Shown: positions 1 through 64,000 of the stretch, one piece after another | How positions within the stretch are numbered: position 1 is the stretch's first letter | Layout of the letters: the number at the start of each line of letters is the position of its first letter | From: Chryseobacterium tructae | GTDB lineage: Bacteria; Bacteroidota; Bacteroidia; Flavobacteriales; Weeksellaceae | Assembly: GCF_030409875.1 (NCBI RefSeq) | Contig: NZ_JAUFQR010000001.1 | Span: 4,464,001-4,528,000, forward strand | Direction: 5' to 3' | Length of the DNA: 64,000 bases | Translations under genes and position numbers: made by a program | Notes under the pieces: generated by a model | The model's database searches: none | What the model saw: the letters and a program-made list of their open reading frames with translations, nothing else | Told to the model about the DNA's origin: nothing

Positions 1-79
1 CCACCCCGTCAAATCCTAGATTTGACACCCCTCCGGAGGGGAATATCATGTCTTCAACTGAAATGATTGTGAAGGGTGG
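1..79. repeat. REP-like palindromic repeat, copy A
   Basis: Begins with CCACCCCGTCAAA and ends with GGGTGG, and contains a GTCAAA/TTTGAC hairpin followed by a CCCCTCC/GGAGGGG hairpin. A diverged second copy lies at 1053-1131 on the other side of the metallo-beta-lactamase gene. The hairpin arms differ between copies but remain paired. It may extend beyond the window edge. Confidence 0.6.
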
Positions 80-92
80 AATCTTAATTTTT

Positions 93-1034
93 TTAATTTT
101 GAAATGCTTGATAAAAAGCAGTTTCAATTTCTTGTTGATCGTTTTCAGTATATCTTCTTGAAAAGTGAATCGGAATGGCCTCTTTTACCTTGCACTCATT
201 CATAATTTTTCCTGATGCAGAGGCAAAACTGTGATAATTAATCTTTGCAAATTCCTGATCCGAATCCTTGTAAAATGTTTCAATATAGACTTTATCTGCA
301 TTATTGAAGACTTCTTTTATCTTTTTATAATTGTCTTCATCAGCAGCATGATCCATGATTACTCCTAATTTGTAACCTTCATTTCTGGTCAGCAAATGAA
401 ACAAATCTGATGCTTTATACAAAGTTCCTTCTATTTCAATTTCTTTATCCGAGTCATTATTTTCAAAGGCTGCTTTCAGTTCACTGATCCATTTTCCTTT
501 CTTAAAATCAGAAGCATTTTCATGAAAAGTAACAGTATCCTTTTCTTTAAACAGGTACGCAATGGAATCTGTTTTGTGATCCAGAATGGCAAAATCTACA
601 TTTACATATTCATCTTCAAAAAGGAAATGCTGAGTCTTTACATATTCAATATTCCAGTAAGGAGGACGAATTGCATAAACCTTAATTTCTTCCTTGGAAA
701 TAATTTCATGGATTTGATATTCAATTGCATTTTCATCTATTAAATTCCACGTGTAAGATTTTAATCTTGCTCCAATTTGTTCATGAATATTTTGCGGCCC
801 GCAGATAATCACTTTTTCTCCACTTCCAATCTGATGTCTGAAAATACCATCAAAATTGGCAAAATGATCGATATGGGTATGGCTGATGAATATCGCTGAT
901 ATTGTCTGCGCTTCCTTTACCGTTAATAAACTTGCTTCTCCGCAATCACATAAATAGTGCTTTGCTGAGTTGGGAACTTTTATTAATATACTGATGTCTT
1001 CTTTTAAAAGACTTTTTATTTCTGCTTGTAACAT
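93..1034 (-). CDS. MBL-fold metallo-hydrolase (RNase Z-like)
   Basis: Protein of 313 residues with the metallo-beta-lactamase signature HTHIDH at about 52-57, further metal-ligand candidates in MDHAAD and a late HFSRRY histidine. The overall plan resembles RNase Z-type MBL hydrolases, which cut RNA 3' ends or hydrolyse phosphodiesters; the substrate here is unknown. The ATG at 1034 is preferred over an upstream in-frame TTG that lies inside the repeat. It follows the RNA-repair operon on the same strand but is separated by a terminator at 1184-1217, so it is probably its own transcription unit. REP-like repeats flank it on both sides. A role in RNA processing is inference from fold and neighbourhood. 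Confidence 0.75.
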   Translation of the reverse strand: MLQAEIKSLLKEDISILIKVPNSAKHYLCDCGEASLLTVKEAQTISAIFISHTHIDHFANFDGIFRHQIGSGEKVIICGPQNIHEQIGARLKSYTWNLIDENAIEYQIHEIISKEEIKVYAIRPPYWNIEYVKTQHFLFEDEYVNVDFAILDHKTDSIAYLFKEKDTVTFHENASDFKKGKWISELKAAFENNDSDKEIEIEGTLYKASDLFHLLTRNEGYKLGVIMDHAADEDNYKKIKEVFNNADKVYIETFYKDSDQEFAKINYHSFASASGKIMNECKVKEAIPIHFSRRYTENDQQEIETAFYQAFQN

Positions 1035-1052
1035 TGTTTCTTTCTTTTTAAA

Positions 1053-1131
1053 CCACCCCGTCAAAAATTTTTAATTTTTGCCACCCCTCCAATGGAGGAA
1101 AATTTTCACGTCTTCAATTGAGATTTTTGTG
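1053..1131. repeat. REP-like palindromic repeat, copy B
   Basis: Shares the CCACCCCGTCAAA start, the CCACCCCTCC core with a CCTCC/GGAGG hairpin, and the CGTCTTCAA segment with copy A at 1-79. The first hairpin has a different arm sequence but is still self-complementary. Confidence 0.6.
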
Positions 1132-1183
1132 AAAATTATGAATATTCAAAGAATCTCCTCAAGGTATGGTTGAGTTTACATAT

Positions 1184-1217
1184 AAAAAAGTTCCGGTAAA
1201 ATAAATTACCGAAACTT
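1184..1217 (-). terminator. Intrinsic terminator after the RNA-repair operon
   Basis: On the minus strand, a 12-base arm starting AAGTTTCGGTAA pairs with TTACCGGAACTT (one mismatch) and is followed by a T run. It lies ten bases after the stop of the ligase gene at 1227. Confidence 0.75.
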
Positions 1218-1226
1218 CATCTTTAT

Positions 1227-1817
1227 TTAAACAATAAGTTCTTTTATCGCTTTTCTATGTATACCAAAATCAGATTTCCTGATCTTACACATACGATTAT
1301 CCGCTGTATGATGGAAAACAATACCTTCCATATTATTCTCAGGATTGCTCAAAAAGTTTTTGATACATTCAAAATCCAAACTTTCTAAACTCAGAATATT
1401 ATTTCCGTGTTTTACTAATAAATGACCTTTAATATTTTCAGGGTTTCCCTGTACTTTCTCACCAATAAGTTCGTAAGTCCCCTCTTCTACTTTGCCCGAT
1501 TCGGCCAATGCATTGAACCCTTCCCAGAAGTACTGGTCATCTTTTTTCTCCATGCTACACTCTACCCAATGCGGATGATGGCCTGTAGTAAGATCTGCTT
1601 CCTGACATGGAATTGCACCTTCAGGAGCTGTTTTACCTTTTTTGGCATCGTATCTTTTGTATAATTTACCATTGATCACTGCACATGCAGAACCATCAAA
1701 CTTTTGCGTAGCAATAGCTTTTCCATCAAAAACCCAATTGTTTTCAGGATTAATTTCGTTAATAACTCGTCCTAAATTATTTATATCTTTTTTGAATAAT
1801 GTACTTATCTTTTTCAT
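1227..1817 (-). CDS. RNA ligase family protein (Rnl1/DUF5565-like)
   Basis: Protein of 196 residues carrying nucleotidyltransferase motifs of covalent ligases: motif I KFDG at about 39-42 (the lysine that takes AMP), motif III YELIGEK at 115-121, motif IV EGIVFH at 164-169 and motif V KIRKSDF at 178-184. It is much shorter than phage T4 Rnl1 and looks like a minimal adenylyltransferase core. It would seal or adenylate RNA ends. It sits downstream of an Rnl2 ligase in the same operon, so the cell would have two ligases for different end types (inference). The ATG at 1817 is chosen; an upstream TTG at 1838 is less likely. A terminator follows immediately. Confidence 0.8.
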   Translation of the reverse strand: MKKISTLFKKDINNLGRVINEINPENNWVFDGKAIATQKFDGSACAVINGKLYKRYDAKKGKTAPEGAIPCQEADLTTGHHPHWVECSMEKKDDQYFWEGFNALAESGKVEEGTYELIGEKVQGNPENIKGHLLVKHGNNILSLESLDFECIKNFLSNPENNMEGIVFHHTADNRMCKIRKSDFGIHRKAIKELIV

Positions 1818-1868
1818 TTTTAATTGCTTTAATGGCAAAAGCTCTTATTCATTGGCATCAATCCCAAA

Positions 1869-2882
1869 CTATGCTTTTGCTGAATTTAATTCTTCTTTCA
1901 CAATATCAATCACTAAAGAATTCAACTTTTTGTTGATCCTTTTCTGTTCTTCTTTTTCAATGGTTGTAAAAACTGCCGGAAAATCTTTTTCAAAATCTTC
2001 TAAAATGTCCTGTGCAAAAAGACCAATCACTTTTCCTATCATTTTAGGTTCGAATTCGCCAATTTTGCTCACCACATTATTCAAACGGTTCACGGTTGCA
2101 TATCTCTGAATTTCGTTCCAGATATTCTGAGCAGTTTCGCTGAAATTAAGCTGTTTCTGAACAATTTTATCTTGTTTTTTGACCATTTTAGACTTTTCGA
2201 TCCATTTTTCATTCTTATTTTTCAGAATGACTCTGGATCCGTTTCCAAAATATCTGGTTTTTAGAGTTTTGATAATGGTTCCTTCACACATATTGTTCAT
2301 TTCCGGCAATCCTAACCAGGTTGGGATTTTAGAATTGAAAACATTCGGGAACATCAACGCTTCTTCTAAAGTTCCTTCAAATAAGGTTTTAGCATAGAAA
2401 AATCCGGTCTCCTCAAAAATTGAGTTGGCAATATCCGTATCCAAATAAGTCACCCCATTCAACTTAATGTCGAATGCATAAAAATCGTTGTAAGGTGCAT
2501 ATTCAATTCCTGCCTGCACTTTTATAGCCTCTTTTACGGGTTCTACTTCTTTATGTTTGTAACCGCCACCAAATAATTCTCCGTAGATGACTACAGTTTC
2601 AATATTCGGGTAGATTGTTTTCACTTTTTGAAACAAATTAATTACATTTTTTCTGTATTGTTCCAAAATTTTATGTGCATTGTAAAATTTTTCCTCTTTC
2701 TCAATGAAAGCTGTTCTTTTGGCTATTTTAATTTCCTTTCCGTCGGTAAAGAAAGAGAAATTAGCTCCATGAACTTTTTCCTGCACGATGAAAACCTCAT
2801 CTCCAAAACCCTGTAGCCTGATCTGATCGATCACCCGGGTCTGGTAAGCATTTTCTATAGAGTTATATGTTTTGAAAATCAT
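1869..2882 (-). CDS. RNA ligase, Rnl2 (T4 gp24.1) family
   Basis: Protein of 337 residues, close to T4 Rnl2 in length (334). Motif I is EKVHGAN with the AMP-accepting lysine at 36, motif III YGELFGG at 100-106, motif IV EGTIIK at 200-205 and motif V ILKNKN at 219-224; the C-terminal helical part (240-337) matches the Rnl2 end-recognition domain in size. Family members seal 3'-OH/5'-phosphate nicks in RNA by an adenylated intermediate and can repair cleaved tRNA. The start lies five bases after the restored end of the DinB-like gene, so translation was probably coupled. Together with the cyclic-phosphate receiver gene two loci upstream it defines the operon as an RNA-repair module. Confidence 0.92.
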   Translation of the reverse strand: MIFKTYNSIENAYQTRVIDQIRLQGFGDEVFIVQEKVHGANFSFFTDGKEIKIAKRTAFIEKEEKFYNAHKILEQYRKNVINLFQKVKTIYPNIETVVIYGELFGGGYKHKEVEPVKEAIKVQAGIEYAPYNDFYAFDIKLNGVTYLDTDIANSIFEETGFFYAKTLFEGTLEEALMFPNVFNSKIPTWLGLPEMNNMCEGTIIKTLKTRYFGNGSRVILKNKNEKWIEKSKMVKKQDKIVQKQLNFSETAQNIWNEIQRYATVNRLNNVVSKIGEFEPKMIGKVIGLFAQDILEDFEKDFPAVFTTIEKEEQKRINKKLNSLVIDIVKEELNSAKA

Positions 2883-2967
2883 TTTTTTAATTTTTTGTCA
2901 TTTCTGACTGGTTATTTTCCATTTGGGTAAGATGTCTTTGTGCGTGAAGTGAGAGAAAATAAATGTA

Positions 2968-3450
2968 CTAATAGACATTGATTTTCCCCAGATCATTCAC
3001 AGTCATGGTCGTTTTATAAAGGAGTCCTTCACCATTTTTCATCAATTCCAGATAATTCAGGCACTGATGATATTGCTGAGTGATCAGATTTCTGATTTCT
3101 ATTAAACTTTGTTCTCCTTTTGGTTCCATGTGTTCTGGTCTTATCCATTCAAAGGCACCGTACTCACCCACTTTTTCAAAATGTTCATTATTGAAGCTGT
3201 AATTTCTAATTTCAGATTCCAGGTCAAGTTCTAAGGAATTCCGCATTGCTTTTTTTGAGCCTTTTTCAATGAGGATCAGCAAATAAAAATTCGTAAGATA
3301 GATATGCTCCAAAATCTGCTGAATTGTCCACCCACCGTTTGATGCCTGAAAATTCAATGTTGTACTATCTTTATCAAACCATCTGTCAACTTCATTAAAG
3401 CTGAGACTGAGATGATTTTTAATGTCCTGAATGAATCTGAAAATGTCCAT
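2968..3450 (-). CDS. DinB-like four-helix protein, C terminus cut by an in-frame TAG
   Basis: The 160-residue frame resembles the DinB_2/YfiT family of four-helix metal-binding proteins, with a histidine in ILEHIYLTN near residue 50 and QQYHQCL near 130. The reading frame stops at TAG (2968-2970), but the same frame continues for 26 more codons to a TAA at 2887-2889 and encodes SLHAQRHLTQMEN, a typical DinB C-terminal helix with the third metal-ligand histidine. The full locus is therefore 2887-3450. A single CAG to TAG change explains it. Restoring it leaves only four bases to the Rnl2 start and the gene overlaps the upstream receiver gene, which fits operon packing. Its role in RNA repair is unknown. 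Confidence 0.75.
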   Translation of the reverse strand: MDIFRFIQDIKNHLSLSFNEVDRWFDKDSTTLNFQASNGGWTIQQILEHIYLTNFYLLILIEKGSKKAMRNSLELDLESEIRNYSFNNEHFEKVGEYGAFEWIRPEHMEPKGEQSLIEIRNLITQQYHQCLNYLELMKNGEGLLYKTTMTVNDLGKINVY

Positions 3451-3821
3451 TACAATTTTTTAAAGTTTTTTAAAAGTCTTTCTATATTCTCCTTTCCTAC
3501 AGGGTTCATAGAATGACAGTAAAATTTCGGTAAGTCTAAATAGTTATCCAAACAATATTCTACCAGCCACTTTGCACAGTCATAGCCTGTTTTTTCCACA
3601 AACTCACCGGCATCCTGTTTCAGATAATGCTCATCTGCAAGATCATGATCAAAAGAAATCATTTCCGGAAGGCCTTTCTCTAGAATTCTATTGACAAACT
3701 GATCGTAATTCCGAACAATATGCCAGTCTCTTCTGAGAAAAATATCCTGTTTGGTATAACGATATGCCTCAATCGGATATCGTATATCATCCAGAAACAA
3801 TAGTCTTTTGGTCATTTCCAT
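3450..3821 (-). CDS. Cyclic-phosphate processing receiver-like protein (cpREC)
   Basis: Protein of 123 residues with a receiver-like fold: acidic pair in LFLDDIR at 8-14, SFDHDLAD at 56-63, and HSMNPVGKENIERL near 103-116. This matches the family annotated as cyclic-phosphate processing receiver domain, which is found with RNA ligases and is predicted to open 2',3'-cyclic phosphates left by ribonucleases. It differs from a response regulator in having conserved histidines and no partner kinase. In this operon it would prepare broken RNA ends for the Rnl2 ligase (inference from family context). Its stop overlaps the start of the DinB-like gene by one base. Confidence 0.75.
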   Translation of the reverse strand: MEMTKRLLFLDDIRYPIEAYRYTKQDIFLRRDWHIVRNYDQFVNRILEKGLPEMISFDHDLADEHYLKQDAGEFVEKTGYDCAKWLVEYCLDNYLDLPKFYCHSMNPVGKENIERLLKNFKKL

Positions 3822-3851
3822 CGTATTTTTTTTTAAAGTTCTGAGTTCTAT

Positions 3852-4637
3852 CTAATCTTCATGAATCCAGTTTACAACGGTTTTCAGGAAGTGTAACCTT
3901 ACCTCTTCAAACCTTGTAATATTGGGAATATGATTAATTTCCAATAAATGTTTATGACCGTTTTTCTGAACGATATAATCATTCGCGATCACATCCATTC
4001 CTATTTTTTCTTTTAACATCAGGGTATCCTGTAGAAGTTCTGCATCAATTTCCATGAATTGGGCATCGTCCGGATGTATGGATTTTAACCATGTTTCTCC
4101 TTCAAGCTTGATCTGCCAGGATTTTTCACCAATGTTTAAAATTCTTACAGCATCGCCTTCAAAATAAGGCTCCAATACACTGTTTTCTGTACTTTCCCAG
4201 CTTCCTGTAAATTTATGTTTGTTCTCTCCACAGTGCCAGTTTCCCCATTTTGCCACTAACTCGGTATCTGTATTCACATAAGCTCCTGCAGAGATAAATC
4301 CTCTTTGGGAATTAAATTTTGAGTACTTCATCGCTTTGGCAAGACAAGGAATTTTCAACCTACATTCGAGCATTCCGTAAGCGTTTGGGAAACATGGGCC
4401 GTTCCAAAGAGCCAATCCAGCGATAAGATCAAGGTCATCTTCAAAAATTCCATGATAAACAACCTTATCTACCGGAAGCATTCCTACTCCCTGAGCTTTT
4501 TCCACATATAATGTTCCATCCACTACTTTTATCATCGGAATGGATTGATGCCAGATCATAAGACCATCATAATGTTGTCGTATATATTCGTATTCCTGTT
4601 CGTGTAAGCCGATAACGGCTATTCTATTGTGAGTCAT
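3852..4637 (-). CDS. ATP-grasp domain protein
   Basis: Protein of 261 residues. The C-terminal half shows ATP-grasp features: EPYFEGDAVRILNIG near 155-170, a basic segment WQIKLEG, and the metal-binding end HLLEINHIPNITRF near 228-241, similar to RimK and glutathione synthetase ends. The N-terminal half has no motif I can name. ATP-grasp enzymes ligate a carboxylate to an amine or thiol through an acyl-phosphate. It is one of two ATP-grasp genes in the operon, both unlike each other at sequence level. Substrate unknown; tagging of a protein or a tRNA-linked amino acid would be speculation. Confidence 0.7.
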   Translation of the reverse strand: MTHNRIAVIGLHEQEYEYIRQHYDGLMIWHQSIPMIKVVDGTLYVEKAQGVGMLPVDKVVYHGIFEDDLDLIAGLALWNGPCFPNAYGMLECRLKIPCLAKAMKYSKFNSQRGFISAGAYVNTDTELVAKWGNWHCGENKHKFTGSWESTENSVLEPYFEGDAVRILNIGEKSWQIKLEGETWLKSIHPDDAQFMEIDAELLQDTLMLKEKIGMDVIANDYIVQKNGHKHLLEINHIPNITRFEEVRLHFLKTVVNWIHED

Positions 4638-4655
4638 GTTTTTAGTTTTTTTGTG

Positions 4656-5201
4656 TTATTTTCTTAACACGTGATATAATAGTTTGGCGGTATTATAAGC
4701 ATCATCTGCTCCGCTGTGGTTATTCCCTTCAAATTCAAGATTTCTGATCTGGAGTTCTTTTAAAAGACCTTTAGGCTTCTCTCCTTTCATTAAACTTATG
4801 AGTATTTTCAAATCAATATAAGTGTCACTGAAAGGGAATCTTGTCCCCAATTCTCTACATTGATCTTCAATAATTTCCTTATCAAATCCGCCGAAACCCG
4901 AATAGATTCTGATCAGAGAATTGTATCTGTTCCTGATCCTTGAACAGGCTTCCTGAAAAGAGATTCCTTCTTTTTCCAGTTTTTCTGCTGTAATTCCGGT
5001 CAGCTTTGTACAATATTCGCTTACTTCGGATTTGTAAGGTTTTACGAAATAACTTCTTTTATCTTCGATGCTTCCATCAGCCATATTCAGCTTGCAGATT
5101 CCGATTTCAATAATTTCCCTTTCCTGGTTTTCAGGAGGCTTTTCGTCTTCCCAGCATGTAGCTTCTATGTCTATTACTGTAATTTTATCATACAAAAGCA
5201 T
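4656..5201 (-). CDS. DEDDh 3'-5' exonuclease, ERI1/KapD-like
   Basis: Protein of 181 residues with the exonuclease motifs DIEAT (11-15), GGFDKEII (around 105-111) and HSGADDAYN with H162 and D166, the DEDDh arrangement. The segment FVKP...SEYCTKLTGIT and the ending GADDAYNTAKLL are typical of the ERI-1/3'hExo/KapD branch that trims RNA 3' ends. The ATG at 5201 was chosen because the Exo I motif begins 10 residues later; the longer frame would run into the upstream ATP-grasp gene. In the RNA-repair operon it could trim damaged 3' ends before ligation (inference). Confidence 0.85.
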   Translation of the reverse strand: MLLYDKITVIDIEATCWEDEKPPENQEREIIEIGICKLNMADGSIEDKRSYFVKPYKSEVSEYCTKLTGITAEKLEKEGISFQEACSRIRNRYNSLIRIYSGFGGFDKEIIEDQCRELGTRFPFSDTYIDLKILISLMKGEKPKGLLKELQIRNLEFEGNNHSGADDAYNTAKLLYHVLRK

Positions 5202-5212
5202 TGTTTTAATTT

Positions 5213-5989
5213 TTAATTGGAAAAGTAGAAATTCAAAGCTTTGATCACACTTTTCACGTTGGTATTGGGATAAAATCCGGAACTGTTGATGCAATTGATT
5301 TCAACGATTTTCCAATCTTTATCCGTTAAACAGATATCCATTACAAAGGCTTCTTCAAGAGTAAACAACTGAATCATCTTTTTTGCAAAATCCAATCCGT
5401 CCTGTGAAACATTTTCTTCGAAAGGAGCATTATCATTAAATCTGTAGTAGCCACCATCCACAATTTGCCCACCAACGATCCAAAGCCTTGCTTCTTTTAC
5501 AGTTCGCTTAGCTTCAGAAGTCTGAATTAAAGAATCTTCTGTAATTCTGTTGCCTGTATCTTCCAGTCTTTCAAAAACGAAATCCTTCCACTCTGATTCT
5601 GTAAAAACTTTTCCTGTGAAAATTTTTGCTTCATTGTATGGTTTAATGAATTTCTCTTCATCTTTTTCCCATTGTAATGTTTCAGAAATTTTATGAACAG
5701 AAACCTTATGATTCAACAGGTTTTCACCATAATATTGAGAGTATACCTCATACAAATGATTTCCACCATAAAAAGAACCGAGAAACCAGTCTGAATTTTG
5801 TTTTGCCAGTCTTGCAATCGTCACTGAACCATAGACAAAAACATCTTTTCTATCTGTTTCAAAGTCTATTTTATCTGCTGTTGGAGGAATATTAATGACA
5901 TCGTAGTCAATATTCAATTCTTCCAGGGCCTCAAAAATTTTGTAATGATCCGGATCTAAATACACATTAGACTGAATTAAAAAATACAT
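5213..5989 (-). CDS. ATP-grasp protein, R2K/DUF4343-like
   Basis: Protein of 258 residues resembling the ATP-grasp R2K clade (DUF4343): an N-terminal Rossmann-like part, KEARLWIVGGQIVDGGYYR near 165-183, and the metal-binding end DICLTDKDWKIVEIN with the following NSSGFY near 219-241. This clade includes CDC123 and phage or host conflict proteins and has been predicted to attach peptides or amino acids to a target. It lies 11 bases upstream of the exonuclease gene. Its co-occurrence with RNA ligases and tRNAs is the main clue to function; the substrate is unknown. Confidence 0.7.
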   Translation of the reverse strand: MYFLIQSNVYLDPDHYKIFEALEELNIDYDVINIPPTADKIDFETDRKDVFVYGSVTIARLAKQNSDWFLGSFYGGNHLYEVYSQYYGENLLNHKVSVHKISETLQWEKDEEKFIKPYNEAKIFTGKVFTESEWKDFVFERLEDTGNRITEDSLIQTSEAKRTVKEARLWIVGGQIVDGGYYRFNDNAPFEENVSQDGLDFAKKMIQLFTLEEAFVMDICLTDKDWKIVEINCINSSGFYPNTNVKSVIKALNFYFSN

Positions 5990-6023
5990 GGTTATTGGTT
6001 TTAATCTTTAATTTTTTATCTTG

Positions 6024-6508
6024 TTATACCATCATATCTGCACAATTGGAACTTGCGAAGGCAAAAGGTTTTGCTTTAAACACATATCCCATTCCAAGAA
6101 TATATCCCATGGCATCTTTTAGTGCTACATTGGATTTAAAATCCGGATCGGTATTAATGTCTGCGTGTACCTCCATTTCCACTCCATAAGTGTCCAATAC
6201 AGAACAGATTGCATAAGCGATTTCAACAGATTTGTTGACTTCATTCAGCATTCGTTCTTTGATACTGATGTTCTGTATTTCTCTTTCTTTCTGATAAAGG
6301 TAAACGCTCCTTTTCCTTCACGAATAAATACGACTGCCGTAGCATAATTAATAGCTTCTCCATATACATGAGAGTCTGATCCCACACATACTTTCAAACG
6401 GTGTCCGTTTGCTTGTTCGCGAATAATGGCTTCTTCTACCAGCTGTGCGATAGAGTGTTGGAAAATTTTTCCGTTCATATTCTGCCATGTTTGTTGTTGC
6501 GTTTCCAT
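6024..6508 (-). pseudogene. YkuK/DUF458-family RNase H-like protein, frameshifted
   Basis: Two frames (6245-6508 and 6024-6251) form one protein of about 160 residues like YkuK, a predicted RNase H-fold protein. The first half has VCVGSDSHVYGEAINYATAVV, broken here as SDSH plus a following hydrophobic strand; the second has VEMEVHADIN near a metal site and ends in SSNCADMMV. The join is in a purine run at 6277-6294: adding one A turns the end of frame one into IRKEREIQNISIKER, which flows into MLNEVNKSVEIAYAI. This looks like a homopolymer sequencing error rather than decay. It is the first gene after the tRNA array and heads the RNA-repair operon. Confidence 0.8.
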
Positions 6509-6628
6509 TTTTTCTACATACTTTAATTTATAATTGATAATGATTGTTGATAATTAATTGGTGAATGTTCAATAGTAAATTTTAAAATTGACCACAAAGC
6601 GGATTAGCTATTGACTATTCATTTTTTG

Positions 6629-6699
6629 CACTCCGAACCGGACTCGAACCAGTACCATCAGTTTTGGAGACTGAGATGCTACCATTACACTATCAGAGT
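6629..6699 (-). tRNA. tRNA-Trp(CCA)
   Basis: Cloverleaf with acceptor ACTCTGA/TCGGAGT, T-loop TTCGAGT, anticodon loop CTCCAAA and discriminator G. No encoded CCA. It is the last tRNA of the array, 120 bases before the YkuK-like gene. Confidence 0.9.
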
Positions 6700-6707
6700 A
6701 AATATTG

Positions 6708-6780
6708 TTAATTCATTAGGACTCGAACCTAAACATCAAGAATCAAAATCTTGTGTGCTGACCAATTACACTATGAATCA
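6708..6780 (-). tRNA. tRNA-Gln(TTG)
   Basis: Acceptor TGATTCA/TGAATTA, anticodon stem CAAGA/TCTTG with loop TTTTGAT, T-loop TTCGAGT. The stems are AT-rich, more like a phage tRNA than a chromosomal tRNA-Gln. Confidence 0.85.
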
Positions 6781-6881
6781 GATTTAAATTCATGAGTAAT
6801 AAGTAATTGGTAATGAGTAATGTTAAAAGACAGTCAAGTATCAAAGATGACTCATTATATTACTTATCATTCATGTTTTTG

Positions 6882-6954
6882 TGGAACAGACAGGAATTGA
6901 ACCTGTACCTTTAGTTTTTCAGACTAACGTGCACACCAAGTACACCACTCTTCC
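6882..6954 (-). tRNA. tRNA-Phe(GAA)
   Basis: Anticodon stem TTAGT/ACTAA, loop CTGAAAA; acceptor GGAAGAG/CTGTTCC with one G-G mismatch; T-loop TTCAATT; discriminator A. Confidence 0.88.
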
Positions 6955-7013
6955 GTATTTTATGAGTAATGATGAAACTACTTTTCTATCATTTATTGCT
7001 TATTATAAAAAGT

Positions 7014-7067
7014 AAAAGGTTGTCTCTTTTTATTGACTAAAGATCTTCTGCGCTTGACAAACCTTTT
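7014..7067 (-). repeat. Inter-tRNA covarying stem-loop, copy 1
   Basis: Minus strand: AAAAGGTTTGTC pairs with GACAACCTTTT (one bulge). The loop starts AAGCGCAGAAGATCTTTA, nearly identical to copies 3 and 5. A T-rich tract follows. Between tRNA-Glu and tRNA-Phe. Confidence 0.75.
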
Positions 7068-7171
7068 CTCTTTTCTTTATTTGTGTGAATGGCAACTGGC
7101 CAATGTTTTTTTAAATCTGAACTTTCATGGTATTAAAATCAATTCAATATTGACCAGTTATTCACATCCAG

Positions 7172-7243
7172 TACTCTATAAGGGAATCGAACCCTTGTTT
7201 TCTGCTCGAAAGGCAGGCGTCCTTACCGTTAGACGAATAGAGC
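7172..7243 (-). tRNA. tRNA-Glu(TTC)
   Basis: Acceptor GCTCTAT/ATAGAGT, anticodon loop CTTTCGA, T-loop TTCGATT, discriminator A. Confidence 0.88.
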
Positions 7244-7319
7244 ATTTTTTATAAGCAATAAGTAATGGGTGTTTAGTAATCTATCATGCATTACTTATTG
7301 TTCATTATTAAAAAAGAAC

Positions 7320-7372
7320 AAGCTTGTCTTTAAATTTGCTTAACAAAAAGAACTTCTACGCTTGACAAGCTT
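7320..7372 (-). repeat. Inter-tRNA covarying stem-loop, copy 2
   Basis: Minus strand stem AAGCTTGTC/GACAAGCTT, perfect nine pairs; the loop starts AAGCGTAGAAGTTCTTT. Compared with copy 4 the stem changes on both sides and stays paired. Confidence 0.75.
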
Positions 7373-7413
7373 TTCTTTCGAAAATTATATTGAGCATTTA
7401 ATATTTTCTTTGA

Positions 7414-7484
7414 CCTACTGACTAGGAATCGAACCTAAACAACAAGAGTATATTTCCTGCATGCTGCCATTACATTATCAGCGG
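7414..7484 (-). tRNA. tRNA-like, apparent anticodon TAT, no U33
   Basis: Acceptor CCGCTGA/TCAGTAG (one mismatch, one wobble), D stem ATGT/GCAT, anticodon stem CAGGA/TCTTG, T-loop TTCGATT. The seven-base loop is AATATAC, giving TAT at 34-36 (Ile AUA) but A at 32 and 33 where U33 is nearly universal. Either a degenerate tRNA or one not meant for normal decoding. Confidence 0.6.
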
Positions 7485-7489
7485 TTGGG

Positions 7490-7573
7490 TGGAAGTAGTA
7501 GGATTCGAACCTACTCAGCAATGAAGCAACAGATTTACAGTCTGACCCGACTCTCCAACTTCGGCGTACTTCC
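7490..7573 (-). tRNA. tRNA-Tyr(GTA), class II
   Basis: Perfect acceptor GGAAGTA/TACTTCC, anticodon loop CTGTAAA, long variable arm, T-loop TTCGAAT, discriminator A. Six bases upstream of the TAT tRNA-like gene. Confidence 0.93.
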
Positions 7574-7630
7574 GGATTTTTTCATGAGTAATTGATCATT
7601 CATTACTTATTGCTCATTATTGATAAAAAG

Positions 7631-7692
7631 AAAAAGCCTGTCTGTATTCTGTGTTTTGGCTTAAAGATCTTCTGCGCTCGACAGACATTTTT
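7631..7692 (-). repeat. Inter-tRNA covarying stem-loop, copy 3
   Basis: Minus strand stem TGTCTGTC/GACAGGC with flanking A and T runs; the loop starts GAGCGCAGAAGATCTTTA, nearly the same as copies 1 and 5. Confidence 0.72.
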
Positions 7693-7769
7693 CTTTTATT
7701 AATAAAGGATATTTCTTTATTCTCATAAGTGATGAATACTTCTTTCTGATCCCTTACAATTTTACTTTG

Positions 7770-7851
7770 AGATGGCTATGGGATTCAAACCCACTCAGCT
7801 TACGCAACGGTTTTGCAGACCGCCCCGACTCTTCCGCTTCGGCGAACCATC
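7770..7851 (-). tRNA. tRNA-Cys(GCA) with class II body
   Basis: Acceptor GATGGTT/AGCCATC, discriminator U as in tRNA-Cys, anticodon stem GCGGT/ACCGT with loop CTGCAAA (GCA). The D arm and long variable arm resemble those of the tRNA-Tyr at 7490-7573, whereas ordinary tRNA-Cys is class I with a short variable loop. Confidence 0.8.
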
Positions 7852-7895
7852 AGATATTAATATGAGTAATTTTTAATGCCTATTATTCAAAAAAC

Positions 7896-7942
7896 AAAGT
7901 CTGTCTATATTTTTGTTTGAACTTCTGCGCTTGACAGACTTT
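7896..7942 (-). repeat. Inter-tRNA covarying stem-loop, copy 4
   Basis: Perfect ten-pair stem AAAGTCTGTC/GACAGACTTT, the shortest loop of the family, beginning AAGCGCAGAAGTTC; followed on the minus strand by a T-rich tract. Confidence 0.78.
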
Positions 7943-8004
7943 TATTTTTACCTAAAATTGTATTAATCATATTTTTAGTTTCTAACTGTTGATGATTGAG
8001 AAAG

Positions 8005-8065
8005 AAAAAGCTTGTCTGTATTTTTGTGTTTGATGTAAAGATCTTCTGCTCTTGACAAACTTTTA
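8005..8065 (-). repeat. Inter-tRNA covarying stem-loop, copy 5
   Basis: Minus strand stem GTTTGTC/GACAAGC flanked by A and T runs; the loop starts AAGAGCAGAAGATCTTTA. Tandem with copy 4, no tRNA between them. Confidence 0.75.
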
Positions 8066-8098
8066 TTTTCTCCTGAAACAATTAACATTTAGTTACTG

Positions 8099-8170
8099 CG
8101 ATTCTGGAAAGATTCGAACTTTCAACTTCTGGTTTAACAGACCAGCGCTCTACCATTGAGCTACAAAATC
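8099..8170 (-). tRNA. tRNA-Asn(GTT)
   Basis: Acceptor GATTTTG/CAGAATC, anticodon stem CTGGT/ACCAG with loop CTGTTAA, T-loop TTCGAAT, discriminator G. Confidence 0.92.
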
Positions 8171-8175
8171 TTTTG

Positions 8176-8248
8176 TACGGGAAGAGGGATTCGAACCCCC
8201 AGCGCCTTGATCCTAAATCAAGTGTGTCTACCGTTCCACCATTCCCGC
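8176..8248 (-). tRNA. tRNA-Leu(TAG) with a short variable loop
   Basis: Acceptor GCGGGAA/TTCCCGT, anticodon stem CTTGA/TCAAG with loop TTTAGGA, Leu-like D arm GTGG...CAC, discriminator A. The variable region is only GCGCT, five bases, although bacterial tRNA-Leu is class II with a long arm. Confidence 0.82.
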
Positions 8249-8329
8249 GGCTTCTTTTATGAGTTATGAGTACTATTGAAAACTACGTTTCTGCATAGTA
8301 TTACTCATTATTTATTACTTATTATGTCG

Positions 8330-8401
8330 TCTGGAAAGCAAGATTCGAACTTGCGACCTCCCGCGTCCAAGACGGGTAAACAACCACCGTTATCTTTCCA
8401 G
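8330..8401 (-). tRNA. tRNA-Pro(TGG)
   Basis: Perfect acceptor CTGGAAA/TTTCCAG, anticodon stem CCCGT/GCGGG with loop CTTGGAC, T-loop TTCGAAT, discriminator A. Confidence 0.9.
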
Positions 8402-8469
8402 CTTTGGGGTTCACTTCTGTTTCTTTTCCGGGAGACAGCCGGATTGAAAAGTTTCGATGAACCATTTAG

Positions 8470-8543
8470 TAATCCCAGAAAGATTTGAACTTTCAACCCC
8501 CGGTTTAAAAGACCGGTGCTCTAACCCATTGAGCTATGAGATT
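8470..8543 (-). tRNA. tRNA-Lys(TTT)
   Basis: Acceptor AATCTCA/TGGGATT, anticodon stem CCGGT/ACCGG with loop CTTTTAA, T-loop TTCAAAT, discriminator A. Confidence 0.92.
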
Positions 8544-8552
8544 TTATCTTTG

Positions 8553-8623
8553 CGGTCTATGCGAGAATCGAACTCGCAGTGCCCAAGAGACAGTCGGGCA
8601 GGTTACCATTACCTCAATAGACC
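8553..8623 (-). tRNA. tRNA-Asp(GTC)
   Basis: Perfect acceptor GGTCTAT/ATAGACC, discriminator G, anticodon stem CCCGA/TTGGG with loop CTGTCTC. Position 37 is T, where a purine is nearly always found. Confidence 0.85.
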
Positions 8624-8631
8624 TTTTTTTG

Positions 8632-8716
8632 CGGAGAGCAAAGGAATCGAACCTTCACTACTGTCGTAGAACTCATTAGCAGTAAGCCGCAACAAACCAA
8701 CATTTGCCTACTCTCC
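8632..8716 (-). tRNA. tRNA-Ser(GCT)
   Basis: Acceptor GGAGAGT/GCTCTCC, discriminator G, anticodon loop CTGCTAA, long variable arm with CTAC/GTAG stem, T-loop TTCGATT. Confidence 0.9.
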
Positions 8717-8721
8717 TTTTG

Positions 8722-8795
8722 TGACTCCAACAGGACTCGAACCTGTAACCCTGGGTTTAGAAAACCCATGCTCTATCCAATTGAGCCATGGAGCC
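8722..8795 (-). tRNA. tRNA-Arg(TCT)
   Basis: Acceptor GGCTCCA/TGGAGTC, anticodon stem TGGGT/ACCCA with loop TTTCTAA, T-loop TTCGAGT, discriminator A. Confidence 0.92.
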
Positions 8796-8800
8796 ATTTG

Positions 8801-8870
8801 CCACCTCAGAAGGACTTGAACCCTCAACCTTCGGGTCACTTCCGATACTCTACCTTTGAGCTATGAGATG
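8801..8870 (-). tRNA. tRNA-like, apparent anticodon GTG, no U33
   Basis: Acceptor CATCTCA/TGAGGTG, D stem GCTC/GAGT, four-pair anticodon stem TCGG/CCGA, T-loop TTCAAGT. The loop reads AAGTGAC, so GTG (His) would be at 34-36 but 32-33 are AA. A regular tRNA-His(GTG) lies next to it, so it is redundant or not used for decoding. Confidence 0.6.
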
Positions 8871-8875
8871 AATTT

Positions 8876-8949
8876 GGGTATCTCCGGGGATCGAACCCTG
8901 TTCTCCGGTTCCACAGACCGACGCTTTACCAAATAAGCTAAAGAAACCA
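8876..8949 (-). tRNA. tRNA-His(GTG)
   Basis: Acceptor GGTTTCT/AGATACC with one T-T mismatch, C73 as usual for His, anticodon stem TCGGT/ACCGG with loop CTGTGGA. The base at -1 is T, not the usual encoded G. First tRNA of the array; its 5' end is three bases from the terminator T run. Confidence 0.82.
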
Positions 8950-8951
8950 TA

Positions 8952-8979
8952 AAAAAAGCGCCTCTTTTGGGAGGCGCTC
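8952..8979 (-). terminator. Strong terminator or attenuator upstream of the tRNA array
   Basis: Minus strand hairpin AGCGCCTC/GAGGCGCT followed by seven T. It ends the small-ORF transcript (9005-9130) and lies directly before the first tRNA, so transcription of the array either reads through it or starts within it. Confidence 0.85.
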
Positions 8980-9004
8980 GTTTATATTCTGACGTGAAAG
9001 ATCA

Positions 9005-9130
9005 TTAACTGACCCACGTATATAAGCACCTTTTATCCACAATTTCACTATCATAAGCACACACTCTCCCTGCCGGCTCTTGTCCGAATATTTCTGAATA
9101 CTGATTGAGTATGTTATGAAATTGTTTCAT
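9005..9130 (-). CDS. 41-residue ORF upstream of the tRNA array
   Basis: ATG at 9130, TAA at 9005. The peptide begins MKQFHNILNQYSEIFGQEP and ends VDKRCLYTWVS. It has an A-rich 5' leader as used by Bacteroidota, a good TAnnTTTG promoter about 70 bases upstream (9202-9232) and a strong terminator 26 bases downstream. No known family recognised. The order promoter, short ORF, terminator, tRNA array resembles a leader-peptide attenuator, but this is inference; it may equally be an independent small protein. Confidence 0.5.
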   Translation of the reverse strand: MKQFHNILNQYSEIFGQEPAGRVCAYDSEIVDKRCLYTWVS

Positions 9131-9201
9131 TTTATTTTTGTTTTGCTTTTAAATTATTTTTTGTTGAATCCTGAAAACTTGTTGCTTTCAATTTTCGGTT
9201 G

Positions 9202-9232
9202 CAAAGTAAATATGATTTTTTCTAATCTGCAA
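9202..9232 (-). promoter_or_regulatory. Flavobacterial promoter of the small ORF and possibly the array
   Basis: Minus strand TTG, 21-base spacer, TACTTTG: fits the Bacteroidota sigma consensus TTG/TAnnTTTG. Start of transcription would fall near 9195. Confidence 0.6.
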
Positions 9233-9452
9233 ATAAATTTTTAAATTAAAATATTGATAATCAATCAATTACATCTTATTTTTAGAGTAAGCGATTTCTG
9301 TCCGCACTATTTTGCGGATATCTTAATTACCTAAATGACTGTCTCTCATTGGGTTGTCTATCACTCTACTTTATTGTATTAAAATTGCATTGTTAATTAA
9401 AAAATTTTCATGTTTATGGTTATTTTTTTTCATTCTAAATAATTTCTGACCT
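9233..9452. other. Gene-free AT-rich stretch
   Basis: No ORF or RNA gene recognised. The only structure seen is a small hairpin TCCGCA/TGCGGA near 9300-9320 on either strand. Confidence 0.5.
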
Positions 9453-9487
9453 AAAAAACAAAAAACGCCTCGATTTTTCGAGACGTT
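9453..9487 (-). terminator. Intrinsic terminator after the 42-residue ORF
   Basis: Minus strand hairpin AACGTCTCG/CGAGGCGTT followed by a T run interrupted by one G. Lies about 30 bases after the stop at 9519. Confidence 0.85.
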
Positions 9488-9518
9488 TCTGCTATATTTT
9501 GTTTAAATTTTTACGGGT

Positions 9519-9647
9519 TTACAGTAAATAATTTCCAAAGTCAGCACATTTCGCCTCATTCCATATCATCCAATCATACACGAATAATCCCAGTTTTGAT
9601 GGGCTTTCGCATAGTTCTGCATTGATATGTGCTCTTTGTATTGTCAT
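9519..9647 (-). CDS. 42-residue ORF with its own terminator
   Basis: ATG at 9647 and TAA at 9519; the peptide begins MTIQRAHINAELCESPSKL and ends EAKCADFGNYLL. A TATCTTTG minus-7 box lies 13 bases upstream of the start and a strong terminator follows, so it looks like a complete mini transcription unit. Same size and layout as the ORF at 9005-9130 but no clear sequence similarity. No family recognised. Confidence 0.45.
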   Translation of the reverse strand: MTIQRAHINAELCESPSKLGLFVYDWMIWNEAKCADFGNYLL

Positions 9648-9659
9648 AATTTTCTGGTG

Positions 9660-9667
9660 CAAAGATA
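9660..9667 (-). promoter_or_regulatory. Minus-7 box TATCTTTG
   Basis: Matches TAnnTTTG on the minus strand; no clear TTG at the -33 position. Would start a nearly leaderless transcript for the 42-residue ORF. Confidence 0.4.
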
Positions 9668-9774
9668 AATCTTTTTTGGTATTATTTTATAATTCTCGCA
9701 GAGAAGAGTAATAAAAACCCTGTACTCTAATCTCTTTTAACAGTTCAATTACAGAGGTTTGAAACTTAAAAACT

Positions 9775-10026
9775 TTATTCTTTTTCTTCATCTAGTTTTT
9801 CAAGTTGGATGAATAGTTCACCCTGATAATCATAAAGACTTTTGTGCTCTGATGTTGCAATAACTACGACTTCTTTAGCTTCCATTAATGAAAATGCAGG
9901 AAATTTTTCCTTAACATCATTTATGGCATATAATGGAGATCTTCCTTTTGATATTATTTCTTGTGCAATTTCAAAGGGATTTTTATTATCATATTTATAT
10001 TGGAGATATTTAAATGTATTATCCAT
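9775..10026 (-). CDS. 83-residue protein, L7/L12 C-domain-like
   Basis: Small cytoplasmic protein. The segment AINDVKEKFPAFSLMEAKEV near residues 34-53 resembles the helix-turn-helix core of ribosomal protein L7/L12 C-terminal domains. It is the last gene of the MoxR-vWA-bpX cluster, 13 bases after the TPR-like gene. Function unknown; possibly an adaptor. Confidence 0.6.
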   Translation of the reverse strand: MDNTFKYLQYKYDNKNPFEIAQEIISKGRSPLYAINDVKEKFPAFSLMEAKEVVVIATSEHKSLYDYQGELFIQLEKLDEEKE

Positions 10027-10039
10027 TTCATTCTAAGCT

Positions 10040-11065
10040 TTAGTTTCTAAACATTTTATTTCTTCCGGTTTTAAATCGCGAAATATCTTTAAGAATCACT
10101 TCATCATCGGGATTAAAATATTTCAGCTCGTTAACAATTTCAGAGCGGGCTTCTACTTTTTCTGCAATGATCTCATAGGCAATTTTCCTGGCAACGGGTT
10201 GCAATTTAGGATCTTTTTTAAACTCATATTTCATCGCTTCCAAGTAGGTCATCTTTTTGTAAGCCGGAGTTTTTTCATAAAGACTTTGTATTTCTGCTTC
10301 CAGACTTTTAGTATCAAAGATATTGGCAAAATAGTTATTTAAACAGTTAAAGGCATCTTTATCTTCTTCCCAGCCTTTTAATAATACTTTTTGGGCTTCT
10401 TCCGGTTTTTCCATTTTCTTCCGATAAACCAACGAAGCTTTTACCATCTGATTATTAGCGGCATAGTCGTCTGCTACCATTTGATAGTAGATATGAGCAT
10501 TGTTCAAATCATTAATCTCTTTGTAAAGATCTCCTACTTTTTCTTTCTGCTCCATTTCTTTGTACAGATCAATGGCTTTTTTGTACTGTTTTGCTTTTTC
10601 ATAGCAATTGGCGGCATCGGATTTACTTTTTAGTTTTTTAAGATATACTGCTGCTGCCTCGTTATAGAATCCACCATCTTCAAGGGTTTTTGCTCCTCTG
10701 TAGTAATCCTGCAGCAAGTTCATATAGACTTTTGCTGCTTTTTTGTACTCTTTTTCTGCAATATATTTCTGAGCAAGATCTTCGTATTTACTTCGTATTC
10801 TGTCAAAAAGAGAATTTTCAAGATAAAAGTTTCCGCCTCCAGCTCCGCCTCTTTTTTTTGAATTCTGTTTATTTTGTTCTTTATCTTTTAAAAAAGCAAT
10901 AACCATAAGGATGATAAATGCTACTATTAAAAAGATCATCAAATTTCCGACAACACTCCAAAAACGTTCATGGAAAAGCTCTGCCACGATTCCGATGACT
11001 TTAAACATGGCCAACAATACAAAAGCGGCCATAAACTTGTCTATAAATTTCTGTTTATTCATCAT
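10040..11065 (-). CDS. Membrane-anchored TPR-like repeat protein
   Basis: Protein of 341 residues. Two hydrophobic segments (about 9-28 and 38-59) are followed by a glycine- and lysine-rich linker and then helical repeats such as AEKEYKKAAKVYMNLLQDYY, AAVYLKKLKSKSDAANCYE and KAKQYKKAIDLYKEM, a TPR or SNAP-like solenoid. It overlaps the upstream bpX6-like gene by 11 bases, so it belongs to the MoxR-vWA-bpX operon. It probably holds complex partners at the inner membrane. No catalytic motif seen. Confidence 0.75.
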   Translation of the reverse strand: MMNKQKFIDKFMAAFVLLAMFKVIGIVAELFHERFWSVVGNLMIFLIVAFIILMVIAFLKDKEQNKQNSKKRGGAGGGNFYLENSLFDRIRSKYEDLAQKYIAEKEYKKAAKVYMNLLQDYYRGAKTLEDGGFYNEAAAVYLKKLKSKSDAANCYEKAKQYKKAIDLYKEMEQKEKVGDLYKEINDLNNAHIYYQMVADDYAANNQMVKASLVYRKKMEKPEEAQKVLLKGWEEDKDAFNCLNNYFANIFDTKSLEAEIQSLYEKTPAYKKMTYLEAMKYEFKKDPKLQPVARKIAYEIIAEKVEARSEIVNELKYFNPDDEVILKDISRFKTGRNKMFRN

Positions 11066-12752
11066 CGTCAGAGTTTAAAATGGTTTTATCATCCCTGAAC
11101 AGTCGGTAAAGCAGTAGCATCACTCCAATAGCAAGTACCCATACAAACCAGTTGTAGCCAAACATCTTAACCAAAGGGTAAAAAAGATACACCAACATAG
11201 CTACCAGGATGATGATCAAAAAGAATTTCACCCAGCCCGGAATATTATCACCACCAAGGTTCAATGATTTATTTTTAAATAGGAAGGAATATAATCCTAC
11301 TGCTGCAATCATCAGGATCACCATATACAAAATATCTGAAACAGGGGTCTCTTTCTTCAGTGAATTCCCACCAGATTCTATGCCTTTTACTTTAGAATCT
11401 TTGATGGGTGACGGAGGTGATATCTCGGATAGATCAATGGTTCCGTATAATTTACCTAAGGAGTCCTGCATCAGTACCTGTTTCTTCTTTAACAGATACT
11501 TCACAACATCTCCATTCACTGGTTTCCCTCTGGTATATTGTTTTAAAGAGTCTGAAATTTTACGTTTCAGTACTTCACTTCTTTCCTTAATCTGTTTTGT
11601 TATTTTTTGGGTATAAATGGTTTTAAGGGAATCACGGCTTTGTTGTTCCTTGCTGCTAAGCTTTTGAATATCGTGACCAATGGCGTTTACCTCTCTCCCT
11701 CCTTTCTTTTTGTATTCTTCTTTTTCGTTTTTCGACTTACTTTCCTGCAGACCTGCATTCAATAGTTCATTGGAAAGACCTTTCCTTTGATCAAAATACA
11801 TAGAGTCTATCTTCTGATCTATTTCAGATACGCCGGAATGAAAAGCAATCATATCTGAGGGCGCTTTTATTGCATCCGAAACAATCTTTCCTGAAGAAAC
11901 AACATTTTCTTCCTGAAGAGGTTCATCTTTAGATGGTAAGGCTATTTTTAATACAATAGCAATGACAATAACAGCCCAAAATATCCTGCGGAAGTTTCTT
12001 GTTCGCGCACTTTCTTGTTTGCTATTACTACCACCTCCAAATAATCCTTCCAGCCAGGTAAATTTAGCAAATCCATTTCCTCTGGAAGTCCCCATAATGT
12101 CTAAAGGAATTCCTAATTCGATGGCTCTCTCAGGGTATTTTTCAATGTATTTTAAATATTTTTCAATTTCTTTTTTATTTCCGGCCATTACTTTCTTCAG
12201 ATCGAATGGCAGATTGTTGATCCATTCTTCTTCTGTTTGAGGTTTCTGTAATGCTTCAAGCATCTTTTCATCATCCATCTCAACCGTATAGCTTTCTATG
12301 GTTTGTGGAATTTTAACCCCATTCAAAGGTTTTCTGATGGTTGCTGCCATTTTCTCCGGTTCCTGAATCAGATCAATCCAATTGATCTGTTCTGATAATT
12401 TTACAAACCCAAATTCAGGATGCATGATGAGTAAGTCTGAACCTATTTTTTCCCAGTCCTCATGATTAATCTTTGGATAAAACGTGGTATTTTCCGGAAT
12501 AAAGAATTGGTTATCCACAGATTGGAAATACGCATTTCTTCCAATTTCTTGTGGGGCATGATCCTTAAATACAAGAAAGCATCCATATAGAACATTGGGT
12601 GTATTATCTGGAATGGCAAAGGACTTTACCTGCTCTATATTGATTCCCAGTATTTCCATTTCCTGAAGCCATACCAGTGGTGAAGAACCTTTTATTAAAA
12701 GTCCTTTTTTAGGGTATATATTCTTTGGGAAAGGTTTTATTCTAAGCTCCAT
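11055..12752 (-). CDS. bpX6-like membrane component of the MoxR-vWA-bpX ternary system
   Basis: Protein of 565 residues. The N-terminal 150 residues (KPFPKNIYPKKGLLIKGSS onward) resemble the domain named bpX6 in MoxR-vWA-beta-propeller ternary systems. A helical part with EEEWINNLPFDLKKVM follows, then a transmembrane helix near 258-275, a long charged coiled-coil-like stretch, and a cluster of C-terminal transmembrane helices from about 470 to 548. It overlaps both neighbours by 11 bases, so the operon is translationally coupled. Role by family context: membrane anchor of an NTP-driven conflict complex; not proven. Confidence 0.6.
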   Translation of the reverse strand: MELRIKPFPKNIYPKKGLLIKGSSPLVWLQEMEILGINIEQVKSFAIPDNTPNVLYGCFLVFKDHAPQEIGRNAYFQSVDNQFFIPENTTFYPKINHEDWEKIGSDLLIMHPEFGFVKLSEQINWIDLIQEPEKMAATIRKPLNGVKIPQTIESYTVEMDDEKMLEALQKPQTEEEWINNLPFDLKKVMAGNKKEIEKYLKYIEKYPERAIELGIPLDIMGTSRGNGFAKFTWLEGLFGGGSNSKQESARTRNFRRIFWAVIVIAIVLKIALPSKDEPLQEENVVSSGKIVSDAIKAPSDMIAFHSGVSEIDQKIDSMYFDQRKGLSNELLNAGLQESKSKNEKEEYKKKGGREVNAIGHDIQKLSSKEQQSRDSLKTIYTQKITKQIKERSEVLKRKISDSLKQYTRGKPVNGDVVKYLLKKKQVLMQDSLGKLYGTIDLSEISPPSPIKDSKVKGIESGGNSLKKETPVSDILYMVILMIAAVGLYSFLFKNKSLNLGGDNIPGWVKFFLIIILVAMLVYLFYPLVKMFGYNWFVWVLAIGVMLLLYRLFRDDKTILNSDDDE

Positions 12753-15119
12753 AATCTAAAATCTGTTCTATGAAGGGCTTTAAATATTGATAATACATTT
12801 CTTCTATAGTTCTCACCTTCAATAAAGTTTGTTCCGGAAGGTAATATTCTGACCCACCAAATTCTGTATAAGTAGCAAGAGCAAGGAACCCATAGGTTGT
12901 AGTAGGTATATAAAATTCCTCAATTCCTTTGTTACTGCTCCTGAATGTCAGCATTCCGCGGGAATCTGCAATAACTTCGCTCCCATCAGGGAAGGTGTAT
13001 TTATTTTTATTTTGTTCTGCTAATATTTTGATCTCAAATCTGTTTTTATAGAGATTCAGGGTATTTTCATATACACTGCTTATTTCACATCCTGAAAAAA
13101 CAAGATTATGATGGGTATTAATTCCAATTTTATTGAAGTTCCCAATGATTTTCAATCCGCTTCTATTCAGTTTGGACACTTCTGTATTGACTTTTGCTAT
13201 ATTTTTATCCAGATCATAATATTTGTTATCAACAGGTTCTACAGAGATATTTCCTTCAATATTTATTTTATACAATAGGCTATTATCAGGCTGATGCAGA
13301 TAAAAAGACTGATCAAAATAAATGAGTTCATAGTCATCCGGAATATTCAATCCGGTAACATTGATATCAGAATATTCTTTGGTATTCAGGTTGAGTTTAG
13401 AGACTAATTTTATGGAAGATTGATATTGACAAAGAATAAAGTGTTTTTGTTTATTTTTTGCCAGAGCAAACTGCCCGGTTGGCTTTACAGAAACATCTTC
13501 GATCATAACTTCACAACCATGATAGGTTTCATAGTATTCATAGGAATGTCTGTCATAATAATTATCAGAAAGATACGTTTTCAACAATTGTTTTTTTGAA
13601 CTCAGGATAAAAAATTCACCTTCGTACAAAAACTGAGCAATCTTATTGACAGGAGTTGGAAACAAAATCGGATAATTCAACGGAAGATCGGTTTTCTTTC
13701 CATTTGAATTGTTTTCTGTCTTTTTCTGCTGTGGTGGATTGGCCCACAATTCATGAAGAGGAAGTTTTATTTTCTGGATATGCTTCCGTGCTCCTTTATC
13801 GTGCTTATAAAAGTTTATTTCTCCATCTGAGGTTGTAGCTACCAAAAATTTAAGTTTATTTCTATTCTGATGAATAACTCGTTGGATTTTTTCGTCTTCA
13901 AGGTTTTCTTCATGGGTTATGAAAAATACTTCAATATCTTTTTGAGGATACTCTTCATTAAAAAACCTATCCAATGCTTCTGAAGCTTCCAGCACGGGGC
14001 TTACCTGATTAAGGTTTTCAATTACGGTTTCTACTTTATTCAGAGAAATGGGAATTGCAGCCTGTCCCAGAGCCATCACTTTACATTCTGAATGGGCTTT
14101 AGGATGTTTTATGATAGCTATCGCTGATGCGAAGGCCAATACTTTTGGGGTACCCCAGTTTCTAAGGGAAGTATCAATAAGGATAATTCTTTCAAAAATA
14201 TTTTCTTCGGGCGGTATTTCCCTTTGAATATATAAAGCTTCATTATTCGCTACACGATTCATGAATACCTCATCTTCATTAGCAAATTCCGACAGAAGCA
14301 TTTTATGAAAATCCCCTTTATTAGTCATATCAGAAACTCCCCCAATAGGTTGTTCTCCAGGGGAAAGATGACGCATTGGAATTTTAAGTCCGCTCCAGAT
14401 CCTTTTAATCAAACTTCCTACCTGAAATGTTTTGGGTTCTTCAACTAATTCTCGGATAAAGTCTTTGGCTGTATCTGCAGTAGTTTCTTCCTCTACAATT
14501 TCATCATTCAGTTCTGGTTCTTCAATAAATCCTTTCATCGCATCAATGATGGATTGTGTGGTTGGAAATCTGTCATTAAGATCCAAAGCTTTAAATCTCT
14601 GCTTAAAGCGGATGACCCAGCAGACTTTTTTTCTGCACTGGCAACAAGTTCATGAGCTCTTTTGTAATAGATTTTCAAGTTAAGGTCCGCACTTACAGAA
14701 GATATTGTATTATGGCTATCTCTAAATAAAGTCTGTAACAGTACAATCTTGTTCTGTTTTTGTTTGTAAACTTTAGGAAGTGCTTTTATCTTATCAAGAA
14801 ATTCAATCTCTTTTTCTGCATTAAATTCAAAATTTCCAACACTATACAATTTTGTGGTATGTCTTAAAGGGCTTGCAAAATCTGTATATCCTTCCTGCAT
14901 GGCATATAAGACCATCAATAAAGCGCCGAATGGAGGCCATCCCTGGGGTTGAAGTTCTTTAAGAATTTCCATGACATAAGGCCTATAAGCAATTGCCCCT
15001 ACTCCTGGAATGGAGAGGAGGTTGTTATTGTTATATCCGGAATCTCCGGGAACATCTTCATCGGTTTTCCATTCCCAGAAATAGTTTTCATAGGACTGGA
15101 AATAGGCCTTTAATTCCAT
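12742..15119 (-). pseudogene. vWA and propeller-like protein of the ternary system, frameshifted
   Basis: Frames 14535-15119 and 12742-14586 are one protein of about 790 residues. The join is at 14603-14607, where GCTTTAAGCAG should be GCTTTAAAGCAG; adding one A gives SSALKQRFKALDLNDRF without a stop. The N-terminal part is a helical domain, the middle contains a vWA fold (ERIILIDTSLRNWGTPKV, a degenerate MIDAS) and the C-terminal half carries repeated beta strands consistent with a propeller (bpX-type). vWA proteins partner MoxR ATPases. Overlaps the neighbouring genes at both ends. Probably intact in nature. Confidence 0.7.
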
Positions 15120-15853
15120 TCTCTTGATTTTTCAGTGAGACGAAACGAGCTTACGGACAGGGGTCGGAAATCTGTTTTCTTTATTGGAAGATAGTTCCCA
15201 TTTACATCCCATAACAGCCATTCGTCTGACTTTTTATTATATTTTTGCTGTAAAAATGTACTCAGATTTTTAAACTCAAAATCAAAACCGGAAGGCAAAA
15301 GATGTCCGTCTTTTGTCCAGTATGTTTTTCCCGGTAGACTTAATAATGGCAATCCTAAAAATAAAGCTTTATCTTCCATTACAACCCATTCTATTTTTTC
15401 CAGTCTGAATTTTGGTAATGCTACCATACTTTCTTTGATGTCTTGGATTTTGGCTATCAAAGCAATAACCGGATGTTCTTCATTGCTTTCTTTTAATTTG
15501 ATCGAGACTTTTTCACTGATTCCAAAATAATTTTGGTTGGATGCCGGAAAAGTAAGTCTCAATGCCTTATCAATAGGCATCCAAAGCAATGCTGTGCTCA
15601 TTTTTTTACTGGGAACCAAGGCTCCTTTTTTAAATAAAAGGCCATCCCGAAGTTCGTACAGCAAAAAGTTAGGCAACTGATGAAGCTCTGAAGCTGATGC
15701 CTGTTCATCTGTAAAACCTCTGAGCCATATGATTTCATCATCCGTTGCGATCTGAACATTTTTCCAGTCTCGTATAGAGCCTAGATAATCTTCATCGGCG
15801 CGGGGAATTTCGGCCCAGAATTCTTTTATATTGTCTGAAGAATTTTCTGCCAT
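15110..15853 (-). CDS. bpX-type component between MoxR and vWA genes
   Basis: Protein of 247 residues without known catalytic motifs. It starts with FWAEIPRADEDYLGSIRDWK and contains WLRGF, and mainly short beta strands separated by turns, as expected for a small bpX-family domain of MoxR-vWA-propeller systems (bpX5-like is my best guess). It overlaps the MoxR gene by 28 bases and the vWA gene by 10 bases, which ties it to this operon. The exact bpX number needs a profile search. Confidence 0.5.
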   Translation of the reverse strand: MAENSSDNIKEFWAEIPRADEDYLGSIRDWKNVQIATDDEIIWLRGFTDEQASASELHQLPNFLLYELRDGLLFKKGALVPSKKMSTALLWMPIDKALRLTFPASNQNYFGISEKVSIKLKESNEEHPVIALIAKIQDIKESMVALPKFRLEKIEWVVMEDKALFLGLPLLSLPGKTYWTKDGHLLPSGFDFEFKNLSTFLQQKYNKKSDEWLLWDVNGNYLPIKKTDFRPLSVSSFRLTEKSREWN

Positions 15854-16958
15854 AAGCTTTCAATTTCTTGCTGAATGTATTGTTTCTGTTCAGGGTTTCT
15901 GATCCAGTCACATCGTGTCTGAAGGTACCTTAGTTTATCTTTGATCACGTTTTGCTCTTCAAAACTTAACTGTCCCTGATTCCATTTATCTACCAGTATT
16001 TTCACATCTTTCATCACCTCTTCCGGATTGGGGGTTTTGTTATGCATGGCCTGCGGATGAGAATTCGGATGATCGTCTTTCTCAATGGTTCGGTTGATGA
16101 TTCCTTCCAGAATTTCAATTTGCTCTTCTGTATCCCAGATATGTTTTAGAACCCAAAGGTCTGAAAGAACGGCTTCATTTCTTCCGCAAATCAAGGCACT
16201 TGCAGCGATGAGGTTCTGAAGCTTCACGGCTCTACGGTCGGAAATGGCAATTCCTGTGTTTCGCAAGCTCATAATGGTATTCAGATATACTTCATAGATT
16301 GGTTTTAAATCTACTGTCCGGCACAGGTTCTGAAGTTGTCTGATCTGATCAGCATGAATTTCCGGAATTGCTGTTTCTTCTTCATTTTCCAGTTTTCTTC
16401 CTGCTAAAAGCACTTGTTGTAAGAGCTCCGGCTTTACATAATCTACATTAATTCTTATCAGAAAACGATCGAATAACGCATTCAAAGCTTCATCTTCCGG
16501 AAGTACATTACTTGCCCCTACGAACATCAAAGCAGGCAAATGTTTGGTTTCTTTCCTCTTTTGAAGATCTTTTCATTAAGAGCCATTAAAAGTGAATTCA
16601 AGATAGCGGAATTAGCATTGAAGATCTCATCCAGGAAAACCATGGAAGCTTCAGGCATCATTCCTTCGGTATTGGTCAAAAGTTCACCTTCTTTTAATTT
16701 TCTGATATCAAAAGGCCCGAATATTTCATTCGGTTCTGTAAAACGGGTTAACAGGTACTCAAAGTTCTTTCCGTCTTTTACGGTTTTGGCTAAGGTTCTT
16801 ACAATAGCTGACTTTGCAGTGCCGGGAGGGCCATATAAAAAGGCATTCTCTCTTGCCAAAAGACAAATTCCCAACAGATCCACAACGTCATTTTTACCAA
16901 CAAAGGTATCTTTAACATAGTTCAAAACCGTATTGAGTGTACTAATATTCTGTATCAT
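15826..16958 (-). pseudogene. MoxR-family AAA+ ATPase, frameshifted
   Basis: Frames 16527-16958 and 15826-16539 form one ATPase of about 377 residues. Walker A is GPPGTAKSAI near residue 40, Walker B MVFLDEIFNANSAI near 110, sensor region FVGASNVLPEDEALNALFDRF directly after the join. The join is at 16551-16556: GGAAAGAAACC should be GGAAAAGAAACC, giving RGKETKHLPALMFVGASN. MoxR ATPases work as chaperones with vWA proteins; here it would power the ternary complex. Overlaps both neighbours. The one-base homopolymer loss suggests a sequencing error. Confidence 0.85.
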
Positions 16959-17605
16959 TGATTTTCCTCAGTTATTATTTTTAATTCTCTCCAGAATGCT
17001 TCTTTATGCATTCCAAATTCTGCGATAAGTAGTTTATTGATAAATGGAATCTCTGCCAGTTGATAGTCTTTCTTCTCTACAATCCTTTCCATGTATAATT
17101 TCCGGTATGTTTTGTCTTTCAACTCTTCTTCCCAGTTCACTTTTTTCAGATCAAGATCATGTCCAATCCCTGAATAATGGAATTCTGTAAGGATCTCTTC
17201 AAGTATCTTAATGAGTGGATCTTCCGGATCTATTGAATTCAGGGCACTCATCACTTCAGGTAGAAATCTTAAGGATAAATCGGCAGATAAAACAGAAGAA
17301 ATATCTTTTGTTCCTTTAAACTTCGGAATAAGGTTTTCAAGATTATAGGCTGTATTTTCTCTTATTAAATATAATTGAGCACTATGATACAGCACTTTTG
17401 CCGCCCAAACAGCTGTTGTTTTATTACATATTAACTGATCGGACAGAAATTCAAGTCTTTCTTTTTCAAATTCTGCTTCAAAATATTCTTCTGCTTCCTT
17501 CTCTTCATTGGAAGAAATAGTCTGGATATTGGAAAACAGCGTGATGCATTCATTTTTCCTTAGCAAAAAGATTGTATCTAAAAATGGTGATTTGGTTTCC
17601 ATCAT
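16955..17605 (-). CDS. Helical protein heading the MoxR-vWA-bpX operon (bpX4-like)
   Basis: Protein of 216 residues, mostly helical (for example EKEAEEYFEAEFEKERLEFL and LIKILEEILTEFHYSG), with a tryptophan pair WEEELKDKTYRKLYMERIV in the C-terminal half. It is the first gene of the operon and overlaps the MoxR start by four bases (ATGA). Position and character match the helical component called bpX4 in these systems, but I can see no motif that proves it. The region upstream is repeat-rich and contains no other gene. Confidence 0.5.
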   Translation of the reverse strand: MMETKSPFLDTIFLLRKNECITLFSNIQTISSNEEKEAEEYFEAEFEKERLEFLSDQLICNKTTAVWAAKVLYHSAQLYLIRENTAYNLENLIPKFKGTKDISSVLSADLSLRFLPEVMSALNSIDPEDPLIKILEEILTEFHYSGIGHDLDLKKVNWEEELKDKTYRKLYMERIVEKKDYQLAEIPFINKLLIAEFGMHKEAFWRELKIITEENQ

Positions 17606-17736
17606 GTAACAAAAATAGAATTATTTCGTTGAGAATAAAACTTTTGAAGAGAGGATTGATATTAAATTATGCTGCTGATGGGAAAATGCAGTTTTTAAGG
17701 CTTCGAGTGGCGGATTTTTACTTTGAAACTTGTATG

Positions 17737-17845
17737 TTGGGAAACGACGCTAAGGCGCAAAACTTTTTATTTTTGATGCGTTTTAAGACGCTAGGATTTT
17801 ATCTGCGATAAAATTGTATGCTGCTAAATAATTGCCACGGATAAA
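17737..17845 (+). repeat. Interspersed repeat R1, copy 1
   Basis: Runs from TTGGGAAACGACGCTAAGGCG through GCTAGGATTTTATCTGCGAT to TAATTGCCACGGAT; closely matches 18081-18192. Contains a small TTTTATC/GATAAAA hairpin. Confidence 0.75.
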
Positions 17846-17905
17846 CGAATAAAATCATAGTGTATTCTTTATAAAAATCATCAACAAAACTCTGTTATTC
17901 TTGTT

Positions 17906-17984
17906 GAAAATCTTCGATTTTATTGCGTCTTAAAAATAGTATATTATTTAAAAAACTTAGCGCCCTTGCGCTTTCCAACAAGTT
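17906..17984 (-). repeat. Interspersed repeat R1, inverted partial copy
   Basis: The reverse complement reads TTGGAAAGCGCAAGGGCGCTAAG and then TTTTTAAGACGCAATAAAAT, a diverged partial copy of R1 in the opposite orientation. Confidence 0.6.
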
Positions 17985-17993
17985 ATTTAGTTG

Positions 17994-18027
17994 CTCGCAG
18001 ATCGCACAGATTTCGCAGATGTTTATG
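17994..18027 (+). repeat. Interspersed repeat R2 (CTCGCAGAT type)
   Basis: CTCGCAGATCGCACAGATTT followed by CGCAGATG; similar copies at 26202-26240 (inverted) and 31201-31240. Confidence 0.65.
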
Positions 18028-18080
18028 GTTAAATAATTGAGATTGTTATTCATTGAATGATGATGAAAAAAAGGATGGTG

Positions 18081-18192
18081 TTGGGAAACGCTAAGGCGCT
18101 ATTCTTTTCCTTTCAACACGTTTTTAAGGCGCTAGGATTTTATCTGCGATAAAATTTATACTGCTAAATAATTGCCACGGATGCACGGATTA
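18081..18192 (+). repeat. Interspersed repeat R1, copy 2
   Basis: Matches copy 1 over about 100 bases, including GGATTTTATCTGCGATAAAA and CTAAATAATTGCCACGGAT. Confidence 0.75.
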
Positions 18193-18212
18193 TTGTATAG
18201 GATGTATAAAAT

Positions 18213-18257
18213 CTATGTTTCTATGTGGTAATATTTTTTAACCACATAGAAACATAG
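18213..18257. repeat. Perfect 17-base inverted repeat
   Basis: CTATGTTTCTATGTGGT, 11-base AT spacer, then its exact complement ACCACATAGAAACATAG. Could form a strong hairpin in RNA or DNA. Confidence 0.75.
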
Positions 18258-18371
18258 AAAATTGTATATAAAACCTTATATAATCATATAATTTACTGGA
18301 AATTTTTGTTTTTATTGTGCAAAATACGTTTCAAAATATCTTTGTACTTAGTGTTTTTCAACAATAAAATT

Positions 18372-18420
18372 TTCCTCAAAAGAAAGAGATTGCTTCGTCG
18401 CTAGCGCTCCTCGTAATGAC
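18372..18420. repeat. REP-like sequence (GATTGCTTCGTCGC type)
   Basis: Contains GAGATTGCTTCGTCGC, then GCTCCTCGTAATGACAG, a type of intergenic repeat seen in many bacteria. Only one copy in this window. Confidence 0.45.
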
Positions 18421-18423
18421 AGT

Positions 18424-18813
18424 TTAGGCTACAATTTCAATGATGTTGTTTTCCGGATCAAGAATGACGCTTTCATAATATCCATCCCCTGTTGTTCTGG
18501 GTTCACCAGCGATTGTATACCCATCTTTTCTTAGAATCTCTGTCAGCTCATTTACTTTTTCCTTACTTTCTACTGAAAAGGCAATATGAATGATCCCAAA
18601 CTGTTGGAATTCGTAGGAATTACTACTTTCTCTAAGATCTGGTTTGTTCATGATTTCAAGGCGGCTGCCATTCTCAAAGCTGAGGAAATAGGATTCAAAA
18701 TTTTTGATTGGATTGATGTATTTCTCATTGGAAACTGCTCCAAAATATTTCTCGTAAAATGCTCTGGATCTTTCAAGGTCTTTTACCCAGATTGCAATAT
18801 GTTCTATTTTCAT
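18424..18813 (-). CDS. VOC-family (glyoxalase/bleomycin-resistance-like) protein
   Basis: Protein of 129 residues with the vicinal oxygen chelate fold: MKIEHIAIWVKDLERSRAFY at the start, a second half-site IIHIAFSVESKEKV near 75 and the closing DPENNIIEIVA. H5, H76 and the final glutamate could bind a metal, as in glyoxalase I. Single gene, convergent to nothing nearby; substrate cannot be told from sequence. Confidence 0.85.
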   Translation of the reverse strand: MKIEHIAIWVKDLERSRAFYEKYFGAVSNEKYINPIKNFESYFLSFENGSRLEIMNKPDLRESSNSYEFQQFGIIHIAFSVESKEKVNELTEILRKDGYTIAGEPRTTGDGYYESVILDPENNIIEIVA

Positions 18814-19065
18814 TTTTTAAATTTTAAGAATATTGCAAAAGTAACAGCCTGCAGTAAGGTATATCCGCTCTCTGTTATTCTATCTTTGTTCTGTATTTAC
18901 TTGTTTTATTTTTGTTACAAAAAGATCAGCAAAAGCAAAGATTCTAATACTCTGGTTCGAAAGACCTCAACAAAATACTTATATACAATTATTTACCCAT
19001 GATTTTCTTATAAAATGGCTTCATCATTTCAATTATCACAATCATGAGGTCAATATAAAAGTTAT

Positions 19066-19073
19066 TATCTTTG
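19066..19073 (+). promoter_or_regulatory. Minus-7 box of deoD (TATCTTTG)
   Basis: Matches TAnnTTTG, 20 bases before the deoD ATG. No clear -33 TTG. Confidence 0.5.
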
Positions 19074-19092
19074 TGCCATTCAAAATAAAATT

Positions 19093-19803
19093 ATGAGTAT
19101 TCACATCAGTGCAAAAAAAGGAGAAATTGCTAAAGTAGTATTGCAGCCGGGGGATCCGCTTCGTGCACAGTATATTGCTGAAAATTATTTAGAAAATGCA
19201 AAACTGGTAAGCAAAACAAGAGGTATTTTTTATTATACAGGTCTTTATAAAGGTAAAGAAATCACTGTAGGAGCCAGTGGAATGGGATTCCCTAGTATCG
19301 GGATCTATTCTTTTGAGTTATATACAGAATATGAAGTAGATACTATCATCAGAATCGGAACATGTGGAGCGTACAATACAGACCTTAAGCTTTTTGATAT
19401 TTTAAATATTGAAAATGCAGCCAGCGAAAGTACATATGCTAAATATGCATGGGGAATTGAAGAAGACATCCTTCCTCACCAAGGGAATATCTTCAATACA
19501 ATCAATGAAACTTCTAAAGAATTATCTTTAGATGCTAAAGCAATTAATATCCACAGTAGTGATATTTTCTATAGAAAAGATCCTAATACTCCTGAAATTG
19601 CAACAAGATATAACTGCCCGGCGGTAGAAATGGAGGCTTTCGGATTGTTTGCGAATGCTCAGCACTTAGGTAAAAATGCAGCTACTATTCTAACAGTAAC
19701 TGATATTATCCCAACTCATGAAAAAATTTCTGCTGACGAAAGAGAAACAGCTTTGAAACCGATGATGGAATTGGCTTTAGAGTCTGCTATCAAGAGTTTA
19801 TAA
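19093..19803 (+). CDS. deoD: Purine-nucleoside phosphorylase, DeoD type
   Basis: Protein of 236 residues, the usual length for hexameric PNP. Phosphate-binding LQPGDPLRAQYIA near 18-30, substrate loop GASGMGFPSIGIYSFEL near 60-76, RIGTCGAY near 87-94 and AVEMEAFGLFANA near 178-190 with the ribose-binding glutamates; TVTDII carries the catalytic aspartate near 204. It splits purine nucleosides with phosphate into base and ribose-1-phosphate in the cytoplasm, for salvage. Monocistronic, with its own promoter and a terminator shared with the convergent tatD gene. Confidence 0.95.
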   Translation: MSIHISAKKGEIAKVVLQPGDPLRAQYIAENYLENAKLVSKTRGIFYYTGLYKGKEITVGASGMGFPSIGIYSFELYTEYEVDTIIRIGTCGAYNTDLKLFDILNIENAASESTYAKYAWGIEEDILPHQGNIFNTINETSKELSLDAKAINIHSSDIFYRKDPNTPEIATRYNCPAVEMEAFGLFANAQHLGKNAATILTVTDIIPTHEKISADERETALKPMMELALESAIKSL

Positions 19804-19852
19804 GAAAAGGATAAAAGGCAAATTTGCTAATTAATCTTTCAACAATATAATG

Positions 19853-19888
19853 AAAAAGAGCTTTACTGCATCAGTAGAGCTCTTTTTT
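19853..19888. terminator. Bidirectional terminator between deoD and tatD
   Basis: AAAAAGAGCT pairs with AGCTCTTTTTT around a smaller TACTG/CAGTA stem. A and T runs on both sides serve the two convergent genes. Confidence 0.75.
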
Positions 19889-20672
19889 ATAGTCTGAAAA
19901 ACTTCTCGGCAGTTTCTGTCGTTTCATCGGCAACTTCTGAAATGCTGATCTTCTTCAGATGGGCAATCGTCTGTGCCACATAAGGAAGAAATGAGGGTTC
20001 ATTTCGTCTGTTCTGCATTCTCGGCATATTCTTCGGAAGCATGAAGGGTGCATCGGTTTCAATCATCATTCTGTCCAGAGGAACATATCGGATCACTTCT
20101 TCTAAATGTTTAAATCTTTTTTCATCGCTGATCGCTCCGGTAAAGCCCAGATAAAATCCTTTATCCAAATATACTTTTGCTTCGTTTAATGTTCCGGTAA
20201 AACAGTGTACCACTGCTTCCGGTAATCGGGAAAGATAATCATCTGTAATTTCATTAAACCTTTTAAAAGCTGACCTTTCGTGAAGGAAAAGAGGTTTATC
20301 AACTTCTATTGATAATTCTAATTGAGCTTTATAGCATTTTTCCTGAACAGGTCTTGGAGAAAAATCCCGATCAAAATCCAGTCCGCACTCTCCTACTGAA
20401 ATGACGTGATCCTTTTTCAATAATTTCCTCAACTCGTTAATACTTTCATGATTGAAAGACTTTGCATCATGCGGATGAATTCCCGCTGTTGAAAATAAGA
20501 CATCAGGATAATCTTCTGCTATTTCTGCTGATTCTTTGCTTCCACGAACGCTTGTTCCGGTGAGGATCATATAGTCTACTCCATTATCTAATGCACGATT
20601 AATAATTTCTTCTTGTTCATTGTAGAACTGTTTATTGGTCAGGTTAATGCCAATATCAATGTATGTATTCAT
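19887..20672 (-). CDS. tatD: TatD-family metal-dependent hydrolase
   Basis: Protein of 261 residues starting like TatD proper (TYIDIGINLTNKQF). TIM-barrel metal ligands are seen in AGIHPHDAK, GECGLDFDRDFSP, LFLHERSAF, VVHCFTGT and MIETDAPFM. Family members are 3'-5' exonucleases or AP-type DNases used in DNA fragment breakdown and repair. Cytoplasmic, single gene; the stop lies inside the terminator shared with deoD. Confidence 0.92.
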   Translation of the reverse strand: MNTYIDIGINLTNKQFYNEQEEIINRALDNGVDYMILTGTSVRGSKESAEIAEDYPDVLFSTAGIHPHDAKSFNHESINELRKLLKKDHVISVGECGLDFDRDFSPRPVQEKCYKAQLELSIEVDKPLFLHERSAFKRFNEITDDYLSRLPEAVVHCFTGTLNEAKVYLDKGFYLGFTGAISDEKRFKHLEEVIRYVPLDRMMIETDAPFMLPKNMPRMQNRRNEPSFLPYVAQTIAHLKKISISEVADETTETAEKFFRL

Positions 20673-20701
20673 TTGTTTTAAATTTTTATGTTTATTTAAT
20701 C

Positions 20702-20837
20702 AGGCTGGAAGATGGGAGCCTGAAGATGGAAGTTATGAAAGTCATAACGAACGGCTATTACCTTTTTTATCAGACTTTTAGTCGTAATATTCCTAAAAGC
20801 AACTTCCAGCTTCACTCTTCTGGCTTCCAGCCTTTTA
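20702..20837. repeat. Long imperfect inverted repeat (GGCTGGAAG type)
   Basis: AGGCTGGAAGATGGGAGCCT near 20702 and the complementary AACTTCCAGCTTCACTCTT and CTTCCAGCC at 20802-20836 form an imperfect long hairpin around an AT-rich centre. A related fragment occurs near 24545-24566. Looks like a small non-coding mobile or REP-type element. Confidence 0.55.
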
Positions 20838-20840
20838 ATT

Positions 20841-21899
20841 TTATTTTGCCCGGGTTACAATTTCCCAGTTTTCGTTTTGTTTAGGATTAGATTCTTTTGT
20901 CATGACAAGTCTGAAGTTGAGCTCCCCTTTGTTCTTATTAGTAAAAATATAAAAGGACAGATTCCCTGCTTTAACCTCATCCTCCGAAATTTTATGAGTC
21001 AGGTAATAATTTTGAATAACAGAAAGATCTTTCTGAAGATATTCATTTGTATTTTTAGCTAAAAAACTCAGAAACTGTTTGCTTTTCTCTCCAATAGATT
21101 TCAGGCTTGTATCTGCAGTCTCATAAGTTCCTTCAAAAATAATCACCAGATTATCACATCCTGACAATTCTGCTGAGGCTTCAAAACCATTTGATCTATA
21201 TTTTTCTTCTATGGTTTCGGTATAATTGTGTCTGTCTATACTTCTATGTTGTTCAGCACTCGGATTAAAGATTTTTTTATCTTTCCATTTCGCAAGGGAA
21301 CAACTGGTGAGATAAGATTCTTCGAAGACATTTCCATCTTTATAGATAAAAGAAAGTTCTGTAGATTCCAGACTGTCTATTGGTTTATCGTACGAGCGGT
21401 AGTTCTGTTGTGCTGTAGCTTTCAGCTTTCCGCCTTCATAGGAGATTCCGTCCAGAACATTGTATGAAAAAGGAGCTGATTCCTGTATTTCATGCCTTTG
21501 GCTGATTGTATGGTCTTTTCCCATGATAATATATAAAATCTCAGAATTGGTATTGGCATTTCCGCCCAACATTCCTTCGGAGTTTCTTTCTATAATATAG
21601 TCTGTGATTCCGTCATTATTAAAATCATCAGAAGCTATTTTATGGAAGGTCACGGTATATGGATCTTCATCATTACGAAAAGAAACCGTATAATTTTTAT
21701 AATCTATTTCTTCAGGTTTCTCATTGCCTACTTCTTCGTCCAGCAATACTTTCAGAATGTCAAAGTCTTTTTGTGATTCTGTATTGGGAGCAGCTTTTAC
21801 AGCAGTTAATGAATCTTTCTTCTCAACAGGCTTTCCGTTTTCTTTTCCTTTACAGGAGAACAATACCCATGCAAACGCTGAAAGTAAAATATATTTCAT
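20841..21899 (-). CDS. Lipoprotein of unknown function
   Basis: Protein of 352 residues with a lipoprotein signal ending AWVLFSC, cysteine at about 16, then a KGKENG linker. The 90-200 region contains DDFNNDGITDYIIER, an FG-GAP/EF-hand-like calcium loop (DFNNDGITD), and the C-terminal domain has a cysteine near 248. Likely exported and anchored in the inner or outer membrane. No enzyme motif recognised. A tRNA-like gene lies 36 bases upstream on the same strand. Confidence 0.75.
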   Translation of the reverse strand: MKYILLSAFAWVLFSCKGKENGKPVEKKDSLTAVKAAPNTESQKDFDILKVLLDEEVGNEKPEEIDYKNYTVSFRNDEDPYTVTFHKIASDDFNNDGITDYIIERNSEGMLGGNANTNSEILYIIMGKDHTISQRHEIQESAPFSYNVLDGISYEGGKLKATAQQNYRSYDKPIDSLESTELSFIYKDGNVFEESYLTSCSLAKWKDKKIFNPSAEQHRSIDRHNYTETIEEKYRSNGFEASAELSGCDNLVIIFEGTYETADTSLKSIGEKSKQFLSFLAKNTNEYLQKDLSVIQNYYLTHKISEDEVKAGNLSFYIFTNKNKGELNFRLVMTKESNPKQNENWEIVTRAK

Positions 21900-21934
21900 A
21901 AGCTATGATGTATAGGTTTTAATTTATTTTTAAA

Positions 21935-22005
21935 AGAAACAGACAGGGATCGAACCTGTGACTCTCCATCATTCTGGTATGCTTTTCCAATTAAGCTACT
22001 GTTTC
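21935..22005 (-). tRNA. tRNA-like gene with defective anticodon loop
   Basis: Perfect acceptor GAAACAG/CTGTTTC, D stem GCTT/AAGC, T stem ACAGG/CCTGT with loop TTCGATC. The anticodon arm reads TACCA, GAATGA, TGGAG: a six-base loop without U33 and with only three good pairs. No anticodon can be assigned. It resembles the two U33-less genes in the array. Confidence 0.55.
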
Positions 22006-22010
22006 TTATT

Positions 22011-23933
22011 TTATATTTCCACCTCTAAAAATCCGAAATATTCGGCTGGAGTAAGAGCTCTGGAAAACCCTTGGGGTGTTATTTCTTTTTTCAATTCACA
22101 AATTAAAATATTTCCCTGTCTTTTCAGGCATTTGATGTGAGGAATTATATTTTCATGAATTCTAAAGGTTGATGCAGCAGCTGTAAGTGCATCTCCATTA
22201 TATTCTTTTTCTATCCAGTGCCAGTGCTCTTTTTCTGTAGAAGAACATGAACATTTTAAGACATAAGAATAACGTTCCGTATTCCAACTATTTAAAGATC
22301 TTAATGCAATATTATCGAGTTCATAAAGTTCGTAACAATTGATTCTTTTTATCTGTACCTTATTTCTCTGTTCGTCATATTCATGATGAACCAACTCTAT
22401 TTCTTTTTCGCTGATCTTTGTTTTCTGAAAATGTCTCATCACAATACCGGCATCTGCATACAGGAAACATAATGCCTGAAAATACCGATCTTTTGAATGA
22501 AGGAAGTCTTCAGCAGCTACAGGGTCTACCATATCCCAAAGCAGATCTATTTTCTCCAGGATTTCAGCGAAAAGAGGTGTTTCATAGTTTTCCCATTTTG
22601 GATATTCCCGGATCATAAAGCTTTGAAAACTGTTATATTTCAATTTAAGAACAGCAATAAACTTCCTGATACTATAATGCTGGCACTTCTCTATAAAATA
22701 AAAACCATTCTTTGAAATGATGAATATATTTTTGGTAAGGTACAGCCATTCGTTAATTTTAAAATAAACATTGTCTGCCAAATATTCCATATGTTCATCT
22801 TTATCATATAAATAGTCTTTAATCCTTTTCAGTGCCGGAAATGAGTATGAAGGTTTTATCACGTGCCCACCCCATCTTCCGAGATATTCCAAAGATTTTA
22901 AATCTACATTATGAGAAGGCCCTTTCCCTGTGATACGTTTCAGTTTATCAAAACTCCCTTCAACATATCTGTTGATAATGATATCTCCTACTTCTGTAAG
23001 GTTGCCTGCTATGGTTTGATTAGTATTCAATAACCCTGTTACTTTTTTCAGTTCTGGAAGGTGACAAGTTTCAGAACCATAATTATTAAAATATCCATTT
23101 ACTTCAGTCAGAACAGGAATATTGGCCGCAGAATGCATCCCTACCATAATACTTCCCGATCTTTCCAAAAGAGGTAAAGACACATAGGAACTATTTTGAA
23201 GAGTAATGTTCTTACTTTGCACCAGCAGAGGAAAGAATGCTTTTGTTTTTTCAAGGTTAATGTTCCCCATCATTTTTTTCAGTCTTGAAAAATCATGTGT
23301 AAAATGAAAACCGTCTTTATCCCTGCATTTAATACTGAGATCACTTTGAACAATTTCAAGATTGGGAAAAGAAACATTCTTACCCAGAACATTGATCTTC
23401 CCGTAGATTTCCCGATTCTGAACCACGATATCATCACCAAAAATATCGACGTTAAACATCCCATTTTCCGGAAGCTGATCTGCTTCATGCTGATGGTAAA
23501 TAAGAATAACATCGTTTCTCTTCTCCAATTTCTGATTTCCAGCAAAAACCTTCGCCTTTTTTAAAGAAATACTTCCGCCAATATTTTTCAGATTTTCAAA
23601 GTTGAAATCAATGATGCATTTAAAATGTCCTTTTACCGTTTCCAGTTGATCTATTTCTGCCTGACAATGGAGTGTAAAGTTCTCATCAACGGTTTTCAAT
23701 TGGGGTAAAGAGCAGTTTTCAGCATCTACAGAAAGTGAGCCTTTTACCTTTACCAGATTCGGAAAATGGCAATTTGATCCACGCAACACAAGATTTCCAT
23801 TAAGCTCATCAATATTCCATGTAATATGTCCGGCATATACCTCAACTGTACTCTCTTGGGTAGGATCTATACCCTGAAGGTCTTCTTCAGAGAAAATCTT
23901 ATATTTCTGTATGGGATCAGTAGTAATATGCAT
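22011..23933 (-). CDS. Large repeat protein, LRR-like beta-strand solenoid
   Basis: Protein of 640 residues. From about 30 to 350 it shows 20-residue repeats with pattern L-P-x-L-x-x-V-x-G-x-L (for example FPNLVKVKGSLSVDAENCSL and LPELKKVTGLLNTNQ), an LRR-like or right-handed beta solenoid of the receptor-L type. The last 280 residues form a mixed domain with WDMVDPVAAEDFLHSKDRYF and a CSCSS cysteine cluster near 555. No signal peptide, so cytoplasmic. It overlaps the 134-residue gene upstream by 17 bases. Family not recognised; possibly a recognition or scaffold protein. Confidence 0.6.
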   Translation of the reverse strand: MHITTDPIQKYKIFSEEDLQGIDPTQESTVEVYAGHITWNIDELNGNLVLRGSNCHFPNLVKVKGSLSVDAENCSLPQLKTVDENFTLHCQAEIDQLETVKGHFKCIIDFNFENLKNIGGSISLKKAKVFAGNQKLEKRNDVILIYHQHEADQLPENGMFNVDIFGDDIVVQNREIYGKINVLGKNVSFPNLEIVQSDLSIKCRDKDGFHFTHDFSRLKKMMGNINLEKTKAFFPLLVQSKNITLQNSSYVSLPLLERSGSIMVGMHSAANIPVLTEVNGYFNNYGSETCHLPELKKVTGLLNTNQTIAGNLTEVGDIIINRYVEGSFDKLKRITGKGPSHNVDLKSLEYLGRWGGHVIKPSYSFPALKRIKDYLYDKDEHMEYLADNVYFKINEWLYLTKNIFIISKNGFYFIEKCQHYSIRKFIAVLKLKYNSFQSFMIREYPKWENYETPLFAEILEKIDLLWDMVDPVAAEDFLHSKDRYFQALCFLYADAGIVMRHFQKTKISEKEIELVHHEYDEQRNKVQIKRINCYELYELDNIALRSLNSWNTERYSYVLKCSCSSTEKEHWHWIEKEYNGDALTAAASTFRIHENIIPHIKCLKRQGNILICELKKEITPQGFSRALTPAEYFGFLEVEI

Positions 23934-24321
23934 TTTTCATGATTTTTGAGATGGGATTATATTCTTGCTGAACGTATTTCACAAAGTATTCACTTTCGAT
24001 CTGTAGTGGCTTTTCTTCTTTATGAAATACCAATGCATCTCCTGAAACTTTAAAGGTTTCCGTACTTCCGTCTTTATCTATCATTCTGATGTCTGAGGCT
24101 TTTAAAAGATGTGGATTTCCTGTATTTTCCAGACAGTATTCTTTGTAACTTTTTGTGTTTTTATAATAAGCAGGAGCTTCCTTTTTAATCTGTTCAGATT
24201 CTTCCTGAGGAAGCGAGTTTTCCGGAATACTGTTAACATCAGTTTTCTGTATTTCATTCTCTAAGAGAGGGTTTTCTCCGGAAGTCTTATTTGTAAAAAA
24301 GTTGATTATTTTTTTCAACAT
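23917..24321 (-). CDS. Hypothetical 134-residue protein
   Basis: Start MLKKIINFFTNK chosen at 24321; the longer frame has no ribosome site I can see. The N-terminal half is acidic and disordered; the second half KSYKEYCLENTGNPHLLKA and DGSTETFKVSGDAL is compact. It overlaps the following LRR-like gene by 17 bases, so the two are likely a translationally coupled pair. No family recognised. Confidence 0.6.
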   Translation of the reverse strand: MLKKIINFFTNKTSGENPLLENEIQKTDVNSIPENSLPQEESEQIKKEAPAYYKNTKSYKEYCLENTGNPHLLKASDIRMIDKDGSTETFKVSGDALVFHKEEKPLQIESEYFVKYVQQEYNPISKIMKNAYYY

Positions 24322-24574
24322 CGTTTTTGCTTTTAGGCTCAGATCATCTCTGAATGATAAGGCAAAGTTATTCCACAATAACGCAATCTTTTTGCGTAGT
24401 AGAAAAAATATGGGTTGAAGAGGTTTGAAGAGGTTTGAAGAGGGAATTTATGAAGGTTATAAAAGTAATTCTATTTCTTTTTTATCTTCTTAAAAATAGT
24501 GTATAAAAAGATGATAAGAATTTTCACGGCAAAAAGTAACGTCCAACCTCCTTCTTCCAGCTTCTAAACATTTT

Positions 24575-25228
24575 TTATTCATTGATAAACTTTTCCAGAA
24601 ATCCTATCAGCTTTTTTCCGCCGTAATTCCAACGGATTCCGTGGCCTTCTTTTTCTCTGACTTCAAAAACAAGCTCATGCTTATAGTGAAAGAAGACATT
24701 CCACCAGGTTTTATTGTCTAAGATATATTGGATTTTCTGCATTACTTTTTCTTGTTTTTGCTGGTTATTTCCTTTGACTTCGCCCCAGAAATCATCTTCC
24801 GTTCTTCCGGTATGCTTTTCCCAGGCACGTTGGGCAATGGTCATTTCTTCATTAAAAGGTTCCTTGCAAGCTTCAATCAAAACTGAAGTCAACGGTGGAA
24901 CTGCACTTTCATCACAAACACTGGCTGAAGTGAGCCTTTGTCCTAAAACAATCAGCCAATTTTCAAATGGAATAGCTTCCAGCTGTTTTGCCTTCACCTC
25001 ATCTGTATCATGAGTACTGAAAATGGTGATAAATTGATTAAAAACATCTTCTCTTTTAATAGTAACTTCTTCATTAAAATAAGGGAGCTTCCACTCCAGA
25101 ACGTTATCCTGAAACTTTTGAATATTCTCCGACAGAGTTTTTAAATGTTCTTCTGCCAGAATAGCCTGATATTTTCCCTTCCAGATATCTGAGATTAAAG
25201 GAATATACTGTTCAAACGTATTCATCAT
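24575..25228 (-). CDS. Hypothetical 217-residue protein coupled to the DUF434 gene
   Basis: Helical, acidic protein with tryptophan-rich C-terminal part (DNKTWWNVFFHYKHELVFEV and GIRWNYGGKKLIGFLEKFI). Its start overlaps the end of the DUF434-like gene by 17 bases, so the two act together. No family or catalytic motif recognised. Confidence 0.6.
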   Translation of the reverse strand: MMNTFEQYIPLISDIWKGKYQAILAEEHLKTLSENIQKFQDNVLEWKLPYFNEEVTIKREDVFNQFITIFSTHDTDEVKAKQLEAIPFENWLIVLGQRLTSASVCDESAVPPLTSVLIEACKEPFNEEMTIAQRAWEKHTGRTEDDFWGEVKGNNQQKQEKVMQKIQYILDNKTWWNVFFHYKHELVFEVREKEGHGIRWNYGGKKLIGFLEKFINE

Positions 25229-25937
25229 AACACTGTATCAGATTAACAAACAAATTTTCTTCTTTGATAAGGTATCCAACAAGATTGAACCAATCTTGAC
25301 AATGATCCAGAATCCAGGCATCTGAAGAAATAACAGTAGCTGAACTTTCTGCAAGAAATTTATCCGGATTATATTGTAATTCCGCTTCCCAGTTAAGCTG
25401 ATTTTCAACCGCAAAATTAAGAACCATCTGTTTTATTCTTCCACTATTGGAAACTGGCTGATCAAAGATCCAAACCAACTTCTGAATCTGGCTTTTTTGA
25501 AAAAATGCAGCGATAAGTTCTATCGCTCTCAAGGTTTGATTCACCCGCTTGTAGGTTCCATGAACACCGGAAAGATCCCGGAAACAGTTATCAACTCCTT
25601 CAAAAATATAGGCTTCTGACAACAGACTTTCCAGCAGAATCAACACATTAAAGCCATCAAGATAAAGAGTTTTGTCTTTCAAATCTGAAATATCCAGCTT
25701 TTTCAATTTTCTGTTATGAATTTGCCCTTCTGATGCTGAAGCTCCACGCAAGACTTGTATCTGTCGTGTTTTTAATCGGTATCTGTTTCCTACAAGATCA
25801 GACGCTGCTTTTTCTGCATATCCTCTTGTCAACAGAAATTGCATATCCTGAACAGCCAGTCTCAGTTTGCTGATCTGCTTTTCTGAACCGAACAATGTAT
25901 CGTCACCTGTATTTCTTCCCCGGTTTCTGTTATTCAT
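25212..25937 (-). CDS. DUF434-family protein with NYN/PIN-like domain
   Basis: Protein of 241 residues from the ATG at 25937. The N-terminal DUF434 segment reads KLRLAVQDMQFLLTRGYAEK and LVGNRYRLKTRQIQVLRG; the C-terminal part begins LYLDGFNVLILLESLL, an aspartate motif like that opening NYN/PIN nuclease domains, and later KLVWIFDQPVSNSGRIK and a second acidic site SSDAWILD. Such folds are usually metal-dependent ribonucleases. Coupled to a 217-residue unknown gene. Targets unknown; RNA processing is an inference. Confidence 0.75.
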   Translation of the reverse strand: MNNRNRGRNTGDDTLFGSEKQISKLRLAVQDMQFLLTRGYAEKAASDLVGNRYRLKTRQIQVLRGASASEGQIHNRKLKKLDISDLKDKTLYLDGFNVLILLESLLSEAYIFEGVDNCFRDLSGVHGTYKRVNQTLRAIELIAAFFQKSQIQKLVWIFDQPVSNSGRIKQMVLNFAVENQLNWEAELQYNPDKFLAESSATVISSDAWILDHCQDWFNLVGYLIKEENLFVNLIQCYDEYV

Positions 25938-25943
25938 ACTCAA

Positions 25944-26316
25944 AAATAGAGTTTTTAGAGATAAGATTCTTTACAATGACCTTCTAATGCGGAAACTTTA
26001 AACACTAATATCACTAATGTTTTTCACAAATGACACAATTGATATTGCATACAGAATATATCCACTAATGTCTAAAAGAAAAGATTAAAAAAAATAATTA
26101 ACCACAAAAGGTACAAAAGATGTAAACACTTAAGGGATTTTAAGGTAAAAAATTTGGGCATAAAAAGCACACATAAGTTTTTGAAAATCTTTGATTTTCA
26201 TATCCGCAATCATCTGCGAAATCTGTGTGATCTGCGAGAGACTTTACGATCTGCATCTTTATAATCTGTAAGAGAATAGTTTTTTCCTAAGGCAGTTTGT
26301 TGTACTTTTATAGGAA
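25944..26316. other. Gene-free stretch with repeat R2
   Basis: No gene recognised. AT-rich, with an inverted R2 repeat copy at 26202-26240 and a probable promoter near 26301-26307 (TACTTTTA) for the following lipoprotein gene. Confidence 0.5.
26202..26240 (-). repeat. Interspersed repeat R2, inverted copy
   Basis: The reverse complement reads CTCTCGCAGATCACACAGAT then TTCGCAGATGATTGCGGAT, matching 17994-18027 and 31201-31240. Confidence 0.65.
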
Positions 26317-26328
26317 ATGCACAAAGCT

Positions 26329-27183
26329 ATGAAAATAAAGAACTCGTTTTTGTTTGTATTACTATGCTTCATTTTTTGTCTGTTAAGCTGTGAAAAGAAA
26401 ACGAAAGAAAAGATCATTAACCTTACAGGTCTTGGTAAAAGCCAGGAAGTTCTGAAGACTCTTGATAACTTTGATAAAAACACTAAAACAATTCATGTAC
26501 TTGTTGCCTTGTGTGATAATAAATATCAGGGAATTGTTCCGGTTCCTGAAAAAATAGGAAATGGTCAGGATCTTGATCAAAACTTATATTGGGGAGCCGC
26601 TTATGGAGTTCGAACATACTTCAAAAAGAGCAAAGACTGGAAATTTTTAAAGACCGAAAAAAAGGATTCAATAAGAATGGAAAGACTTATTTTCCAACAT
26701 ACTTCAAAGAAAAACTATTATCTGGTTGCCGATGCTTATGATGGACAATACATCAAAAACTGCACAAAAGATTTTTTCTATAGCAATTCGGGACAAATGA
26801 AGGATGTACTTCTCATTAATAATACCAAAATCGGACTTTACGGAAATGCTAAACTTGTGTCTTATGTAGGACATGACGGATTGATGGATTTCCAACTGTC
26901 TGAATCTTTTAAAAACACAGATGGACAAAAAAGGGATTGTATCATTCTGGCCTGCTATAGTAAACGATTTTTCTCCCCATTATTACAGGAAACCAAGTCT
27001 AATCCACTAGTTTGGTCGAGCCATCTGATGGCTCCTGAAGCTTATATTTTACATGATGCTTTAACGGGATATATCAATAGTGAATCAGGGGAACAGATGA
27101 GAAGCAGAGCAGCACTGGCGTATTCAAAATATCAGAAATGCAGTGTAAAAGCAGCAAGAAGTCTCTTGGTGACAGGCTGGTAA
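26329..27183 (+). CDS. Lipoprotein of unknown function
   Basis: Protein of 284 residues when started at 26329; an ATG at 26317 is in frame but falls too close to the likely transcription start. Signal peptide KNSFLFVLLCFIFCLLSC with lipobox cysteine, then a charged linker. The mature part contains KTIHVLVALCDNKYQGIVPV and GAAYGVRTYFK, and ends SRAALAYSKYQKCSVKAARS. A family of Bacteroidota lipoproteins I recognise only by character. Likely periplasmic side of the membrane. Confidence 0.65.
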   Translation: MKIKNSFLFVLLCFIFCLLSCEKKTKEKIINLTGLGKSQEVLKTLDNFDKNTKTIHVLVALCDNKYQGIVPVPEKIGNGQDLDQNLYWGAAYGVRTYFKKSKDWKFLKTEKKDSIRMERLIFQHTSKKNYYLVADAYDGQYIKNCTKDFFYSNSGQMKDVLLINNTKIGLYGNAKLVSYVGHDGLMDFQLSESFKNTDGQKRDCIILACYSKRFFSPLLQETKSNPLVWSSHLMAPEAYILHDALTGYINSESGEQMRSRAALAYSKYQKCSVKAARSLLVTGW

Positions 27184-27303
27184 TATCATATTATCTAACT
27201 GAATGTACTATTGGTTATATTTTTTACAACAAAAGAGATGTTTTATACAACAGTTTTATTATTTAATAGGAATAAGTTTGCAAAGACTTAAAAAAATACC
27301 CTT

Positions 27304-28161
27304 ATGAATACACTGAAAAAATTATGTTATTTGTCTGCAGCGATACTTTTATCAGCTCCTTTCGTTTCATGCTCCAGCGATGATAACGAAATTATTATTG
27401 AGCAACAGACTCCCTCGCAGATTTTATCTTCTACTCCATGGGAAACTACAGGAGCTAAGGATAAAAATGGTGCTAATGTAGCCTTAACGGATGCTAGCGT
27501 AGCTGGTTATGTAGGATTTGCTTATTTCAAAGCAGATGGAAACTTTGCTATTTACAACTTAACCGATGTATTAAGATCAAGAGGAACATGGTCTGTAGAT
27601 GCTCAAGGAAAAACAAGAACAATTGCTTCTTTAAATCCAGATGGAACAACTATTTTCACTCGTGATGTTGAAATTCTTGTTTTAAACAGAAATGAGTTCA
27701 CATACAGAATCCGTCCTAATGCTGCCGATCCATCTGTTTATTATGATATTATCCATACTAAAACGGCTCATACAGAACCTAAAAACGGACAGCTAACGTT
27801 AGCTTCTACTCCATGGAAAACCACAGGTGCCAAGGATAAAAGCGGGACTGATGTAGCTTTAGACAATGCAAGCGTAGCTGGCTATGTAGGATATTCTTAC
27901 TTCAAAGCTAATGGAACGTTTAAAATCTTCGGACTCAATGATGTCCTAAGATCTCAGGGAACATGGACTATTTCTCCTGATGGAAAAACAAGAACACTTG
28001 TTGCTTTAGATGCTAATGGTAATGTACTTTTCACTCGTACTGTGGATATTCTTGTTCTGAACGAAACTACATTTACCTACAGAATTACCCCTGACTCAAC
28101 TAATCCATCTGTATTTTATGATATTATTCACACAAAGGATTCTCACAAAGAACCTCAGTAG
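27304..28161 (+). CDS. Lipoprotein with two tandem DUF4822-type domains
   Basis: Protein of 285 residues with signal peptide and lipobox PFVSCSSDDN. Two copies of a 120-residue domain (about 41-155 and 165-283), each starting STPWETTGAKDK or STPWKTTGAKDK and ending YDIIHTK. The copies are very similar (GYVGFAYFKADGNF against GYVGYSYFKANGTF), so the duplication is recent or kept similar. Extracytoplasmic; a small beta-rich domain of unknown role. A terminator follows. Confidence 0.8.
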   Translation: MNTLKKLCYLSAAILLSAPFVSCSSDDNEIIIEQQTPSQILSSTPWETTGAKDKNGANVALTDASVAGYVGFAYFKADGNFAIYNLTDVLRSRGTWSVDAQGKTRTIASLNPDGTTIFTRDVEILVLNRNEFTYRIRPNAADPSVYYDIIHTKTAHTEPKNGQLTLASTPWKTTGAKDKSGTDVALDNASVAGYVGYSYFKANGTFKIFGLNDVLRSQGTWTISPDGKTRTLVALDANGNVLFTRTVDILVLNETTFTYRITPDSTNPSVFYDIIHTKDSHKEPQ

Positions 28162-28183
28162 TGATTATTTTTTGATAATAAGG

Positions 28184-28215
28184 AAAACCTGCTCAATATG
28201 GGCAGGTTTTAATTT
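28184..28215 (+). terminator. Intrinsic terminator after the DUF4822 lipoprotein
   Basis: AAAACCTGC pairs with GCAGGTTTT and T-rich sequence follows. Confidence 0.75.
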
Positions 28216-28241
28216 TCTTCGCTAAGTATATTTGTTTTATT

Positions 28242-29288
28242 CTACCAGTATTCTTCCCACCATTTTTTCCAAGTTACATTTTCTAATTGATCGAGATCTA
28301 CTTTTTCTCCTATAATGGGTAAAGTAATCGGCTGATTATTGTCTTCTGCATTTTTAGCGGCCAATTCTATCGGTTCAAACCATGCGTGCTGTGCTAATTT
28401 GAATTTTGAATGATGGACAGGGATAAAGTTTTTGGCTTTTAATTCTTGTACTTCTCCAATAAGCTGATCCGGTAATGTGTGAATGTATGGCCATTTTTCA
28501 TTGTATTGTCCACACTCCAGTACAGCAAGATCAAATGGTCCATATTTATTTCCAATTTCGGTAAAGTGGTTTCCATAGCCACTATCACCGCCCAAAAATA
28601 GATTTTTAGTTGGGGTCTTCAGGACGAAGGAAGTCCAAAGAGAAATATTCCTGTTCAGCAGCCTTCCGGAAAAATGTCTTGCAGGGGTAAAAGTAATTCT
28701 AAAACCATCGGCAATATCGATGCTTTCCCACCAGTTTTTTTCAATGATTTTTTCAGGTGTCCAATCCCAATATTCAAAATGCTGACCTGTTCCCAATCCA
28801 CAAATTACTTTTCCTACTTTATTTTTTAATGCCTGTACGGTTTTGTAGTCCAGATGATCCCAGTGATCGTGAGAAATCAATAGAAAATCTATATCCGGCA
28901 TATGCTCTGATTTGTAATAATCTGCTCCCTGAAATGCTTTTATAGATCCAGGCATTGGCGAAGCATTGCCACTAAAAACAGGATCTATAAGGAACTTTTT
29001 ACCATCAATCTGCATAAAATAGGAGCTGTGCCCAAACCATACCAGAATATTTTCTTCCGGAGAAAGGTTCTGTAAATCTGTGACGATAAAAGGAAGAGCT
29101 GATTTTGGCGAAGTATTTTCTACTTTACATAAACTATTAAAAAGAGCTTTGGTCATACTTTCGCCTTCTAATAAAGCTGGAGTAATAAGGATATTCTGAA
29201 ATCTCCCATTGGCATAGTTGGGAAGTGTGCTGAAATATTCTTTTCTTTTTTCATCAGGAAACTGCCCGAGTTGTTTTACTAAATTCAT
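28242..29288 (-). CDS. MBL-fold metallo-hydrolase, NAPE-PLD/RomA-like
   Basis: Protein of 348 residues. The metal motif SHDHWDHLD lies near 148-156, preceded by WFGHSSYFMQIDGKKFLIDP and followed by TPARHFSGR, FLGGDSGYGNHF and IPVHHSKFKLAQHAW, the pattern of NAPE-phospholipase D-like and UlaG-like hydrolases. Probably hydrolyses a phosphodiester or lactone; substrate unknown. Twelve bases downstream of the antiporter gene on the same strand, so likely cotranscribed with it. Confidence 0.85.
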   Translation of the reverse strand: MNLVKQLGQFPDEKRKEYFSTLPNYANGRFQNILITPALLEGESMTKALFNSLCKVENTSPKSALPFIVTDLQNLSPEENILVWFGHSSYFMQIDGKKFLIDPVFSGNASPMPGSIKAFQGADYYKSEHMPDIDFLLISHDHWDHLDYKTVQALKNKVGKVICGLGTGQHFEYWDWTPEKIIEKNWWESIDIADGFRITFTPARHFSGRLLNRNISLWTSFVLKTPTKNLFLGGDSGYGNHFTEIGNKYGPFDLAVLECGQYNEKWPYIHTLPDQLIGEVQELKAKNFIPVHHSKFKLAQHAWFEPIELAAKNAEDNNQPITLPIIGEKVDLDQLENVTWKKWWEEYW

Positions 29289-29300
29289 TGCCTTATTTTT

Positions 29301-30879
29301 TTACATTCTCAGCCTTTCTTCTTCAAGATCCAGCCTGGTTAAATAATGTCTTATATATTCTTCGTCAATATTTGGATTGCGCCTGTTTTCTTCGCGAAGC
29401 CAGATGCGTTGTTGTTCCAGTGTTTCAAAATAAATTTCTTTAGCTTCATCAGACATCTTATGTACTGAATTTTCTTTGTCTTCCTGTTCCCATCGATCCA
29501 TCAATTTATTGAAATATTCATTTTCACTTCGTCTCTCTTTATAGTTTTCATGAAGATAATCGAGAGCAACACGGCGCATTCCTCTTCGTAATAAATGTTC
29601 TGATTCTTCTTCAGACAGATACCCTCCTCCCGTATCCGATAAATGAAGTTTTTTGATCAATGCCGGCAGCGTAAGTCCCTGAATAATAAGAGTTGCCAAA
29701 ATTACTATAAAAGTAATGAAAAGAATAAGATCACGATGTGGAAAAGGTTGACCGTTTTCCATCACTACAGGAATTGATAAAGCAGCGGCTAATGAAACCA
29801 CACCACGCATCCCAGTCCAGCTCATCAGTATGGGAGCTTTCGTTCCTGGAGATCTATCGGCTACATTGATAAATTTCTCATAATCATCGTCACCAGAACG
29901 GCTCCAAAAGAAGATAGAAAACGTACGATGATCAGGACTGCCGTAATCAGTAATCCATACATGATTGCATCTGAAAGAGCTATTCCCTCTTTATCCAACC
30001 CTACCATGATTTCCGGAAGATCTAAGCCAATCAATAAAAAAACAATTCCGTTAATCAGGAATACAAAACTTTCCCATACGTTGGAACCTTTGAGTCTTGA
30101 TTCTGAAGTCCTGAAGATTTCATGTCTTCTAATAGATAGAAACAATCCACCACTCACAACAGCCAATACTCCAGAAGAATGAACTTCTTCAGCAGCAATA
30201 TACATTACATACGGCGCCACCAGGCTAAGTATAGCATCCATGTTGACATCGGTTGGAAATATTTTTTCAATTTTAAGAAAGATAAAAGCAAGTACAAGAC
30301 CTATTCCCAATCCTCCGAATACCATCCATCCAAAGCTTACCACTGCATCCTGCCAGATAAACTGTCCGGTTGCTACGGCTACCATAGCAAATCTAAAAAT
30401 GATAAGAGAGGAAGCATCATTGAACAGGCTTTCGCCCTCTAAAACAGTGGACAGATTTTTAGGGACTTTTACAAATTTCAAAATAGCACCTGCACTTACC
30501 GCATCCGGTGGAGAAACAATGCCTCCCAATACAAAACCTAATGCTAATGAAATCCGGGAATATATGAATTGGCTACAAAAGCAACTGATATAGCGGTAAG
30601 AAATACAACAATAAAAGCAAAACTGGTAATAATTCGCCTCATCTTCCAGATCTCCTTCCACGAAACGGCAAAAGCAGCTTCATATAATAATGGAGGCAGG
30701 AAAATGATAAAAATAAGCTCAGGATCAATTTTAATAGGTGGTAACCCAGGAATAAAACTGATCAGCAGGCCGGCAATTACCAATATTATGGGATAAGCAA
30801 CTCTTAAACGATTCGCCAGCATAATGGCTCCAATAATGACCAGAACCAGTCCGAGATAATATATAAAATTCTCCACCAT
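29301..30879 (-). pseudogene. CPA1-type Na+/H+ antiporter, two frameshifts
   Basis: Three frames make one antiporter of about 525 residues. At 30555-30560 CCCGGATTTC needs one more G (restoring YIPGISLALGFVLGG); near 29870 AGAAATTTATC needs one more T (restoring RNFINVADRSPGTKAP). The protein has about twelve membrane helices, the start IDPELIFIIFLPPLLYEAAF, the ion site GGIVSPPDAVSAGAI and LFNDASSLIIF, and a soluble C-terminal tail (from SDTGGGYLSEEE) of about 120 residues. It exchanges Na+ or K+ for protons at the inner membrane. Both breaks are homopolymer losses, so the gene is probably intact. Confidence 0.85.
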
Positions 30880-31200
30880 TTGTTTTTCAATTAATTGTGT
30901 GAATCTAATTTATATATTTTTTGAGAAATATGATTTGTTTTTTTGTCCGGTTTTCAATTCTGACAGAAAAATAAGTATACCTATTTTCTCCGGAATTGAA
31001 TATGTTTCGCTTTTTCTGTTTAATAATTACTTTTTTCAGCTCTATTCTTCTTTCATTCTGATAGATCAAAGGTAGGAAGAGATGTACTTTGTAAACGGAG
31101 ACACATTACCTGAAAACAGATACATTTTACTTTTTACATTTTCAGTTGTATAAAAATTTTCAATATTAAGTTTTGGCTAGAGCCGGATGATGTTTTATTT

Positions 31201-31240
31201 CTCGCAGATTGCACGGATTTCGCGGATGTTTGCGGATATG
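31201..31240 (+). repeat. Interspersed repeat R2, copy 3
   Basis: CTCGCAGATTGCACGGATTT followed by CGCGGATGTTTGCGGAT; family members at 17994 and 26202. Confidence 0.65.
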
Positions 31241-31300
31241 ATTGAAAACAAAGTGTTAGTTTAGGTTTAATATTACTATCATTCATTACTCATAAATTAG

Positions 31301-31407
31301 CCCGGATAGTAACGGTTACCCCACAGCATAAGCCGGAAAAGCAGGATGGCCTGAGCCTGGAAGTGCGCTGGAGCGAGGAGTATGAGTGAATAGCCGGAAA
31401 AAGCTCC
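31301..31407. repeat. Structured flavobacterial intergenic element
   Basis: Begins AGCCCGGATAGTAACGG, continues ACCCCACAGCATAAGCCGG and closes GCGAGGAGTATGAGTGAAT then AGCCGGAAAAAGCTCC. GC-rich island in AT-rich DNA with several short complementary blocks (AGCCGG/CCGGCT-type). Resembles repeats I recall from other Flavobacteriia; one copy here. Confidence 0.45.
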
Positions 31408-31408
31408 T

Positions 31409-31438
31409 AAAAAACAAAAGACAACCCATTGGGCTGCC
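31409..31438 (-). terminator. Terminator of the AraC-family gene
   Basis: Minus strand hairpin GGCAGCCC/GGGTTGTC with a TTTTGTTTTTT tail, 24 bases after the stop at 31463. Confidence 0.75.
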
Positions 31439-31462
31439 TTTTATTATAGTGTATAAAATTGT

Positions 31463-32329
31463 CTATTGATTCCTGAAAACTTTGGGGGAAAGTCCTGTTT
31501 TCTTACGGAAGAACCGGGCGAAATAGTTAGGATAATCAAAGCCGAGACTATAGGATATTTCACTTATGGAAAGGCTTGTGTTTTTGAGTTTATCTTTGGC
31601 CAGTTTTACTACATAATCATGGATGTGATCTAATGGTGATTTTCCTGTAAAGTGCTTAATAAGATCGCCAAAATAATTAGGGGAAAGGTTACTTTTCTGT
31701 GCGAAATAAGATACAGACGGCAATCCTGCAAGATTTTCATTGTCTATGAAGTAATGATCCAGATTTTTGTAAAATTCATCGATTACTCTGTGGTAAATAT
31801 CGCTTCTGGTATCAAACTGACGGTCATAAAAGTCTTTAACATAAGTAAGAATCAGATTGACATAGGAGATAATAACAGTTCTGGAATAATACTCTTTTTG
31901 AAATTCATGGTTTGCTTTTCTGAACAGATCCCATACAATAATTTCTTCTTCTTTCGTAAGAAAAAGGGCTTCATGGTTATTATAATGTACAAAATTATAA
32001 TCTTTGGCATATTTTTCAAGGTACTTCGCACTTACCAGAATGGTATATCCGGATAATGGTGGGGCAATTTCCCATTCCAGTGTATTCTGGGGACAATCAA
32101 CATACATATAGGAGGAAGCAGACTGATCTTCCAGAAGTTGATAAGCAGCCAACCTATTATCCAATGGAGGCTTAATTGCCAGAAGATAAAAATCTATGGC
32201 AACCGGTTCAGATTTTAGTCTGACTTCCTGTTTTCCGTCAAAATCAATAATATGAAGATCATCGCTTTTCAATCCATCAACATTCAGATAGTGGCAAAAT
32301 TCCGATATGTTCAGTATTTTTATACTCAT
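31463..32329 (-). CDS. AraC-family transcriptional regulator
   Basis: Protein of 288 residues from the ATG at 32329; the upstream TTG is less likely. The N-terminal 180 residues form a cupin-like sensing part. The C-terminal 100 residues hold two helix-turn-helix units: SYFAQKSNLSPNYFGDLIK and the signature SISEISYSLGFDYPNYFAR plus FFRKKTGLSPKVFRN. A DNA-binding regulator; the target may include itself or a distant gene as no divergent gene is adjacent. Confidence 0.9.
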   Translation of the reverse strand: MSIKILNISEFCHYLNVDGLKSDDLHIIDFDGKQEVRLKSEPVAIDFYLLAIKPPLDNRLAAYQLLEDQSASSYMYVDCPQNTLEWEIAPPLSGYTILVSAKYLEKYAKDYNFVHYNNHEALFLTKEEEIIVWDLFRKANHEFQKEYYSRTVIISYVNLILTYVKDFYDRQFDTRSDIYHRVIDEFYKNLDHYFIDNENLAGLPSVSYFAQKSNLSPNYFGDLIKHFTGKSPLDHIHDYVVKLAKDKLKNTSLSISEISYSLGFDYPNYFARFFRKKTGLSPKVFRNQ

Positions 32330-32577
32330 TGTGCAGGCTTTCAATAATTGTTGGTAAAATTAGATATTTTAAGCCTTGTTCTTATGATACATATTCAGGA
32401 AAAACGGATACATTTTACGGTTTGCGTTCTATAACTTTTATAACAAGGAATATCAACCCTTGTAATAGCAGCCTCGACTATGTATTTCAAATATATTTCT
32501 TGTCAAATGTAAATTTGATGGTAAAAATTCTTTTCTAAAACCTTCTTATATCTGTTCAAGATATAGAGAAATGGTCA
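32330..32577. other. Intergenic region upstream of the AraC gene
   Basis: AT-rich, no gene recognised; probably holds the AraC gene promoter on the minus strand. Confidence 0.4.
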
Positions 32578-32605
32578 TAAAAAAAGCCACAGGATTACCT
32601 GCAGC
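32578..32605 (-). terminator. Terminator of the PhoD gene
   Basis: Minus strand hairpin GCTGCAGG/CCTGTGGC with loop TAAT and seven T. Confidence 0.85.
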
Positions 32606-32642
32606 TTTGTACAAAATTGAAAATAAGATATGTTCTTTAAAA

Positions 32643-34397
32643 CTATGAGATTGTGTATTTTTTTTCTGTAGTCACATTATAAATATCGGAATTCACATTA
32701 TCTACAAATCTCCATTCGGCATCTGAACTTCCAGCTGTAAATTTCACATGCAGATATCCTCTTTTATAAAGGTTAGCATATTCCAAATCATCGATCAGTG
32801 ATGAAAATGCCTGAGCCAATGCGACAGCTTGGGTAGGATCTGATGTAATGCCAAGATAGCCTTCAAGACCTGGTGAAGAAACAGAACTACATGCCAATTC
32901 GGTTCCGATAACTTTTCCTTGTGCGTTGGTGAGTTTCCCTAGCCATGCATTGTGGGTATCACCAGCCAATACAATAATATTTTTACCTGTAAGAAGGGAA
33001 TACAGCTGTTCTCTTTCCATGAAATAACCATCCCATGCATCCAGATTATAAGGTAAAGTAGTAGTAATTCTTGCTATTTCCTGTGGAGTAAGGGTGGGAT
33101 CCTGAGCTTTGTACCTTCCTTTTATCACTAATAGCTGGGCAATTGTACTCTGAAGAGCCTGCATCGTAGCCGGTTGTGCACTTCCAAGTTTTTTTATTTC
33201 TGCTAAAATCTGATTGAGCAACATCAACAATTCTGCGGGAACCATCATTTTGGTCATCAGGATCTGTTGTCCCAATACTTTCCATTTTGCAGAATCGGCA
33301 TTGATCTGAGAACCTAACCAAGTCATTTGTTCGCTTCCAATCAGCTTCCTGTTAGGATCTAAAAATGCTGTTTTAAATTTCACCTGATCAAAGTTTCCGG
33401 CAGCGTCTAAATAATCTGAATATTCTAATTGCTTATCTCTTGCAATCACTCTGGTATCCATCATATAAAGGGAAACAATATTTCCGAAGTTGAAGCTTCT
33501 GTAGATTCTGAGATCTTTTCCTGTTTTAAGAGGAATATATTCGCTGTATGCCTGAAATGCCGCTTTTTTTCTCAACTCAAAATCTCCTTCATCAGGCTGA
33601 TGGTTCTCTGCTCCGGATTTATAAGTATCATTGGCATATTCGTGGTCATCCCATACGCAGATAAAAGGTTTTTTCTGGTGGGCTAACTGAAGGTTTTTAT
33701 CACCTCTGTATTGCCTGTATCTTTCTCTGTAGTCGTCCAGATTCAGAATTTCTTTAGCCGGCTTATGAGCTCTTCCAAGTTGGTTTGTGTATGGATTGGT
33801 TCCGTATTGTCCCGGTGCATATTCATAGATATAATCTCCAAGATGTACCACTACATCTGCTTCAGATTTGGCAACGGCTCCATATACATTGAAAAGTCCT
33901 GCAGGAAAATTAGAACATGATACCACCGCCATTTTCACGTCATTTACCGAATCGGTCTTGGATGGTAATGTAATAGTTTCTCCCGTTACACTGGATTCTT
34001 TCGTTTTAAGGTTATAGAATCTGTAGTAATATTTGGTATTTGACGGTATATTCTGTACATCCACCGCCACAGTAAAGTCATTGATTGCTGAGGCATTAGC
34101 ACTTCCTCTTCTTAAAATCTCAGAGAAATTGCTGTTTTTGCTTATTTCCCATGTAATTTCTGCATTTGTTCCTCCGGAATATCTTGTCCATATAATGATT
34201 CCTGTTGCTGTAGGATCAAAACTGGCTACTCCAGTATCAAACCCTGCATTCTTAAGATCATCAGGAGCTTTTCCATTGTCAGTAAAATCATCATCACTAC
34301 AGCTTATAATCAGAGGAGCAATAAGAAGTCCTCCGGCAGCCAACAGTGAATTCTTTAGGAACCTTCTTCTGTTAAGATGATTATCATTTTCCATCAT
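32643..34397 (-). CDS. phoD: PhoD-type alkaline phosphatase / phosphodiesterase
   Basis: Protein of about 584 residues. The N terminus has a twin-arginine signal, NRRRFLKNSLLAAGGLLIAP, followed by a lipobox IISC, so it is exported folded and anchored as a lipoprotein. The metal-site motifs are VVSCSNFPAG near 167, VVHLGDYIYEY near 193, VWDDHEYANDTY near 258 and VLAGDTHNAW near 485. PhoD enzymes release phosphate from phosphodiesters such as teichoic acids or nucleotides using Fe3+ and Ca2+. No Pho box seen. Monocistronic with a strong terminator. Confidence 0.92.
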   Translation of the reverse strand: MMENDNHLNRRRFLKNSLLAAGGLLIAPLIISCSDDDFTDNGKAPDDLKNAGFDTGVASFDPTATGIIIWTRYSGGTNAEITWEISKNSNFSEILRRGSANASAINDFTVAVDVQNIPSNTKYYYRFYNLKTKESSVTGETITLPSKTDSVNDVKMAVVSCSNFPAGLFNVYGAVAKSEADVVVHLGDYIYEYAPGQYGTNPYTNQLGRAHKPAKEILNLDDYRERYRQYRGDKNLQLAHQKKPFICVWDDHEYANDTYKSGAENHQPDEGDFELRKKAAFQAYSEYIPLKTGKDLRIYRSFNFGNIVSLYMMDTRVIARDKQLEYSDYLDAAGNFDQVKFKTAFLDPNRKLIGSEQMTWLGSQINADSAKWKVLGQQILMTKMMVPAELLMLLNQILAEIKKLGSAQPATMQALQSTIAQLLVIKGRYKAQDPTLTPQEIARITTTLPYNLDAWDGYFMEREQLYSLLTGKNIIVLAGDTHNAWLGKLTNAQGKVIGTELACSSVSSPGLEGYLGITSDPTQAVALAQAFSSLIDDLEYANLYKRGYLHVKFTAGSSDAEWRFVDNVNSDIYNVTTEKKYTIS

Positions 34398-34636
34398 TAC
34401 TTTTTTCTGCAAAGCAACGGGATCTGGAGAAGAAGGCTGTTAACTGAGTTTTAATTATTCTTTACGCTTTTTTTAAACATATGTTTAACATAAAATTTTA
34501 TAAAGTTTTAAGGTAAAAGGACATTAAATACTTTGTCATTTCCAGAAAACGTACCTTATTAAAACTAGAATCTATGCTTATGGTAAAATCTGGTAATAAC
34601 TGTAATCAATTACAGTAAAAAAGAATTATTTATTGA

Positions 34637-35455
34637 TTATTTTCTTGTGGCATAAATCATTTCCAGCCCATTAACAGAACCAGCAGAAAGTACTTTAAAT
34701 CCAAAAGGCAACAAGTCCTCTTTTAACTGATCTATTGTATAGGGATCATGTAGTTCTATAATGATATTGTCTACTTTTCTAAGCCATTCATTATTATCCT
34801 TTAAAAGGAACTGTTCTAACCCTTCAATATCTATTTTCAATAAATCAATATGAGCTATTCCCAACGTATTCATATAAGTGCTCATACTGTATGCCTTTAC
34901 CGGATTCCCTTTTTCTACCACTGCATCTGAAATTCTAAAGTTATAGGATAAATCAGGGGAAGAAAGAAATACAGTTCCGTCTTTGGTGTCAATAGCAGCA
35001 TGTTCAGCAATGATATTCTTTGAGAAAGAGATATTTTTCTTCAAAATTTTATAGTTCTCTTCTTCAGCTTCAAGGGCATATATTTTGGCATCAGGATACT
35101 GTAGGGCAAAAAATACAGATGTTAATCCTACATTCGCACCCAGATCTACTATAATGCTTTGATCCGATGTAAAAAGTTCTTTCGGAATCTGATACATTTT
35201 TCTCCAAAAAATCTCATAAAATATATCAAAATCTCCTGAGTACGTCCTGATATGAATGGGAATATTTCTTTCTGATAAAACAAGATTATATGCGATAACA
35301 TCTTTATTCTCTTTTCCAAAAAAGTTATTTTTTTTAAACTCTGTACTGTATTTTTTAGAGTTTTTTATAAATGCTACTGCTTGAGAGAAAGAAGGGCTAA
35401 TCTTAAAACAAAAGATAGCCTTAGAAAGAATTGTACTTAGTTTATTGATAAACAT
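34637..35455 (-). CDS. FkbM-family methyltransferase
   Basis: Protein of 272 residues. SAM-binding motif IIVDLGANVGLTSVFFA near 104-120, acidic end of strand two IYALEAEEENY near 127-137, and the FkbM hallmark HIDLLKIDIEGLEQFLL near 196-212. Such enzymes O-methylate sugars or polyketides, often surface glycans. No glycan cluster is adjacent, so the substrate cannot be inferred. Confidence 0.88.
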   Translation of the reverse strand: MFINKLSTILSKAIFCFKISPSFSQAVAFIKNSKKYSTEFKKNNFFGKENKDVIAYNLVLSERNIPIHIRTYSGDFDIFYEIFWRKMYQIPKELFTSDQSIIVDLGANVGLTSVFFALQYPDAKIYALEAEEENYKILKKNISFSKNIIAEHAAIDTKDGTVFLSSPDLSYNFRISDAVVEKGNPVKAYSMSTYMNTLGIAHIDLLKIDIEGLEQFLLKDNNEWLRKVDNIIIELHDPYTIDQLKEDLLPFGFKVLSAGSVNGLEMIYATRK

Positions 35456-35689
35456 AATTTAGATATTGCCGGTTTAAATTGATAAAATCAATGTCTGAAA
35501 AAAACAATGTAAACCATTATTTTCTGAAGTTCCGCAAATATAATCATTCATCCCCATATAAAAACAGAGTGTATAAGTAATGTTTGATCTATCTAACCAA
35601 AATTCATCATAAGAAAATGAAGATTATCTCAAACCAGAAATGAAATTTATTATTACTATGTCTAATTTAATAAGCAAAAGGTATAAATA
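35456..35689. other. Intergenic region, nothing recognised
   Basis: AT-rich spacer upstream of the methyltransferase gene; no gene or repeat seen. Confidence 0.4.
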
Positions 35690-35717
35690 AAAAAAAGCAC
35701 TCTAATTGAGTGCTTTT
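35690..35717 (-). terminator. Terminator of tRNA-Met
   Basis: Hairpin AAAAGCACTC/GAGTGCTTTT followed on the minus strand by a T run, three bases after the tRNA 3' end. Confidence 0.85.
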
Positions 35718-35720
35718 CTG

Positions 35721-35794
35721 TGGTCCCACCTGGGCTCGAACCAGGGACCACCTGATTATGAGTCAGGTGCTCTAACCAACTGAGCTATAGGACC
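35721..35794 (-). tRNA. tRNA-Met(CAT), elongator type
   Basis: Acceptor GGTCCTA/TGGGACC, anticodon stem CCTGA/TCAGG with loop CTCATAA, T-loop TTCGAGC, discriminator A. GC-rich and canonical, unlike the array tRNAs. CAT could also be modified to read AUA (Ile2), but the body looks like Met. Confidence 0.9.
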
Positions 35795-35856
35795 TCAAAA
35801 CTTGGTTAAATTTTGTGTTTGCAAAAATAGTAAAATTTCTTTCACTACAAAATTTT

Positions 35857-36255
35857 TTATTGCTTTTCTTGGCAAAGTTCTACCAGCACACCGTTTGTGG
35901 ACTTCGGATGAAGGAATACAACTAATTTGTTATCAGCACCTTCTTTCGGTTCTTCAGAGATAAATTGAAATCCTTCTTTTTTTAATCTTTTTACTTCTTC
36001 CAGAATATTTTCGACTCCAAATGCCAAATGATGGATGCCTTCGCCCTTCTTTTCAATAAATTTTGAGATCGGACTTTCAGGATTACTGGCTTCTAAAAGT
36101 TCGATTTTGCTTTCTCCGGTTTCATAGAAAGAAGTTACCACCCCTTCCCTTTCCACTGTTTCTTTTTTATAGGATTCTTTTCCTAACAATTTAGCAAAAA
36201 GCTCATCAGATACTCCCAAAGACTTTACTGCAATACCAATATGTTCTAGCTTCAT
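35857..36255 (-). CDS. mce: Methylmalonyl-CoA epimerase
   Basis: Protein of 132 residues, VOC fold: start KLEHIGIAVKSLGVSDELF, middle EGIHHLAFGVENILEEV near 72-88 and end FLHPKSTNGVLVELCQE. Metal ligands would be H4, H76 and E127, as in the epimerase that interconverts R and S methylmalonyl-CoA in propionate metabolism. A single gene divergent from rbfA. Confidence 0.88.
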   Translation of the reverse strand: MKLEHIGIAVKSLGVSDELFAKLLGKESYKKETVEREGVVTSFYETGESKIELLEASNPESPISKFIEKKGEGIHHLAFGVENILEEVKRLKKEGFQFISEEPKEGADNKLVVFLHPKSTNGVLVELCQEKQ

Positions 36256-36348
36256 AAATACTAATAAATATAATTAATTCGTAAATTTGATACTGTAGCT
36301 GAATTTCAAAGTATCAATTCAAACAAAAGTACTAAATTTGCATAAATT

Positions 36349-36708
36349 ATGGAAAGTAACAGACAAAGAAAAGTAGCACAGATTATTCAGGAGGACTTCG
36401 CAGAACTTTTCCGCAAACAGGCTTCTGAGAGCAAGCAAAGTATATTAGTATCCGTTTCAGATGTAAAAGTAACAGCTGATTTGGGTATCGCTAAAATTTA
36501 TTTGAGTATTTTCCCTCAGGAACACCGTACAGCGGTAATGAAGGAAATTGAAGAAAACAAACCTCAATACAGAAATTTTATCGGCCAGAAAATGGCAAAA
36601 CAGGTACGTATCATTCCTCAGCTTAATTTTTATTTAGACACAGCTCTAGATGACGTTGAAAAATTGGAAAGAGAATTAAGAGGCGAAGGCGATAATCCTG
36701 TTTTATAG
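36349..36708 (+). CDS. rbfA: 30S ribosome-binding factor A
   Basis: Protein of 119 residues with the KH-like RbfA fold: RQRKVAQIIQEDFAELF at the start, VSDVKVTADLGIAKIYLSIF in the middle, MAKQVRIIPQLNFYLD and the end LDDVEKLERELR. Helps mature the 16S rRNA 5' end and 30S subunit. Three bases separate its stop from the TTG start of the FtsX-like gene, so the two are coupled. Confidence 0.95.
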   Translation: MESNRQRKVAQIIQEDFAELFRKQASESKQSILVSVSDVKVTADLGIAKIYLSIFPQEHRTAVMKEIEENKPQYRNFIGQKMAKQVRIIPQLNFYLDTALDDVEKLERELRGEGDNPVL

Positions 36709-36711
36709 ATC

Positions 36712-37916
36712 TTGAAGAATATTGCATTTTACATAGCATCCAGATACCTTTTGGCAAAAAAAGGCAGTACCGCTGTAACCTTTATTACATGGCTCTCAGT
36801 AGGTGCCATGACGGTTGCTGTGACTGCAATGTTCGTCATTATTTCAGTTTTCTCAGGACTTGAAGACCTAAACAAAGATTTAATATCCAATCTTCATGCT
36901 GATTTGACGCTAAAAAGCGCATCAGGTAAAACCATTAAAAACCTGGATCAGGTGAATAAGGTTTTAAGAAGCAATAAAGAAATCGGTAGCTATTCCCGTA
37001 TTATTGAAGAAAAGGTCTATATCAGCTTTAATGGAAAAGGTGATATTGCTTATTTACGGGGTGTAGATTCTGCCTATACAAAGGTAAATCCTATCAACAA
37101 AGATATTTTCTATGGAACTTACCCAAGTTTCAAATATTCCAATGAGGTATTGATGGAAAATAGTCTTGATAACAGATTATCTATCCCGGTAGACTCTTCC
37201 AATCATTATGCAACGGTATTTATGCCGAAGCCAGGAACGGGAATCATCAGTAAAGAAGAAGATATTTATAATAAAAGAGATATTCTGGTAACAGGAGTTT
37301 CCCTGGAAAAGACCAGATGGATAATTATATCATCTCTCCTATTGAACTTGCGGAAGAATTATTAACTCTCCCGAAAAATTCAGCTTACCAGATTGTTATT
37401 AAATTAAAAAATCCTGAAAATGCTGATGCTGTAAAACAAAGTTTACTTTCTTCTTTGGGTAAAAATGTTGAAATAAAAACCAAAGAGGAAGAAAATGCTG
37501 CTTTCTGGAAAATGATTAATACAGAAAAGATGTTCATCTATCTGATCTTTGCATTGGTTATTTTCATCACTACCTTTAATCTTGCAGGAGCTATCATTAT
37601 CTTGCAGCTTGATAAAAAAGCGCAGGCAAAATCTCTAATTTCATTAGGCTTTCCTTTAAGCCATCTGAGAATGACCTATTTCTATACCGGAATTCTCATT
37701 GTTATTTCCGGAGTTATTACCGGTTTAATCTTTGGAACCGCCTTATGCTACTTCCAGCTTTACACCGAATTCTTCAGAGCCAATGAAGTATTGCCGTTTC
37801 CAGTAAAAATTGTGGGTAAAAATTATCTTATCGTTGCTCTTACCGCATCCGTTTTTGGCATTGCCATTTCATGGTTCTTTTCAAAGATCAGCAAAGAGTA
37901 TATTACTAAAAATTAA
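36712..37916 (+). pseudogene. FtsX-like ABC transporter permease (LolC/E type), frameshifted
   Basis: Frames 36712-37365 and 37317-37916 form one permease of about 400 residues. At about 37306-37311 GAAAAGACC needs one more A, giving SLEKDQMDNYIISPIEL. The start is TTG at 36712, three bases after rbfA. An N-terminal membrane helix (GAMTVAVTAMFVIISVFSGL), a large periplasmic MacB-like domain and three C-terminal helices (MFIYLIFALVIFITTFNLA onward) match lipoprotein-release permeases. It would work with an ABC ATPase encoded elsewhere. The homopolymer loss suggests a sequencing error. Confidence 0.85.
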
Positions 37917-37964
37917 CACGTTTCAGTTTCGTTTTTTTGTACCTTTACGCCCCAATTTAAAAAA

Positions 37965-39766
37965 ATGAAACGAATTTTATCCTTTTTTTTATTAAGCTTT
38001 GCATTCCTTAATGCATTTGCACAGGCTCCAGCCGGTTATTATAATGGTACAGCCGGTTTAACAGGTGCCGCACTTAAAACAAAACTAAACCAGATTATTT
38101 CTGCGAATTATGTCACAAAGTCTTACAATGATCTTTTAACAGGATATGTACAAACTGATACTGACAATTTTTATGAACATGATGGGACTGTTCTTGATAT
38201 CTATTCTGAAAAGCCGTCTGCAGTAGATCCTTATGTATTCAATCATATTGCAGCAGACCAATGCGGAACTTATTCAAACGAAGGAGATTGTTACAACAGA
38301 GAACATATTGTTCCTCAAAGTCAGTTTTCTAAAGCATCACCAATGGTTTCTGACATTCACTTCATCCGCCCTACAGATGGCAAAGTAAATGGAATGAGAA
38401 GTAACCATCCATTTGGAAAAGTAGGCAATGCAACCTTCACATCTCAAAACGGATCCAAGCTAGGTAACTCAACTACACCAGGATATACAGGTACTGCATT
38501 TGAACCAATTGATTCTTTTAAAGGTGACGTAGCCAGAATGATTTTTTATTTTGTAACCAGATATGAATCACAATTACCTGGTTTTAAAGCACCTGCAAAC
38601 ACAGGAAATATGCTTGGATCGACTACTTTTCCTGGATTACAAACTTGGGCACGAGACCAATACCTTCTATGGAATGCTATGGATCCAGTATCTGATGAAG
38701 AAATCGCTAGAAACAATGCATCTCAGCAATATCAGGGAAACAGAAACCCATTCATTGATAACCCTGACTATGCCAATTTGATCTGGGGAACTCCAGTGAT
38801 AGACAATCAGGCTCCTACAGCACCTACCAATCTTATTGCTACCAATCCTTCAGCAACTACAATGGATTTAAGCTGGACAGCTGCAACTGATAATGTTGGA
38901 GTAACAGGTTATGATATTTATGTTGGTACAACATTAAAAACAAGCGTATCCGGAAATTCAGTAACTGCTACCGTAACAGGATTAGCTCCACTTACACCAT
39001 ATACTTTCTATGTAATCGCTAAAGATGCATTCGGAAATGCTTCACCACAAAGTAATATCGCCAATGGAACTACTCTGGACGGCCCTGTAGGAACCGGAAA
39101 TTGTGGTATAGAAGACTTTAACAGTATTCCCGGTTCAGACAACAGCTATACTGATAGAACATGGACTAATAATGGTATTACATGGACTTCAACAAGTACC
39201 AAGATTGATGAAAAGATCAATGCTACAAGAGCAATTACTTTTAGAAATGGAGAGCTTACAAGTTCTTCCATCTCTGGTGGTATTAAAAGCTTAACACTTA
39301 CCACTCAACGAAAATTATCAGGTTCAAATGGAAGTTTGAATATTTTCATCAATGGAAATAATGTAGGTACTATCCCGTATACTGCTACAGAAGTAACTAC
39401 AACGATTGATAACCTTAATATCAGTGGAAATATCATCATCAAAATTACCAGCACAACGTCTAACAGACCTACTCTTGACGATTTAAGCTGGACATGCTAC
39501 AGTGGATCATTAGCAACTACTGAAACCAAGAAAGACAAATCAGAATTCACAATCTATCCTAATCCGGTAAGAAACAATGAACTGTTGTAAAAGGTGAAAA
39601 CCTTAGCAAAATTTCAAAAGTTCAGATCTACGACCTTTCAGGAAAAGTGATTGAAACACTTGCTAATCCTTTCCAAAATTCAAATAAAATCAACCTTAAA
39701 GGCTTAGTGAAAGGAACTTACATCTTAAAAACAGATAATTTCTCTACAAAATTCATTGTAGAATAA
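37965..39766 (+). pseudogene. Secreted endonuclease I with fibronectin III domain and T9SS tail, frameshifted
   Basis: Signal peptide (LSFFLLSFAFLNAFAQ-like), endonuclease I domain with the catalytic motif CYNREHIVPQSQF near 109-121 and DIHFIRPTDGKVNGMRSNHP after it, an FN3 domain (APTAPTNLIATNPSATTMDL onward) near 284-370, a beta-rich domain, and a type IX secretion tail. The first frame ends at 39590 in YPNPVRNNEL; one extra T in GAACTGTTG near 39581 restores VVKGENLSKISKVQIYDLSG to a stop at 39766. A secreted non-specific nuclease; the break looks like a sequencing error. Confidence 0.88.
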
Positions 39767-39791
39767 TTATTATAAAATATTTCAAACTAAA

Positions 39792-39817
39792 GGCCGGATT
39801 TATCCGGTCTTTTTTTA
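39792..39817 (+). terminator. Terminator of the endonuclease gene
   Basis: GGCCGGAT/ATCCGGTC hairpin with loop TT and eight T. Confidence 0.9.
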
Positions 39818-39830
39818 TAATTTTGATCGT

Positions 39831-40559
39831 ATGGATTCCAATAAAAAATTAGGATTGATAGGTCGAAATATTTCCTATTCTTTTTCTAAAAAATTCTTCG
39901 AAAATAAGTTCCAAAAGCTTATGCTTAAAGGTTTCTCCTATGATATTTTTGATTTGAATGAAATCAATGAAGTAGAAAACCTTTTCTCATCACCCGAATT
40001 ATTAGGCTTCAATGTTACCATTCCTTATAAAGAGCAGATCATCAGTTATCTTGATGAATTAAGTGATGAGGCAGAAAAAATAGGGGCAGTCAATTGTGTT
40101 TTAATTCAAAACGGTAAAAAGACCGGATATAATACGGATGCTTTCGGTTTTGAAAAGACTCTGCTTCTTCATAAAAGACCATCACATGACAAAGCACTAA
40201 TCTTAGGGAACGGAGGAGCGGCAAAAGCTGTAAAATATGTTTTAGACAAACATAATATTCCCTCACAAACCATTTCAAGAAGCACGGAGATCAACTTTGA
40301 AAATCTCGATAAAGAAACCGTACAGAAACATCAGATTATTATTCAATGTACACCGGTAGGTACATTTCCAAATGTTGAAGACTGCCTGACTTTTCCTTTT
40401 GAGGCACTTTCTTCGGAACATTTGGTTATTGATTTAATTTATAATCCCAACTATACGCAATTTATCATCAATGCTTCCGAAAAAGGAGCAAAAACGGTAA
40501 ACGGTTATTATATGCTTGAACAGCAAGCAGAAAAAGCTTGGGAAATTTGGAATTTTTAA
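39831..40559 (+). CDS. aroE: Shikimate dehydrogenase
   Basis: Protein of 242 residues. Substrate-binding SYSFSKKFFENKF near 14-26, FNVTIPYKEQI near 62-72 with the catalytic lysine, YNTDAFGFE near 98-106 with the catalytic aspartate, and the NADP loop LILGNGGAAKAVKYVL near 122-137. Reduces 3-dehydroshikimate to shikimate in aromatic amino acid synthesis. Slightly shorter than the E. coli enzyme but complete. The gene starts inside the tail of the upstream terminator region, so it probably has its own promoter. Confidence 0.93.
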   Translation: MDSNKKLGLIGRNISYSFSKKFFENKFQKLMLKGFSYDIFDLNEINEVENLFSSPELLGFNVTIPYKEQIISYLDELSDEAEKIGAVNCVLIQNGKKTGYNTDAFGFEKTLLLHKRPSHDKALILGNGGAAKAVKYVLDKHNIPSQTISRSTEINFENLDKETVQKHQIIIQCTPVGTFPNVEDCLTFPFEALSSEHLVIDLIYNPNYTQFIINASEKGAKTVNGYYMLEQQAEKAWEIWNF

Positions 40560-40642
40560 AAAAAATAACATAAATTAGTACTTTAATTGGCCTTAAAGCT
40601 ATATTTAAAGGATATTAACGCCACTCACATAAAAGATTTGCT

Positions 40643-42445
40643 ATGACTACAGAAAACAATCTTTCTGAAAACGAAGAAAAGAAAAATCCTAACGAAGTAT
40701 CTCAGGAGACATCAGGAAACACTGTTGCTCATGATGCCCATTCCCACGAAGATGATGCTGAACACCTGGAAGAACATGAAGAAGTTGAAATATCTCTGGC
40801 CGATGCCCTGAAGGAAATGGAAAAACTCATCAATGCATCTGATGCGGGTGAGAATTCTAAAAAATTCAATCAGCTAAAAGAAAAAGCAAGTCACCACATC
40901 CATGATGAAGTAGAAGATAAAAAGCACGAGTTTGCAGAAGCCGGTAATGCTCCTGAAACGTTCAGTTATGAGCATCCATTACAAGCTAAGTTTTCTGCTT
41001 TGGTTAATATTTTCAGAGAAAAACACGATGCATTTCAGAAAGGACAGGAAGAAGAACAGAAGAAAAATCTGGAGCATCGTCAAAACATTATTGAAAGATT
41101 AAAGAATCTATATACCAATTCAGAACCTGGAACTAATCTTTTCAAATCCATTCGTGAGATCAAAGAAGAATGGTCAAGAGCCGGACAGGTTGCCAAATCT
41201 GAATTCAAGATTCTTAATAATAATTATTTTCACCACCTGAACCAGTTTTATCAAATGCTGGATCTGAATAAGGAATTTTTGGAGCAGGAATACAGTCATA
41301 ATCTTGAAAAAAGACAGCACATCATTGCCCGTGCTCAAGAGTTGGAAAATGAACCTGTTATTCAAAAGGCTTTAAACGAGCTTCAGTATCTTCATAAACT
41401 ATGGAAAGAAGAAGCAGAACCTGTAGCAGAAGAGTTTCGTGAAAAAACATGGGAAGAATTCAAAGAAATTTCCAATAAAATTCACGAAAGAAAATCTGAA
41501 CTTTCGGCATCCATTGAAAAAGAGCAAACAGCCAATCTTGAAAAGAAAAATGAGATTATCGCTGAAATTAAGAAGCTTTCAGAACCTTCTGAAACACCTA
41601 ATCACAACTATTGGCAGAATTCCATTAAAAGAGTGGAAGATTTACGTTCTGATTTCCTGAAAACAGGAAGTGTTCCTAGAAAACTGTCCAATCAAAACTG
41701 GAATGATTTCAAAACAACTCTAAGAGGATTTAATACAACAAAAAACAATTATTATAAATCCTTAAAAGGTTCTCAGCAGGCTAATCTGGAAGAAAAACTT
41801 AAATTGATTCAGACGGCTCAGGATAATCAGAGTAATGAAGAATGGGATATTGCTGTTCCATTGTTCAAAAAACTTCAGGAAGACTGGAAAAAAATTGGTC
41901 ACGTTCCAAAAAGTATGACCAATAAAATCTGGGATGAATTCCGTGATGCTTGTAATGCTTTCTTTAACAATTACAGAGAAAAGAGCAATACTTCTACAGA
42001 TAACTGGAAAGAAAATTATAAAAATAAAAAAGCTCTTCTTGAGGAATTGAAAACAGTTTCCAACGACGAAGGTAGCATCGAGAAGATCGAAGCCATCAAA
42101 ACAGCCTGGAATAATATTGGAAAAGTTCCAAGAGATAAAATTTCAATTAACTCTGAATTCAATAAGACTTTAAGAGAGAAACTGAAGATCAACAAGATCA
42201 ACGAACTTGAACTGAAAGAAGAAGGATTATCAGAAAACCAACTTACCGATAAAGCAAGAAAAATCAAAAATCAAATTTCTGATCTTGAAGGTGAAATCGT
42301 TAAGCTTGAAAATAACCTTTCATTCTTTAATAAGCCATCAAGAGAGAATCCTCTATTAAGAGATACTTATAATACGATTGATGAGAAAAAAGCTCATCTG
42401 GAAACTTTAAAGCAAAATCTCCACAACATTATTGCAGGAGAATAA
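40643..42445 (+). CDS. DUF349-domain coiled-coil protein
   Basis: Protein of 600 residues with several DUF349 repeats (for example REIKEEWSRAGQVAKSEFKI, KLQEDWKKIGHVPKSMTNK and AIKTAWNNIGKVPRDKI), each ending in a W-x-x-I/A-G-x-V-P motif. The first 100 residues are acidic and histidine-rich, the rest is helical and charged. Family members are cytoplasmic, of unknown biochemical role; conserved next to aroE in flavobacteria in my recollection. No transmembrane part. Confidence 0.88.
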   Translation: MTTENNLSENEEKKNPNEVSQETSGNTVAHDAHSHEDDAEHLEEHEEVEISLADALKEMEKLINASDAGENSKKFNQLKEKASHHIHDEVEDKKHEFAEAGNAPETFSYEHPLQAKFSALVNIFREKHDAFQKGQEEEQKKNLEHRQNIIERLKNLYTNSEPGTNLFKSIREIKEEWSRAGQVAKSEFKILNNNYFHHLNQFYQMLDLNKEFLEQEYSHNLEKRQHIIARAQELENEPVIQKALNELQYLHKLWKEEAEPVAEEFREKTWEEFKEISNKIHERKSELSASIEKEQTANLEKKNEIIAEIKKLSEPSETPNHNYWQNSIKRVEDLRSDFLKTGSVPRKLSNQNWNDFKTTLRGFNTTKNNYYKSLKGSQQANLEEKLKLIQTAQDNQSNEEWDIAVPLFKKLQEDWKKIGHVPKSMTNKIWDEFRDACNAFFNNYREKSNTSTDNWKENYKNKKALLEELKTVSNDEGSIEKIEAIKTAWNNIGKVPRDKISINSEFNKTLREKLKINKINELELKEEGLSENQLTDKARKIKNQISDLEGEIVKLENNLSFFNKPSRENPLLRDTYNTIDEKKAHLETLKQNLHNIIAGE

Positions 42446-42466
42446 ATTTTAATACAACACATAAGG

Positions 42467-42497
42467 GCGGAGCAAAGCAATTTGTCTTCGCTTTTTT
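42467..42497 (+). terminator. Weak intrinsic terminator after the DUF349 gene
   Basis: GCGGAG/CTTCGC stem with a 13-base loop and six T. Confidence 0.5.
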
Positions 42498-42509
42498 CTT
42501 TTTATCAAT

Positions 42510-43535
42510 ATGAATAACGACGAACTATATATTAAAAGATGCATTGAATTAGCTCAAAAGGCTATTGGCAAAACCTATCCTAATCCTCTCGTTGGAAGTG
42601 TAATTGTTCACAATGGAGAAATCATCGGTGAAGGTTATCATCATAAAGCAGGAGAAAATCATGCTGAGATCAATGCGATCAACTCTGTGAAAGACAAAAG
42701 CCTGATTCCTGAGTCAACGATCTATGTTTCGCTGGAACCATGTGCCCATTACGGTAAAACGCCCCCATGTGCTTTAAAAATTAAAGAACTTGGTTTTAAA
42801 AAAGTAGTTATTGGTGCTATGGATTCTCATGACAAAGTGAATGGAAAAGGAAAAAAAATTATTCAGGATGCAGGAATAGAAGCTGTTTCAGGGATTCTTG
42901 AGAAAGAATGCATTGAGCTAAACAAAAGATTCTTCACCTACCATGAAAAGAGAAGACCTTATATCATCCTGAAATGGGCAGAATCAGGTGATGGATTTTT
43001 AGATAAAGATTTTAAACCCACAGCTGTTTCAAATGCTCTGGTTAATCAGTTCGTTCACCAATTAAGAGCAAACGAGCATGCTATTTTAGTAGGCACACAA
43101 ACTGCTTTACATGACGATCCAAGTCTTACTGTCAGAAATGTTGAAGGCACAAACCCAATCAGAGTTTTAATTGATTTTGACTTAAAAGTTCCGAACGGCT
43201 TTAAAATCTACAACAGTGAAGCAAGAACATTGGTTTTAAATGCTGGAAAAGAAGGAAAAGAAGGTCATATAGAATTCATTACAATCAATAAAAACAACTT
43301 CTTGCCTGATTTGATGGAAGCTTTATACAAAGAACAGATTCAATCCATCATTATTGAAGGCGGCCGTTTCACTTTACAGCAATTCATTGATGCTGGTCTT
43401 TGGGATGAAGCCATTGTTATAAAAAATGAAAATCTAAAATTGGAGAATGGGACAAAAGCCCCGGAATTCAATCATATTCCTAGTAAAATAGAAAATTATA
43501 GAGATAATACCATTTCTTTTTTCAAATCAAAATAG
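42510..43535 (+). CDS. ribD: Bifunctional riboflavin biosynthesis deaminase/reductase
   Basis: Protein of 341 residues. The N-terminal deaminase has zinc motifs HAEINAI near 50-56 and LEPCAHYGKTPPCALKI near 74-90; the C-terminal reductase begins RRPYIILKWAESGDGFL near 147-163 and ends with IIIEGGRFTLQQFIDAGLWD. It carries out the second and third steps of riboflavin synthesis from GTP. Length and both domains are normal. Other rib genes are not in the window. Confidence 0.94.
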   Translation: MNNDELYIKRCIELAQKAIGKTYPNPLVGSVIVHNGEIIGEGYHHKAGENHAEINAINSVKDKSLIPESTIYVSLEPCAHYGKTPPCALKIKELGFKKVVIGAMDSHDKVNGKGKKIIQDAGIEAVSGILEKECIELNKRFFTYHEKRRPYIILKWAESGDGFLDKDFKPTAVSNALVNQFVHQLRANEHAILVGTQTALHDDPSLTVRNVEGTNPIRVLIDFDLKVPNGFKIYNSEARTLVLNAGKEGKEGHIEFITINKNNFLPDLMEALYKEQIQSIIIEGGRFTLQQFIDAGLWDEAIVIKNENLKLENGTKAPEFNHIPSKIENYRDNTISFFKSK

Positions 43536-43599
43536 AGCCACTTTATCACCGTTGAAAGAAATAATTTCTTACCTTAGTAATATCCAAAAAAATATTACC

Positions 43600-43764
43600 A
43601 TGAAAAATGTAAAGAAAATTTCAAGACAGAGTTTAAAAAAAGTAAAGGGAGGTATTGCTCCTGAATGTTGTTCATTTTACCCACCATCATTACAACACTG
43701 CTGTGCTACTCCTTCAAGCATGAGCTGCCCACCGCCTTGGGCAGATGGATCATTTCCATGCTAA
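43600..43764 (+). CDS. GG-leader bacteriocin-like peptide 1
   Basis: Peptide of 54 residues, ATG at 43600. Leader MKNVKKISRQSLKKVKGG with a double-glycine cut site, then a cysteine- and proline-rich core of 36 residues with six cysteines (GIAPECC..., HCCATPSSMSC and a final C). The TATTACCATGAAAAAT start region is repeated in front of the second peptide. Resembles small GG-leader peptides annotated as bacteriocin-like in Chryseobacterium. No modification enzyme or transporter is nearby. Confidence 0.7.
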   Translation: MKNVKKISRQSLKKVKGGIAPECCSFYPPSLQHCCATPSSMSCPPPWADGSFPC

Positions 43765-43805
43765 TATTATTATATTGAACAAATTAATCAAACAAAAATA
43801 TTACC

Positions 43806-43991
43806 ATGAAAAATTTAAGAAAATTATCCCGAATCGGGTTAAGAGCAATCCAAGGAGGCGCTGTTTTTGTAACCTGTACATTACCTAACGGACAATCTAC
43901 ACGATGCAGAGATAAGTGTCCAGAAGATTTTTGTGGCCCGACAAGCTATATGTGCTTGATTCCAATGGATCTTTGTGGAGACGGAATGTAA
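43806..43991 (+). CDS. GG-leader bacteriocin-like peptide 2
   Basis: Peptide of 61 residues. Leader MKNLRKLSRIGLRAIQGG, then a core with six cysteines (VTCTLPNG, TRCRDKCPEDFCG, MCLIPMDLCG). The leader matches peptide 1 but the core is unrelated, as expected for a paralogous precursor family. Shared terminator downstream at 44014-44054, so peptides 1 and 2 form one transcript. Confidence 0.7.
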   Translation: MKNLRKLSRIGLRAIQGGAVFVTCTLPNGQSTRCRDKCPEDFCGPTSYMCLIPMDLCGDGM

Positions 43992-44013
43992 GAGTTAATA
44001 TTACATTCAAAAA

Positions 44014-44054
44014 AAAAGATATATGCCATCAAAATTTGATGGCATATATCTTTT
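44014..44054. terminator. Perfect 20-pair terminator after the peptide genes
   Basis: AAAAGATATATGCCATCAAA pairs exactly with its complement ending CATATATCTTTT. Confidence 0.85.
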
Positions 44055-44102
44055 GAGCGTAATTTGTCAATACTTTTATTAGTTTTGTAAAAAACTAATA
44101 AT

Positions 44103-46133
44103 ATGCACAAATATTTCTCTATTCTTTTTTTGAGCTTGAGTTCCATTATCAACGCCCAGGAATGGAAATTTTTAACTCCTGTAAAAGGATATTCTGTAAT
44201 TAGTAATTTAGAAGTCACTCCTAACCAAACCCTGTACCTTTTAGATAATACCAATCACTTAGGAATTGTTGCGTCCTCCAAAGATAGTGGAACAACCTGG
44301 CGAAAGCTTTTCAAGGATGGAGCACTGGATATACAGATGCTTAATGATAATGTAGGTTTTGTTTTAAAAGGTCATCAGATTTTTAAAACTACAAATGCCT
44401 TTACTACTTCTACTCCTTATAATGTAGGCGGAGATTTTTTGAACAAAATGTATTTTGTCAATGAATCCGTTGGCTTTGTTTGTGGTAATATAGGTGTAAT
44501 TTATAAAACCATAAATGGCGGAACCAATTTTACTCCTACATCCCTTTCAACCAATACTACCTTAAATGATGTTTTCTTTATCAATCCCAATATAGGATTT
44601 GTATCCGGGAATAACGGAACCTTATACAAAACAACCAATCAGGGTGCGACCTGGACTGCAACTTCGTTGAATACAACAGGACTTGAAAAAATCCTTTTTA
44701 TTAATGACACTGAAGGGTATGTTACAGGAAATACTGGTGGGATTTTCAAAACAACAGACCAGGGAAATACCTGGACTGCTCTAACGACCAACACCCAATA
44801 TCGTTTGTTTGATATAAAATACAATGCAGGAAAACTGTATGCTGTAGGTCAAGATAACAGATTATTAAAATCTTCAGATATGGGACAGACCTGGACACAA
44901 CAACGATTGATTGAGGCCTTTCCCTATAACGAGCTCTATTCCATAGCATTTATAAATAATAATATTATGATAGGAGGCAAGTCTAATATTTACAAATCTA
45001 CTGACGGAACAAACTGGAGCATCCAGGTACCCGGCGTATATAATTCTAGCTTAAAAAGTATTTCTTTTGGTAATGATGATAAAGGAACTATCGTTGGAAA
45101 TCAAAGTGGTTTTAGTGTAGTGTATTATACTGAAAATGGTGGCTATAATTGGGTCAACAAAAAAGCAACCTTTACTCTAGATGCTTTCAAAGGTGTACAC
45201 GTAAAAGAAAATGGCAAAGGAGTTCTCATTGCTAATGGAGGTCATTATTTTACATCCGATTTTGGCAAGACCTGGGACACCGGAACCACAACTAACCATC
45301 CTACATTTGTATCTCCTTTCTGGCTCAAAAACAATGGTGATCTTCTGCTAGGAACAGCATCTCCCTATTCCACACCTAACAATGGAATACATTTATTAAC
45401 AAATTCTTACACCTCACATTTTACCCCAACAGATAAAGTAGAAACCATACAGTTTTATAATGATATGATAGGCTATGCGGGAACATATAAGAATCTTTAT
45501 AAAACAACAGATGGTGGATTAACCTGGAATATCATCTATACCCTTCCCACATCCATAAACTACATCAATATTATTAATGCAAACAAGATACAGATAGGTA
45601 CTGACACTGGCGAATATTACATTAGTAATAATGCAGGTTCTACCTGGACGGAAAACACGAGCAATATCCGTTATCATTATATTGATGAGTTAACTGGTTA
45701 TTATTTTGACTCCGGTTTTAATATATACAGGACAACAGATGGAGGTCTAACCTCACAACTTGTTGTTCCAGAAAATAATGATATGGTATCCTTTAATGCT
45801 ATAAAATATTTTAAAAATAAAATCATTGCCGTTGGTACAAATTCAGATATTTTCATTGTAGAATTCCCTAACCAATCCCTTGGAACCAACGAAACTGAGA
45901 AAACAAAAGATAATCCAAGTATTCAGATATATCCTAATCCTACCACATCCTCAGTGTACTTTAAAACACCAGTAGCTTTAGATAAAGTTCAGGTTTATGA
46001 TATTCAGGGAAAAATAATGGCATTTACCAAAGAGAGCAATGGAATTAATATCTCACAACTGGAACCCGGAGTTTATTTTGTGAAATTTGAATCCAATGGA
46101 AAATGGTTCACCCAAAAAATAATAAAAAATTAA
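44103..46133 (+). CDS. Secreted YCF48/BNR-like propeller protein with T9SS tail
   Basis: Protein of 676 residues. Signal peptide ending SSIINAQ, then many repeats with the pattern K-T-T-D/N-x-G-x-T-W (NQGATWTATSL, DQGNTWTALTT, TDGGLTWNIIY), the BNR/YCF48 beta-propeller type found in photosystem assembly factors and sialidase-like proteins. The C-terminal 75 residues are a type A sorting domain: IQIYPNPTTSSVYFKT, VQVYDIQGKI and LEPGVYFVKFE. Secreted through the type IX system to the cell surface; function unknown. Confidence 0.88.
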   Translation: MHKYFSILFLSLSSIINAQEWKFLTPVKGYSVISNLEVTPNQTLYLLDNTNHLGIVASSKDSGTTWRKLFKDGALDIQMLNDNVGFVLKGHQIFKTTNAFTTSTPYNVGGDFLNKMYFVNESVGFVCGNIGVIYKTINGGTNFTPTSLSTNTTLNDVFFINPNIGFVSGNNGTLYKTTNQGATWTATSLNTTGLEKILFINDTEGYVTGNTGGIFKTTDQGNTWTALTTNTQYRLFDIKYNAGKLYAVGQDNRLLKSSDMGQTWTQQRLIEAFPYNELYSIAFINNNIMIGGKSNIYKSTDGTNWSIQVPGVYNSSLKSISFGNDDKGTIVGNQSGFSVVYYTENGGYNWVNKKATFTLDAFKGVHVKENGKGVLIANGGHYFTSDFGKTWDTGTTTNHPTFVSPFWLKNNGDLLLGTASPYSTPNNGIHLLTNSYTSHFTPTDKVETIQFYNDMIGYAGTYKNLYKTTDGGLTWNIIYTLPTSINYINIINANKIQIGTDTGEYYISNNAGSTWTENTSNIRYHYIDELTGYYFDSGFNIYRTTDGGLTSQLVVPENNDMVSFNAIKYFKNKIIAVGTNSDIFIVEFPNQSLGTNETEKTKDNPSIQIYPNPTTSSVYFKTPVALDKVQVYDIQGKIMAFTKESNGINISQLEPGVYFVKFESNGKWFTQKIIKN

Positions 46134-46141
46134 AAATACTG

Positions 46142-46174
46142 AAGAAGCTCTCGGAATTCCGAGAGCTTCTTTTC
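46142..46174 (+). terminator. Terminator of the T9SS propeller gene
   Basis: Palindrome AAGAAGCTCTCGGAA and its complement, then T-rich tail. Confidence 0.85.
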
Positions 46175-46235
46175 CAATAAAGGTGCAAGTTTATAAAGCA
46201 TTTAATACTTTTGCATAAATAAAGAGGAGTACAGC

Positions 46236-46841
46236 ATGACGTTTGAATACAAAACCATAGAAAAACCCATAGAAAATACTTTATTAAAAGAAAAAGGAAG
46301 CAAGTTTATCGGATTTGCTTTCCCGGTTACCAATGAAAAAGAACTAAAGGCTGCATTGGAAAAGATCAGGGAAGAACATCCAAAAGCAACACATCACTGT
46401 TATGCTTTCAGAATGGGATTAAATGGTGAAAACTATCGTGCTAATGATGATGGTGAACCTTCCGGAAGCGCGGGACTCCCTATTTATAACCAACTTTTAG
46501 CTAATGAAATAACCAATGTTCTTGTTATTTCAGTTCGTTATTATGGGGGAACAAAACTAGGGGTTTCAGGGCTAGTAAAAGCCTATAAAGAATCTGCTAA
46601 AATCACCTTAGAAGAAGCCAATATCATCACAAGAGAACTGGAAACAGAAATTGAAATTCAATTCAACTTTAACCAACAAAACATTATTTTCACTTTGCTG
46701 TCAAAATTTGATGCTAAGGTTCTCAATTTCGATGCTAACGAAAACTGTATTCTTACCGCTTCATTAAAGCTGGCTCAAAAAGAAAGCATTTCAGAAAAAC
46801 TATCAGAAATGCAACATGTTTCATTCGAGTTCAACGATTAG
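46236..46841 (+). CDS. YigZ/IMPACT family protein
   Basis: Protein of 201 residues. N-terminal IMPACT domain: KGSKFIGFAFPV, THHCYAFRMG near 66-75, NDDGEPSGSAGLPIYNQL near 83-100 and ISVRYYGGTKLGVSGLVKAY near 108-127; a small ferredoxin-like C-terminal domain follows. Bacterial members such as YigZ bind nucleic acid or modulate translation, with no proven reaction. Its convergent neighbour is the zinc peptidase. Confidence 0.88.
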   Translation: MTFEYKTIEKPIENTLLKEKGSKFIGFAFPVTNEKELKAALEKIREEHPKATHHCYAFRMGLNGENYRANDDGEPSGSAGLPIYNQLLANEITNVLVISVRYYGGTKLGVSGLVKAYKESAKITLEEANIITRELETEIEIQFNFNQQNIIFTLLSKFDAKVLNFDANENCILTASLKLAQKESISEKLSEMQHVSFEFND

Positions 46842-46862
46842 TCTACAACTTATCCTCATCAA

Positions 46863-46894
46863 TAAAAAAAACATCTCAGAAAATATCTGAGATG
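46863..46894 (-). terminator. Terminator of the zinc peptidase gene
   Basis: Minus strand hairpin CATCTCAGA/TCTGAGATG with nine T. Confidence 0.85.
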
Positions 46895-46923
46895 CTCTAT
46901 ATTTCATTTGAAGCTAAAGATCA

Positions 46924-47633
46924 TTAATCTCTTCTTCCACCAAGAAGCAAAGATCCCCAGTAAAGAAGCTGAGCCAAAGATCCTAAAGCTGCCACCACAT
47001 AAGTTCTTGCAGCCCATTTTAAACTATCCTGAACTCCAACAAACTCTTCAGCTGTTACTGTTCCTGTATCTTTAAGCCATTTCATGGCTCTGTTACTGGC
47101 ATCATATTCTACCGGCAATGTTACAAAAGCAAACAATGTTGTCACGGCAAACATCGCTACTCCAATAGCCAAAATAGCCGTATTTCCGTTAGGATTATCT
47201 ACAGTTCTGGTGGCTGCCATGATCGCAATACCTGCAATAAGGACAAACTGCATTAGATTGGAACTTATATTAACAACAGGAACTAATTTTGAACGTAAAT
47301 TCAACATTGAGTATCCTACCGCATGTTGTACGGCATGTCCACATTCATGAGCTGCCACAGCTGCCGCTGCTGCATTTCTTTGCATATATACGCCTTCAGA
47401 AAGATTTACTGTTTATCTGCCGGATTATAATGATCCGTCAACTGCCCGGGAACTGATATTACCTGAACATCATTAATCCCGTTATCTCGCAACATTTTTT
47501 CCGCTACTTCTTTTCCCGAAAGGCCATTTCGAAGATGTACGTTGGAATAATATTCAAATTTTGATTTCAACCTGGACGAAACCCACCAGCTCACCAGCAT
47601 TGAAATACCAATAATGATATAATAACCCGTCAT
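46924..47633 (-). pseudogene. YugP-type membrane zinc metallopeptidase, frameshifted
   Basis: Frames 47406-47633 and 46924-47385 form one protein of about 235 residues. At about 47409-47414 GATAAACAGTAA needs one more A, giving ADKTVNLSEGVYMQRNAAA. It has an N-terminal membrane helix (YIIIGISMLVSWW), the zinc site HECGHAVQH, two further helices and a C-terminal GGR. Neutral zinc metallopeptidases of this family (PF04298) sit in the membrane; substrate unknown. The homopolymer loss points to a sequencing error. Confidence 0.85.
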
Positions 47634-47708
47634 TTTTATTTAGATTTTGTGTTCAATTTTTAAGCATAATGATATAAAAACTGTGCCAAAGTATAAGATA
47701 TTATTATT

Positions 47709-47716
47709 TATATTTG
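47709..47716 (+). promoter_or_regulatory. Minus-7 box TATATTTG of the GNAT gene
   Basis: Fits TAnnTTTG, 24 bases before the ATG at 47740. Confidence 0.5.
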
Positions 47717-47739
47717 TCATTAAATTACCATCAAAAGTT

Positions 47740-48873
47740 ATGTCTAAGATTTCAATTATTGAAGTAAAAACAGCTGATCAACTCAAGCAATTCGTAAAAT
47801 TTCCGATGGATCTGTATAAGAACAACCCCTACTATGTTCCATCTTTTATTAAAGACGAAATGAACATTTGGAATGCTAAGGAAAATCCAGCCTTACACTA
47901 TTCAGAATCCAAACAATTTCTAGCACTGAAAGACCATAAAGTAGTTGGAAGAATTGCTGTTATTATTAATCATAAGGAAGAGAAAGAATTAGGGATAAAA
48001 AAGGTACGTTTCGGATGGATAGATTTCATAGATGATCAAGAAGTTTCTAAAGCTTTAATTCAACTTGCTGTTGATTATGCTAAAGAACATGGCATAGATC
48101 AGATTGAAGGCCCTATGGGATTCACGAATCTTGATAAGGCAGGAATGCTTACCATGGGGTTTGATAAACTGGCAACCATGATTGGAATTTACAATCATGA
48201 ATATTATCCAAAACATCTTGAAAATCTTGGATTAACTAAGGAAAAAGAATGGGTAGAATACGAAATGAATTTCCCTAAAGTCCTTCCTGAAAAAGTAGAA
48301 AAATTCAGTGGATTAATTGCACAAAAGTACAAACTCAAGGTTCTTAAATTTAAATCTAAGGATGAAATTCTTCCTTACGTAGAGCCTATGTTTCAACTTT
48401 TAGATGAAACCTATAAACACCTTTCCACTTATACTCCAATTTCAGAAGAACAGATCAAAACATATAAAGAAAAATACTTCCCTTTTATTGATAAAAACTA
48501 TGTAATCTGTGTGGTAGACGAAAACCAGCAGCTGGTTTCTTTCGCCATCACGATGCCTTCTTATTCAAAAGCTTTACAAAAATCTAAAGGAAAATTATTT
48601 CCGTTTGGATGGTGGCATTTCTTACAAGCCGGAAAAAAGAATGATCGTGCTAATTTTTACCTGATCGGAATTCATCCTGAGTATCAAAGACGTGGCGTAA
48701 CAGCCATTATCTTTAAAGAAATTTTTGTGCGTTTTACAAGTATGGGAATTAATTTTGCTGAAACCAATCCTGAGCTGGAAGAAAACAAAAGTGTTCAGCT
48801 TTTATGGCAGGACTACAACCCTGTGAATCATAAAAGAAGAAGAACGTACTCGATGAATATAAATGATAAATAA
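47740..48873 (+). CDS. GNAT-family acyltransferase-like protein
   Basis: Protein of 377 residues from the ATG at 47740, the first start after the promoter. The C-terminal half carries a GNAT-like fold: YLIGIHPEYQRRGVTAIIFK with the acetyl-CoA loop QRRGV, then FAETNPELEENKSV and LWQDYNPVNHKRRRTY. The N-terminal half is a second diverged GNAT-like unit (EGPMGFTNLDKAGMLTMGFD). A conserved Bacteroidota family whose substrate is unknown to me. Confidence 0.75.
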   Translation: MSKISIIEVKTADQLKQFVKFPMDLYKNNPYYVPSFIKDEMNIWNAKENPALHYSESKQFLALKDHKVVGRIAVIINHKEEKELGIKKVRFGWIDFIDDQEVSKALIQLAVDYAKEHGIDQIEGPMGFTNLDKAGMLTMGFDKLATMIGIYNHEYYPKHLENLGLTKEKEWVEYEMNFPKVLPEKVEKFSGLIAQKYKLKVLKFKSKDEILPYVEPMFQLLDETYKHLSTYTPISEEQIKTYKEKYFPFIDKNYVICVVDENQQLVSFAITMPSYSKALQKSKGKLFPFGWWHFLQAGKKNDRANFYLIGIHPEYQRRGVTAIIFKEIFVRFTSMGINFAETNPELEENKSVQLLWQDYNPVNHKRRRTYSMNINDK

Positions 48874-48932
48874 TTGAGGACAATATCATGTTCTCACTCT
48901 AACACTCTCCCACCTTCAAACCCCTTCACCTC

Positions 48933-49109
48933 ATGAAGCCACAACTTATCATTTTCGCTGCTTTAATTGCAGGATTTATTGCGTATAACTTCTTTTTCCA
49001 ATCGCAGGATGGGAGAACAAATACAGTGATCAATATCGTTTTTGCGAGTGTTCTTTTTGGATATATTGCATTTATGGCTTACGCTCTTCTTAAAAAAATG
49101 AAGAAATAA
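48933..49109 (+). CDS. Small two-helix membrane protein
   Basis: Fifty-eight residues starting MKPQLIIFAALIAGFIAY with a second hydrophobic segment IVFASVLFGYIAFMAYALL and a lysine-rich end KKMKK. It sits 59 bases after the GNAT gene and 122 bases before nuoA. Not long enough for standard tracks; the two clean transmembrane helices and positive-inside end support it as real. Confidence 0.6.
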   Translation: MKPQLIIFAALIAGFIAYNFFFQSQDGRTNTVINIVFASVLFGYIAFMAYALLKKMKK

Positions 49110-49200
49110 TTCGTTATTTTTATTGATTCTAAATTGTAGGTTTTCTCTATTTTCACCCTACTTTTAAGCTGATAAATTTCATGCTTTCTTGTTTATTCGT

Positions 49201-49208
49201 TAAATTTG
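49201..49208 (+). promoter_or_regulatory. Probable minus-7 box of the nuo operon (TAAATTTG)
   Basis: Matches TAnnTTTG, 24 bases before the nuoA ATG; no well-spaced TTG seen. Confidence 0.5.
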
Positions 49209-49231
49209 CAAATTGAGATAATAATGCAAAA

Positions 49232-49603
49232 ATGAATTTACCTGAAAGTTATATTCCAATACTAATCCAAGCAGGTGTAGCAGTAGGATTTGTCGCTGTT
49301 TCATTGCTTGGTGCACATTTCTTAGGACCAAAACAGAAAAAAGGAGATTCTGTAAAAAATCAAAGCTGGGAATGTGGAGTTCCTAGTGAAGGAAATGCTA
49401 GAACACCGTTTTCAATTAAATATTTCCTGACTGCGGTATTGTTTGTACTATTCGATATTGAAATCGTATTCTTTTATCCTTATGCGGTAAACTTCAGAGA
49501 ATTCGGTATGGAAGGATTCCTAGCTGTGCTTACGTTCGTTGCGATTTTCTTCGTAGCGTTTTTCTATGTATGGAAACGTGGAGCACTAGATTGGGATAAA
49601 TAA
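49232..49603 (+). CDS. nuoA: NADH-quinone oxidoreductase subunit A
   Basis: Protein of 123 residues with three membrane helices. The conserved loop KNQSWECGVPSEGNARTPF is present near 47-65, followed by FSIKYFLTAVLFVLFDIEIV with the conserved acidic pair and a C-terminal helix. Membrane subunit of complex I at the junction with the peripheral arm. First gene of the 13-cistron operon. Confidence 0.96.
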   Translation: MNLPESYIPILIQAGVAVGFVAVSLLGAHFLGPKQKKGDSVKNQSWECGVPSEGNARTPFSIKYFLTAVLFVLFDIEIVFFYPYAVNFREFGMEGFLAVLTFVAIFFVAFFYVWKRGALDWDK

Positions 49604-49704
49604 ATTTTAACATTAAAAGATTGAATTTATTTAAGTAATTTAAAGATTGCTAAGGTTTTATTTTTTAATCTTTAAATATTTTAATCTTTAAATATTTACT
49701 AAAA

Positions 49705-50265
49705 ATGTCAGATAAAAAACCAGTAATAAGAACAGATGCACCTGCTCCCGAAGGATATGAAGGAGAAGGGTTTTTCGCAACAAAACTGAGCAGTGTAATC
49801 GGGATGGCAAGAAAGTTTTCACTTTGGCCATTGCCATTTGCTACCTCTTGTTGTGGTATTGAGTTTATGGCTACCCTAAACCCTACTTATGACGCTTCAA
49901 GATTTGGTATGGAAAGAAACTCTTTCTCTCCAAGACAAGCGGACATGCTAATGGTTTGCGGAACTATATCAAAAAAATTAGGACCAGTCCTAAAAGAAGT
50001 ATATACTCAGATGGCTGAGCCAAAATGGGTAGTCGCTGTTGGAGCTTGTGCTTCCAGTGGTGGTATTTTCGATACCTATTCCGTTCTTCAGGGAATTGAT
50101 AAAATTATTCCGGTAGACGTTTATGTTCCTGGATGTCCTCCAAGACCTGAACAGATCATTGAAGGAGTAATGCAGGTACAAGCTCTTGCAGAAAGCGAAA
50201 GCATCAGAAGAAGGGATATGCCTGAATATCAAAAATTATTAGATTCTTACAACATAAGCAACTAA
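49705..50265 (+). CDS. nuoB: NADH-quinone oxidoreductase subunit B
   Basis: Protein of 186 residues. Binds cluster N2: the tandem cysteines in FATSCCGIEFMA near 48-59, VAVGACASSGGIF near 111-123 and VPGCPPRPEQII near 142-153. Carries the last iron-sulfur cluster before the quinone. The 101-base spacer before it is AT-rich. Confidence 0.97.
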   Translation: MSDKKPVIRTDAPAPEGYEGEGFFATKLSSVIGMARKFSLWPLPFATSCCGIEFMATLNPTYDASRFGMERNSFSPRQADMLMVCGTISKKLGPVLKEVYTQMAEPKWVVAVGACASSGGIFDTYSVLQGIDKIIPVDVYVPGCPPRPEQIIEGVMQVQALAESESIRRRDMPEYQKLLDSYNISN

Positions 50266-50270
50266 ACGGA

Positions 50271-50765
50271 ATGACAAACGAATTTGTATTAGAAGCAATC
50301 ACCAGAGAATTTCCGGAATCTGTCATTTCAAGTTCAGAGCCTTATGGAATGTTAACGATTGAAGTGAAGAAAGAAGATATTAAGAAGATTATTCACTATC
50401 TTAAAGATTCATCACTGGAATTTAATTTCCTTACAGATATCTGCGGAATCCATTATCCTGAATTCCCGGAAAAGGAAATAGGTGTTGTATATCATTTACA
50501 TAATATGATGGCCAATTTCAGATTACGTCTGAAGATCTTTATGTCCAGAGAAAATATCGAAGTAGACTCTCTTACTGACTTATATGCCGGTGCTAACTGG
50601 ATGGAAAGAGAAACCTATGACTTTTATGGGATCAAATTTAAAGGACACCCGGATCTTAGACCTATTTTGAATATGGAAGATCTTGGATACCACCCAATGT
50701 TGAAGGAATATCGCCTTGAAGATGGTACAAGAACCGACAAGAACGATAACATGTTTGGAAGATAA
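50271..50765 (+). CDS. nuoC: NADH-quinone oxidoreductase subunit C
   Basis: Protein of 164 residues, the 30-kDa subunit family: FLTDICGIHYPE near 59-70, VVYHLHNM, and the signature ANWMERETYDFYGIKFKGHP near 105-124 ending in LRPILNMED. Peripheral-arm scaffold next to NuoD. Five bases separate it from nuoB. Confidence 0.96.
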   Translation: MTNEFVLEAITREFPESVISSSEPYGMLTIEVKKEDIKKIIHYLKDSSLEFNFLTDICGIHYPEFPEKEIGVVYHLHNMMANFRLRLKIFMSRENIEVDSLTDLYAGANWMERETYDFYGIKFKGHPDLRPILNMEDLGYHPMLKEYRLEDGTRTDKNDNMFGR

Positions 50766-50769
50766 AAAT

Positions 50770-50831
50770 AATGCAATAAGCAATAAGCAGTAAGTGATAA
50801 GCTTAAAGCCTATAGCCTATAGCCTAAAGCA
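50770..50831. repeat. Word-repeat spacer, family A
   Basis: Made of near copies of AATAAGC and AAGCCTATAGCCTATAGCC; similar words occur in spacers at 52704-52746 and 54991-55027. Confidence 0.55.
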
Positions 50832-50839
50832 TTTAAATT

Positions 50840-52061
50840 ATGAAAGATAACTCATTATCTAATATACTAAACCAGTACGAAAGTAAGGAACAGATTGACG
50901 GACAATTATACACCCTCAATTTAGGACCTACTCACCCTGCTACTCACGGGATTTTCCAGAATATCTTAACGATGGACGGAGAAAGAATCCTTCATGCTGA
51001 GCAAACGGTAGGATATATCCACAGAGCATTTGAGAAAATTTCTGAAAGAAGAAACTACTCTCAGATCACTACCCTTACTGACCGTATGAATTACTGTTCT
51101 GCCCCGATCAACAATTTGGGTTGGCACATGACAGTAGAAAAGCTGATCGGCGTTGAAGTTCCAAAACGTGTAGACTATATGCGTGTTATCCTAATGGAAT
51201 TAGCAAGAATCGGTGACCACCTGATTTGTAACGGGGTAACCGGGATGGACTCAGGAGCAATTACAGGTCTTACTTATATGTTCATCGAAAGAGAGCGTAT
51301 TTATGATATGTATGAGCAGATCTGTGGGGCAAGGATGACTACCAATATGGGAAGAATTGGAGGATTCGAAAGAGATTCACTCCTAAGTTCCATGAGTTAT
51401 TACAAGATTTCTTAAAAACTTTCCCAGCAAGATTTAAAGAATTCGGTACTTTATTAGAAAGAAACAGAATTTTCATGGACAGAACCATCGGTACAGGAGC
51501 AATCTCTGCCGAAAGAGCATTAAGCTACGGCTTTACAGGTCCAAACCTACGTGCAGCAGGAGTAGATTACGATGTGAGAGTTGCACAGCCTTATTCATCA
51601 TACGAAGATTTCGACTTCATTATTCCTGTAGGAACATCAGGAGATACTTACGACCGTTCATGGTTCGTCAACAAGAAATCTGGGAATCACTTAAAATTAT
51701 CAAACAAGCATACGAAAATCTTCCGGAAGGACCATTCCACGCGGATGTTCCTGATTTCTATCTTCCTGAAAAGGCAGATGTGTATCAAAAAATGGAAGCA
51801 TTGATCTACCACTTCAAAATTGTAATGGGAGAAACTGATGTACCGAAAGGGGAAGTTTACCATGCTGTAGAAGGTGGAAACGGAGAATTAGGTTTCTATC
51901 TTGTGAGTGATGGAGGAAGAAGCCCTTACAGACTTCATTTCAGAAGACCATGTTTCATCTACTATCAGGCCTATCCTGAAATGATTACAGGTTCTGTAAT
52001 TTCAGATGCCATTGTAACGATGTGTAGTATGAATATTATTGCGGGAGAATTAGACGCATAA
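50840..52061 (+). pseudogene. nuoD: NADH-quinone oxidoreductase subunit D, two frameshifts
   Basis: Three frames make one 407-residue NuoD. Near 51376 GATTCACTCC lacks one T (restoring ERDFTPKFHELLQDFL); near 51657 CGTTCATGG lacks one T (restoring TYDRFMVRQQEIWESL). Recognisable motifs are LGPTHPATHGIF near 29-40, HRAFEKISERRNY, MNYCSAPINNLGW, RIGDHLICNG and the end MCSMNIIAGELDA. It holds part of the quinone site. nuoD is normally required for complex I, and the rest of the operon is intact, so both breaks are almost surely sequencing errors. Confidence 0.93.
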
Positions 52062-52074
52062 AAAAAGAAGAAGT

Positions 52075-52160
52075 AAGACATCAGATTTCAGATGTTAGAC
52101 TCTTCGCTTTGTATATAAATTTAAAATCTGATGTCTGAAATCTGGCATCTGAAATCTTAG
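52075..52160. repeat. Word-repeat spacer, family B
   Basis: Repeats ATCAGATTTCAGATGTTAGA and the near complement TCTGATGTCTGAAATCTGGC, so it can fold back. Related words occur at 56050, 57290 and 62255. Confidence 0.55.
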
Positions 52161-52167
52161 ATAAAAA

Positions 52168-52677
52168 ATGAGCGAAACAATAGCTTTTAAACCGGAAAGT
52201 TTAGCACAGGTACACAAAATTATCGCAAGATATCCTGAAGGAAGACAAAAATCTGCTCTTCTTCCTGTACTTCACTTGGCACAGAAAGAATTCGGAGGAT
52301 GGTTAGATGTTCCTGTTATGGATTATGTTGCCGGACTATTAAGTATCAAACCAATCGAAGTATATGAAGTAGCTACTTTCTATACAATGTTCAACATGAA
52401 GCCTGTAGGTAAATATGTTTTAGAGGTTTGCAGAACAGGACCGTGTATGGTTTGTGGAAGCGAGAAGATCCTTGACCATATCAGAACGAAACTGAATATT
52501 AAGGATGGTGAAACTACTGAAGACGGTATGTTCACATTAAAGCCTGCTGAATGTCTTGGAGCATGTGGATATGCACCAATGTTACAGCTTGGAAAATTCT
52601 TTCATGAAAATTTAACGATAGAAAAAGTAGATGAAATCCTTGATCTTTGCAGACAGGGACAAGTTGCTTTAGACTAA
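52168..52677 (+). CDS. nuoE: NADH-quinone oxidoreductase subunit E
   Basis: Protein of 169 residues. Thioredoxin-like [2Fe-2S] site: VCRTGPCMVCGSEKI near 90-104 and PAECLGACGYAPML near 130-143. Works with NuoF in the NADH dehydrogenase module. Start 106 bases after nuoD, behind the family B spacer. Confidence 0.96.
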   Translation: MSETIAFKPESLAQVHKIIARYPEGRQKSALLPVLHLAQKEFGGWLDVPVMDYVAGLLSIKPIEVYEVATFYTMFNMKPVGKYVLEVCRTGPCMVCGSEKILDHIRTKLNIKDGETTEDGMFTLKPAECLGACGYAPMLQLGKFFHENLTIEKVDEILDLCRQGQVALD

Positions 52678-52703
52678 ATAAATTTTAACAAATTAAAAAT
52701 AGC

Positions 52704-52746
52704 ATAAGTTAGAAGCCAAAAGCCAATAGCTGACCGCTAAAAGCAT
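52704..52746. repeat. Word-repeat spacer, family A
   Basis: AGAAGCCAAAAGCCAATAGC followed by TGACCGCTAAAAGC; same word type as 50770-50831. Confidence 0.5.
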
Positions 52747-52754
52747 AATATACA

Positions 52755-54111
52755 ATGAGTAAAAAACTTTTACTTAAAGACGCACATATAGAAGGTATCC
52801 GCTACTTTGAAACTTACCGTAAACAAGGAGGTTATACAGCAGCTGAAAAAGCCTTGAAAATGACTCCTGACGAAATTCTTGAAGAAGTAAAAGCTTCAGG
52901 ATTAAGAGGCCGTGGTGGAGCTGGATTCCCAACGGGCATGAAATGGAGCTTTTTAGCAAAACCAGAAGGCGTTCCAAGACACCTTGTGGTAAATGCGGAT
53001 GAATCTGAGCCTGGAACATTCAAGGACAGATATCTGATGGAGTTCCTTCCTCACCTATTGATTGAAGGAATGCTAATTTCATCTTACTGTTTAGGTTCAA
53101 ATGTTTCTTATATCTATATCCGTGGAGAATATTCATGGATTCCTGATATCCTTGAAGAAGCTATTGAAGAAGCTAAAGCAGCAGGATTTAGGTAAAAATA
53201 TTTTAGGAACCGGTTTCGACTGTGAAATCTATGTACAGAGAGGTGGTGGAGCTTATATTTGCGGTGAAGAAACTGCATTGCTTGAATCCCTTGAAGGAAA
53301 AAGAGGTAATCCAAGATTAAAACCACCATTCCCGGCTGTAAAAGGTCTTTGGGAAAGACCAACAGTGGTAAACAATGTTGAGTCTATTGCAGCCATCGTT
53401 CCAATCATTGATATTACAGGTGCTGAGTATGCTAAAATCGGTGTAGGAAGATCTACAGGTACGAAATTGATTTCAGCTTGTGGAAACATCAACAAACCGG
53501 GTGTATACGAAATTGATATGACCATTACTGTAGAAGAATTCATCTATTCTGATGAGTATTGTGGTGGTATTAAAGACGGAAAAAGATTAAAGGCTTGTAT
53601 TCCTGGAGGAAGTTCTGTTCCAATTGTTCCAGCTAATCTATTGCTGAGAACCGTGAACGGAGAGCCAAGATATATGAACTATGAATCATTAGCAGATGGT
53701 GGCTTTGCTACCGGAACAATGATGGGTTCAGGAGGATTCATCGTTTTAGACGAAGACCAGTGTATTGTAGATCACACAATGACTTTAGCCAGATTTTATC
53801 ACCATGAAAGTTGTGGACAATGTACACCTTGCCGTGAAGGAACAGGATGGATGCATAAAATCTTAAAGAAAATTGAAAAAGGAGAAGGAAAAATGGAAGA
53901 TATCGATCTACTTTGGGATATCCAGAGAAAAATCGAAGGAAACACGATCTGTCCATTGGGAGATGCAGCAGCTTGGCCTGTTGCAGCAGCAATTCGTCAC
54001 TTCAGAGATGAATTTGAGTGGCACGTGAAAAACCCTGAGTTATCTCAGACCCAAAATTATGGATTGGCACATTATGCAGATCCTATCCCGGCTGTTGAAA
54101 AGAATGCATAG
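52755..54111 (+). pseudogene. nuoF: NADH-quinone oxidoreductase subunit F, frameshifted
   Basis: Frames 52755-53195 and 53101-54111 make one 450-residue NuoF. At about 53188-53192 GGATTTAGG lacks two T or has one extra; with two more T the join reads AKAAGFLGKNILGTGFD, the usual family sequence. FMN and NADH sites RGRGGAGFPTGMKW near 51-64 and GAYICGEETALLESL, cluster N3 cysteines in ESCGQCTPCREGT and CPLGDAAAW. Binds NADH and FMN. Ends five bases before the inserted outer-membrane-like gene. Confidence 0.93.
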
Positions 54112-54116
54112 TTGAA

Positions 54117-54989
54117 ATGAAAAAGATATTGGTTGTCGGCTTAATGATGTCGAGTTTTGTTTTCGGACAGAAAAAAGATTCTTTACTGGTAGAAAATAAT
54201 GCAGACCTGTTTAAAACTCCTGTTTCCAAGAAACCGGAACCTTTAAGCAAAAAAGGTCAGATGTTTGCTTTTTATGGATGGAACAGAGCAGCATTTAGTA
54301 ATTCTGATATTCGTTTTAAAGGAAATGGATATGATTTTCAACTGAATAATGTAACTGCTCAGGATAGACCTACCAAATTTGGACTTGTTTATTTTGATCC
54401 AAGTTGGTTTACTGTGACCCAGTATAATTTCAGAATAGGATATTTTATTAAAGATAATTTAGCGCTTGTTTTAGGGATTGATCACATGAAATATGTGATG
54501 GATCAGGATCAAACCGTTAACTTTAAAGGACATATCTCAGATCCTGAATATGCAGCCATGGTACAGAACGGGCAAGTAAACCTTGCAGATGAAAAGTTCC
54601 TTACTTTTGAACATACAGATGGGCTTAACTATGAAAACTTAGGTCTTGAAAAATATCAGAGTATTATCAACAAGAAAAATGTTGATTTGGTTTGGTCTTA
54701 TGGAGCCGGTATCGGATTTATGTTCCCAAAAAGTAATGTAAAACTTTTTGGAAATGAAAGAAGCGACCGTTTCCACGTTGCGGGTATGGGGACTGATGTA
54801 AGAGCCAGTCTTAACTTAGTACTTTGGGATCATGTAATGGTAAGAGTAGAAGGAAAAGCCGGTTATATCAATATGTGGGACATTAAAACTACATTGAATA
54901 ACAAGCCAGACAAAGCGCAGCAGGATTTTGTTTTCGGACAAGTGATGGCTGGAATTGGATATACATTTAATACAAAGAAATATAAATAA
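54117..54989 (+). CDS. Outer-membrane-like protein inserted in the nuo operon
   Basis: Protein of 290 residues with a signal peptide ending SFVFGQ, then beta-strand-rich sequence with aromatic girdles (FYGWNRAAFSNSDIRFKGNG, FDPSWFTVTQYNFRIGYF, AGYINMWDIKT) and a final strand ending TFNTKKYK, as in outer-membrane beta barrels. It lies between nuoF and nuoG with only five bases before it and 41 after, in the same direction. Complex I is in the inner membrane, so the role is unclear; perhaps a flavobacterial gene captured by the operon. Confidence 0.8.
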   Translation: MKKILVVGLMMSSFVFGQKKDSLLVENNADLFKTPVSKKPEPLSKKGQMFAFYGWNRAAFSNSDIRFKGNGYDFQLNNVTAQDRPTKFGLVYFDPSWFTVTQYNFRIGYFIKDNLALVLGIDHMKYVMDQDQTVNFKGHISDPEYAAMVQNGQVNLADEKFLTFEHTDGLNYENLGLEKYQSIINKKNVDLVWSYGAGIGFMFPKSNVKLFGNERSDRFHVAGMGTDVRASLNLVLWDHVMVRVEGKAGYINMWDIKTTLNNKPDKAQQDFVFGQVMAGIGYTFNTKKYK

Positions 54990-54990
54990 C

Positions 54991-55027
54991 AAAGCCTATT
55001 GCTTAACGCATAAAGCTTAAAGCATAC
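54991..55027. repeat. Word-repeat spacer, family A
   Basis: AAAGCCTATTGCTTAACGC then ATAAAGCTTAAAGC; related to 50770-50831. Confidence 0.5.
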
Positions 55028-55030
55028 AAT

Positions 55031-56029
55031 ATGAGCGAAGAAGTTAAAAAATTCAAAATAACTATAGACGGACAGACTGCTGAAGTTTTGCCTGGTACTT
55101 CTATTTTGGAAGCTGCAAGACAAATCGGAGGTAAATCTGTACCTCCTGCGATGTGTTACTACAGCAAATTAGAAACCAGTGGCGGAAGATGCAGAACTTG
55201 TCTTGTAGAAGTTTCTAAAGGATCTGAAGCAGATCCACGTCCTATGCCGAAATTGGTAGCAAGCTGCAGAACAAACGTAATGGACGGTATGGAAGTTAAA
55301 AACCTTACTTCTGAGAAAGCTCAGGAAGGAAGAAAAGCGGTAACCGAATTCTTATTGGTTAATCACCCGCTAGACTGTCCTGTTTGTGATCAGGCTGGTG
55401 AATGTCATCTTCAGGATCTTGGATATGAGCACGGAAACCTTGAAACTAGAACAGAATTCGAAAGAAATACTTACGAAGCTGATGATCTGGGACCGAACAT
55501 CAAACTGAACATGAACCGTTGTATTCTTTGTGCAAGATGTGTATTAGCTGCCAACCAACTAACAGGTGAAAGAGAGCACGGTATTCTTTTCAGAGGAGAT
55601 CATGCTGAAATTTCTACCTATTTAAATAAAGCTTTGGATAATGACTTCATTGGAAATGTTATCGACGTTTGTCCTGTAGGAGCATTAACAGACAGAACAT
55701 CCCGTTTTGCAAGCAGAGTGTGGTTCACAAAACCAATGAACGCTTCTTGTAAATGTGATAAATGTTCAGGAAAAACGGTAGTTTGGATGAAAGGTGATGA
55801 AATCGTAAGAGTAACTGCAAGAAAAGACCAGTGGGGTGAAGTTGAAGAATTCATCTGTGATACATGTCGTTTCGAAAGAAAAGCATTGTCAGACTGGAAC
55901 ATCGAAGGTCCTAGACATATCGACAGACACTCTGTAATTTCACTTAATCATTACCAGAAGCCAAAAGACGAATTGATAATGATTGATAATCCTGATGCGA
56001 AGGAAATCAGTGAAAAAGACGAAAAATAA
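55031..56029 (+). CDS. nuoG: NADH-quinone oxidoreductase subunit G, short form
   Basis: Protein of 332 residues. N-terminal [2Fe-2S] site CYYSKLETSGGRCRTCLVEV near 37-56, [4Fe-4S] site HPLDCPVCDQAGECHLQD, the ferredoxin-like cysteines CILCARCVLA and VIDVCPVGAL, and a terminal CKCDKCSGKTVVW region with CDTCRFERKAL. It lacks the long molybdopterin-like C-terminal domain of other NuoG (about 700-900 residues), as is common in flavobacteria. Complete here because the stop is followed by nuoH. Confidence 0.94.
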   Translation: MSEEVKKFKITIDGQTAEVLPGTSILEAARQIGGKSVPPAMCYYSKLETSGGRCRTCLVEVSKGSEADPRPMPKLVASCRTNVMDGMEVKNLTSEKAQEGRKAVTEFLLVNHPLDCPVCDQAGECHLQDLGYEHGNLETRTEFERNTYEADDLGPNIKLNMNRCILCARCVLAANQLTGEREHGILFRGDHAEISTYLNKALDNDFIGNVIDVCPVGALTDRTSRFASRVWFTKPMNASCKCDKCSGKTVVWMKGDEIVRVTARKDQWGEVEEFICDTCRFERKALSDWNIEGPRHIDRHSVISLNHYQKPKDELIMIDNPDAKEISEKDEK

Positions 56030-56049
56030 TTTTAATAAAGACAATTAGA

Positions 56050-56112
56050 TCTCAGACACAAGACATCAGACTTAACCTCATATCTAGTATCTGACATCTC
56101 ACATCTAAAAAT
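56050..56112. repeat. Word-repeat spacer, family B
   Basis: AGATCTCAGACACAAGACA, then CATATCTAGTATCTGACATC and TCACATCTAAAAATCTTT. Same words as 52075-52160. Confidence 0.5.
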
Positions 56113-56125
56113 CTTTAAAACAAAA

Positions 56126-57190
56126 ATGGATTTACTTACATTTAAACTTATACTTGTACTAGCACTTTTCCTGCTTTCTTTAACGATTGCAGCCTACTCT
56201 ACCTGGGCAGAAAGAAAAGTAGCCTCTATCATGCAGGATAGAATTGGGCCTAACAGAGCTGGGCCTTTCGGATTATTGCAACCTCTTGCTGATGGTGGTA
56301 AATTCTTCTTTAAGGAAGACTTTACTCCTGCCAATGCTGAAAAATTTCTTTTCGTATTGGGTCCAGCTTTAGTAATGTTTATTTCATTAATCACGGGGGC
56401 AGTTATTCCTTGGGGTAAAAGTTTAAATATTGCAGGTACTTCTTTTGATCTTCAGGTGGCTAACATTGACGTTGGTGTACTTTTCATCATCGGAATGGCT
56501 TCCATTGGTGTTTATGGAATCATGATCGGAGGTTGGGCTTCGAACAACAAATATTCATTACTAGGTGCTATTCGTGCCTCTTCTCAGATGATTTCTTATG
56601 AATTGGCAATGGGACTGGCGCTTCTTTCTATCATTATGATGTCTGGAAGCTTAGATTTGAAAGTAATTACTGAAAGCCAAACTACTGGAAAATTATGGGG
56701 AATCATTCCTTGGGTTTCTGGTATGAACTGGAATATTTTCTATCAGCCAATTGCTTTCCTTGTATTTTTTGTAGCAGCTTTAGCCGAAACAAACAGACAC
56801 CCGTTCGATTTACCTGAATGTGAATCTGAATTGGTAACAGGATACTCTACAGAATACTCTTCCATGAAATTAGGTTTATATATGTTCGGTGAATACGTGA
56901 ACATGTTTATTTCTAATGCTTTCATGGTTGTTCTTTTCTTCGGAGGTTATAATTATCCTGGTATTGAATGGGTAACTCAGAACTGGGGAGAAAACGTTGC
57001 AGGAATCTTAAGTATCGTTGCATTCTTAACGAAGACTGTCATCGGAATCTTGATCTTCATGTGGATCAGATGGACACTTCCAAGATTCAGATATGACCAA
57101 TTAATGCACTTAGGATGGAAAACATTAATCCCGATGGCATTGGTAAACCTATTAATTACAGGAGCTGTAATTTTAGCGTTTGCAAACTAA
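56126..57190 (+). CDS. nuoH: NADH-quinone oxidoreductase subunit H
   Basis: Protein of 354 residues with eight membrane helices. Signature WAERKVASIMQDRIGPNRAG near 28-47 and LAETNRHPFDLPECESELV near 220-238, which line the quinone channel. Membrane arm, next to the quinone site. Length normal. Confidence 0.97.
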   Translation: MDLLTFKLILVLALFLLSLTIAAYSTWAERKVASIMQDRIGPNRAGPFGLLQPLADGGKFFFKEDFTPANAEKFLFVLGPALVMFISLITGAVIPWGKSLNIAGTSFDLQVANIDVGVLFIIGMASIGVYGIMIGGWASNNKYSLLGAIRASSQMISYELAMGLALLSIIMMSGSLDLKVITESQTTGKLWGIIPWVSGMNWNIFYQPIAFLVFFVAALAETNRHPFDLPECESELVTGYSTEYSSMKLGLYMFGEYVNMFISNAFMVVLFFGGYNYPGIEWVTQNWGENVAGILSIVAFLTKTVIGILIFMWIRWTLPRFRYDQLMHLGWKTLIPMALVNLLITGAVILAFAN

Positions 57191-57289
57191 GAAAATTTGA
57201 AAATGAGCTGATTTGAAAATTTGATAATGAAATCAAAGTTTTATCTTTAGCCTATCATATTCAATCATCAATATTAAATAATTAAGATA

Positions 57290-57338
57290 GCAGACAAGAT
57301 TAGTCTAAAATCTGGTGTCTAACATCTAATATCTATAA
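57290..57338. repeat. Word-repeat spacer, family B
   Basis: AATCTGGTGTCTAACATCT then AATATCTATAATT after AGCAGACAAGATTAGTC. Confidence 0.5.
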
Positions 57339-57342
57339 TTAA

Positions 57343-57900
57343 ATGAAACTTACAAACAGATCAAAAGTTGTTTCCAATAAGGAAATGACCCTTGCTGAAA
57401 AAATCTACTTGCCTGCGATCTTTACAGGGATGGGGATTACATTTAAGCATGCTGTAAGAACCGTGATAAAGGGTGCTCCCGCAGTATATTCGTATCCGGA
57501 AGTACAGAAACCAAGAACTACCATCTGGAGAGGTCAGCACGTTTTGAAAAGAGACGAGGAAGGCAGAGAAAGATGTACTGCTTGCGGACTTTGTGCGGTA
57601 GCTTGTCCTGCAGAAGCCATTACGATGACTGCTGCTGAAAGAACTAAAGAGGAAAAAGGACTTTACAGAGAAGAAAAATACGCTTCAGTATATGAAATCA
57701 ATATGCTAAGATGTATTTTCTGTGGAATGTGTGAAGAGGCTTGTCCTAAATCGGCCATTTATCTTACCGATAGATTGGTAGACGTAGAAACCAACAGAGG
57801 TTCTTTCATTTACGGAAAAGATAAATTAGTTGAAAAAATAAATGAAAGGATTGACATCACGACAAGACAATCCGAGAAACAAAAAAATGCGGTAAAATAA
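57343..57900 (+). CDS. nuoI: NADH-quinone oxidoreductase subunit I
   Basis: Protein of 185 residues. Two [4Fe-4S] motifs CTACGLCAVACPAEAI near 80-95 and CIFCGMCEEACPKSAI near 126-141 (N6a and N6b). Its stop and the nuoJ start share bases (TAATG). Confidence 0.97.
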   Translation: MKLTNRSKVVSNKEMTLAEKIYLPAIFTGMGITFKHAVRTVIKGAPAVYSYPEVQKPRTTIWRGQHVLKRDEEGRERCTACGLCAVACPAEAITMTAAERTKEEKGLYREEKYASVYEINMLRCIFCGMCEEACPKSAIYLTDRLVDVETNRGSFIYGKDKLVEKINERIDITTRQSEKQKNAVK

Positions 57901-58397
57901 TGGATCAGTTTTTATTTTTCTTGGTGGCGTTTTTAGCAGTGTCAAGTGCGGTGTATTTCGTATTTGCAAAAAATCCTTTATATGCTATTTTGTCATTAAT
58001 TGTTACGATGTTTTCAATTGCCGGAATGTACATTCTTTTGAATGCTCAATTCTTAGCAATTATCCAGATCATAGTGTACGCAGGTGCCATCATGGTACTT
58101 TTCCTTTACATCCTTATGATGCTTAACCTTAATAAAGCAGACGAAAGTAAGAAGGGTAATACTTTAAAATTTATTGGAGTTTTTACGGCAGGTCTTCTTT
58201 TAGTTGGAGTTTTAGGGGTATTCAGAGGAGTTCAGCAAAACCATATTGTAGTAGAGAATGTAGACAGAAGTGTTGGTCTTACTAAAAATCTGGGTAGACT
58301 TTTGTTTAATGAATATGTTTTACCGTTTGAGCTTGCTTCTATCCTGATTTTAGCAGGTATTGTAGGCGCGGTATTAATCGGTAAAAAAGATTTATAA
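57900..58397 (+). CDS. nuoJ: NADH-quinone oxidoreductase subunit J
   Basis: Protein of 165 residues with five membrane helices and the conserved helix three AIIQIIVYAGAIMVLFLYIL near 54-73. Overlaps nuoI by one base. Membrane arm. Confidence 0.96.
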   Translation: MDQFLFFLVAFLAVSSAVYFVFAKNPLYAILSLIVTMFSIAGMYILLNAQFLAIIQIIVYAGAIMVLFLYILMMLNLNKADESKKGNTLKFIGVFTAGLLLVGVLGVFRGVQQNHIVVENVDRSVGLTKNLGRLLFNEYVLPFELASILILAGIVGAVLIGKKDL

Positions 58398-58401
58398 AAT
58401 T

Positions 58402-58731
58402 ATGGGAGAAGTAAATACATTTATACAAAGCATCCCTTTGGACTACTTCATTATCCTTTGTTCAGTATTGTTCTGCTTAGGAGTGATGGGAGTATTGCTT
58501 AGAAAAAATGCTATTGTGATTCTAGGCTGTGTAGAGCTTATGCTTAACTCTGTAAACCTTTTATTGGCTGCTTTTTCAGCATACAAAGGGAATGGAGACG
58601 GACAGCTTTTAGTGTTCTTCATTATGGTGGTTGCAGCTGCTGAAGTAGCGGTAGGTCTGGCAATTATTGCTATGCTGTATAGAAATACCCGTTCTGTAGA
58701 TGTTAGTATATTTAATAAATTAAGAGGATAA
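58402..58731 (+). CDS. nuoK: NADH-quinone oxidoreductase subunit K
   Basis: Protein of 109 residues, three helices, with the conserved glutamates in GCVELMLNSVNLLL near 38-51 and MVVAAAEVAVGLAIIAML near 75-92. Membrane arm proton channel. Four bases after nuoJ. Confidence 0.96.
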   Translation: MGEVNTFIQSIPLDYFIILCSVLFCLGVMGVLLRKNAIVILGCVELMLNSVNLLLAAFSAYKGNGDGQLLVFFIMVVAAAEVAVGLAIIAMLYRNTRSVDVSIFNKLRG

Positions 58732-58733
58732 GA

Positions 58734-60647
58734 ATGGAGAATTTAGTATATGCAATAGTACTTTTACCACTTTTAGGGTTTCTTATAAACGGTTTATTCG
58801 GAAAAAATCTTCCAAAAATAGTGGTGGGTTCTTTGGCTACGGCAATGGTTTTCGGATCATTCTGTATCGCTGTAAGTCTTTTCATGAATTTCAATTCTGA
58901 AAGCCAGCCTGTAATCGTAAAAGCTTTTGAATGGTTTAGAGTAAATGGTATTCAAATCAATTTTGGGTTCCAAATCGATCAGCTATCTTTAATGATGGTC
59001 ATGATCATCACGGGTATCGGTTCACTGATCCACTTATACTCTATCGGATATATGAGTCATGACAAAGGATTCTATAAGTTCTTTACTTATCTGAATCTTT
59101 TCATCTTCTCTATGTTACTTTTAGTAATGGGAAGCAACTACCTTATCTTGTTCATTGGATGGGAAGGTGTAGGTCTTTGTTCTTACCTATTGATCGGATT
59201 CTGGTATACCAACGAAGAATACGGTAAAGCGGCAAGAAAAGCTTTCATCATGAACAGAATTGGTGACCTTGCGTTATTGATCGGTATCTTCATGATCGCT
59301 GCTCAGACCAATGCTGTAGATTATCTTTCTGTAGCAGAAAACGCTTCAAAATTTGAATTAGACGGAACAGTGATTATCTTTATCACAGCGAGTTTATTCA
59401 TCGGTGCTACCGGTAAATCGGCTCAGGTTCCATTATATACATGGTTACCGGATGCGATGGCTGGACCAACTCCTGTTTCTGCGTTAATTCACGCAGCAAC
59501 GATGGTAACAGCGGGTATCTACTTAGTAGTAAGATCCAACTTCTTATTTACTTTAGCCCCTACGGTACAAGGAGGAATTTTATTCATCGGATTCTTAACT
59601 GCAGCTTTAGCAGGGTTCTATGCACTACGTCAGAACGACATCAAAAAAGTATTGGCATACTCTACTGTTTCACAACTTGGGTTTATGTTCATCGCTTTAG
59701 GTCTTGGAGCGTATACAACAGCTATGTTCCACGTAATGACACACGCTTTCTTTAAAGCTTTATTATTCTTAGGTGCAGGTTCTGTAATCCACGCTATGAG
59801 CAACGAGCAGGATATGCGTTTCATGGGAGGTCTTAAAAAATATATTCCTCTTACCCACGCTACATTCCTGATCGGAACATTAGCCATTTCAGGTTTCCCT
59901 TTATTATCAGGGATGATCTCTAAAGACGAAATTTTAGTAGCAGCTTTCGCTAAAAATCCTATTTATTGGGTAATCTTATTTGTTTTAGCGGCAATGACTG
60001 CAACGTATATGTTCAGACTATATTACCTGACTTTCCATGGAGAGTTCAGAGGTACTGAAGAGCAAAAACACCACTTACATGAAAGCCCTACTAATATGAC
60101 ATTACCATTGATCGTATTGGCTATCCTTTCTGTTGTTGGAGGTTTCATCAACTTGCCACACTTCATCGGTCACGGACACTATGCTAAATTGATGGAATGG
60201 TTAAAGCCTGTTCTTACGGAACAAAGCTACAGCCAGATGGAAGCTACTCTTTCAGGAGTACCTTTTAACACTGAAATGATCTTATTAGCAGCGACAGTAT
60301 TAATGTTCTTCTCTGTATGGTTTATCGTAAGAAATACCTACGTGAAAAAGAAAAAAATGGCTGTGGCAGAAGAAAGCTATACCGGATGGGAAAAGCTTTC
60401 TGCTAAAAAACTATATGTAGACGAACTTTACAACGCATTGATTGTAAAAACTGTTGAAGGATTAGGACGCGGAGGAAAGATGTTTGATAAGGGTATCTTA
60501 GACCGTTTTGTAAACTTTGTAGGTGATGGTGCTGAAGACAGCGGTAAAGCTATGAAGCGTGTACAAAACGGAAATGTAGAGACGTATATTCTTATCATGT
60601 CTTTAGCTGTGGGAATTATATTAATTGTTAACTTTTTATTACAATAA
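58734..60647 (+). CDS. nuoL: NADH-quinone oxidoreductase subunit L
   Basis: Protein of 637 residues, antiporter-like subunit: GWEGVGLCSYLLIGFW near 141-156, TGKSAQVPLYTWLPDAMAGP near 229-248 with the proton-path lysine, ALIHAATMVTAGIYLV and a C-terminal lateral helix. Pumps protons in the membrane arm. Confidence 0.97.
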   Translation: MENLVYAIVLLPLLGFLINGLFGKNLPKIVVGSLATAMVFGSFCIAVSLFMNFNSESQPVIVKAFEWFRVNGIQINFGFQIDQLSLMMVMIITGIGSLIHLYSIGYMSHDKGFYKFFTYLNLFIFSMLLLVMGSNYLILFIGWEGVGLCSYLLIGFWYTNEEYGKAARKAFIMNRIGDLALLIGIFMIAAQTNAVDYLSVAENASKFELDGTVIIFITASLFIGATGKSAQVPLYTWLPDAMAGPTPVSALIHAATMVTAGIYLVVRSNFLFTLAPTVQGGILFIGFLTAALAGFYALRQNDIKKVLAYSTVSQLGFMFIALGLGAYTTAMFHVMTHAFFKALLFLGAGSVIHAMSNEQDMRFMGGLKKYIPLTHATFLIGTLAISGFPLLSGMISKDEILVAAFAKNPIYWVILFVLAAMTATYMFRLYYLTFHGEFRGTEEQKHHLHESPTNMTLPLIVLAILSVVGGFINLPHFIGHGHYAKLMEWLKPVLTEQSYSQMEATLSGVPFNTEMILLAATVLMFFSVWFIVRNTYVKKKKMAVAEESYTGWEKLSAKKLYVDELYNALIVKTVEGLGRGGKMFDKGILDRFVNFVGDGAEDSGKAMKRVQNGNVETYILIMSLAVGIILIVNFLLQ

Positions 60648-60649
60648 TA

Positions 60650-62143
60650 ATGTCTTGTTTATTATTAACATTATTACTATTACCTCTAGTAGGTTCGGGA
60701 TTAGTTTTTGCATGGAAGAGTAATTCCAGCAAATATTTGGCACTAGGAATTGCATTGGTACAAATGCTCCTTACGTTCTATATACTTTCGGATTTTGATT
60801 TTACTCCGACAGTAGACAGCGTATTGCAGCATGAGATCAATTATCCGTGGTCACAATTTATGAAGGGCTCTCTTCACTTCGGTATCGATGGAATGAGCAT
60901 GCTTCTTTTATTGCTGACTAACATCTTAGCGCCAATCATCATTTTATCTTCTTTCAATGAAAGTGTAAACTACAGAAATACATTCTACGGATTGATTCTG
61001 TTGATGCAATTCGGTCTTGTAGGAGTATTTACTTCTTTAGACGGATTATTGTTCTACATTTTTTGGGAAGTAACTTTGATTCCAATTTGGTTTATTGCCG
61101 GACTTTGGGGACAAGAGAATAAAAGGTTCGAATTCACTACGAAATTCTTCGTATATACATTCGTTGGATCTTTATTTATGTTAGCCGGATTGATCTATGT
61201 GTACAACCATTCTGCATCATTCGCTTTAACAGATCTATACAATGCGCAACTTAACGAAGTACAGCAGACTGTGGTATTCTGGTTCATTTTCTTTGCTTTT
61301 GCAGTGAAATTACCGGTATTCCCTTTTCATACCTGGCAGCCTGATACCTATACCTACTCTCCTACTCAAGGATCGATGTTATTATCAGGGATCATGCTTA
61401 AGATGGCAGTGTATGGGGTAATGCGTTATTTACTTCCAATTACTCCACTTCCTATTGCAGGAATTTCCGGACAGATCGTAATTATCCTTGCCATCGTGGG
61501 AATTGTTCACGGAGCATTGATCGCGATCATCCAGACGGATATGAAGAGAATCATTGCCTATTCATCTTTCTCTCACGTAGGATTGATGGTAGCAGGGATC
61601 TTCGCTTCTGCAGTAGTTACTTTAAGAGGAACTTTCAATGTTGAAGGTGCTGAAGGAGCATTGGTACAGACTTTCGCTCACGGTATCAACGTAGTAGGAT
61701 TATTCTACTGTTGTGATATTTTATACAAGAGATTTAAATCAAGAGACATCAGACAAATGGGTGGTTTAGCTAAGGTAGCCCCTAAGTTTGCCGTTTTATT
61801 CTTGATCATTATATTAGGATCAATGGGAGTTCCATTGACGAATGGATTCATCGGAGAATTTATCCTGTTAAAAGCAGTATATGATTTCAACGGAACAGCA
61901 GCAGTAATTGCTGGTCTTACGGTAATTCTTTGTGCAGTATACTTATTGAGATTCTACGGAAAAGCAATGTTTGGAGAAGGAAATGCAGAAGTGTTAAGCA
62001 CAGCAAAAGATTTATCTGGTGTAGAATTCTCTGTATTGGCGAGTTTAGCGGTTTTTGTGATCTTACTTGGTATTTTCCCACAACCGGTAATCGAAATGGT
62101 GAGTAGTTCAGTGAAGTTTATCTACACGGCAATGGCTAACTAA
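60650..62143 (+). CDS. nuoM: NADH-quinone oxidoreductase subunit M
   Basis: Protein of 497 residues. Antiporter-like motifs FYIFWEVTLIPIWFIAGLWG near 130-149, KLPVFPFHTWQPDTY near 223-237 and RIIAYSSFSHVGLMVAG. Two bases after nuoL. Membrane arm proton channel. Confidence 0.97.
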   Translation: MSCLLLTLLLLPLVGSGLVFAWKSNSSKYLALGIALVQMLLTFYILSDFDFTPTVDSVLQHEINYPWSQFMKGSLHFGIDGMSMLLLLLTNILAPIIILSSFNESVNYRNTFYGLILLMQFGLVGVFTSLDGLLFYIFWEVTLIPIWFIAGLWGQENKRFEFTTKFFVYTFVGSLFMLAGLIYVYNHSASFALTDLYNAQLNEVQQTVVFWFIFFAFAVKLPVFPFHTWQPDTYTYSPTQGSMLLSGIMLKMAVYGVMRYLLPITPLPIAGISGQIVIILAIVGIVHGALIAIIQTDMKRIIAYSSFSHVGLMVAGIFASAVVTLRGTFNVEGAEGALVQTFAHGINVVGLFYCCDILYKRFKSRDIRQMGGLAKVAPKFAVLFLIIILGSMGVPLTNGFIGEFILLKAVYDFNGTAAVIAGLTVILCAVYLLRFYGKAMFGEGNAEVLSTAKDLSGVEFSVLASLAVFVILLGIFPQPVIEMVSSSVKFIYTAMAN

Positions 62144-62149
62144 AAAATT

Positions 62150-62290
62150 AAAAGATTTAAAAATTAAAAAAATAAGAGATTAGAGAGCATAAAGATAAAA
62201 GACGAAGAGATAAGAGACGGTAACTTTTGAACCCGGAACTTTAAGCTCTAACCCTTGAACTTTAAACTTCAGATCTCACATCTCAAATCT
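62150..62290. repeat. Word-repeat spacer between nuoM and nuoN
   Basis: Mixed words: AAGATTTAAAAATTAAAAA, GAGATAAGAGAC, CTTTAAGCTCTAACCCTTG and CAGATCTCACATCTCAAATC (family B). Confidence 0.5.
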
Positions 62291-62295
62291 ATATT

Positions 62296-63675
62296 ATGAG
62301 TGTTTTAATTATTGTTTTCCTAACAGCAGTTATTGCGTTATTTTCAGGAGTTTTCGAACAAGGAAAGTTCGCAAGATACATTGGGATTTTGGGTTTAATC
62401 ATCGCATTGTATGTAAGCTTTATGCCTGAATGTTCGTTCTTCGATCACTACAAGCATATGTATGAATACAGTGCCAATACTGCATTATTTACTAAATTAT
62501 CCATTGTAACAACCTTATTGTTATTCTTCTTGGGAGGTTTTGCATTCAGCAATCACAGAAGCCACCAATCAGAATTATATGCATTGATGCTATTTGCATT
62601 ATGTGGAGGAATTGTACTTTTCGGATACCAGAACTTAGTTACAATGTTCTTAGGTGTTGAAATCCTTTCTATCCCATTATATGTAATGGCTGGTGCCAAC
62701 AAAACAGATCTAAGATCAAACGAAGCTTCAATCAAGTATTTCTTAATGGGTGCATTCGCAACAGGTTTCCTACTTTTCGGGATTGCGTTCATCTATGGAA
62801 GTGCAGGAAGTTTTGATCTCTATAAAATTCATGACTTTGGAGTAGCTAATGCTTCCAACGTAATGTTCATCTTAGGAGTATTGCTTATTCTTTGTGCATT
62901 GGCATTTAAGGTGGCTTTAGCTCCTTTCCATATGTGGAGTCCTGATGTATATGCAGGTTCTCCTTCATTAATCACTGCTTTCATGGCAAGTGTGGTAAAA
63001 ATCTCAGGATTCTTCGCACTATTCAGATTGATGACAATTGGTTTCGCTGGAGTAACTCACGAATGGATTAATGTTTTAGGAGTATTCTTAATCATTACCT
63101 TATTGTTGGCAAACGTTATGGGTCTTGCTCAGACGAATGCAAAAAGAATGTTGGCATACTCTTCAGTTTCTCACGCAGGATACATCGGATTGGTATTCTT
63201 CGGAATGACAAGCCTTTCTACTTATAACTTAGCGTTCTATTTATTCGCTTACTCATTATCTACAGTAGGAGTTTTCATGTGTCTGATCTGGGTAGAGAAA
63301 TTAAAAAGAGAAACTTCTTTCGGAGCTTTCAAAGGATTGGCAAAAACAGAACCTTTATTGGCAACAGCTGCTGCGATCTCTATGCTTTCAATGGCAGGGG
63401 TTCCGTTAACGGCTGGTTTCATGGGGAAATTTGCTTTATTCTCCCAGGCAATGAACGGAGCTGCTTTCTTAGTATTGGTAGCAGTTTTAGGGTCTGCCCT
63501 ATCTATCGCTTACTATTTAAGATTAATCGTCGCGATGTTCTTCTTTAAAGAATCTACATTCAAATCATCAGAAAAGGTAACTCTTACTTATAATATTGTT
63601 GCAGTATTTGTAATTGTAACGATTATCATCTTGGGTGTTTTCCCGGATCTGTTTGCAAAAATGTTCGGATTATAA
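62296..63675 (+). CDS. nuoN: NADH-quinone oxidoreductase subunit N
   Basis: Protein of 459 residues. Antiporter-like: FLGVEILSIPLYVMAGANK near 118-136, ALAFKVALAPFHMWSPDVYA near 200-219 with the channel lysine, and RMLAYSSVSHAGYIGL. Last gene of the operon; a terminator follows at 63699. Confidence 0.96.
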   Translation: MSVLIIVFLTAVIALFSGVFEQGKFARYIGILGLIIALYVSFMPECSFFDHYKHMYEYSANTALFTKLSIVTTLLLFFLGGFAFSNHRSHQSELYALMLFALCGGIVLFGYQNLVTMFLGVEILSIPLYVMAGANKTDLRSNEASIKYFLMGAFATGFLLFGIAFIYGSAGSFDLYKIHDFGVANASNVMFILGVLLILCALAFKVALAPFHMWSPDVYAGSPSLITAFMASVVKISGFFALFRLMTIGFAGVTHEWINVLGVFLIITLLLANVMGLAQTNAKRMLAYSSVSHAGYIGLVFFGMTSLSTYNLAFYLFAYSLSTVGVFMCLIWVEKLKRETSFGAFKGLAKTEPLLATAAAISMLSMAGVPLTAGFMGKFALFSQAMNGAAFLVLVAVLGSALSIAYYLRLIVAMFFFKESTFKSSEKVTLTYNIVAVFVIVTIIILGVFPDLFAKMFGL

Positions 63676-63698
63676 AAAGATAACCTTACAATATCAAA

Positions 63699-63727
63699 AA
63701 CCTTTCAGATGATCTGAAAGGTTTTTT
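63699..63727 (+). terminator. Terminator of the nuo operon
   Basis: AACCTTTCAGA/TCTGAAAGGTT hairpin with loop TGA and further T. Confidence 0.92.
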
Positions 63728-63846
63728 TGTGTATGCACATTTCTTCTCTTGTAAGGAAGATTTTGTTATTTTTACAAGAGAAAGAGTTTGATTTAGCTTA
63801 GTATAAAAGCTATTTTATTCAAAAAAATAATTACCCCAATCATTTT

Positions 63847-64000
63847 ATGACTACAAAAGCCATTCTCACTTCCTTATTCATCATTTCCATTCTATCTTCG
63901 TGCAAAAAGAAAACTCTGGAACAAAAAATAGAAAACCTTCCCCCAGTACAAACGACCGTTCCACCATCTCCTCTCAAAGAAACCATAGCGGATATGGAAA
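63847..64000 (+). CDS. Lipoprotein, partial at window end
   Basis: ATG at 63847; signal SLFIISILSSC with lipobox cysteine at about 18, then KKKTLEQKIENLPPVQ and a proline-rich stretch. Only 51 codons lie in the window, so the product cannot be named. Confidence 0.65.
   Translation, partial: MTTKAILTSLFIISILSSCKKKTLEQKIENLPPVQTTVPPSPLKETIADME

Follow-up and report, generated by a model that had tools for sequence, protein, structure and literature searches.

What are supernumerary tRNA arrays for, and what switches them on? The locus described here makes this question testable in culturable environmental bacteria. It lies within a 64,000-nt stretch of the Chryseobacterium tructae genome (the window), where two pairs of leader open reading frame (ORF) and terminator, 16 tRNA or tRNA-like genes and a series of RNA-repair genes follow one another on the minus strand. 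Such a spare tRNA set joined to RNA-repair genes is present in Chryseobacterium and in some related bacteria. The leader ORFs and terminators upstream of the array had gone unremarked in the initial annotation of this DNA, although they are the most informative part of the locus: they suggest that array and repair genes are probably controlled by two serial ribosome-mediated attenuators that read nearly all amino acids. The features are listed below in window coordinates.

9660-9667, minus strand: promoter-like TATCTTTG before leader 1, presumably of the Bacteroidota -7 type; read from the sequence, conserved in the 96-locus consensus
9519-9647, minus strand: leader ORF 1, 42 codons, 20 amino-acid types
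9552-9558, minus strand: arm TGAGGCG within leader 1, with complementarity to terminator 1 (5' arm)
9461-9490, minus strand: intrinsic terminator 1, 13 pairs
9202-9233, minus strand: promoter-like TTTG plus TTACTTTG before leader 2; read from the sequence, and conserved at this place in the consensus
9005-9130, minus strand: leader ORF 2, 41 codons, 20 amino-acid types
9024-9031, minus strand: arm AGGTGCTT within leader 2, with complementarity to terminator 2 (5' arm)
8956-8979, minus strand: intrinsic terminator 2, abutting the first tRNA on its upstream side
6628-8948, minus strand: tRNA array (ARAGORN, Rfam tRNA model, reading by eye) in the order His, His-like, Arg, Ser, Asp, Lys, Pro, Leu, Asn, Cys, Tyr, Ile, Glu, Phe, Gln, Trp
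about 7769-7851, minus strand: tRNA-Cys(gca), 83 nt, read by eye and called by ARAGORN in relatives
7985-8072, minus strand: array stem-loop, copy 1
7874-7951, minus strand: array stem-loop, copy 2
7611-7698, minus strand: array stem-loop, copy 3
7297-7382, minus strand: array stem-loop, copy 4
6993-7074, minus strand: array stem-loop, copy 5
6024-6508, minus strand: RNase H-like gene (PF04308), with its reading frame broken in the window
5213-5989, minus strand: R2K_3 ATP-grasp protein
4656-5294, minus strand: RNase_T (DEDDh, KapD/ERI-like) exonuclease
3852-4637, minus strand: protein without family match
3450-3821, minus strand: cREC_REC (PF20274) cyclic-phosphate receiver-like protein
2968-3450, minus strand: DinB_2-like protein, score under the Pfam cut-off
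1869-2882, minus strand: Rnl2 RNA ligase (TIGR02307, 208 bits against a cut-off of 197)
1227-1838, minus strand: RLIG1-like ligase-family protein, matching the C-terminal part of the profile
1187-1218, minus strand: terminator-like site just past the RLIG1-like gene, closing the unit

The tRNA array and its link to RNA-repair genes

ARAGORN called 15 minus-strand tRNAs between 6628 and 8948, 12 of which were recovered by the Rfam tRNA model at its gathering score. A sixteenth, for Cys, was not called in the window and was read by eye; in many relatives ARAGORN places Cys(gca) between Asn and Tyr. The initial annotation's count of 16 tRNAs or tRNA-like genes, with almost one for each amino acid, is thus upheld; 15 amino acids are represented. 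Crowded into 2.3 kb in a single direction, these genes have the density of a long tRNA array (L-array), and they are also supernumerary and divergent from the housekeeping set, as is expected of this class: the genome holds at least 99 tRNA matches (150 of 464 candidates scored), and 14 array tRNAs share 58-74% identity with host tRNAs of the same anticodon (among 40 distinct host tRNAs). L-arrays are reported to spread by horizontal transfer and to stay silent until translation is stressed. In the present arrays, the tRNA order is constant throughout the genus, and other families show different orders. U33 is absent from one of the two His(gtg) genes (8800-8870) and from Ile(tat) (7414-7484).

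Profile matches in the window bear out the Rnl2 ligase, the second ligase-family protein, the cyclic-phosphate receiver-like protein, the ERI-like exonuclease and the RNase H-like protein that had been named from the DNA. Two ATP-grasp proteins had also been proposed; R2K_3 at 5213-5989 is one, but the protein at 3852-4637 matched nothing in Pfam, NCBIfam, PADLOC or PDB sequences and is no longer counted as the second, while a DinB-like gene at 2968-3450 had been missing from the list. The unit has two marks of an Rnl2/cREC repair operon, an Rnl2-family ligase above the TIGR02307 cut-off and a cREC receiver (PF20274), the latter occurring in 89 of 98 loci. No kinase match, as would be sought for the 5' ends left by metal-independent nucleases, was found among the unit's proteins, and PADLOC reported no known defence system, only generic exonuclease matches. 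The idea that the RNase H-like gene undergoes programmed frameshifting was considered and rejected: 96 of 98 loci have an unbroken frame, and the interruption is confined to the window and one relative (L143). Likewise rejected was a viral origin, since a viral_contigs scan gave no relative and the RNase H-like protein's phage relatives stay below 60% identity (about 39-40% in the best eight listed). In one related locus, L270, an RtcB-like ORF (named by eye) lies downstream of Band_7.

Terminator-like sites on the minus strand between 1000 and 9800 lie at 9490-9461, 8979-8956, 2596-2581 (weaker) and 1218-1187; none stands in the gap from the array's last tRNA to the first protein gene, as had been noted initially. 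Array and repair genes would form a single transcription unit, cotranscribed throughout.

In all 97 fetched relatives with an orthologous Rnl2, same-strand tRNAs lie upstream of the RNase H-like gene (ARAGORN calls two in L156 and more than two in every other locus). Among 40 Chryseobacterium genomes, the carriers of the RNase H-like gene in an order-level sample, 16 have array and RNase H-like gene without Rnl2, and 15 of these 16 carry a cREC, TROVE/Ro60-like, Band_7-like or R2K-like gene downstream of the array. The link between array and repair genes is therefore real but one-sided, with an exchangeable repair module. The joining of array and repair operon put forward in the initial annotation is conserved in every fetched Rnl2 carrier and not for every array, and the separation in related genomes that was named there as counterevidence occurs by half: arrays without Rnl2 are found, but among the 97 fetched carriers no Rnl2 without an array.

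Leader ORFs, terminators and complementary arms

Both leaders are short ORFs directly before an intrinsic terminator, as in attenuators. In the window each contains all 20 amino acids within its 42 or 41 codons, whereas among 41-residue stretches from 37 window proteins 20 types occur in 0.19% and at least 19 in 2.3%. Leader 2 was found in 97 of 97 readable loci, with 20 amino-acid types in 40 of them, 19 in 30, 18 in 21 and 17 in 6, so that its codons are not concentrated on one or a few amino acids in the manner of classical regulatory codons. Leader 1 is equally universal (the window and 96 relatives, 97 of 97) and comprises 18-20 types; 19 further loci without Rnl2 have leader 2 in every case and leader 1 in 16. 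Column resampling revealed no excess diversity in leader 2 (p 0.17). Upstream of the arm, leader 2 has no Trp in 91 of 97 loci and no Thr in 57 of 97, and the part of a leader that can serve as sensor is less than the whole. Selection at the codon level is weak (median dN/dS 0.52), with a similar picture in the +1 frame (pS 0.241 and pN 0.184 vs 0.263 and 0.171). L129 and L132 have identical arm DNA in a different reading frame. In-frame indels prevail, in 94 of the 96 loci with a correctly placed arm (in L156 the search pattern misplaced the arm, and neither its offset nor its row in alignment A1 is counted).

Folding of half-transcripts showed arm pairing in 97 of 97 loci, yet 23 of 47 background ORF-terminator pairs and 286 of 485 codon-shuffled leaders showed it as well; owing to this poor specificity the test was replaced by position-restricted arm complementarity judged against codon shuffles. 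By this measure the end of leader ORF 2 can pair with the terminator 5' arm in 96 of 97 loci, compared with 7 of 291 codon-shuffled controls, and the ORF-arm-terminator pattern arises as background 4 times in 1.6 million strand-bases (45 loci). The alternative pairing expected of an attenuator is thus present as complementarity, with no antiterminator covariation within Chryseobacterium, where the arm is invariant. All 58 aligned sequences (58 of the 97) keep terminator 2 paired, and one of its pairs shows 11 two-sided changes. An upper leader hairpin (A1 columns 18-22 with 41-45) was discarded, 82% of its cells being paired with no covariation signal. Full transcripts adopt the terminator fold in 93 of 97 cases even with a stalled ribosome, which implies that the switch must be kinetic.

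Arrays in Tenacibaculum, Dokdonia and Kordia, as well as in a second family, are headed by leaders of the same design and different sequence, and leader sequences turn over strongly between families. In Tenacibaculum-type leaders a different arm, AAGGAGAT, matches a different terminator arm, ATCTCCTT. Across 28 leaders of 18 other loci, arm complementarity was found in 19, compared with 23 of 560 codon-shuffled sequences; it was absent at the expected position in the other 9, including one from Dokdonia and one from Kordia.

A predicted gauge of the tRNA pool and its alternatives

Known attenuators sense antibiotics or the supply of one or a few amino acids. Because each leader samples nearly every amino acid, it would report on the whole tRNA pool rather than on a single amino acid. 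With all tRNAs available, a ribosome translating the leader would reach the stop codon and occupy the ORF end, and the terminator would form. Should a tRNA be depleted (cleaved, lost or uncharged), with tRNA damage as the presumed natural signal, the ribosome would stall upstream and leave the ORF end free to pair with the terminator 5' arm; polymerase would then continue past the terminator into the spare tRNAs and on through the RNase H-like gene and the repair module, until recovery of translation shut the unit again. The model builds on conserved gene content and order, on ORFs, terminators and complementary arms, and on their recurrence with different leader sequences. We give about even chances to the broader proposal that these loci represent a new Bacteroidota RNA switch, in which tandem codon-census leaders, selected for amino-acid diversity and not for sequence, gauge the whole tRNA pool and turn on a full emergency set of RNA-repair enzymes and replacement tRNAs. 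If true, a leader sampling almost all amino acids would monitor tRNA availability in general and be wired to tRNA-replacing and tRNA-mending genes, and a short near-all-amino-acid ORF with complementary arm and terminator would offer a searchable signature for further tRNA-depletion responses.

A tentative alternative is that the leaders respond to translation stress in general, as those at whiB7/wblC do, with tRNA damage not the main signal and any slowing of the ribosome, chiefly by ribosome-targeting antibiotics or amino-acid starvation, as the trigger. The whiB7/wblC leader ORFs act in this way (PMC11550727) and translation-targeting antibiotics induce the Anabaena tRNA operon (PMC10272220); however, antibiotic sensing requires no spread across nearly all amino acids, and what is regulated here is a set of tRNAs and RNA ligases, not genes for efflux or ribosome protection. 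It is improbable that the array tRNAs, instead of being working adaptors, serve toxins and repair enzymes as decoys or substrates. Their low identity to host tRNAs, the loss of U33 in a few, the higher number of stem mismatches per tRNA (1192 in 1259 array-locus tRNAs, a set that takes in a few non-array tRNAs of the same loci, vs 66 in 119 host tRNAs) and the absence of Ala, Gly and Val tRNAs among 1263 tRNAs of 98 loci would fit such a role, yet 1207 of the 1259 retain U33 and 1168 a canonical T loop, and arrays of other families do include Ala, Gly and Val tRNAs. That the leaders encode functional small proteins, with amino-acid diversity and arms incidental, is very unlikely, as the conserved open frames of like length and the prevalence of in-frame indels are outweighed by a dN/dS near 0.5, by the sequence turnover between families and by arm complementarity far above that of codon-shuffled controls.

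Relation to known systems

The Chryseobacterium unit resembles the trn/L-array (TrcR) of Anabaena sp. PCC 7120, where a long array likewise exists beside a full housekeeping set and shares its control with an RNA ligase gene, in that case rtcB along with a slipin gene (PMC10272220, PMC9938897). One repressor governs the 26-gene tRNA operon and the unlinked rtcB (PMC10272220); the initial claim that the combination is new was therefore too strong as a concept, even though the Anabaena genes are not adjacent. There, a protein repressor acts and rtcB, encoding the RtcB ligase, lies elsewhere in the genome, whereas here the repair genes, with Rnl2 and RLIG1-like ligases, are linked and control is apparently by attenuation. 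RtcR-RtcBA and Ro60 RNA-repair operons answer damaged tRNAs (PMC7790460); TROVE-like genes downstream of the array in several genomes recall the Ro60 operons, and the window unit differs from RtcR-RtcBA in having no match to the RtcB ligase or the RtcR activator.

With whiB7/wblC of actinomycetes the unit has in common a short ORF, a terminator and a predicted antiterminator answering disturbed translation, but those systems (PMC11550727) place a single leader before a transcription factor, are not linked to tRNA genes and are not known to cover all amino acids. As in the trp and his attenuators, ribosome position would select between terminator and antiterminator; their leaders (PMC1183508) are rich in codons for one amino acid, as opposed to nearly all amino acids here. 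Among the open-licence PMC papers that literature searches listed, judged by titles and abstract openings, none describes an all-amino-acid leader before tRNA genes. Finally, protein families and tRNA supply are shared with phage RNA-repair sets (Rnl ligases, cREC, R2K and phage tRNAs), which have been proposed to counter tRNA attack, with cREC-RNA ligase linkage reported in phage and cellular genomes (PMC7824862). Unlike these sets, the Chryseobacterium unit is chromosomal, conserved genus-wide and equipped with predicted leader attenuators.

The tRNA array and its protein genes

Within the window (4464001-4528000 of the largest contig; genome size 5.63 Mb), ARAGORN predicted 15 tRNAs on the minus strand, and a sixteenth, tRNA-Cys, was recognized by eye, which agrees with the 16 tRNA or tRNA-like genes of the initial annotation.

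Features of the unit and its edge, in minus-strand order
9519-9647, minus strand, leader ORF 1
9461-9490, minus strand, terminator 1
9005-9130, minus strand, leader ORF 2
8956-8979, minus strand, terminator 2, directly before the first tRNA
6628-8948, minus strand, tRNA array
6024-6508, minus strand, RNase H-like gene, frame reads as broken in the sequences of the window strain and one relative (L143), intact in 96/98 loci
93-1064, minus strand, RNase Z-like gene, below NCBIfam cut-offs, adjoining the unit beyond a terminator-like site (1218-1187)

The genome yields at least 99 tRNA hits. Fourteen array tRNAs have a same-anticodon partner among the 40 distinct host tRNAs fetched, with 58-74% identity to it. 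Array tRNA-Leu(tag) (8175-8248) has a short variable arm and measures 74 nt (host Leu 81-85), and tRNA-Cys (ca. 7769-7851) is long at 83 nt (host Cys 72), so that the two appear to have swapped variable-arm sizes in comparison with the host tRNAs. At gathering thresholds, no Rfam family besides tRNA was detected in the window.

The protein genes are those named initially, except that ATP-grasp for 3852-4637 found no support in searches and was rejected, and that a DinB-like gene had been missed. The neighboring minus-strand cluster (9775-17605) resembles ternary systems of the MoxR ATPase and vWA type.

Among 296 family genomes, 97 besides that of the window encode the orthologous Rnl2; one more genome (G212) has a distant Rnl2 only. 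All 97 relatives were fetched, and in each the RNase H-like gene is preceded by tRNAs on the same strand, whose order is largely conserved; this upholds the proposed joining of array and Rnl2 operon. Across the 98 loci (tblastn, at least half of the query covered), we counted cREC in 89, calcineurin-like phosphoesterase in 66, RNase Z-like genes near Rnl2 in 60, DinB-like in 58, R2K in 36, and RLIG1-like in 18. The RNase Z-like protein might process array tRNAs. As a single unit, however, array and operon do not hold throughout: the RNase H-like gene is present in 40/42 Chryseobacterium genomes of an order-level sample (in the window genome, its two fragments were counted as one gene), but Rnl2 is missing from 16 of these 40. 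All 16 loci were fetched, and each retains at least three array tRNAs. A cREC, TROVE, Band_7 or R2K match follows the array in 15/16, and an exonuclease match alone in the other (L261). In three Epilithonimonas genomes lacking Rnl2, a TROVE-like gene comes after the array; for one of the three, the Pfam TROVE assignment was confirmed. Since TROVE-like matches also occur in 11/98 Rnl2 loci, the repair modules are not strictly exclusive.

Within 5.5 kb, the 98 Chryseobacterium-type loci contain 1263 array tRNAs (mean 12.9). Glu, Pro, Leu(tag), His, Arg(tct), and Phe are each found in at least 80/98 loci. None of the 1263 is a tRNA for Ala, Gly, or Val, although these residues are present in many leaders; arrays of other families do hold Val, Gly, or Ala. 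Five copies of a stem-loop with a near-invariant loop (AGAAG, TCTT) lie between array tRNAs in the window (6993-8072, minus strand), with no Rfam match at gathering thresholds. Its pattern matched 279 times in 95/98 loci, always between leader 2 and the RNase H-like gene, and its stem covaries (alignment of 40/279 copies). A covariance model, with 150 of the 9788 first-look candidates scored, found at least five copies genome-wide, each inside this array, and also matched Rnl2-lacking Chryseobacterium and Epilithonimonas; matches were marginal in Tenacibaculum-type loci and absent among those listed for the searched loci of another family, f18.

Leader ORFs and terminators

A terminator follows each of two short ORFs upstream of the array, and we consider two ribosome-mediated attenuators in series, reading nearly all amino acids, a reasonably probable explanation. 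In the window, leaders 1 and 2 comprise 42 and 41 codons and each encodes 20/20 amino acids, while among 41-residue windows of 37 window proteins 20 types occur in 0.19% and at least 19 in 2.3%. Leader 2 was found in 97/97 readable loci including the window (L062, cut at a contig end, is outside this set), with 20 types in 40 loci, 19 in 30, 18 in 21, and 17 in 6. Leader 1, with 18-20 types, was present in 97/97. Nineteen Rnl2-lacking loci have leader 2 in all cases and leader 1 in 16. A strict-criteria scan of the window returned the two leaders and one extra match at 53136; over 45 loci, it gave 4 matches outside the leader region in 1.6 million strand-bases.

AGGTGCTT, located at the end of leader 2, is an arm that can pair with the terminator 5' arm in 97.8% of alignment cells; no covariation between the two arms was apparent in the alignment. 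Complementarity at this place was observed for 96/97 real leaders 2, and to an equal degree for 7/291 codon-shuffled ones of the same composition. Terminator 2 itself is paired in 58/58 aligned sequences (of 97), with G-C replaced by A-U in 11. The distance from start codon to arm is in frame in 94/96 loci with a correctly placed arm, and two loci (L129, L132) read identical arm DNA in a different frame, an argument for the arm being conserved as RNA. For the sensor part of leader 2, median dN/dS is 0.52 (1815 pairs, 72 loci) with similar values in the +1 frame, so the peptide is under weak constraint.

Transcripts ending in the terminator loop fold with arm pairing for leader 2 in 97/97 and for leader 1 in 81/83 (83 of 97 loci recovered), yet this counts little because 23/47 background ORF-terminator pairs and 286/485 codon-shuffled leaders also pair. 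Full transcripts are predicted to adopt the terminator fold in 93/97 even when a ribosome is stalled on the leader, the behavior expected of a kinetic switch. When the ribosome is modeled at the stop codon, covered RNA is left out, so that the outcome is set by construction.

Recurrence outside Chryseobacterium

Six Flavobacteriaceae loci hold arrays of 7-18 tRNAs and leaders that differ in sequence.

Leader ORFs in other Flavobacteriaceae
Dokdonia: 41 codons, 20 types; 39 codons, 19 types
Kordia algicida: 38 codons, 20 types; 47 codons, 19 types
Three Tenacibaculum and one further genome: one or two leaders each, 17-19 types

The Tenacibaculum-type arm AAGGAGAT faces the terminator arm ATCTCCTT; both sides of the proposed helix thus differ from Chryseobacterium, yet match. 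In f18, same-strand tRNAs (up to 15) lie within 1.5 kb upstream at 22/29 loci around a second RNase H-like copy, and leader candidates with at least 18 types occur at 13/29. At the f18 locus L270, a 30-codon leader (19 types) and a 38-codon leader (20 types) come first; downstream are four tRNAs, then an ATPase-like ORF, the RNase H-like gene, and ORFs resembling Band_7 and RtcB (ATPase and RtcB named by eye). In locus L290, the first leader has 29 codons and 19 types, and the second 53 codons and 20 types. Leaders are present with no tRNA in the 1.5 kb stretch in L278, L286, and L288. In L269, L278, and L288, leader candidates lie ahead of the RNase H-like gene, and the sequence fetched has no tRNA separating the two, so that repair genes lacking an array may also be under the control of the switch.

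For 28 leaders of 18 other loci, some closely related, arm complementarity was found in 19/28 versus 23/560 shuffled controls; amino-acid types were in the top 5% for 21/28, at least 17 types being itself a selection rule. Of the 80 named loci, 37 lack upstream tRNA, although for at least five of them the upstream sequence is shorter than 1.4 kb; a single weak leader candidate, L370, came from this group.

Proposed mechanism and comparison with known systems

We propose that the unit acts as a homeostatic circuit. Leader ribosomes would stall when any tRNA runs short, read-through would then supply replacement tRNAs and repair proteins, and recovery would close the terminators again. Effective stalls would be those far enough from the arm, which, judging from ribosome size, leaves about two thirds of each leader, counted from its start, as the sensor. 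Two attenuators in series, ca. 50 nt apart in L270, would lower leakage by requiring a stall at both; a conserved promoter-like stretch between the Chryseobacterium leaders suggests that leader 2 may also work independently.

Alone among the proteins, the RNase H-like one was found beside the array in every locus examined and is therefore probably central; its task is perhaps, as a guess, trimming or sorting of damaged tRNA. PIN-type tRNA nucleases leave 5'-phosphate and 3'-hydroxyl ends, the ends Rnl2 needs, which would explain why no kinase match was found among the unit's proteins. ATP-grasp ligases such as Rnl2 are described as requiring these ends (PMC7824862). Other RNA ends may be healed by cREC and the phosphoesterase.

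In Anabaena, TrcR is described as repressing a 26-gene tRNA operon together with rtcB, the operon being induced by translation-targeting antibiotics (PMC10272220). That logic is common to the present units as proposed here; control, linkage, and repair module differ. The leader ORF of whiB7/wblC is described as able to sense translation in general (PMC11550727). In the literature searched, we found no precedent for tandem leaders that span nearly the whole set of amino acids and precede tRNA genes. Attenuation as a mechanism class is already known; the new elements are how broadly the sensor reads and which kit it regulates.
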